NCBI GenBank assembly: GCA_005223085.1
Contig: NJBP01000038.1
Location: forward strand, 1 to 22,436
Source of the DNA: Candidatus Aerophobetes bacterium Ae_b3b
GTDB taxonomy: Bacteria > Aerophobota > Aerophobia > Aerophobales > AE-B3A
Direction: 5' to 3'
Length of the DNA: 22,436 bases
Part shown: positions 1-22,436 of the stretch, piece by piece
How positions within the stretch are numbered: position 1 is the first letter of the stretch
Layout of the letters: every line of letters starts with the position of its first letter
The notes under the pieces: generated by a model
What the model saw: only the letters and a program-made list of their open reading frames with translations
The model's database searches: none
Told to the model about the DNA's origin: nothing
Translations under genes and position numbers: made by a program

Positions 1-251
1 AGATGAAAACGGCTGAATCTTCTATCGGCCAGGGCATAATACTCCTCGGCAACTCTTTGAAAACTCTGGGCTCCGAATTTCTCTACATCGGGACGGGCAA
101 CCTCTACCAGCCCAAAGGTACGGGTGGATTTCAAGGTATCCACTATGGGTCTGACCATAGGAATATAGGCAACATTGAAGGCAGGAATAAGAATTCTCTT
201 TTGGCAGGCCTCTCTCATAATCTTAGCCACGGGGGTCTTTTCTGTAATCAT
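1..251 (-). CDS. Class II fructose/tagatose-bisphosphate aldolase family protein (N-terminal part)
   Basis: The gene runs off the left edge of the window; only about 83 N-terminal residues are visible. The reverse strand reads MITEKTPVAKIMREACQ and then RILIPAFNVAY, the first beta-strand of the class II aldolase (GatY/KbaY/Fba) barrel, where IPAFNV matches the usual GAFNVNN-type motif. A second strand ending in VEVARPD follows. The zinc ligands and catalytic Asp lie beyond the edge, so activity and substrate cannot be judged. The family cleaves ketose 1,6-bisphosphates into dihydroxyacetone phosphate and an aldehyde. The ATG at 249-251 is chosen because GAAGGAG lies 9 nt upstream. The gene is not tightly coupled to the upstream permease: a promoter-like pair and a structured repeat lie in the 200-nt gap. 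It may serve the sugar catabolic genes elsewhere in the window. The family call is fairly sure; the member is not. Confidence 0.68.
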   Translation of the reverse strand, partial: MITEKTPVAKIMREACQKRILIPAFNVAYIPMVRPIVDTLKSTRTFGLVEVARPDVEKFGAQSFQRVAEEYYALADRRFSRFH

Positions 252-276
252 TATGATCCACTCCTTCGATAAGCAT

Positions 277-377
277 TCAGTGAACCCCGTCATTTTTGGT
301 AGTCGCAAGGCTCAGAGCCTGCGCACCCTAAAGGGTGCGGCTACCCTGAAAATTCAATGTGACACGGCGTTTACTGA
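277..377. repeat. Nested inverted-repeat (MITE/REP-like) element in the aldolase leader
   Basis: About 101 bp have imperfect terminal inverted repeats: TCAGTGAACCCCGTC at 277-291 against the reverse complement of GACACGGCGTTTACTGA at 361-377. Inside, GGTAGTCGCA (298-307) pairs with TGCGGCTACC (336-345). Inside that lie two more hairpins: AGGCTC/GAGCCT (308-320) and the palindrome CGCACCCTAAAGGGTGCG (322-339). The result is a cloverleaf-like cruciform with no coding sequence. It resembles small non-autonomous palindromic repeats scattered in many genomes. It sits between a promoter-like pair and the aldolase start, so it would be in the 5' leader of that mRNA. No target-site duplication was identified. 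Confidence 0.7.
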
Positions 378-418
378 GCATTTACCTCCTTCGACTCTTA
401 AAGGTAAAATCCAGTCTT

Positions 419-448
419 AGTCTACCATAGGTGAGGGCAGACTGTCAA
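419..448 (-). promoter_or_regulatory. Candidate sigma-70-type promoter of the aldolase gene
   Basis: On the minus strand TTGACA (443-448) is followed after 18 nt by TAGACT (419-424), a perfect -35 with a moderate -10. It lies just beyond the end of the MacB-like gene and would give a leader of about 160 nt that includes the nested inverted repeat. Confidence 0.45.
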
Positions 449-453
449 ATGCC

Positions 454-1668
454 TTATTCGTATCTTAAAGCTTCGACAGGGTCGAGTTTGGAAGCCTTGT
501 TAGCCGGATAGATGCCAAAGAAAAGACCCACTACAGTAGCAAATCCCAGGGCCAGAGCTATTGCCGGAAAAGAGACTATAGTGGTCCAACCCGCTATGGA
601 GGCAATTATGGTTGATCCGATCCAGCCAATAACTATTCCGATTACTCCCCCCACCAGACAGAGAACCATAGATTCCCAGAGAAACTGAAGGAGAATATCA
701 GACCTTTTAGCCCCCACGGCCATCCTGGTACCGATCTCCCGGGTTCGTTCGGTAACTGAGACCAGCATTGTGTTCATGATGCCAATTCCTCCCACTAAAA
801 GAGAGATTCCGGCGATACCCACCAGCATGATGCTGAAGGTCTGCATTACACTTCCCATGGTAGAAAGAAGTTCCTCCTGACTAAAAATCCTATATTTGGT
901 ATCATCCTGGAATTTCTGGTAGAGGATGGCATCGATCTGTTCGGTGGCCTCACTGGCAGTTTCTTTACTCTTGGCCTGGATCGAGAAACTATCCACGTGT
1001 TTGGTCTGCAGGAGCCTTTTCTGTGCCGTGGTAAGAGGAACAAATGCCTGCTCATCAAAGTGAGAGAACATCACCTGTCCCTTGGACTCCATCACCCCAA
1101 TCACCCGGAACTTATATCGAGTTGAGGGGCCGTTTACCATAATACTCTGACCCACCGGGTTTCCATCTCCAAAGAGATCAGTGGCTACTTCCTGACCGAG
1201 GACAATGACGGTGCGAAGACTCTTAAGGTCCTGATCACTAATGAACTTTCCCTCCTCGACCCAGAAATTGAAGACGTCCTGATACTCAGGGGTAACGCCA
1301 TTGATCTGGATTTCTGCATTTTTGTCCCGATACTGAAGGAGAAGTCTTCTATTCACTACTGGTACTACCCGTTTGACCGCTGAGGCTCTCTTGAGAATCC
1401 TCTCTCCATCCGCTACGGTAAAAAGGTCGGTAAGTGTCTGAGCTCTCATTCCTCTGGCTCCTCCTCTTCTTCCCGGCCTGACATTGATAAGGTTCGTTCC
1501 CAGAGCCTCAATTCTTTCGGAGATACTCTTCTGGGAGCCTTGAGTTATAGAGATAATGATAACCACCGCCGCTATACCGATGACAATTCCCAGCATGGAA
1601 AGAAAGGATCGTCTCCGATTAGCGTTTAGTCCATCTAAGGCGCCTCTGACGTTTTCAGTGAATTTCAT
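454..1668 (-). CDS. MacB-like ABC transporter permease (FtsX/MacB_PCD type)
   Basis: This 404-residue inner-membrane protein has the MacB permease plan. The first transmembrane helix (about 19-41, MLGIVIGIAAVVIIISI) is followed by a periplasmic MacB_PCD domain (about 45-270). The C-terminal FtsX core has three helices, including the family motif GIGIMNTMLVSVTERTREIG, and an ending of the type ASKLDPVEALRYE. The ATP-binding domain that Escherichia coli MacB carries on the same chain is encoded separately just upstream, as in many bacteria. ATG at 1666-1668 is preceded by AGGGAG. It is the last gene of the TolC/TolC/MacA/ATPase/permease operon, 32 nt after the ATPase. MacB-type pumps are mechanotransducers that drive export from the periplasm through a TolC duct; the substrate is unknown here. 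The sigma factor and LTxxQ genes upstream suggest a link to envelope stress or metals (inference). Confidence 0.92.
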   Translation of the reverse strand: MKFTENVRGALDGLNANRRRSFLSMLGIVIGIAAVVIIISITQGSQKSISERIEALGTNLINVRPGRRGGARGMRAQTLTDLFTVADGERILKRASAVKRVVPVVNRRLLLQYRDKNAEIQINGVTPEYQDVFNFWVEEGKFISDQDLKSLRTVIVLGQEVATDLFGDGNPVGQSIMVNGPSTRYKFRVIGVMESKGQVMFSHFDEQAFVPLTTAQKRLLQTKHVDSFSIQAKSKETASEATEQIDAILYQKFQDDTKYRIFSQEELLSTMGSVMQTFSIMLVGIAGISLLVGGIGIMNTMLVSVTERTREIGTRMAVGAKRSDILLQFLWESMVLCLVGGVIGIVIGWIGSTIIASIAGWTTIVSFPAIALALGFATVVGLFFGIYPANKASKLDPVEALRYE

Positions 1669-1700
1669 TTTCTCCCTTCAAAATCTCTGATCGATCAAAA

Positions 1701-2384
1701 TCAGGGCCGATTGGTTTTTTCATCTCGTTCAATTAGTCCGTCTCTTAAACGAATGATTCTTTGCGCGTATCCACTTACGTATCTTTCATGAGTTACCACA
1801 ATCAGAGTATGTCCCTGTTGATGAAGTTTTTGAAAAAGGTCTAAGATTGCCTGTCCGGTTTTGCTATCAAGATTTCCGGTCGGCTCATCGGCCAGGATAA
1901 GAGAAGGATTGGTTACCAAGGCTCGAGCTATGGCAATCCTCTGTCTTTCACCTCCCGAAAGCTCATTGGGTCGGTGATGAAGTCGGTGAGCCATTTCTAC
2001 TCTCTCTAAGGCTACCCTGGCTCTGTCGATTCTTTCTCTCCTATTTACCTCTCCGTAAATTAAGGGTAGTTCAACGTTTCTGAGAGCCGTAGAACGAGAA
2101 AGAAGGTTAAACTGTTGAAAGACAAAACCGATTTTCTTATTGCGGATTTCCGCCAAAGCGTCATCTTTTAATTCTCCTACTTCCTCATCGTCTAAGAAAA
2201 ATTTGCCCGAAGTGGGCCGGTCGAGACAGCCAATGATATGCATCAGAGTCGACTTACCCGATCCAGAGGATCCGGTAATGGAGACAAATTCCCCCTCTTT
2301 TATCTCGAGACTTACAGCTTGCAAAGCCGCTATCTCCACCTTCCCCACCCTGTACGTTTTTTTGATATCGATTGCCTTAATCAT
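1701..2384 (-). CDS. ABC transporter ATPase, MacB/LolD type
   Basis: The nucleotide-binding subunit of the pump is about 227 residues. It shows Walker [10 protein letters not shown], the Q-loop FVFQQFNLL, the signature [15 protein letters not shown], Walker [13 protein letters not shown] and the H-loop VVTHE. The stretch [11 protein letters not shown] and the ADEPTGNLD form are typical of the MacB/LolD/FtsE branch, which couples ATP hydrolysis to periplasmic movement rather than to transport across the inner membrane. I place the start at the ATG of MIKAIDIKK (2382-2384) because family members begin there; its ribosome site is weak. An in-frame ATG at 2417 would add 11 residues with no homology. 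It lies between the MacA-like gene (ends 2441) and the permease (starts 1668), so the three form one pump. Confidence 0.92.
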
Positions 2385-2440
2385 ATTGTGTTTTCTACTT
2401 CGCTCAAAAATCACCATTAAGGTCTTCTCGGTTGTCCCGT

Positions 2441-3520
2441 CTAGTGCACAAGGGGGAATCTCCCTCGCGGTCGTCTCTGTTCGGCCCCTTGCTGTATTCT
2501 TCGCTGTTCAATGAGCTTCTGCAGCCCGGATGAGAAAACCTTCTCTCCCTCCTCCAGACCCCTCTTGATCTCCACATTGGTTCCATCTGAGATTCCCACA
2601 GTTACCTTGCGTCGAGTGGGACTACCCTCTTTGGATACCATGACGAAATTGTCTATCTCGGTTTCATTAATTGCCTCCACTGGAAGAAAAAGGACATTTT
2701 TGGCTTCTGCCACAATGATATCGGCACTGGCAGTAAACCCGGGTTTCAGTCTGGGGTCTACTTTTTCGAGTTCAATTTTGACTTCTACTACCACGAGCCC
2801 TTGAGAGGTGGTGGTTTCCGGTGCAATATACACAACATTTCCCGGAAAAACTTCATCAGGATATGCATCAATGGTGACCTCTGACCTTTGTCCCAACTGG
2901 ACCTGGGCAACATCCACTTCATCCGTGGCCACCTCGGCAAAGAGTCTGCTGGTATCAATTAATCGCAGGATTGCTTTAGAACCGGAAACTGCTTCTCCTG
3001 CAACTATTTCCCCTTTTTCAACGTAGGTTTTGGAGACCATCCCCGAAAAAGGAGCCTTCAAGACTGTATCTTCCAAGTCTTTTCTCCTGAGCTCGAGTTC
3101 AAGTTTCTTTTCCTTAACCTGCCTTTCCTTTGTTTCAATCACATTCTTAGGAGAGCTGAGTTTGGCAGCCTCTAACTCTGATTCAGCTTCCTTCAGGGCG
3201 TTTTCTGCCCGCACCAGAGAGAGTCTTTCCTCCTCGTCCTCTAATTTAGCTAGAGTCTGTCCGCCTTTTACATAATCTCCTTCCTCGACTACGATCTCCT
3301 TGATTCGACCAGGTTTACTGAACTTCACTTCCTGACTCGCCAGAGAGGAAAGAGAACCAGTGGCGGAGACAATTCTGGTAACATCTCCTCTTTCGACAGC
3401 AGCTAAAGACCCTTGCTGTTGAGGCTCCTCTTTCTTGAAAAAAACGAATCTGGTAGCAAGAGCTATTCCTCCTGAGGCTACTAGGACGCCAATTATGATC
3501 CATAAAATCCATTTTTTCAC
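2441..3520 (-). CDS. MacA-like periplasmic membrane-fusion (adaptor) protein
   Basis: The adaptor of a tripartite pump, 359 residues. An N-terminal membrane anchor (about residues 4-24) is followed by a barrel-sandwich/lipoyl half (KFSKPGRIKEIVVEEGDYV). A short alpha-helical hairpin (about 98-150, Glu/Lys rich) leads to the second lipoyl half (LKAPFSGMVSKTYVEKGE). A beta-barrel domain and a membrane-proximal domain (VEAINETEIDNFVMV, then GLEEGEKVFSSGLQKL) follow. The start is GTG at 3518-3520, supported by AAGGAG about 7 nt upstream. The hairpin is short compared with AcrA/MacA, which may matter for how it docks to the TolC duct. It sits directly after the second TolC gene (gap 17 nt) and before the ATPase. 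Confidence 0.92.
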   Translation of the reverse strand: MKKWILWIIIGVLVASGGIALATRFVFFKKEEPQQQGSLAAVERGDVTRIVSATGSLSSLASQEVKFSKPGRIKEIVVEEGDYVKGGQTLAKLEDEEERLSLVRAENALKEAESELEAAKLSSPKNVIETKERQVKEKKLELELRRKDLEDTVLKAPFSGMVSKTYVEKGEIVAGEAVSGSKAILRLIDTSRLFAEVATDEVDVAQVQLGQRSEVTIDAYPDEVFPGNVVYIAPETTTSQGLVVVEVKIELEKVDPRLKPGFTASADIIVAEAKNVLFLPVEAINETEIDNFVMVSKEGSPTRRKVTVGISDGTNVEIKRGLEEGEKVFSSGLQKLIEQRRIQQGAEQRRPRGRFPLVH

Positions 3521-3537
3521 TTAATTCTCCTTGACTG

Positions 3538-4902
3538 TTAAAGCTTTCTTCCTAGGATTTTTAAAAATGTTGATCGGGCAGTTTCATAATCCAATATTGC
3601 ATCTAATAAATCTATCTCGGCCTGTTCAAAGTTAATCTCTTTTTCTCTAAGCTCATTCTCGGTGATACCACCACCGGAAAATCTTCTTCGGGCTATCTCC
3701 AGACCTTTTTCCGACCAATTCTGCGAGAGTCTTAAAAGCTCAATTTTTCTCGACCCTCTCTGAAGGTCAAAAAAGGAGTTTCTTGCCTCGGCTCTGATAT
3801 CCCTTCTAAGCTTTTCCAAATTAAGATAAGTCTCTTTTAATCTAGTTTCCGCTGTTTCAACTTCCGCTTTACCTTCTCCTCCATCCAACAGAGGAATCCG
3901 GAAGATTAAGGAGGCCTCGTATTCCCCCTTTTCTACCTCAGTGTAGCTGTAGCCTCCAGAAAGATTGAGCGAAGGTGATTTTTTGCTTTTTACCAAGGCT
4001 AAGTCAAGCTCACCTTCCTTTATGGTGAGCTCTTGTTGTTTTACCTCCAGGCGATTGGCCAAAGCTTCCCTCACTGCCTCTTCAAGATTTAGCTCCAGCG
4101 GTTCTGGCTCATAGTCAGATTCTGCCATCCATTCAATCTGAGCCTCGGGATCTATCCCTAAAAGATCTTTAAACTCTCCCGAATACTGAAAGAGCTCATC
4201 CTGGCTCTGGAGAACTACCTCTTCGGCATCAGCGACCTTCATTTGAGCCTCTAATAGATCCACATCACTGGCCAATTGGTTCTCCCATTTATCTTCAACT
4301 ACCAGAAGATCTTGCCTGGCTTGCTTCAGGTAAAGTCTGTTTAATTCGATTTTCCTTTGTTGCTTCAGAATCTCATAGAAATTGACGGCTACTTCAAGCT
4401 TCAAGCGATTTTTCTCTTCCTCCAGAGTAAGTCTTTTTTGCCTTAAATCGAGGAGTGATTTCTCCAGCGCCAGATAAGAGGAATCAACTCTGGGATAAGG
4501 TATAATCTTCTGAGTAAGGATAAAAGACCAACTAGTATTGATTCTTTCGTCCTCCCCTTTTTCTTGCTCCAGGTTAAGGCTATAAGTGGTTCCCCCTTTA
4601 GTCAGGAGACTGACACTCAAATCAGCCTGGGGATCATAATCAAGCGAGTCAAGTTTTCCCGCCCAGGTTGCTGGAGCGAGCTCCAGGTTTAGTTTTGGCA
4701 TGAAGGAGGCCTTTTTTTGAGCAACCTTGGATTCCGTCCCCTGAAGCTGGATTTCAGCAATTCTAATATCGAGATTATGATCAAGTGCCTGTTTGATACT
4801 CTCACTTAAAGTTAGCTTAACCGATGGTTTGGCAGACCAAGCTGGGAACGACAGAAGAAAAAGCGAACCCACAACCAGAAAAGCAACCCTCATCTTCATC
4901 AT
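3538..4902 (-). CDS. TolC-family outer-membrane efflux protein (full length, with barrel strands)
   Basis: 454 residues with a signal peptide (about 1-23, ending AWSA) and the two-repeat TolC/OEP plan. Each repeat opens with a helix of the type LTLSESIKQALDHNLDI or LNLEEAVREALANRLEV. In each, a long coiled-coil helix is interrupted by a Gly/Ser-rich, beta-strand region: roughly residues 65-130 in the first repeat, and 310-340 (LNLSGGYSYTEV ... FRIPLLDGG) in the second. These are where the barrel strands belong. ATG at 4900-4902 is followed at once by a second in-frame ATG; AAGGGGG lies upstream. The gene follows the shorter TolC-like gene by 11 nt. It is the only one of the two that should be able to span the outer membrane, and so is the probable export duct for the MacA-like/ATPase/permease pump. 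Confidence 0.9.
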   Translation of the reverse strand: MMKMRVAFLVVGSLFLLSFPAWSAKPSVKLTLSESIKQALDHNLDIRIAEIQLQGTESKVAQKKASFMPKLNLELAPATWAGKLDSLDYDPQADLSVSLLTKGGTTYSLNLEQEKGEDERINTSWSFILTQKIIPYPRVDSSYLALEKSLLDLRQKRLTLEEEKNRLKLEVAVNFYEILKQQRKIELNRLYLKQARQDLLVVEDKWENQLASDVDLLEAQMKVADAEEVVLQSQDELFQYSGEFKDLLGIDPEAQIEWMAESDYEPEPLELNLEEAVREALANRLEVKQQELTIKEGELDLALVKSKKSPSLNLSGGYSYTEVEKGEYEASLIFRIPLLDGGEGKAEVETAETRLKETYLNLEKLRRDIRAEARNSFFDLQRGSRKIELLRLSQNWSEKGLEIARRRFSGGGITENELREKEINFEQAEIDLLDAILDYETARSTFLKILGRKL

Positions 4903-4913
4903 CGATGCCCCCT

Positions 4914-5999
4914 TTAAGAAGGTTTCTCTAACTTTTCTTCAGCTTTCTCGAGTTCGCCCCCTAAAGATTTAATAAACTGTCTCCTGGATAGATTAGCGTT
5001 AAAAAGTGCTTCCAGGGTATTTATATTGGCTTGAGTGAGTTCAATCTGAGAATCCAATAGATCAGTGGTGGTGATGAGTCCTGCCCTGTACTGAGCCTGG
5101 GCAATTCGATAGCTCTCATCTTTTTCTTCCGCCTGCTTTTTGGTGATCTGGGCGTTGGTCTCTTTCTCTTTTAAACTGAGGAAAGAGCTGGTGATCTCCA
5201 GAGGAATCGCGCTCATTAGCTGCTCCAGATTTGCCTCCTCTTTTTTAAGTTCTATTTCCGCCTTCTTTCGTTCAATTTCAGAGGTGTATTGGTTCTGCTT
5301 AAGACTCAATTTCAGTTTGGCAAACTCAAGACTATCCCCAGCCTCAATAATCTCGTACCTATTGTTCATAGCCTTTTGGATACTCTCTTCCAGGGTTATC
5401 TCCAATGTTTCCAAAGAAAAAGTATCAGTAAGTTTCACTGGTAGGTCCAGGGGTAGTCCCAGGACATAGTTGAGATTCATTCTGGCAATCATGAGGCTAT
5501 TTTGGGCTCGGATCAAGTCCAATTGGGCCTGGGAAAGTCCTACTTCGGCTTGCATGACGTCCAGCTCACTGGCATCTCCCAGAGCGAATTTATTTTTCAC
5601 CATCTCCAGGTTCTCCTTGCTTTGCTCAACCGAGATCTGTTCAATTTGCACTTTTTCCTCGTATTCCAAAACTTCAAAGTATCGGCTGGTTATCTCCTCC
5701 AGAGCCAACTGTTTCTTTTTCTCCTCAAAGTCATATTGAGCTCTCTTGAAGTTAAGTTCAGCATTTTTTAGGGTAACAATGGAGGTTCTGAGCAGATTAT
5801 TTATTTTAGCCTCCTGGAATTCTGTCTCCTTGAGGCTTAGATTATAAGCTACCTGTTTTAGATCAAGATTGTTCTCAAGGCCTATCACGATACTCTCCTC
5901 TAGACTTAACTGTCTCACTTTAGGTTCCTCGGCTCTGGAACTAAAGGAAGTTAGAGCAACCAACAATGCCACTGCGCCAAAAAGTGAGCTTTTTCTCAT
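4914..5999 (-). CDS. Short TolC-like protein apparently lacking the beta-barrel strands
   Basis: 361 residues with a signal peptide (about 1-23) and two TolC-type repeats opening with LSLEESIVIGLENNLDL and ITLEESIQKAMNNRYEI. Unlike its neighbour, the helices run on almost without break. Where the first barrel hairpin should be there is only KINNLLRTSIVTLKN, going straight into a Lys/Glu-rich coiled coil. In the second repeat the stretch LKLSLKQNQYTSEIERKKAE does the same. Typical OEP proteins are 420-490 residues; the missing length is about what four strands plus loops would need. It keeps the YRAGLITTTDLLDSQ-type end of the second repeat. ATG at 5997-5999 has AAAGGAGAGG upstream. It is the first gene after the promoter at 6038-6065. 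It may be a periplasmic partner of the full TolC protein, but its role is unknown. Confidence 0.8.
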   Translation of the reverse strand: MRKSSLFGAVALLVALTSFSSRAEEPKVRQLSLEESIVIGLENNLDLKQVAYNLSLKETEFQEAKINNLLRTSIVTLKNAELNFKRAQYDFEEKKKQLALEEITSRYFEVLEYEEKVQIEQISVEQSKENLEMVKNKFALGDASELDVMQAEVGLSQAQLDLIRAQNSLMIARMNLNYVLGLPLDLPVKLTDTFSLETLEITLEESIQKAMNNRYEIIEAGDSLEFAKLKLSLKQNQYTSEIERKKAEIELKKEEANLEQLMSAIPLEITSSFLSLKEKETNAQITKKQAEEKDESYRIAQAQYRAGLITTTDLLDSQIELTQANINTLEALFNANLSRRQFIKSLGGELEKAEEKLEKPS

Positions 6000-6037
6000 T
6001 CTGTCCTCTCCTTTTATTGGTTATTTACTATCTTATA

Positions 6038-6065
6038 ATTATGAACATATCTCAAATTATATCAA
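6038..6065 (-). promoter_or_regulatory. Candidate promoter of the TolC/MacA/ABC operon
   Basis: On the minus strand TTGATA (6060-6065) is followed after 16 nt by CATAAT (6038-6043). Both are 5-of-6 matches to the housekeeping consensus, in an A+T-rich stretch between the terminator at 6079-6109 and the first TolC-like gene. This implies the pump genes can be transcribed separately from the sigma-factor operon, or by read-through of the terminator. Confidence 0.5.
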
Positions 6066-6078
6066 GTCCCTGCCCTCG

Positions 6079-6109
6079 AAAAAAATCGGGGGAGGCTTCA
6101 CCCTCCCCC
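6079..6109 (-). terminator. Rho-independent terminator after the second LTxxQ gene
   Basis: The minus strand shows GGGGGAGG, a 6-nt loop, CCTCCCCC, then GA and seven T (A7 on plus at 6079-6085). It lies 21 nt past the stop of the 6131-6637 gene. A nearly identical terminator occurs at 8376-8406. Confidence 0.9.
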
Positions 6110-6130
6110 TTCATCGTTGACTATTTTCCG

Positions 6131-6637
6131 CTATCGCCAGCAGCCATGACCAGCCATAGCCCCTCTGCGACCCATAGCTCTGCCAAATCCCCGACCTAAA
6201 CCCAATCCGGGGAGCTTCTCGAGCTGCTCGCTGGTGAGAAGGCTTTTTAGCTTCAACCGGAATTCAATAGTTTTCTTCTGGATTTCAGCCTGAATGGGCG
6301 CCATCTCATCCACCAAGGCATAGACTGTGGTCAGATCGGGAGACTCCTCCAGGAGGAGTTTTTGGATCTCCAGCTTCTTTCTGGTAAGCTCCGTGCGCAG
6401 GTCTAAGGTCTCCTCTTTAAAGCTAAGCTTTAAATTAGCTATCTTCTCTTTCTGCTCTACGGTTAAGTTTAACCTGCTTGCCCGATCGACGGTGTGTTTT
6501 CCTGTCCAGTCCTTGCCGACGAATTTTCGGCCTTGGGAACGAGGGGTTTTAGTTCCCGAGCCGTAAGCGGCGGCGCTGCCAACCAATCCTGTTATCACCA
6601 AACCTGCTAGCAGTAAAACTAGCCATTTTTTTCTCAT
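6131..6637 (-). CDS. Secreted periplasmic LTxxQ protein (Spy/CpxP/ZraP-like)
   Basis: 168 residues from the ATG at 6635-6637, chosen over an in-frame ATG 39 nt upstream because AAAGGAGG lies 6-7 nt before it and it starts a good signal peptide (about 1-24, ending SAAAYG). The mature part is mostly helical. It has two LTxxQ motifs, LTVEQ (58-62) and LTSEQ (134-138), the mark of the Spy/CpxP/ZraP superfamily of periplasmic chaperones and metal-stress sensors. The tail is Gly/Arg-rich and ends with His and Cys (GHGCWR), a possible metal site. It follows the first LTxxQ gene by 35 nt, counted to this start, and is closed by a strong terminator. A decayed copy of its last 40 or so codons lies upstream of the sigma gene. 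Likely part of the sigma-factor-controlled stress response (inference). Confidence 0.82.
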   Translation of the reverse strand: MRKKWLVLLLAGLVITGLVGSAAAYGSGTKTPRSQGRKFVGKDWTGKHTVDRASRLNLTVEQKEKIANLKLSFKEETLDLRTELTRKKLEIQKLLLEESPDLTTVYALVDEMAPIQAEIQKKTIEFRLKLKSLLTSEQLEKLPGLGLGRGFGRAMGRRGAMAGHGCWR

Positions 6638-6672
6638 CACTAGCCTCCTTTTAAGATCTGTCTTTTCGACAG

Positions 6673-7131
6673 TCAAGATCTTCCTCTTTTAAATCTCATC
6701 CACGGCCTTCCAGGACGCAGCCTCTTTCTTATCAGGGAGAAAAACTTGGCCTGCTGCTCTGGAGTTAAGAGAGATCTTATCTCTACCAGATGATTTATCG
6801 TCTCTCTTTGAAGCTCGGCCTGAAGGGAGGCAATTTCACTCACCTTATTTGTGATTTCTTTCTCACTTGAGGGAGACTCTCCCAGGAGCTCACTTAATTC
6901 AGTTCTTCTTTGGCGAAGCTCAGTTCTGATCTTCTCTACCCTGGCATGAAATGATCGATCTAGGGACTCTATCTCCTTTTTTTGAGATTTAGATAGAGAA
7001 AGATAACTAGAGATAAAATCGACAGGGGATGGTCGTAAAGTTTCCTTCTTTAATAATCGAGGAATGTATAAGCCTAATAAAATGCCGCTAGCAAAGACAA
7101 CTACCAAAATGATGACTACTTTTTTTCTCAT
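6673..7131 (-). CDS. Membrane-anchored LTxxQ protein (Spy/CnrX-like heavy-metal/stress sensor family)
   Basis: 152 residues with an uncleaved-looking N-terminal membrane helix (about 5-23) and a helical periplasmic domain. LSKSQ (46-50) is a degenerate first motif and LTPEQ (122-126) a clear second one; the tail is Arg-rich. This matches the metal-resistance/Spy superfamily, whose anchored members (CnrX, NccX) hold an anti-sigma factor in check until a metal or misfolded protein appears. No Cys is present and there are only two His, so a CnrX-like metal site is not obvious. Its ATG overlaps the stop of the anti-sigma gene (ATGA at 7128-7131), implying translational coupling. The direct role as a regulator of the sigma/anti-sigma pair is inferred from position and family. 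Confidence 0.8.
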   Translation of the reverse strand: MRKKVVIILVVVFASGILLGLYIPRLLKKETLRPSPVDFISSYLSLSKSQKKEIESLDRSFHARVEKIRTELRQRRTELSELLGESPSSEKEITNKVSEIASLQAELQRETINHLVEIRSLLTPEQQAKFFSLIRKRLRPGRPWMRFKRGRS

Positions 7132-7607
7132 CCGTTTTCTACCTCCTCTGCGCTAGCTAAGTTAAGGTAAATTTCGGGGAGAGAACCTGTAGGAAGGTCT
7201 TGAAAACTGTCTAATCCGATTGAAGTTAAATACCTTTCTTCTTTTAATTTAACAGTTTCAGAGGGTATGATCTTCTCCACAGAGCTCCCCACAAGAACCC
7301 CTATGATCAAAACGGCAGCAACTGCCGCTGGTAAGATGAGGTGAACCAGCCGCCCAAAAATAGCTTGAGGCAGAAGCTGCCTTTTTTCTAAGGAATAAAT
7401 CCTCTCCCGGAGACTGGCCTCAAAACCTTGAGAGGGCTTCAGGCGCTGCTGATCTTTAAGAAGATAAAAACTCTTGTTTAATAAATCTGCCTCTTTCTTG
7501 CATTGACGACATTTCGTGAGATGCTCCTTTATTGAAAGCTTTTGCTTTTCCTCAAGCTCCCCATCTAGATAAGCTACCAATTTGCGTCTTAGTCTCTTGC
7601 ACTTCAT
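7128..7607 (-). CDS. Anti-sigma factor with zinc-finger (ZAS) domain and one membrane helix
   Basis: 159 residues from the ATG at 7605-7607. Upstream in-frame codons overlap the end of the sigma gene and are not needed: the ZAS domain begins right at MKCKRLRRKLVAYLDGEL. The zinc motif is His29-x3-Cys33-x2-Cys36 (EHLTKCRQC), with Cys3 as a possible fourth ligand. A linker leads to one transmembrane helix (about 87-108), and a periplasmic tail of about 50 residues could be sensed or cleaved. The ribosome site AGAGAG is weak. It lies 32 nt after the sigma gene and overlaps the membrane-anchored LTxxQ gene by 4 nt. The order sigma / anti-sigma / periplasmic sensor is typical of ECF circuits such as CnrYXH. 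Confidence 0.88.
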   Translation of the reverse strand: MKCKRLRRKLVAYLDGELEEKQKLSIKEHLTKCRQCKKEADLLNKSFYLLKDQQRLKPSQGFEASLRERIYSLEKRQLLPQAIFGRLVHLILPAAVAAVLIIGVLVGSSVEKIIPSETVKLKEERYLTSIGLDSFQDLPTGSLPEIYLNLASAEEVENG

Positions 7608-7639
7608 GTTACTCTCTATTAATATAAACACGGAATTTG

Positions 7640-8242
7640 TTAAAAACCCCCGCTGCTTTCGACTGTTAAGTAGGAACTGAGCCTTTCTTTTAAATTTGTT
7701 CTTGCCCAATAGAGACGCCTCTCCACGCTCTTTACCGAACAACCTAGGATTCTGGAGATCTCTTTATAAGAGAGTCCTTCATATATCTGAAGAATGGTAG
7801 CCATCCTTTGCTTGGCCGGTAAAGAATCAATCGCCTTTCTTATTAATGCATTTCTTTCTTTTTTTTCCAAAATCTGCTGAGGTGAAGGAGCAGCATCGGC
7901 AATTTTCTCGATCAACTCCTCCTCTTTTTCTTCTCCTGCTGAAATAGGTTTACTCAGCGAGACAGTCTGAACCTTTGCCTTTTTCCTTATTTCGTTGAGA
8001 CAAAGATTGGTAGTAATCTTGTATAACCAGGTAGTAAATTTTGCCTTTGCTTGGTACTTTTTTGCTGCCCGGTATACTCTTAAGAAAACTTCAACAGCTA
8101 AATCTTCTGCCTCATCTCTCTCACCAATAAATTGATAGATAATATTTATAATGCTCTCTTTGTGCTTTTGCACGAGTTTTTCAAAGGAGGAAATATCACC
8201 CTTTTGAAACTCCAGCATTAAACTGACATCGGAATCCAGCAT
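7640..8242 (-). CDS. ECF-family RNA polymerase sigma factor (RpoE-like)
   Basis: 200 residues. Region sigma-2 lies at about 20-90 with DEAEDLAVEVFLRVYRAA and the -10-binding stretch FTTWLYKITTNLCLNEIRKK. An acidic linker (about 100-130) follows, then region sigma-4 at about 138-190 with LPAKQRMATILQIYEGLSYK and a helix-turn-helix (ISRILGCSVKSVERRLYWAR). The ATG at 8240-8242 follows AGAGAGAAGG, whose spacing is short. It heads the operon with the ZAS anti-sigma factor and two LTxxQ proteins. I could not find a convincing ECF-type (AAC / GTC) promoter pair shared by this gene and the pump operon, so the regulon cannot be read from sequence alone. Confidence 0.93.
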   Translation of the reverse strand: MLDSDVSLMLEFQKGDISSFEKLVQKHKESIINIIYQFIGERDEAEDLAVEVFLRVYRAAKKYQAKAKFTTWLYKITTNLCLNEIRKKAKVQTVSLSKPISAGEEKEEELIEKIADAAPSPQQILEKKERNALIRKAIDSLPAKQRMATILQIYEGLSYKEISRILGCSVKSVERRLYWARTNLKERLSSYLTVESSGGF

Positions 8243-8375
8243 CCTTCTCTCTTTTTTATCAACCCGAATTTTCGGAAAAACCCCCGTTTTTATTAAAAAT
8301 AGTAGAATCAGGTCCCTCTATAAACTCAGTCGCATTTTGCTATATACTTTCGCCAAAGTCAAAGGAAATCAAGTC

Positions 8376-8406
8376 AAAAAAATCGGGGGAGGTTTTACCC
8401 TCCCCC
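8376..8406 (-). terminator. Second copy of the GGGGGAGG/CCTCCCCC terminator
   Basis: The same stem as at 6079-6109, with loop GTAAAA in place of GTGAAG (minus strand) and the same run of seven T. It also shares flanks: CTTCATC on one side and ATCAAGTC on the other (plus strand). It lies between the decayed LTxxQ fragment and the sigma-factor gene, and would stop transcripts entering the sigma operon from upstream. Confidence 0.85.
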
Positions 8407-8463
8407 TTCATCTATGTAAAAGGAGAGAAAATGAAGTTTTCCCTCCATCATTAACCTTTCGGT

Positions 8464-8590
8464 TTATCGCTAGCAGCCAGGATAACCCATAGGCCCTCTG
8501 TGTCTCATAGGTCCACCAAATCCCCGACCTAAACCCTCCCGGGAAGCTCCTCTAGCTGCTGCCTGGTAAGAAGATCTCTTAAGGGTAAAT
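8464..8590 (-). pseudogene. Decayed 3' end of an LTxxQ gene (copy of 6131-6250 region)
   Basis: The plus-strand text at 8464-8573 aligns base for base with 6131-6242, apart from one missing base near 8538. Shared runs include CCAAATCCCCGACCTAAACCC. In the reverse frame it reads LLTRQQLEELPG, then shifts frame to GRGFGGPMRHRGPMGYPGC and a stop. The intact gene has LLTSEQLEKLPGLGLGRGFG ... GHGCWR there. The frameshift, the Trp-to-stop change before the end and an in-frame TAA upstream show it is not a working gene. The 5' part is gone. With the nearby terminator copy, it marks an old duplication. Confidence 0.75.
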
Positions 8591-8722
8591 CTCCTTTTAC
8601 CTGTTAGTTTATTCATTAGACTACCAAAGGAGAAAAATGTTCCATCACAGCTTTCTATTTTCCCTTAGTGGGGGGAGGTGTAATTTTTACCAATTGATTC
8701 AAAAACGATATTTTATCACTTT

Positions 8723-10222
8723 CTACAAGATGAGTTCTTTTAAGGCAGGATAAATCTTCAGATAATTCTGGTATCTCTCCATATACTGTGAATGCTGCTT
8801 CATATCCGGTCCAAATATTTTATTAATCTTTACCCAATGCCCCGCCCCTTCTTGTGGAGAGTCAAAATTATTTATGCTTACACCGGCTAAAATTGCTGCT
8901 CCCAGGGAAGCAGCCTCAGAAACCTTGAGAGTACATACTCTCTTGCCTAAAACGTCGGCCCTGAGTTGAAGCCATCTTTCAGACTTTGCCCCTCCTCCAA
9001 TTGCCCGAATTTCCTCCCAAGGAATACCCGCCTCCTGGAGTTTATCCATATTTAACCTAAGATCATAATTATTACTGTCCAACATAGCTCTGGATACATC
9101 CTGTTTAGTAGTATCTAAAGTGAGCCCCAAAATAGCACCTTTGGACTTAGAACTTAGAGTAGGGGTTCCACTTCCCACAAAATGGGGAAGAATATACACA
9201 TCCACTGGTTCGGGACTTGCCTTCTCCACTATTACATCATATACATCCTGGCCGGTCCTCTCAGCTTCCATCTTTTCCTCAAAACAGAAAGTATCTCTGT
9301 ACCATCTAAGCAGGAGACCTCCAGTAAGATTAAAGGAAATAGTGATATATATATCTGGGCAGGTATGAGGATAACAGCAGTAGTTACTCTCCAGCATTTT
9401 CCTAGTTAAAAGTGGCTCTTTAATAGCAGGGCATAGTACGTCTGATGTGCCAATGGCATTCATAACCAGACCCGGAGAAACCACTCCTGCTCCTAATGCT
9501 CCACAGGGTTGATCGTGTCCCCCGGTGGCAACTACCACATCCCTTCTTAGACCGAGTTCTTCAGCTACTCTTTTATTAACTTTACCTAGCGGGTATCCAG
9601 AAGGTCTAGGTTCCGCCAAAAGCTCTTGACTCACTCCTGCAAATGATAGAATCTTTTCCGACCATTTTTTTTCTCTTATATCAAAGCACATAGTCCTTGC
9701 GGCAAGAGAATAATCAATAGTAGGAAAGACCCCAAGTTTAGATATAACAAAATCCTCAACACATAGAAACTTCCAAGCTTTACGGTAGATATCTGGTTGA
9801 TTCTCTTTCATCCACATTATCTTATTTATAGTGTACATGGGGTGTAGAGGCATTCCGGTAATTTGAAAGATCTCTTCTTTACCCATTCTTTCCTGCCACC
9901 ATTGATATTGGGGTTCGGTTCGCTTATCAAAGGAGATGATAAAATTATAAAGAGGTTGACCATCTCTGCTTACGGGAACTACAGCTTCTCCCTGAGTGGA
10001 TACACTTAAAGCCTTAATTGGATCAGAACGAGTCTGGGTCGCTACCTCAAAGACCACCTGTTTTATTTTATCCCACAGAAGATTTGCATCTAGTTCCGTC
10101 CAACCCGGTTTAGGGTGAAAAAGAGGATACTCACGATAAGCCTGGGAAAGGATATTGCCCCCCTTATCAAAGGCTACTGCTTTACACCCTGTGGTACCAA
10201 TATCAAGACCTACCAAGCTCAT
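8723..10222 (-). CDS. FGGY-family carbohydrate kinase (xylulokinase-like)
   Basis: 499 residues, the usual FGGY length. The N-terminal phosphate-binding loop is GLDIGTTGCKA (Asp7). A substrate-side motif SVSTQGEAVVPVSRDG lies at 73-88. The catalytic Asp237 sits in ATGGHDQPCGALGAG, and the C-terminal adenosine loop is AIGGGAKSERWLQLRADVLG (about 407-426). The family phosphorylates ketoses, polyols or related compounds with ATP. TQGEA in place of the SGQMHG motif of true XylB argues against a plain D-xylulose kinase. ATG at 10220-10222 has GAGG upstream. It is the last gene of the cupin/E1/RuBisCO-like/dehydrogenase cluster, 76 nt after the second dehydrogenase. Its substrate is probably the entry sugar of that pathway (inference). 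No strong terminator was seen behind it. Confidence 0.88.
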   Translation of the reverse strand: MSLVGLDIGTTGCKAVAFDKGGNILSQAYREYPLFHPKPGWTELDANLLWDKIKQVVFEVATQTRSDPIKALSVSTQGEAVVPVSRDGQPLYNFIISFDKRTEPQYQWWQERMGKEEIFQITGMPLHPMYTINKIMWMKENQPDIYRKAWKFLCVEDFVISKLGVFPTIDYSLAARTMCFDIREKKWSEKILSFAGVSQELLAEPRPSGYPLGKVNKRVAEELGLRRDVVVATGGHDQPCGALGAGVVSPGLVMNAIGTSDVLCPAIKEPLLTRKMLESNYCCYPHTCPDIYITISFNLTGGLLLRWYRDTFCFEEKMEAERTGQDVYDVIVEKASPEPVDVYILPHFVGSGTPTLSSKSKGAILGLTLDTTKQDVSRAMLDSNNYDLRLNMDKLQEAGIPWEEIRAIGGGAKSERWLQLRADVLGKRVCTLKVSEAASLGAAILAGVSINNFDSPQEGAGHWVKINKIFGPDMKQHSQYMERYQNYLKIYPALKELIL

Positions 10223-10298
10223 TTTATCCTCTACCGCTCTGGCCCAGACCCCAGTTCTTCTCTTTTGGATAACATGGTCTACCTTTCAGAGTTATAGC

Positions 10299-11342
10299 TT
10301 AAAGGTTAGGATTAACAAAGATTTTAAGTCCTTTTCTTTCCTCTGCCAGCTTTATTGCCTGGAGAAAATCAGACAAACCCAGTCGGTAGCTTACATATTC
10401 CTTAGCCTTGATCTTACCAGAGACAATCATATCCAGAGCTATTTTGCACTGACGGGTGGAACAGCCGTGAGTTCCAATCACAAAGGCTTCCTTGTAGTGA
10501 ATCAGGTTAGAGTTAAATTTTATGAAAGGGCTGTCTTTGGGTAGACCTCCAAATAAATTCACATTTCCCCGTTTAGCAACTATCTCGAGAGCCTGTTGTT
10601 GAGCCTCACCTGAGCCACAGGCAACTATCACCACATCTGCTCCTCTTCTCTCAGTCTCTTGCATGACCCTTTCTACCACGTCCTCCCTCAAGGGACTAAT
10701 GTAGACATTGGCTCCGGTGAATTCAGCTTGCTTAAGTCTGGGTAAAGACCTTTGAACCAGTATTATTTTCTGTGCTCCAAAAGCTCTGCACACTTCCACA
10801 TTGAGACATCCAACAGGTCCTGCTCCTATTACAACTACCACATCCCCTACCTTTACCCGAGAAAGCTCACAGGCATTTATAGCGCAGGAAGCTGGATCAA
10901 TCAAAGCTGCCTCTTCAAAAGAGACACCTTTTAGAATAGGTATTACGCATCTCTGCTTGACAGCTTGAAGTGGAATCATTACATATTGGGCAAACCCTCC
11001 ATCTCGATGAACACCTATAGTTTGCAGTCTATCACAGGAGGTCTGCATGCCTCTCTCACAGTAAAAACAGGTCCCGCAGGGAATATTTGGAGCTATCACC
11101 ACTCTCTCTCCTTCGCGGTAACCTTGGATGCCCTCCCCTACCTGAGCTATGGTACCTGCCAGTTCATGCCCGGGGATTAAGGGTAGCTTAGCTGCAGAGT
11201 AACCATACTTATACATTTTTACATCTGTACCACAGATTGCACAGGTCTCAACCTTTACTGTAAGACCTCCTCTGGGAGGCTGAGGATCGGGAACCTCTCT
11301 TAGCTCAAAATTTTCAACCCCGGTTAAGAGGGCTGCTTTCAA
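10299..11342 (-). CDS. Zinc-dependent MDR alcohol/polyol dehydrogenase (second of pair)
   Basis: 347 residues of the medium-chain dehydrogenase family. Catalytic zinc residues are Cys37 (CAICGTD) and His59-Glu60 (PGHE). The structural zinc lobe has Cys89, 92, 95 and 103 (PCGTCFYCERGMQTSC). The NAD(P) Rossmann motif is VIGAGPVG (171-178). The set fits the sorbitol/threonine/galactitol-phosphate dehydrogenase branch that oxidises a secondary alcohol. The start is TTG at 11340-11342 with AGGAGG 6 nt before it; no ATG fits as well. It is only distantly similar to the preceding dehydrogenase, so the pair probably acts on two different intermediates. The gap to the previous gene is 47 nt and the direction is the same. 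Confidence 0.87.
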   Translation of the reverse strand: MKAALLTGVENFELREVPDPQPPRGGLTVKVETCAICGTDVKMYKYGYSAAKLPLIPGHELAGTIAQVGEGIQGYREGERVVIAPNIPCGTCFYCERGMQTSCDRLQTIGVHRDGGFAQYVMIPLQAVKQRCVIPILKGVSFEEAALIDPASCAINACELSRVKVGDVVVVIGAGPVGCLNVEVCRAFGAQKIILVQRSLPRLKQAEFTGANVYISPLREDVVERVMQETERRGADVVIVACGSGEAQQQALEIVAKRGNVNLFGGLPKDSPFIKFNSNLIHYKEAFVIGTHGCSTRQCKIALDMIVSGKIKAKEYVSYRLGLSDFLQAIKLAEERKGLKIFVNPNL

Positions 11343-11389
11343 ATCTTACCTCCTGGAAGAATCAAAAATTTTTAGCATTTTTCCCTTAT

Positions 11390-12442
11390 TCAAGGAGAGA
11401 AAATTATCTTGTTATATATCATCTTCCCTTCATACATCTTTTTGAATGTCTCAGCAATGTCTTCAAGCTTTACTCGGTGAGATATAAGGGGCTTTGCCTT
11501 GATTGCTCTGGCGGCCATAAACTGCACACTGATCTTCCACTCGTTGTCCAAAGGAGAAAAATTTGAATTGACCGCTCCATAAACCTCAAGTTCTCTACGG
11601 AAGATTCTGGTAAAAACTTCATCTGGCAACAAAACGTCCGAGTAGGATCTGCCAATAAGGATAACTTTTGCCCTTTTGCGAGCTATGAGGAGGGATTGTC
11701 TTTGAGTGGCAGTTGAACCAGCAGTTTCCATTACCACATCTGCTCCTTTACCCTTTGTTTCCTCCATAACCTTTTCTACTACATCTTCCTTCTCTGCATT
11801 TATGCAAACATCTACCCCTAACTCCCTCGCTATTTTCAATTTATCTTCTATGATATCCACTGCTACCACCTTACCTGCTCCCATGGCCACAGCCCATTGA
11901 CAGGCCAACATCCCTATGGGGCCTGTTCCAAGTATAACTACACTTTGACCTGGCCTTATTCCTCCTGCTCGTTTAATACCATGTAGAGCCACACAGGCCG
12001 GATCAGTCATGGCTCCCTCGTCAAAGTCTACCTCTTTTGGAAGTCGTACCAGATTTACCACTGGTATTTTAACGTATTCAGCAAAGGCTCCATGAGATCT
12101 AGAACCCAGATAATCGTAATCCTCACACAAGTTATACTGACCCTGCAGACACCATTCACACCTCATGCAGGGTATTAAGGGGTAAGCGGTAACTCTATCC
12201 CCTACCTTGAAAGAGGTAGCTTTTTCTCCAATTTTGGCTATTTCTCCAGAGAACTCGTGTCCCGGTATACAGGGAAAAACATGGGTTCCTTCTACCATAA
12301 TTCGTTGTAGATCCGATCCACAGTTTCCTGCTGCTTTTACTTTAAGTAAAACATCATTTGGTCCAATTTTGGGAACCTCTACCTCTTCGCATCTTAAATC
12401 ACCCGGGGCGTGAAGAACTGCCGCCATCATCTTCTCTTCCAT
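11390..12442 (-). CDS. Zinc-dependent MDR dehydrogenase, galactitol-1-phosphate 5-dehydrogenase-like
   Basis: 350 residues. Catalytic zinc residues are Cys41 (NCGSDL) and His62-Glu63 (PGHEFSG). Structural zinc cysteines are 92, 95, 98 and 106. The Rossmann motif is LGTGPIGMLA (171-180). Several stretches recall Escherichia coli GatD from memory: CGSDL-RI, GHEFSG-I, YD-LGSR--G-FAEY, and a late N-SP---EW motif. GatD oxidises a sugar-alcohol phosphate to a ketose phosphate. A phosphorylated polyol or sugar acid is therefore a sensible substrate, with the FGGY kinase providing the phosphate (inference). ATG at 12440-12442 follows GGAGGTTCTTA. It lies 13 nt after the RuBisCO-like gene, so the two are surely cotranscribed. 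Confidence 0.87.
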   Translation of the reverse strand: MEEKMMAAVLHAPGDLRCEEVEVPKIGPNDVLLKVKAAGNCGSDLQRIMVEGTHVFPCIPGHEFSGEIAKIGEKATSFKVGDRVTAYPLIPCMRCEWCLQGQYNLCEDYDYLGSRSHGAFAEYVKIPVVNLVRLPKEVDFDEGAMTDPACVALHGIKRAGGIRPGQSVVILGTGPIGMLACQWAVAMGAGKVVAVDIIEDKLKIARELGVDVCINAEKEDVVEKVMEETKGKGADVVMETAGSTATQRQSLLIARKRAKVILIGRSYSDVLLPDEVFTRIFRRELEVYGAVNSNFSPLDNEWKISVQFMAARAIKAKPLISHRVKLEDIAETFKKMYEGKMIYNKIIFSP

Positions 12443-12455
12443 TAAGAACCTCCGT

Positions 12456-13613
12456 TCAGCTTTTCAATCCCATCTTTTGCTTGAGAGCTCGCAATTTCCT
12501 GGCTGAACTTCCCTCATCTTTGTAGATACCTATGTGGTCTAAAAACAGGGTATCATCTCCATAAAAATCATAGTATTCGGCCATATTTTCAAGGCTGATA
12601 CCAGAAACTACAGGCCAGGTGGCCCTTATTGAAGAGAGTTTCCTTAAGATATCCACATACCTGGCCACCTTTTTTTGTGCTTTTTCAGATTTTCCCCAGA
12701 TCCCCCCCACATGAGAAAAGTCAGCTCCCAGCATCCGGAAGAGTTTGGTGAAAATCTCATAAGAAATACTTAAATTCCCAGAACAGAAAAGACCGTAACC
12801 TACTCTATGTACATAAATGGGGCAAGAAAAATTTTTCTTTAGATAATCTATACTGGATAAACCTATGCAGAAGGGGTCAATCATCAGCCCATTTGCACCG
12901 GAGGAGATAGCTATCTCTGCCGCCTTACCTAAAGTGGAAAAATCAGAGGTAACGTTGGCCATATAAAGCATTTTTCGTCCGGAGTGATGCTGAATTTTAT
13001 CTAAAGTCTGAGCCACCAGTTTTGCCCTCTGCTTCAGTAGACAGATATCGGGATTTACACATACCTCATCATCCTTTACAAAGTCAAATCCAGCTTTAGC
13101 TAAAATAGAAACCACCTCTGCTGTTCTTTCTGGATTCAAACCTAAATTTGGCTTTATGATAGCCCCTATTAGGGGTCTATCCTTTACTTTCAAGAGTTCT
13201 CTTATTCCCTCAATTCCAAACTGAGGGCCCTTATAATGGTGCACGAAAGACGAAGGAAGCTCAAGCTCCAGAAATTTTGCTCCTCCTATGAAGTAAAGAC
13301 TAAATACCTCGCCAGCTACCATGGCCCAAAGATTAGATATGCCACCCAAGCCCGGGTCAATATTGGTAGCAGGGAAAGATAGTTTAATTATGTAAGTACC
13401 CTCATCTTGCTCCTCGATAGACAGGATCTCTCCTTTAATTGAGTCATCTATGAAAGGCAGCTTATCTTCACACTTGTACATCTTTACCCCTTTACGGGTG
13501 GATATATACTGCATCCCACTTGTCATCTCAGCTAGGAGCAGATCAGCCGCTTTGTGAATAGATTCTACTTTAGGGGTTAACTGGTAAGTCACCATGATAT
13601 TTTCCTGTGTCAA
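12456..13613 (-). CDS. RuBisCO-like protein (form IV-type RuBisCO large-subunit homologue)
   Basis: 385 residues with a RuBisCO N-terminal domain (about 8-135) and a TIM barrel (about 145-380). By motif alignment to spinach RuBisCO it keeps Lys175 (K154, GAIIKPNLGL) and Lys201/Asp203/Glu204 (K180, D182, E183 in FVKDDE, the carbamate and magnesium site). It also keeps His294-Arg295 (H269-R270), His327 (H301), loop-6 Lys334 (K308, GGIWGKSE) and Ser379 (S337). It lacks the Thr65-Trp66 pair, Asn123 (Glu102), Lys177 (Asn156), Gly381 (Ile339) and the Gly403-Gly404 phosphate loop (LFLDHIG here). It is thus not a carbon-fixing RuBisCO, but could carry out enolisation or decarboxylation on a different substrate. 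The start is TTG at 13611-13613 with AAAGGAG 8 nt upstream; an ATG 18 nt inside lacks a site. It follows E1-beta after 228 nt. Confidence 0.9.
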   Translation of the reverse strand: MTQENIMVTYQLTPKVESIHKAADLLLAEMTSGMQYISTRKGVKMYKCEDKLPFIDDSIKGEILSIEEQDEGTYIIKLSFPATNIDPGLGGISNLWAMVAGEVFSLYFIGGAKFLELELPSSFVHHYKGPQFGIEGIRELLKVKDRPLIGAIIKPNLGLNPERTAEVVSILAKAGFDFVKDDEVCVNPDICLLKQRAKLVAQTLDKIQHHSGRKMLYMANVTSDFSTLGKAAEIAISSGANGLMIDPFCIGLSSIDYLKKNFSCPIYVHRVGYGLFCSGNLSISYEIFTKLFRMLGADFSHVGGIWGKSEKAQKKVARYVDILRKLSSIRATWPVVSGISLENMAEYYDFYGDDTLFLDHIGIYKDEGSSARKLRALKQKMGLKS

Positions 13614-13841
13614 TTTTTTACTCCTTTAAGTTTTACTAATAAAGTGTTATGTAATCTTGATTCGGGGTTCCAAAGGGAAGAAGATGAGCAGGTTTTCAAC
13701 TCACACAGAACTCATTTCACCTCATAAGTTTGTCAATCCATTACATTTTTCTTTCAACTTTCCTTTCTAAAAATCCTTGTTTTCCTTGGAAATTCTGGTT
13801 CATTTTCACCCTATTAAATCGGGCTCTTAAATCGTCCTAAT
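13614..13841. other. 228-nt gap upstream of the RuBisCO-like gene
   Basis: This is the only long gap inside the catabolic cluster. On the minus strand it has a perfect TTGACA (13731-13736) but no good -10 at the right distance, an inverted repeat TTTCC-TT-GGAAA near 13790, and a short direct repeat of TTAAATCG near 13815-13835. A separate promoter or operator for the RuBisCO-like, dehydrogenase and kinase genes is possible but not shown. No terminator hairpin was seen. Confidence 0.35.
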
Positions 13842-14819
13842 TTAGAAATTTCTTAAGCTTTTTATGGCTATTTTAATATCTTCTTTTTGTGGGATAACAA
13901 AATCTTCCAATACCGGAGCCATGGGAATAGGAACATCCTTGGTTGCCAACCTTTTGACTGGAGCATCTAGATAATCGAAGGCTTCCTCACTTATCCGCGC
14001 AGCTATTTCTGCCCCTGGGCCACAGGTAAGAACTGCTTCATGAACAATTAGCACTCGTCCTGTCTTCTTCACAGATTCGTAGATCGTTTCCATATCTAAG
14101 GGATTCAGCGTTCTCGGATCAATTACTTCAACGCTTATTCCTTCTTGCTCCAGTTCCTCGGCAACGGATAAGGATTTTATGACCATCTCCGCCGTAGCTA
14201 TCAAAGTGACATCCCTACCTTCTTTTTTTACATCAGCTCTGCCAAAGGAAATGGAATACGAATTCTCGGGAACAGGACCTTTTGAGTCATAAAGACAGCG
14301 GTGCTCGAAGTATATCACGGGATTATCATCTAGGATTGCTGTCTTTAAAAGCCCCTTTGCATCATAAGGAGTGGAAGGGATAACTAGCTTCAGCCCTGGA
14401 GTATGCATAAATAGAGCTTCATTAGACTGAGAGTGGTGAGCAGCAGCAGAAAGTCCTGCTCCCAGAATTGTGCGAATAGTAAGTGGAACCTTTACCTGAC
14501 CTCCAAACATGTATCTCATCTTAGCAGCTTGATTGATTATCTGATCTCCAGCCAGGGGCAGAAAATCACAAAACATTATTTCAGTAATAGGTCGCAGTCC
14601 AGCCATTGCTGCACCAGTAGCCGCACCTACGATGGCAACTTCTGAAATGGGAGTATTTCTTACTCTTTTCCTGCCATATTTATCGAAAAGACCTTTGGTC
14701 ACGGTAAATGCTCCTCCCAGTGGTCCAATATCCTCGCCCATCAAAAACACTTTTGCATCGGACCTTAAAGCCTCATCAAGAGCCTCTCTAATTGCTTCTC
14801 GAAAGGTGATTTCTCTCAT
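13842..14819 (-). CDS. Thiamine-diphosphate-dependent dehydrogenase E1 beta subunit (AcoB/PdhB type)
   Basis: 325 residues. It begins MREITFREAIREALDEAL, as 2-oxoacid and acetoin dehydrogenase beta subunits do, and continues with VFLMGEDIGPLGGAF, NTPISEVAIVGAATGAAM and the active-site stretch AAHHSQSNEALFMHTPG. The C-terminal transketolase domain has VIDPRTLNPLD and VLIVHEAV. I use the ATG at 14817-14819, not an in-frame codon 72 nt upstream, because the family starts here, GGGAGG lies 5 nt before it, and the stop of E1-alpha ends one base before. With E1-alpha it should form an alpha2beta2 enzyme that decarboxylates a 2-oxoacid or cleaves a hydroxyketone. No E2 or E3 gene is in the window, so the fate of the thiamine-bound intermediate is open. 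Confidence 0.92.
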   Translation of the reverse strand: MREITFREAIREALDEALRSDAKVFLMGEDIGPLGGAFTVTKGLFDKYGRKRVRNTPISEVAIVGAATGAAMAGLRPITEIMFCDFLPLAGDQIINQAAKMRYMFGGQVKVPLTIRTILGAGLSAAAHHSQSNEALFMHTPGLKLVIPSTPYDAKGLLKTAILDDNPVIYFEHRCLYDSKGPVPENSYSISFGRADVKKEGRDVTLIATAEMVIKSLSVAEELEQEGISVEVIDPRTLNPLDMETIYESVKKTGRVLIVHEAVLTCGPGAEIAARISEEAFDYLDAPVKRLATKDVPIPMAPVLEDFVIPQKEDIKIAIKSLRNF

Positions 14820-14820
14820 A

Positions 14821-15792
14821 TTAACCTCCCTGCTCCACATAGAGGTCTTCCAGGGCTGACTCTGGTCTAGGCGGGGGACTAGCTTGAGCATACTTCACAG
14901 CATCTTTTATCTCATCTTCAATTTTCTTTTCTACAAAGGAGATTTCCTTGGACTGTATAATATCATTTTCCAACAAATACTTCTTAAACTTTTTTAGGGG
15001 GTCTCTCTTTTTCCATTCCTTGACTTCTTCTTTTGTACGGTAAACTTCGGGGTCCCCCTCCCAATGTCCTCTGTAGCGATAAGTTTTACATTCAACTAAA
15101 GTTGGACCCCTTCCAGCTCTAGCCCTTTCTACTGCTTTGTTGGTCTCCTCATAAACAGCAAGGACATCATTACCATCAATAATCACTCCCGGCATATTGT
15201 AAGACTTAGCCCTATCAGCAATATCTCTAATAGGCTGATGATCAGCCTGGGGTGTAGTCTCTGCATAGAGATTATTCTCGCAAACGTAAACTACAGGAAG
15301 CTTCCAGAGTGAAGCTAGATTAAGAGATTCATGAAAACCACCTTGATTAGAGGCACCATCCCCAAAAAAACAGACAGTTACCCTTCCATCCTCAAGATAC
15401 TGGGAGGCGAGAGCAGTTCCAGTAGCAATGGGTATGCCTCCCCCCACTATCCCATTAGCTCCCAGGATACCAATGGAGAAATCAGCAATATGCATGGAGC
15501 CTCCTTTACCTTTGCAATATCCTGTCTCTTTACCATAAAGTTCGGCCATCATCCTCTTAAGATCAGCCCCCTTAGCAATGCAGTGGCCATGCCCCCGATG
15601 AGTACTGGTAATATAGTCATCCCGATTAAGGCTAGCACATACCCCTACAGCTACTGCTTCTTCACCAATATAACTATGCAGCCAACCGGGAAGCTCTTTA
15701 TTATGAAAGAGTTTAACTGCCTCTTGCTCAAAACGACGGATTTTGTACATAGATGCATAAAGACCTGCTAGAAAGTTCCTTTTGTTTTCCAT
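14821..15792 (-). CDS. Thiamine-diphosphate-dependent dehydrogenase E1 alpha subunit (AcoA/PdhA type)
   Basis: 323 residues. The thiamine-diphosphate/magnesium motif starts at GDGASNQG (144-151) and ends at CENN (171-174). Other family stretches are TSTHRGHGHCIAKG (62-75), GKGGSMHIAD (96-104) and a late loop YRYRGHWEGDPEVYR, which corresponds to the phosphorylation loop of mitochondrial E1. Its lack of long insertions and the E(N)NLYAETTP form are closer to acetoin-dehydrogenase E1 than to the single-chain PDH E1. ATG at 15790-15792 follows AGGAGG 7 nt upstream. It lies 26 nt after the cupin gene and 1 nt before E1-beta. Substrate not identifiable from sequence. Confidence 0.92.
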   Translation of the reverse strand: MENKRNFLAGLYASMYKIRRFEQEAVKLFHNKELPGWLHSYIGEEAVAVGVCASLNRDDYITSTHRGHGHCIAKGADLKRMMAELYGKETGYCKGKGGSMHIADFSIGILGANGIVGGGIPIATGTALASQYLEDGRVTVCFFGDGASNQGGFHESLNLASLWKLPVVYVCENNLYAETTPQADHQPIRDIADRAKSYNMPGVIIDGNDVLAVYEETNKAVERARAGRGPTLVECKTYRYRGHWEGDPEVYRTKEEVKEWKKRDPLKKFKKYLLENDIIQSKEISFVEKKIEDEIKDAVKYAQASPPPRPESALEDLYVEQGG

Positions 15793-15818
15793 TATCCAGC
15801 CTCCTAAGAAACGTTCAT

Positions 15819-16772
15819 CTACGCCTGTAGACGCCCCGTGAACCGTACAGGCTTCTTGGTGTACGCGATCTCGGTTCCTCTTTCTTCAGTGGACCATAAA
15901 GAAGGAGCAATAATAGTTAGAACTTGAACATTTTCGTTGCCAAAGTTAAATCCCTGATGCCAAATATTTTTAGGAATTAAAAAAGCCTCATCTTTTTTAA
16001 TCTCGTAGGTTCTGCCTGTATCGGGATTAGTTAGAATTAAAGTTCCTTTCCTAACATAATAGAACTCATCTCCTGTATGGATATCGGGAGGAGAAAATTT
16101 GGCTCCCGGACAAATCCAGTAGTCACTTAAGGTGATTTCATCGGTACTTATATAAATGTAGCACCTTATTTCATCAGGTTCTCTGCCATATATCATAGAA
16201 ATTGCATCTTGCTTTCTAAGAACGGCTGGCTTCTTTTCTTCAGGAGAAAAAGGATATTTGCCTTGCCAGGAGGGGATCGAGAGCCCGAACTCTGGCTCAT
16301 CCTTTGCTCTATTTTCATCCTCTCTACTTTGAATGATAGAGTTGCTGTTCTTCCAGGAAGCCACAGCCAATAAAAACTCAATAGGTTCATCGTCGAAATT
16401 AAAGTAACGGTGTTTTAGTCCCCTCGGAATTAAAAATTTCTCATCCTCATAAATGAGGTAGCCCTCGTTGATAACCGATGTCTTACTAGCTCTATTGTTG
16501 TAAATTCGGGTATTCAGGGTACCCTTCAAAACGTAAATTACCTCATCCCCATTATGCACTTCAATATCAGAGCTTCCCTTGGCTGGGATGACCATTTTAC
16601 CAACATGGAAAAGATCATTGCTCACATAAAAATCAATTCTTGTGTTATTTTTCTTACCATGGATGAATCTTAAAATTTTCTCCCTGGGGATATAGACTCC
16701 CTCTTTCATTTTCTCCAATTCTTCTCGTGGAAATGGCCATTGACCAAGTAAGTCCAATTCATTTCCCATCAT
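15819..16772 (-). CDS. Tandem two-domain cupin protein
   Basis: 317 residues with two cupin barrels. The first has EVHNGDEVIYVLKGTLN (about 91-107) and LIPRGLKHRYFN. The second has PDIHTGDEFYYVRKGTLI and LIPKNIWHQGFNFG. Each keeps the His-x3-Glu and later His that bind a metal, so both sites could be active. Bicupins include sugar isomerases (the KduI/IolB class), dioxygenases and decarboxylases. Being first in a sugar cluster makes an isomerase or ring-opening enzyme the best guess, but the sequence does not decide. Two adjacent ATGs are possible: 16770-16772 (3 nt after GAGGAG) and 16767-16769 (6 nt, better spacing). It heads the cluster of seven genes facing away from the MoxR/VWA operon. 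Confidence 0.82.
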   Translation of the reverse strand: MMGNELDLLGQWPFPREELEKMKEGVYIPREKILRFIHGKKNNTRIDFYVSNDLFHVGKMVIPAKGSSDIEVHNGDEVIYVLKGTLNTRIYNNRASKTSVINEGYLIYEDEKFLIPRGLKHRYFNFDDEPIEFLLAVASWKNSNSIIQSREDENRAKDEPEFGLSIPSWQGKYPFSPEEKKPAVLRKQDAISMIYGREPDEIRCYIYISTDEITLSDYWICPGAKFSPPDIHTGDEFYYVRKGTLILTNPDTGRTYEIKKDEAFLIPKNIWHQGFNFGNENVQVLTIIAPSLWSTEERGTEIAYTKKPVRFTGRLQA

Positions 16773-16823
16773 CTACTCCTCTTGATTTAAGCGGAATTTT
16801 CTCTTGATATTTGCAGGCGATCA

Positions 16824-16979
16824 TCAGACTTCATACATGAAAATTCGAGAGTTTATCCCAAAAATACAGCAGTCCTTAGCTGGTAGGTCCCAGGCCTTCT
16901 CCTGGGCTATCCTCCTAGCCGGTTCTAAAATTAGATCTCCTGCTATGGATTTAATAGGAAGACTTTTCCAAACTCCCTT
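16824..16979 (-). pseudogene. Possible C-terminal gene remnant, unidentified (faint ROK-kinase resemblance)
   Basis: An open reverse frame of 51 codons ends in tandem stops (TGA TGA) and begins just after a TGA, with no start codon or ribosome site. It reads protein-like text such as IAGDLILEPARRIAQEK. This faintly recalls the AGDLLLEPIRR-type helix near the C-terminus of ROK sugar kinases, but the glycine-rich ending of that family is missing. It lies in the leader between the cupin gene and the MoxR gene. It may be a fossil of an earlier gene in the cluster, or chance. Low confidence. Confidence 0.22.
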
Positions 16980-17079
16980 TCATCAGCTACCTTTTTAATA
17001 TTATACGCTACTTTGTTTATTTTATCAAGAGTACAGAGTGATTCCTCCTTAAGAAAGACTTGCCTGCAAATCGAGAGCC

Positions 17080-17107
17080 TTGACAGGAAGCCCAAATCTC
17101 CTAAAAT
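17080..17107 (+). promoter_or_regulatory. Promoter of the MoxR/VWA operon
   Basis: TTGACA (17080-17085), a 16-nt spacer and TAAAAT (17102-17107) form a near-consensus housekeeping promoter. Transcription would begin about 17114, only some 10 nt before the ATG at 17124, with no Shine-Dalgarno in between. This implies an almost leaderless message. Confidence 0.65.
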
Positions 17108-17123
17108 AGTGTAGAATAGCAAA

Positions 17124-18932
17124 ATGTGGGCTAATTTAATAAAAGAAATAAAAGAGCTTTCTCAAGCCAGAGTTTACAAAAACTCTACCGAGGTCTGCCG
17201 ACTGAGGGGGGTTTCATTCACTGTCTGGGACGTTATCACAGCAGCCATTATCTCCGGGCTCAATATCCTGGTGGTGGGAGAAAAAGGAGAGGGAAAGACT
17301 CAGCTTGCCGTTGATGTTAATAACAGTCTTTTTGGAGGAAGAGGCACCTTTATCAGAGCTCATCCTGATCTTAAAACCAGAGATATTTATACTTCTCTCA
17401 ATCTGGAAACCTTGGCCTCTGGTAAGGGAGATACCCACCAGGCTTTAGAATTATCCGAATCGATTAAAAATCCTTTAACCATCCTTGATGAAATAAATCG
17501 TGTCCCTCAGATTACCCAAAATCAAGCTCTGAGTATTCTCGATGGGTACATTAGTCTTCCAGAGAAAAGCGCCCGGTTCTTTTTCGGAATTGACGGATAT
17601 CACATTGGCCTGGCCACGGCAAATTTAACTAAAGGATATGGAGGAACTTTCCCCTTTGATCCGGCCTATCTAGATAGATCTCACCTCATTTTGAACGTAG
17701 ATAACTTTCCTCCCGGAACTACAGATTTAATAGAAATTCAACAGCAGGATACCACCCCCCGGGTCATATCACCTGAGCTTGAGGACTCTACTGATAAAAT
17801 CATCCGAACATGGCAGCTAATGAAAAACCTCAAACTTTCCCTCGATGGTCTCATGGCTGATTTATACCTCAAAAGAAGCCTGGACTACTGTGACAGGTCC
17901 CCTACCGGGAGAAAAAGTACGGTGAGAGACGATATTCCTGCTATGTGTCAGGGGTGCTTATCTGAAGGAAAAGCCACCGTGATGGGAGACGTTTGTGCCT
18001 ATGTCATTCCTGCCACCACCAGAACTTTCAAGGCCTTTAAAGCCTTAGCTTTTGGGCTTACTGCCGTCTCTCAAGCCAAATCGGAAACTTCGGTTAACGA
18101 GCTTCCCGGGTACCTGGAGATTCTCCAGGCCTTTAGACTTACCGCACCTTATTCCGGGATCCTTGATTCGTCCTGGGTAAAAAGTCAACATCACGGTAAT
18201 CCCTATCTTGCTTCTGATTTTCTTTACCGGAAAATAAAGTCCGAGCTGGAAGAAAAAGCTGATTATATAAAGAAAGCATTTTACGATGCTCTATCCGGAA
18301 CCCTTGCTCACGAAGAAGTGAAAGTATTAGGGGAAGAATGGGGATGGCTCGAGGAGATACTGACTGAAATTAATAAAATCAGCCGAAGTAGTCCAAAACC
18401 TCTGGTGGAGGAAATCAAAGAGGGAAAAGTTTTGGCTACTAATCAGATCTGGCTCGAGGATCTTCTTTGGCCCGAGCAGACTATCTTTGGAGAAAAAATA
18501 ACCGATCTTAAGCCAGGAGAAAAAATAAGTAAAAAGATAAGTGATAGATTAGGAAGTATGTACGGCATAGCTTTTGCCACTGAGAACGGCATCTATGCCT
18601 GGTATGAAAATTTAAGTAAGCCCAGGAAAATCTTTGATCTTGAGCGTGGGAAATTTCGAAGAAAGCGCATCACTGGCTTAGCTTTGGTGGAAGGAAAGCT
18701 CGTTTTTTCCACCGGACGCGAGATTTACCAGGTAGAAAACCCCCAGGAACCTTTGATAACTTCCGATCGTTCACTGCAGGCTTTAGCCCAGAGCGGTGAT
18801 TCCTTGGTAGGAGCAGAAGAAAGAAAAATATGGATAAAGAAAAAAGGTGGGGACCAGCAAACTACCATTTTTTTGGAGAAAAAGGTCACGGCCCTGGCAA
18901 GTGTTCCGATTTATCAATTAAAAGAGTTATAG
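17124..18932 (+). CDS. MoxR-type AAA+ ATPase with C-terminal repeat domain
   Basis: 602 residues, much longer than the usual 300-350 of MoxR proteins. The AAA+ core shows Walker A GEKGEGKT (52-59), Walker B LTILDE (118-123), sensor-1 Asn167 (LATANLTKG), a likely arginine finger in AYLDRSHLIL (Arg185) and a sensor-2-like PATTR (Arg300). An insertion carries four cysteines (256, 275, 278, 291; one CxxC), a possible zinc or iron-sulfur site. After a helical part (about 370-470), the last 110 residues repeat a propeller-like unit three to four times (YGIAFATENGIYAWYE; ITGLALVEGKLVFSTGREIY; LQALAQSGDSLVGAEERKIW). MoxR ATPases act with VWA proteins as chaperones that insert metals or assemble complexes. 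Its stop is 1 nt before the VWA gene. No clear ribosome site precedes the ATG. Confidence 0.88.
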   Translation: MWANLIKEIKELSQARVYKNSTEVCRLRGVSFTVWDVITAAIISGLNILVVGEKGEGKTQLAVDVNNSLFGGRGTFIRAHPDLKTRDIYTSLNLETLASGKGDTHQALELSESIKNPLTILDEINRVPQITQNQALSILDGYISLPEKSARFFFGIDGYHIGLATANLTKGYGGTFPFDPAYLDRSHLILNVDNFPPGTTDLIEIQQQDTTPRVISPELEDSTDKIIRTWQLMKNLKLSLDGLMADLYLKRSLDYCDRSPTGRKSTVRDDIPAMCQGCLSEGKATVMGDVCAYVIPATTRTFKAFKALAFGLTAVSQAKSETSVNELPGYLEILQAFRLTAPYSGILDSSWVKSQHHGNPYLASDFLYRKIKSELEEKADYIKKAFYDALSGTLAHEEVKVLGEEWGWLEEILTEINKISRSSPKPLVEEIKEGKVLATNQIWLEDLLWPEQTIFGEKITDLKPGEKISKKISDRLGSMYGIAFATENGIYAWYENLSKPRKIFDLERGKFRRKRITGLALVEGKLVFSTGREIYQVENPQEPLITSDRSLQALAQSGDSLVGAEERKIWIKKKGGDQQTTIFLEKKVTALASVPIYQLKEL

Positions 18933-18933
18933 G

Positions 18934-20793
18934 ATGGATTATAAGAGACTCGAGCGCGAGCTTTGCAGTATCAATAATCTCCTGGGATCAAGTGAAATAA
19001 TAGTAAAGGTCTTTCCCTTAAAACCTTCTCGTGGTCACCTTGCGGCGAGGCTATCTTCTCAAAACGAGATGCAGGTAAGCATTGATGAAGACTGGGATAT
19101 CTCCCAGGATTCAGTGCTTACCCGCTATCTTGGCCGGGGATACCATGAACATCCCCTTTTGGAGATAGGTGAGGATCTACTCTGTAATCAAATCGCCCAT
19201 CACCAGATTTGCCCCCGCAATATGGAGTTCCATCATCAAATCCTGGAGGGAGTCGGTCAAGCAATAGGGGAGCAAGAGAAAAAATCGTGCATAGAATACC
19301 TTACTCATGCCTTTGAGGATGTAATAGCTAACGCATGGTGTAAGCTAAATTTTTCTCACTTTAAAGGAATGCCCGCTTTCTTTTACGATCAGGCTTACCT
19401 TCCTCCATCGGTGACCCGGACCTTCAAGGATCGCATCATGGAGATCCTTTTTTCTCCCAGGTTCTCCCCCCTTTATGAGGCCTTTGTCAAGATAAATCTT
19501 CTCACGTGGGGAGACGAAGAAGACCTTCACTTAGCTCGGAGGCGCTTTACCGACAGAAAATCTATCAAAGCGGCAGTTAATAAGGTAATGAAAATCCTGA
19601 ACCTCCAGGGTGGGTCTCTTGAGCACAAGGTGGATATTTTTTCCAGAAACCACAATTGGCAGCAGCTTGCTTTTAAATTCAGCCTTGGTCTAAGGAGCCT
19701 TTTAGAAGGAAAACCAAAGGAAGAGCTAAGTTCGGATAATCAATACCAGAGAAATACGATCAATCCAGCGCTAAGGAAAAGAATAGTTAAAACAATGTAT
19801 GAGAACAAGAGAAAACCCAGTTATCTTACCAGTTTTGAAATAACCAGAACGCTATATGAGATTCTTTCTCCAGAAATCCCTATGCAGGTGGATACCCAAA
19901 AAAGAGGAAGTACCATGCCCCTGGTTCCCTTTAATTACGAGGCTTTTGATCCTGAGCGGCATTCACGAGAGGATATCGATTTATACGGGTTGGCAGTTGA
20001 TCCAGAAAGTCCTTTTTTTGAGCTGATAAACTTCCGAGTTCCTAGATACCACTATGATCTCTTCATTCCCTATAAACCGGAAAGAAAAGGGGCTTTTCCT
20101 GATATCTGCTTTCTCATAGATACCTCAGCCTCTATGGCCAATGATATACAAAGCAAAATTTCTCCCCAGACCCTTTCTTTGGCCAGCGAAATGATGAAGC
20201 ATCGTTTCTATTTTGGAGAGGGTAATTATTCCTGGAGCAATAAGAGTAAGTATCATCACGTCGTGCTCGGCTTTACTGGAGCCTTAAAGTGGCTTAGATC
20301 CTGCGGGATAGCTCCTTACATTGAGTACAATTTGATAACTTTTTCCAGGAATACTCTGGCCACGGGATGGAAAAATTACCAGGAGATAGATGATTGTAGA
20401 AGATTGGCCTATCTTCCTGAGTTTAATACTACCCTTCTGGAGGCCGAGGTATTAGGTGAGGAGCTTCTTAACCGGCCTTTCTTGGTTATGATTATCCTCA
20501 CCGATGGGGAAATATTCAACTGGAATGAATCCACCAAAGGATATGCTCCTCACCGCTTAAGAAATCTGGTAAAGCCCATGAAGCCGGTGAGCCTTATTAT
20601 GAAAGAGATTGTGGAAAAGAATATGGTTTCGCACATTCAAATCAGTGAGGGGGATTTTAAACCCCGAATTTCTGATCTGACCTGCCGCGACCTACAAAAA
20701 TGGGGAGCAGAGATTCACCGAATAAACGACATTGCCAGCCTAGAGACCCTCATGATAAATCTCACTCAAAAGGCCATGGCCCCTTATCTTTGA
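18934..20793 (+). CDS. VWA-domain protein with an N-terminal zincin-like region, partner of the MoxR ATPase
   Basis: 619 residues. The C-terminal VWA domain (about 388-600) has a complete MIDAS metal site: Asp396-x-Ser398-x-Ser400 (LIDTSAS), a Thr at 499/500 (FNTTLLEAE) and Asp524 (LTDGE). The N-terminal 200 residues include NQIAHHQICPRNMEFHH (85-101) and FEDVIANAW (127-135). They look like the metallopeptidase-type domain that sits before VWA in related proteins (from memory), but the HExxH position reads NQIAH, so the domain is probably not catalytic. The middle (200-380) is unrecognised and charged. No signal peptide or membrane helix is seen; it should be cytoplasmic. Its ATG is 1 nt after the MoxR stop, so translation is coupled. 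The target of the ATPase/VWA pair is unknown. It shows no sequence tie to the divergent sugar cluster. Confidence 0.87.
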   Translation: MDYKRLERELCSINNLLGSSEIIVKVFPLKPSRGHLAARLSSQNEMQVSIDEDWDISQDSVLTRYLGRGYHEHPLLEIGEDLLCNQIAHHQICPRNMEFHHQILEGVGQAIGEQEKKSCIEYLTHAFEDVIANAWCKLNFSHFKGMPAFFYDQAYLPPSVTRTFKDRIMEILFSPRFSPLYEAFVKINLLTWGDEEDLHLARRRFTDRKSIKAAVNKVMKILNLQGGSLEHKVDIFSRNHNWQQLAFKFSLGLRSLLEGKPKEELSSDNQYQRNTINPALRKRIVKTMYENKRKPSYLTSFEITRTLYEILSPEIPMQVDTQKRGSTMPLVPFNYEAFDPERHSREDIDLYGLAVDPESPFFELINFRVPRYHYDLFIPYKPERKGAFPDICFLIDTSASMANDIQSKISPQTLSLASEMMKHRFYFGEGNYSWSNKSKYHHVVLGFTGALKWLRSCGIAPYIEYNLITFSRNTLATGWKNYQEIDDCRRLAYLPEFNTTLLEAEVLGEELLNRPFLVMIILTDGEIFNWNESTKGYAPHRLRNLVKPMKPVSLIMKEIVEKNMVSHIQISEGDFKPRISDLTCRDLQKWGAEIHRINDIASLETLMINLTQKAMAPYL

Positions 20794-21103
20794 AAAATAC
20801 TGTTCCACTTCTTATTACCCCTTTTGATAATACACGTTCCCTGAACCGCCAATCCGAATCTGAATTTGTATCTAAGCCATCTGGATACCTTGTCCAGTAG
20901 CGATTATCATCGTCTGTATCGCTTGCCACCAGTGTCCTGTCCACTTCTATGCCTTCTGCATCCTTTAGTATAATCAACTCATCTTCGTTATCTAACCATT
21001 GTTTGGAGTGAATATAAGTCCAATAACCTTTGGGGGGCATTATAGTGCCTTGAGGTATCCTAACAGTCACTGTTTTTCCGTGTGTAGTCTCCAAAGCCCA
21101 CAA
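20762..21103 (-). pseudogene. Lamin-tail-domain (LTD) protein fragment
   Basis: A reverse frame of 113 codons reads the second half of a lamin tail domain: WALETTHGKTVTVRIPQGT, then PPKGYWTY, WLDNEDELIILKDAEG, EVDRT and a TRYPDGLDTNSDSDWRF ending. The usual start of the domain (INEVELNP ... NEWVEL) is missing. The frame is closed by a stop 12 nt before the TTG, so four more codons (LRYL) at most belong. No ribosome site is visible. After SKG (about 20819) the frame runs on into unrelated text and overlaps the end of the VWA gene. Intact LTD proteins are secreted, often with other surface domains. I read this as a truncated relic, not a working gene. Confidence 0.6.
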
Positions 21104-21200
21104 GTATCTAAGTTATCACTATTTTACTGGAAATTAAGGAGTCGTCAAATTGTTACGTTGTTGTTTCTGAAGTTGGATATTTTCTAAGGCAGGAAAGAAT

Positions 21201-21229
21201 TTTACAAAACTTGGGAATTGAGTTAAAAT
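21201..21229 (+). promoter_or_regulatory. Promoter of the SDR/FGGY kinase operon
   Basis: TTTACA (21201-21206), a 17-nt spacer and TAAAAT (21224-21229) are each 5-of-6 matches to consensus at ideal spacing. The leader to the GTG at 21363 would be about 127 nt. Confidence 0.6.
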
Positions 21230-21305
21230 GTAGACATTAACGGGAAATCTAATTTTAATCTAAAATTCTTATGGCTTAAGAGTAAAGAATCATTTTGAAG
21301 CGTGG

Positions 21306-21337
21306 AACTTCGTCCTGAAAGTTAAAGGACTCAAGTT
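21306..21337 (+). promoter_or_regulatory. Hairpin in the leader of the SDR operon
   Basis: AACTT c GTCCT, a 9-nt loop, AGGAC tc AAGTT form a two-part stem 26 nt before the GTG start. No U-run follows, so it is not a standard terminator. It could be a regulatory stem or a protein-binding site; it matches no riboswitch class I know. Confidence 0.3.
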
Positions 21338-21362
21338 AAGCTTTAATAAGAGAAGACACAAA

Positions 21363-22142
21363 GTGGAATTAAACGGTAAAATTGCCTTAGTTACTGGATC
21401 AGCAAGAGGGATTGGCAAAGCTATCGCCCTGAAGTTTGCCCAGGAAGGAGCCAGGGTGGCCCTAAATGATATTAATGACGAAAGTCTGAAAGGGGCGACA
21501 AGAGAAATCCAAAAGGTTAGTAGAGAAAAGATAGTTTACAAGAAGGCCGATGTAAGCAAAAGTGAAGAGGTTGAAGAGCTGACCCAGTACGTAGTGGAAA
21601 AATTAGGGGTAATAGATATTCTCGTTAACAACGCTGCCATATCCAGAATTATCTCCCTTCTGGATACCAGTGAAAAGCTATGGGATAGGATAATGGAGGT
21701 TAATCTCAAAGGTGCCTTTCTCTGCTGCAAAGCTGTAATCCCCGGGATGATAAAAAAGGGGGGAGGTAAGATCATCAATATGAGTTCTCAGTCTGGCAAA
21801 AGGGGAAGCACATGGCATGCTGCCTATTGTGTCTCCAAGTTTGGAATTATCGGCCTTACTCAGAGTCTGGCTCTAGAGCTTGCTCCCTACAAGATCAACG
21901 TCAATGCCGTTTGTCCGGGGGTAGTATTCACTCCTCTCTGGGAGGAACAGGCATCTAATCATGCCAGAAGAAGAGGAATAGACAAAAAACAGGTCAAGGA
22001 GGATCTGGTTAAAAAGATTCCTCTGGGTAGACTGGGCACCCCTGAAGAGGTAGCTAATCTAGTCTTATTTCTGGCCTCTTCCCGTTCCGATTACATGACC
22101 GGCCAGGCCGTAAACCTCAGTGGAGGGTCGATTTTGTATTAG
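21363..22142 (+). CDS. Short-chain dehydrogenase/reductase (SDR), sugar/polyol dehydrogenase type
   Basis: 259 residues of the classical SDR family. The cofactor motif is TGSARGIG (11-18), the structural motif NNAA (89-92), and catalytic residues are Asn114, Ser142 (NMSSQSG), Tyr155 and Lys159 (YCVSK). The C-terminal loop VCPGVVFTPLWEEQ and the end TGQAVNLSGG are as in FabG-like and sorbitol-6-phosphate or related polyol dehydrogenases. Acidic Asp36 after the second strand (ALNDIND) points to NAD rather than NADP. The start is GTG at 21363; AAGAGAAG upstream is a modest site. It is followed after 17 nt by an FGGY kinase, so a polyol or ketose substrate is likely. Confidence 0.88.
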   Translation: MELNGKIALVTGSARGIGKAIALKFAQEGARVALNDINDESLKGATREIQKVSREKIVYKKADVSKSEEVEELTQYVVEKLGVIDILVNNAAISRIISLLDTSEKLWDRIMEVNLKGAFLCCKAVIPGMIKKGGGKIINMSSQSGKRGSTWHAAYCVSKFGIIGLTQSLALELAPYKINVNAVCPGVVFTPLWEEQASNHARRRGIDKKQVKEDLVKKIPLGRLGTPEEVANLVLFLASSRSDYMTGQAVNLSGGSILY

Positions 22143-22159
22143 CTAAAAAGGTAAATAAT

Positions 22160-22436
22160 ATGGCAGATTACTTAGTGGGTACTGATGTAGGAACAGGAGG
22201 GACAAAATCAGTGGTAATGGATGGAGAAGGGGCCATCTTGGGAAGTCACTATGTTGAGTACCCTCTTATTATCCCCAGACCAGGTTGGGCTGAACATAAT
22301 CCTGGGTGGTACTGGAATGCTGTGGCTGAGACCATAAAGGCCTCCATTAAAGAGTCCAGGGTTAGTCCCCAACATATTCGGGGAGTTAGCATAAGTGCTC
22401 TTTCTCCAGCCTGCATACTGGTAGACAGGAATCTAA
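22160..22436 (+). CDS. Second FGGY-family carbohydrate kinase (N-terminal part)
   Basis: About 92 residues before the window ends. It begins MADYLVGTDVGTGGTKSVV, the FGGY phosphate-binding loop (DVGTGGTK), followed by PGWAEHNPGWYWNAV and a GVSISALSPACILVD strand, which is clearly FGGY. ATG at 22160-22162 has AAGGT about 8 nt upstream. The SALSPA segment differs from the STQGEA of the first kinase at 8723-10222, so the two probably act on different substrates. Cotranscribed with the SDR gene. The catalytic Asp lies outside the window. Confidence 0.86.
   Translation, partial: MADYLVGTDVGTGGTKSVVMDGEGAILGSHYVEYPLIIPRPGWAEHNPGWYWNAVAETIKASIKESRVSPQHIRGVSISALSPACILVDRNL

Follow-up and report, generated by a model that had tools for sequence, protein, structure and literature searches.

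To our knowledge, only a handful of reactions are known for RuBisCO-like proteins (RLPs). The closest described systems are those of D-apiose, with the 3-oxo-isoapionate-4-phosphate decarboxylase OiaX and the DUF1537-linked RLPs; methionine salvage, with the 2,3-diketo-5-methylthiopentyl-1-phosphate enolase MtnW; and the Rhodospirillum MTA-isoprenoid shunt, with a DeepYkr RLP and a cupin MTXu-5-P methylsulfurylase. RLP and cupin together yield DXP in R. rubrum and R. palustris (PMC5893883).

The window, a stretch of 22,436 nucleotides, was the entire contig of an Aerophobetes-like MAG. The collinear set of seven genes that the earlier note had reported at 8723-16772 was present, entirely on the minus strand, and each family was confirmed by Pfam/NCBIfam. 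In order, the set contained a bicupin of 317 aa with two Cupin_2 domains (15819..16772; PF07883, 2.9e-22, two stretches); a TPP-dependent 2-oxoacid/acyloin dehydrogenase E1-alpha (14821..15792; PF00676, 6.6e-95) and E1-beta (13842..14891; PF02779 and PF02780); an RLP of 385 aa (12456..13613; PF00016, 5.7e-37); two zinc MDR dehydrogenases, namely the GatD-like MDR1 (11390..12442) and the threonine-3-dehydrogenase/IolM-like MDR2 (10299..11342); and a xylulokinase-like FGGY carbohydrate kinase (8723..10222; PF00370, 4.4e-62, and PF02782). The proposal of a carbohydrate cluster was supported. Intergenic gaps were 13-76 nt, with the exception of 228 nt between E1-beta and the RLP. The listed E1-beta open reading frame overlapped E1-alpha by 71 nt, and its true start is probably later, near MREITFREAI. 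It is plausible that the seven genes form one transcription unit, since by consensus matching only a promoter-like site (17000..17028, minus strand, 11/12 matches) was found upstream of the bicupin, two terminator-like stems (8385..8446, minus strand) were found downstream of the kinase, and the 228-nt gap contained no site of either type on its minus strand. The window contained no transporter or regulator pointing to the substrate.

The RLP gene began with a TTG codon preceded by GGAG. The orthologue set comprised three complete proteins and one fragment; no orthologue was found in the viral contigs searched. In a tree built without the R. rubrum RLP or any other DeepYkr reference, the window RLP and two orthologues (81% and 64% identity) formed a deep clade of their own. 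AU tests rejected grouping of the RLP with the OiaX/DUF1537 RLPs (p 0.0003) and with the MtnW-type RLPs (p 0.0005). Scores from the OiaX model (NF042437; 159.9 bits, cut-off 700) and the MtnW model (TIGR03332; 101 against 513.6) were likewise below cut-off, and membership of either group was ruled out. Phylogenetically, the RLP is a new deep clade outside the characterised clades tested.

The window RLP retained E60, K175, K201, D203, E204, H294, R295, H327, K334, and S379. These include all of the Mg/carbamate and catalytic residues K175, K201, D203, E204, H294, and K334, as well as the P2 phosphate site (R295, H327, S379). The P1 phosphate site was replaced (T65M, W66Q, and HI in place of G403/G404), and N123 was replaced by E. 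Because the Mg/carbamate core and the P2 site were kept while the P1 site and N123 were lost, the RLP is predicted to be an enolising enzyme that acts on a monophosphate and not a carboxylase. A true CO2-fixing carboxylase was considered and rejected on the loss of N123 and the P1 site. Scores from CO2-fixing RuBisCO models were below cut-off (NF003252, 173 against 438; TIGR03326, 173.5 against 497). The predicted structure had a RuBisCO fold, and the nearest solved RLP was 3nwr.

Comparison of orthologous loci showed that the conserved unit is RLP-MDR1-MDR2. This core was kept in loci L005 and L006, where the orthologues of both MDR1 and MDR2 had 81% (L005) and 68% (L006) identity, and it was accompanied by the FGGY kinase in two of the three informative loci. 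At L005 the kinase orthologue began after MDR2 at the contig end (73% over 30 aa). E1-alpha, E1-beta, and the bicupin were missing beside orthologous RLPs where that side was sequenced (L005 and L098); only a single truncated gene was visible on the upstream side of L006. A Gfo/Idh/MocA dehydrogenase adjoined the RLP in L005 and L098. In another family, an MDR1-like (46%) and an MDR2-like (48%) gene were adjacent in unchanged order downstream of an RLP from a different clade (L161). Recurrence of the neighbourhood held for the RLP-MDR-MDR core, often with the kinase, and failed for a fixed seven-gene set. The neighbourhood was not unique to one genome, nor did the RLP fall inside any of the characterised clades tested; the locus may plausibly encode a new pathway.

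E1-alpha passed the TIGR03182 cut-off (397.3 bits against 393.85) and contained the GDG...NN TPP motif; E1-beta passed NF006667 (378.8 bits against 321). Recurrence of E1 genes with RLPs, which the earlier note had proposed to check, was not seen beside the orthologous RLPs at L005 and L098 but was seen beside other, non-orthologous RLPs. All three RLPs of the window's genome (G000), from different clades, adjoined an E1 pair, as did one RLP in a sister species (G001) and one in a distant lineage (G336), where a lipoyl E2 lay within the same cluster. The three G000 clades have differing active sites, so one product common to these RLPs is not obvious. On the E1-alpha tree, four changes were needed to explain RLP adjacency, of which at least three were forced by well-supported branches. 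Recruitment of E1 pairs beside RLPs is therefore needed separately, at least three times, on this tree, and a single co-inherited lineage of RLP-linked E1s was ruled out. Related genomes also had many E1 pairs in sugar clusters that lacked an RLP, so the E1-RLP link is suggestive only and may reflect a general use of E1 in the lineage. No description of an RLP-E1 cluster was found in the open PMC literature; the subscription literature was mostly outside this scope, and the absence is weakly supported.

The seven-gene cluster encoded neither E2 nor E3, which ruled out a complete PDH or acetoin complex there. The genome's single E2 gene was at C37, near none of the three RLP clusters, and E3 was encoded at C29. 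Genomes usually contained one distant E2 gene and many E1 pairs, and E1 may act without E2.

The bicupin is a candidate sugar isomerase. Homologues on rhizobial plasmids had 34-37% identity, and in one case tandem cupin genes were found with a ribose-type ABC transporter, an L-ribulose-5-P 4-epimerase, and a ribulokinase; no bicupin homologue was found in the other loci fetched. A PDB sequence search returned only a weak RemF match, and single-sequence structure prediction had a mean pLDDT of 35, so no fold was assigned. MDR1 scored 273 bits with the GatD model NF007642 (cut-off 550), with 4a2c GatD as the nearest solved structure, and MDR2 scored 193 bits with NF003808 and 192 bits with the IolM model NF041097, both below cut-off. 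The kinase met the FGGY family model and fell below its best equivalog, XylB (TIGR01312; 328.8 bits against 380.25). No DUF1537 kinase was found among the window's proteins.

Gene content, clade, active-site pattern, synteny, and the placement of E2 and E3 elsewhere in the genome were computed directly. We infer every pathway reaction and the reaction order, and tentatively read the set, with somewhat less than even confidence, as a catabolic operon for a sugar, polyol, or sugar acid. The bicupin would isomerise an aldose, the FGGY kinase would phosphorylate the resulting ketose or polyol, and MDR1 and MDR2 would act as oxidants of secondary hydroxyls, the product being an oxo sugar monophosphate of the 3-oxo or vicinal di-oxo type. 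The RuBisCO-type Mg-carbamate site of the RLP would enolise this compound, its single phosphate held by the R295/H327/S379 pocket, with decarboxylation or isomerisation to an alpha-hydroxyketone (acyloin) or 2-oxoacid. TPP-dependent cleavage of that product by E1-alpha/beta would follow in this strain, and the acyl group would move on to the one E2 of the genome and to E3, giving acyl-CoA and NADH. The pentose-cluster relatives of the bicupin counted for this pathway, and the orthologous RLP loci without E1 or cupin beside the core counted against it. A broader and rather doubtful possibility is an undescribed design in which RLPs of several clades each supply an acyloin or oxo-sugar phosphate to a TPP E1 pair specific to their own locus. 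Each pair would cleave this compound and feed an E2/E3 core common to all the loci, and the window RLP would have a new function, binding the monophosphate only via R295/H327/S379.

The 228-nt gap, the absence of E1 and cupin at orthologous loci, and the abundance of E1 pairs in related sugar clusters that have no RLP would also be consistent with two independent modules lying side by side, namely a conserved RLP-MDR-MDR-kinase pathway that needs no E1 and, for another substrate, a module made up of cupin, E1-alpha, and E1-beta. This arrangement is possible but on the unlikely side, as E1 pairs adjoined RLPs of three clades in G000 (3/3) and again in G001 and G336, and the gap lacked terminator- or promoter-like sites on the minus strand.

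Two further readings place the RLP in a known type of chemistry, and both were considered improbable. By analogy with OiaX in apiose oxidation, the locus could encode a 3-oxo-acid-phosphate decarboxylase pathway, with FGGY replacing the DUF1537 kinase and E1 acting on a later 2-oxoacid. The window RLP and OiaX have the same nearest solved RLP (3nwr) and a common H294-R295, H327, K334 pattern, and the Gfo/Idh/MocA neighbour at L005 and L098 would fit; the AU test, the OiaX model score, the absence of a DUF1537 kinase, and the lost P1 site argue against it. Alternatively, the RLP could isomerise a 1-substituted pentulose phosphate as in R. rubrum, with the cupin taking off the substituent; this would leave a 1-deoxyketose phosphate (e.g., DXP), an acyloin that E1 would cleave or make. 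The RLP-cupin precedent for DXP favours such a shunt, as do a mutant E. coli PDH E1 that leads to DXP and purified PDH that makes 1-deoxyxylulose (PMC3424233). E1 pairs also adjoined DRL (DXP-reductoisomerase family) genes in the genomes examined and on rhizobial plasmids, and G000 had no DXS above the curated cut-off. However, the usual P1 residues are missing, the cupin is a bicupin with relatives in an ordinary pentose cluster, the window has no DRL gene, and the R. rubrum RLP was outside the tree's sequence set.

The RLP is probably not CO2-fixing, and its reaction class is predicted from residues. As a member of a deep new clade, with conserved partners and an active site that is clearly half dismantled, it offers a direct route to a further RLP reaction and informs the diversification of RuBisCO-type chemistry. 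If the E1 link is real, RLP chemistry would be joined to acyl-CoA formation. As a separate observation, no DXS was recognisable in the same genomes, a gap in their isoprenoid biosynthesis for which one operon is a candidate replacement.

Among the known systems, GatD, IolM, and threonine 3-dehydrogenase have the zinc MDR fold in common with the window MDRs, with polyol or sugar-phosphate dehydrogenase relatives, but the window MDRs were below all NCBIfam equivalog cut-offs. AcoAB/PdhAB (acetoin/pyruvate dehydrogenase E1) are alike in E1-alpha and E1-beta subunits and TPP motif, whereas the window cluster is without E2/E3. MtnW is also an RLP for which monophosphate enolisation is expected; MtnW-like proteins show the opposite pattern to the window RLP, with W66/G403/G404 retained and R295/H327 missing, and the MtnX-like HAD phosphatase of that system is absent from the window. 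The Rhodospirillum shunt also has RLP and cupin in one locus, and its product belongs to a class, the 1-deoxyketose phosphates, that would be a fitting substrate for a TPP E1; the window differs in that its cupin is a bicupin and that two MDRs, an FGGY kinase, and an E1 pair are present. The OiaX/DUF1537-linked RLPs are alike in K175, K201-D203-E204, H294-R295, H327, K334, and S379 and, like the window RLP, lie in a sugar-acid cluster with dehydrogenases, but the window RLP is in a separate clade with T65/W66/G403/G404 and N123 replaced. A four-carbon acid sugar (DUF1537) kinase adjoined the reference RLP in 8/8 plasmid loci read, whereas the window has an FGGY kinase and adds an E1 pair and a bicupin.

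The window comprised a complete contig (C23, 22,436 bp) of the Candidatus Aerophobetes genome G000, which spanned 2.04 Mb in 86 contigs with an estimated completeness of 88.6% and contamination of 0.42%. Seven ORFs were found on the minus strand where the earlier note had placed them, and every family was verified by Pfam and NCBIfam: bicupin (15819-16772), E1-alpha (14821-15792), E1-beta (13842-14891), RuBisCO-like protein (RLP; 12456-13613), GatD-like zinc dehydrogenase (MDR1; 11390-12442), second zinc dehydrogenase (MDR2; 10299-11342), and FGGY kinase (8723-10222). Intergenic gaps were 13-76 nt, except that E1-beta and the RLP lay 228 nt apart. By consensus matching only, a promoter-like site was found 5' of the cupin and terminator-like stems 3' of the kinase; the same matching found neither type of site on the minus strand of the 228-nt gap. 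Divergent from the cluster (17124-20793) were an AAA_5 (MoxR-like) ATPase and then a protein in which CFLIDTSASMA matches the VWA-type DxSxS motif. A single run at 454-8242 encoded an ECF sigma factor, a zinc-finger anti-sigma factor, two LTXXQ/metal-resistance periplasmic proteins, two TolC-like proteins, HlyD, and a MacB-type ABC exporter.

Matches of the window RLP to RuBisCO families fell far under all curated NCBIfam cut-offs. The nearest solved chain by sequence was 3nwr, and an AlphaFold2 model (mean pLDDT 72) adopted the RuBisCO fold and most resembled archaeal form III structures. One scan of genome contigs returned only two close relatives: L005 (81%), from a Ca. Aerophobetes MAG and carrying the closest named relative, and L006 (64%), on a short contig of a Spirochaetes MAG. 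Remaining matches were at about 30% identity or less; an additional RLP fragment (78%) occurred in genome G002. The three complete RLPs grouped together with 100/100 support. The stem of this clade was very long, at 1.8-2.0 changes per site, and long branches make its exact tree position uncertain. In AU topology tests, grouping of the window RLP with OiaX/DUF1537 RLPs was rejected at p 0.0003 and with MtnW-like RLPs at p 0.0005; grouping with true RuBisCOs was not rejected (p 0.28). The window RLP is a member of a new RLP clade, with a function predicted from sequence.

In the alignment (spinach numbering, transferred via a form I reference), the clade retained E60, K175, K201, D203, E204, H294, R295, H327, and K334, as well as S379 (but T in L006); in RuBisCO these residues form the metal/catalytic core and the P2 phosphate site. 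T65, W66, and G403/G404 were replaced, N123 was E, and H298 was Y, so that the P1 phosphate site was largely lost, along with one residue required for carboxylation. Proteins of the clade have a shorter C-terminus, which makes the alignment at residues ~380-404 less certain. In G000's other two RLPs the pattern was reversed, with P1 present and R295/H327 gone. The window RLP would hold a monophosphate substrate on the P2 side, without CO2 fixation.

Orthologous loci encoded, in order, a TIM-barrel isomerase, Gfo/Idh/MocA protein, RLP, MDR1, MDR2, and kinase start (L005); RLP, MDR1, MDR2, histidine phosphatase, and TIM-barrel isomerase (L006); and TIM-barrel isomerase, Gfo/Idh/MocA protein, and a cut RLP (L098, from G002). 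The kinase was present in two of the window, L005, and L006. Another bacterial family (L161) had adjacent MDRs in the same order (46% to MDR1, 48% to MDR2) downstream of an RLP from a different clade. In L161, L163, L164, and L165, RLPs of a single clade lay next to a LeuA/homocitrate-synthase-like protein, and in L161 and L163 a GlcD-like FAD protein came after it; this may be a further RLP context not yet described. Split transketolase genes adjoined RLPs whose metal motif was a KDDH/KDDY variant (L175 5089-8575; L176 7412-10551; L178 7205-10265; L179 7512-10570).

On an Agrobacterium plasmid, the bicupin's relatives were cupins in tandem whose neighbors encoded a ribose-type transporter, L-ribulose-5-P 4-epimerase, and ribulokinase; these pentose-gene neighbors favor a sugar-isomerase role for the bicupin by analogy. 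The FGGY kinase and both MDRs scored below every equivalog cut-off, so the models assign them no substrate.

Three E1-alpha genes of G000 were unfused, and one further E1 was fused. Each unfused gene adjoined an RLP and each of the three RLPs adjoined an unfused E1-alpha, an arrangement with a probability of about 6e-6 under random gene scatter (hand arithmetic, taking four E1 genes, a reach of 4 kb, and a 2.04-Mb genome), a figure that overstates the case because catabolic genes cluster. The adjacency was repeated in G001 (same genus) and in G336 (distant family), where the cluster also contained a lipoyl E2. On the E1-alpha tree, RLP adjacency took four changes, at least three forced by well-supported branches. 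Two observations count against the RLP link. Sugar clusters of this order that lack an RLP often contain E1 pairs, and among RLP loci an E1 pair occurred at only 4 of 10 in the order and at only 1 of about 35 others examined, both lower bounds because several contigs were short.

An E2 match (PF00198) was found in 14 of 17 genomes of the order searched, exactly one in 13 and two in G014. E2 was mostly stand-alone at a housekeeping locus upstream of riboflavin synthesis genes (L233 6561-7733, G000:C37; equivalents in L234-L246), adjoining E1 in G004, G012, and for the second G014 copy. E1 pairs were numerous and scattered, and G000 had an E3 above the curated cut-off; this gene content makes one E2/E3 core shared by several E1 pairs likely.

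Across 17 genomes of the order (G000 and 16 relatives), DXS above the curated cut-off was missing in 12, a gap posed as an open question in PMC10663253. IspG was found in 16, DRL (DXR-II family) in 10, and canonical DXR in six, with no genome having both DRL and DXR. Split transketolase-like N and C genes with DRL directly after (L271 193-3357, G000:C19; L272 1728-4868, G013:C243) are candidates to stand in for the missing DXS. A DRL-family gene lay directly 5' of E1-alpha/E1-beta in two genomes of the window's family, at L197 10513-14081 (G002:C20) and L198 313-3793 (G005:C37), and on a rhizobial plasmid, where E2 and E3 were also present, at L258 6603-11246. The sole DRL of G002 was of the type preceding the E1 pair. 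E1 may act on DXP-type acyloins, a hypothesis that can be tested.

The cluster is real and conserved in its core, and its function is a prediction. The earlier note had read all seven genes as a candidate undescribed sugar pathway, which is possible. RLP-MDR1-MDR2 was kept in the window, L005, and L006, all three of the loci whose sequence extends to that side, but cupin and E1 occurred in the window only among the window, L005, L006, and L098, and a two-module alternative to the single pathway is nearly as good. A DXP-type shunt, in which RLP and cupin would give a DXP-type product, is worth testing by analogy with the R. rubrum/R. palustris shunt, where RLP and cupin can give DXP (PMC5893883), and with E. 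coli PDH E1 mutants that lead to DXP (PMC3424233); its specific marks, however, are missing from the window. Compared with OiaX-type plasmid loci, the window RLP had no DUF1537 kinase beside it, whereas this four-carbon acid sugar kinase adjoined the RLP in all eight OiaX-type loci read.
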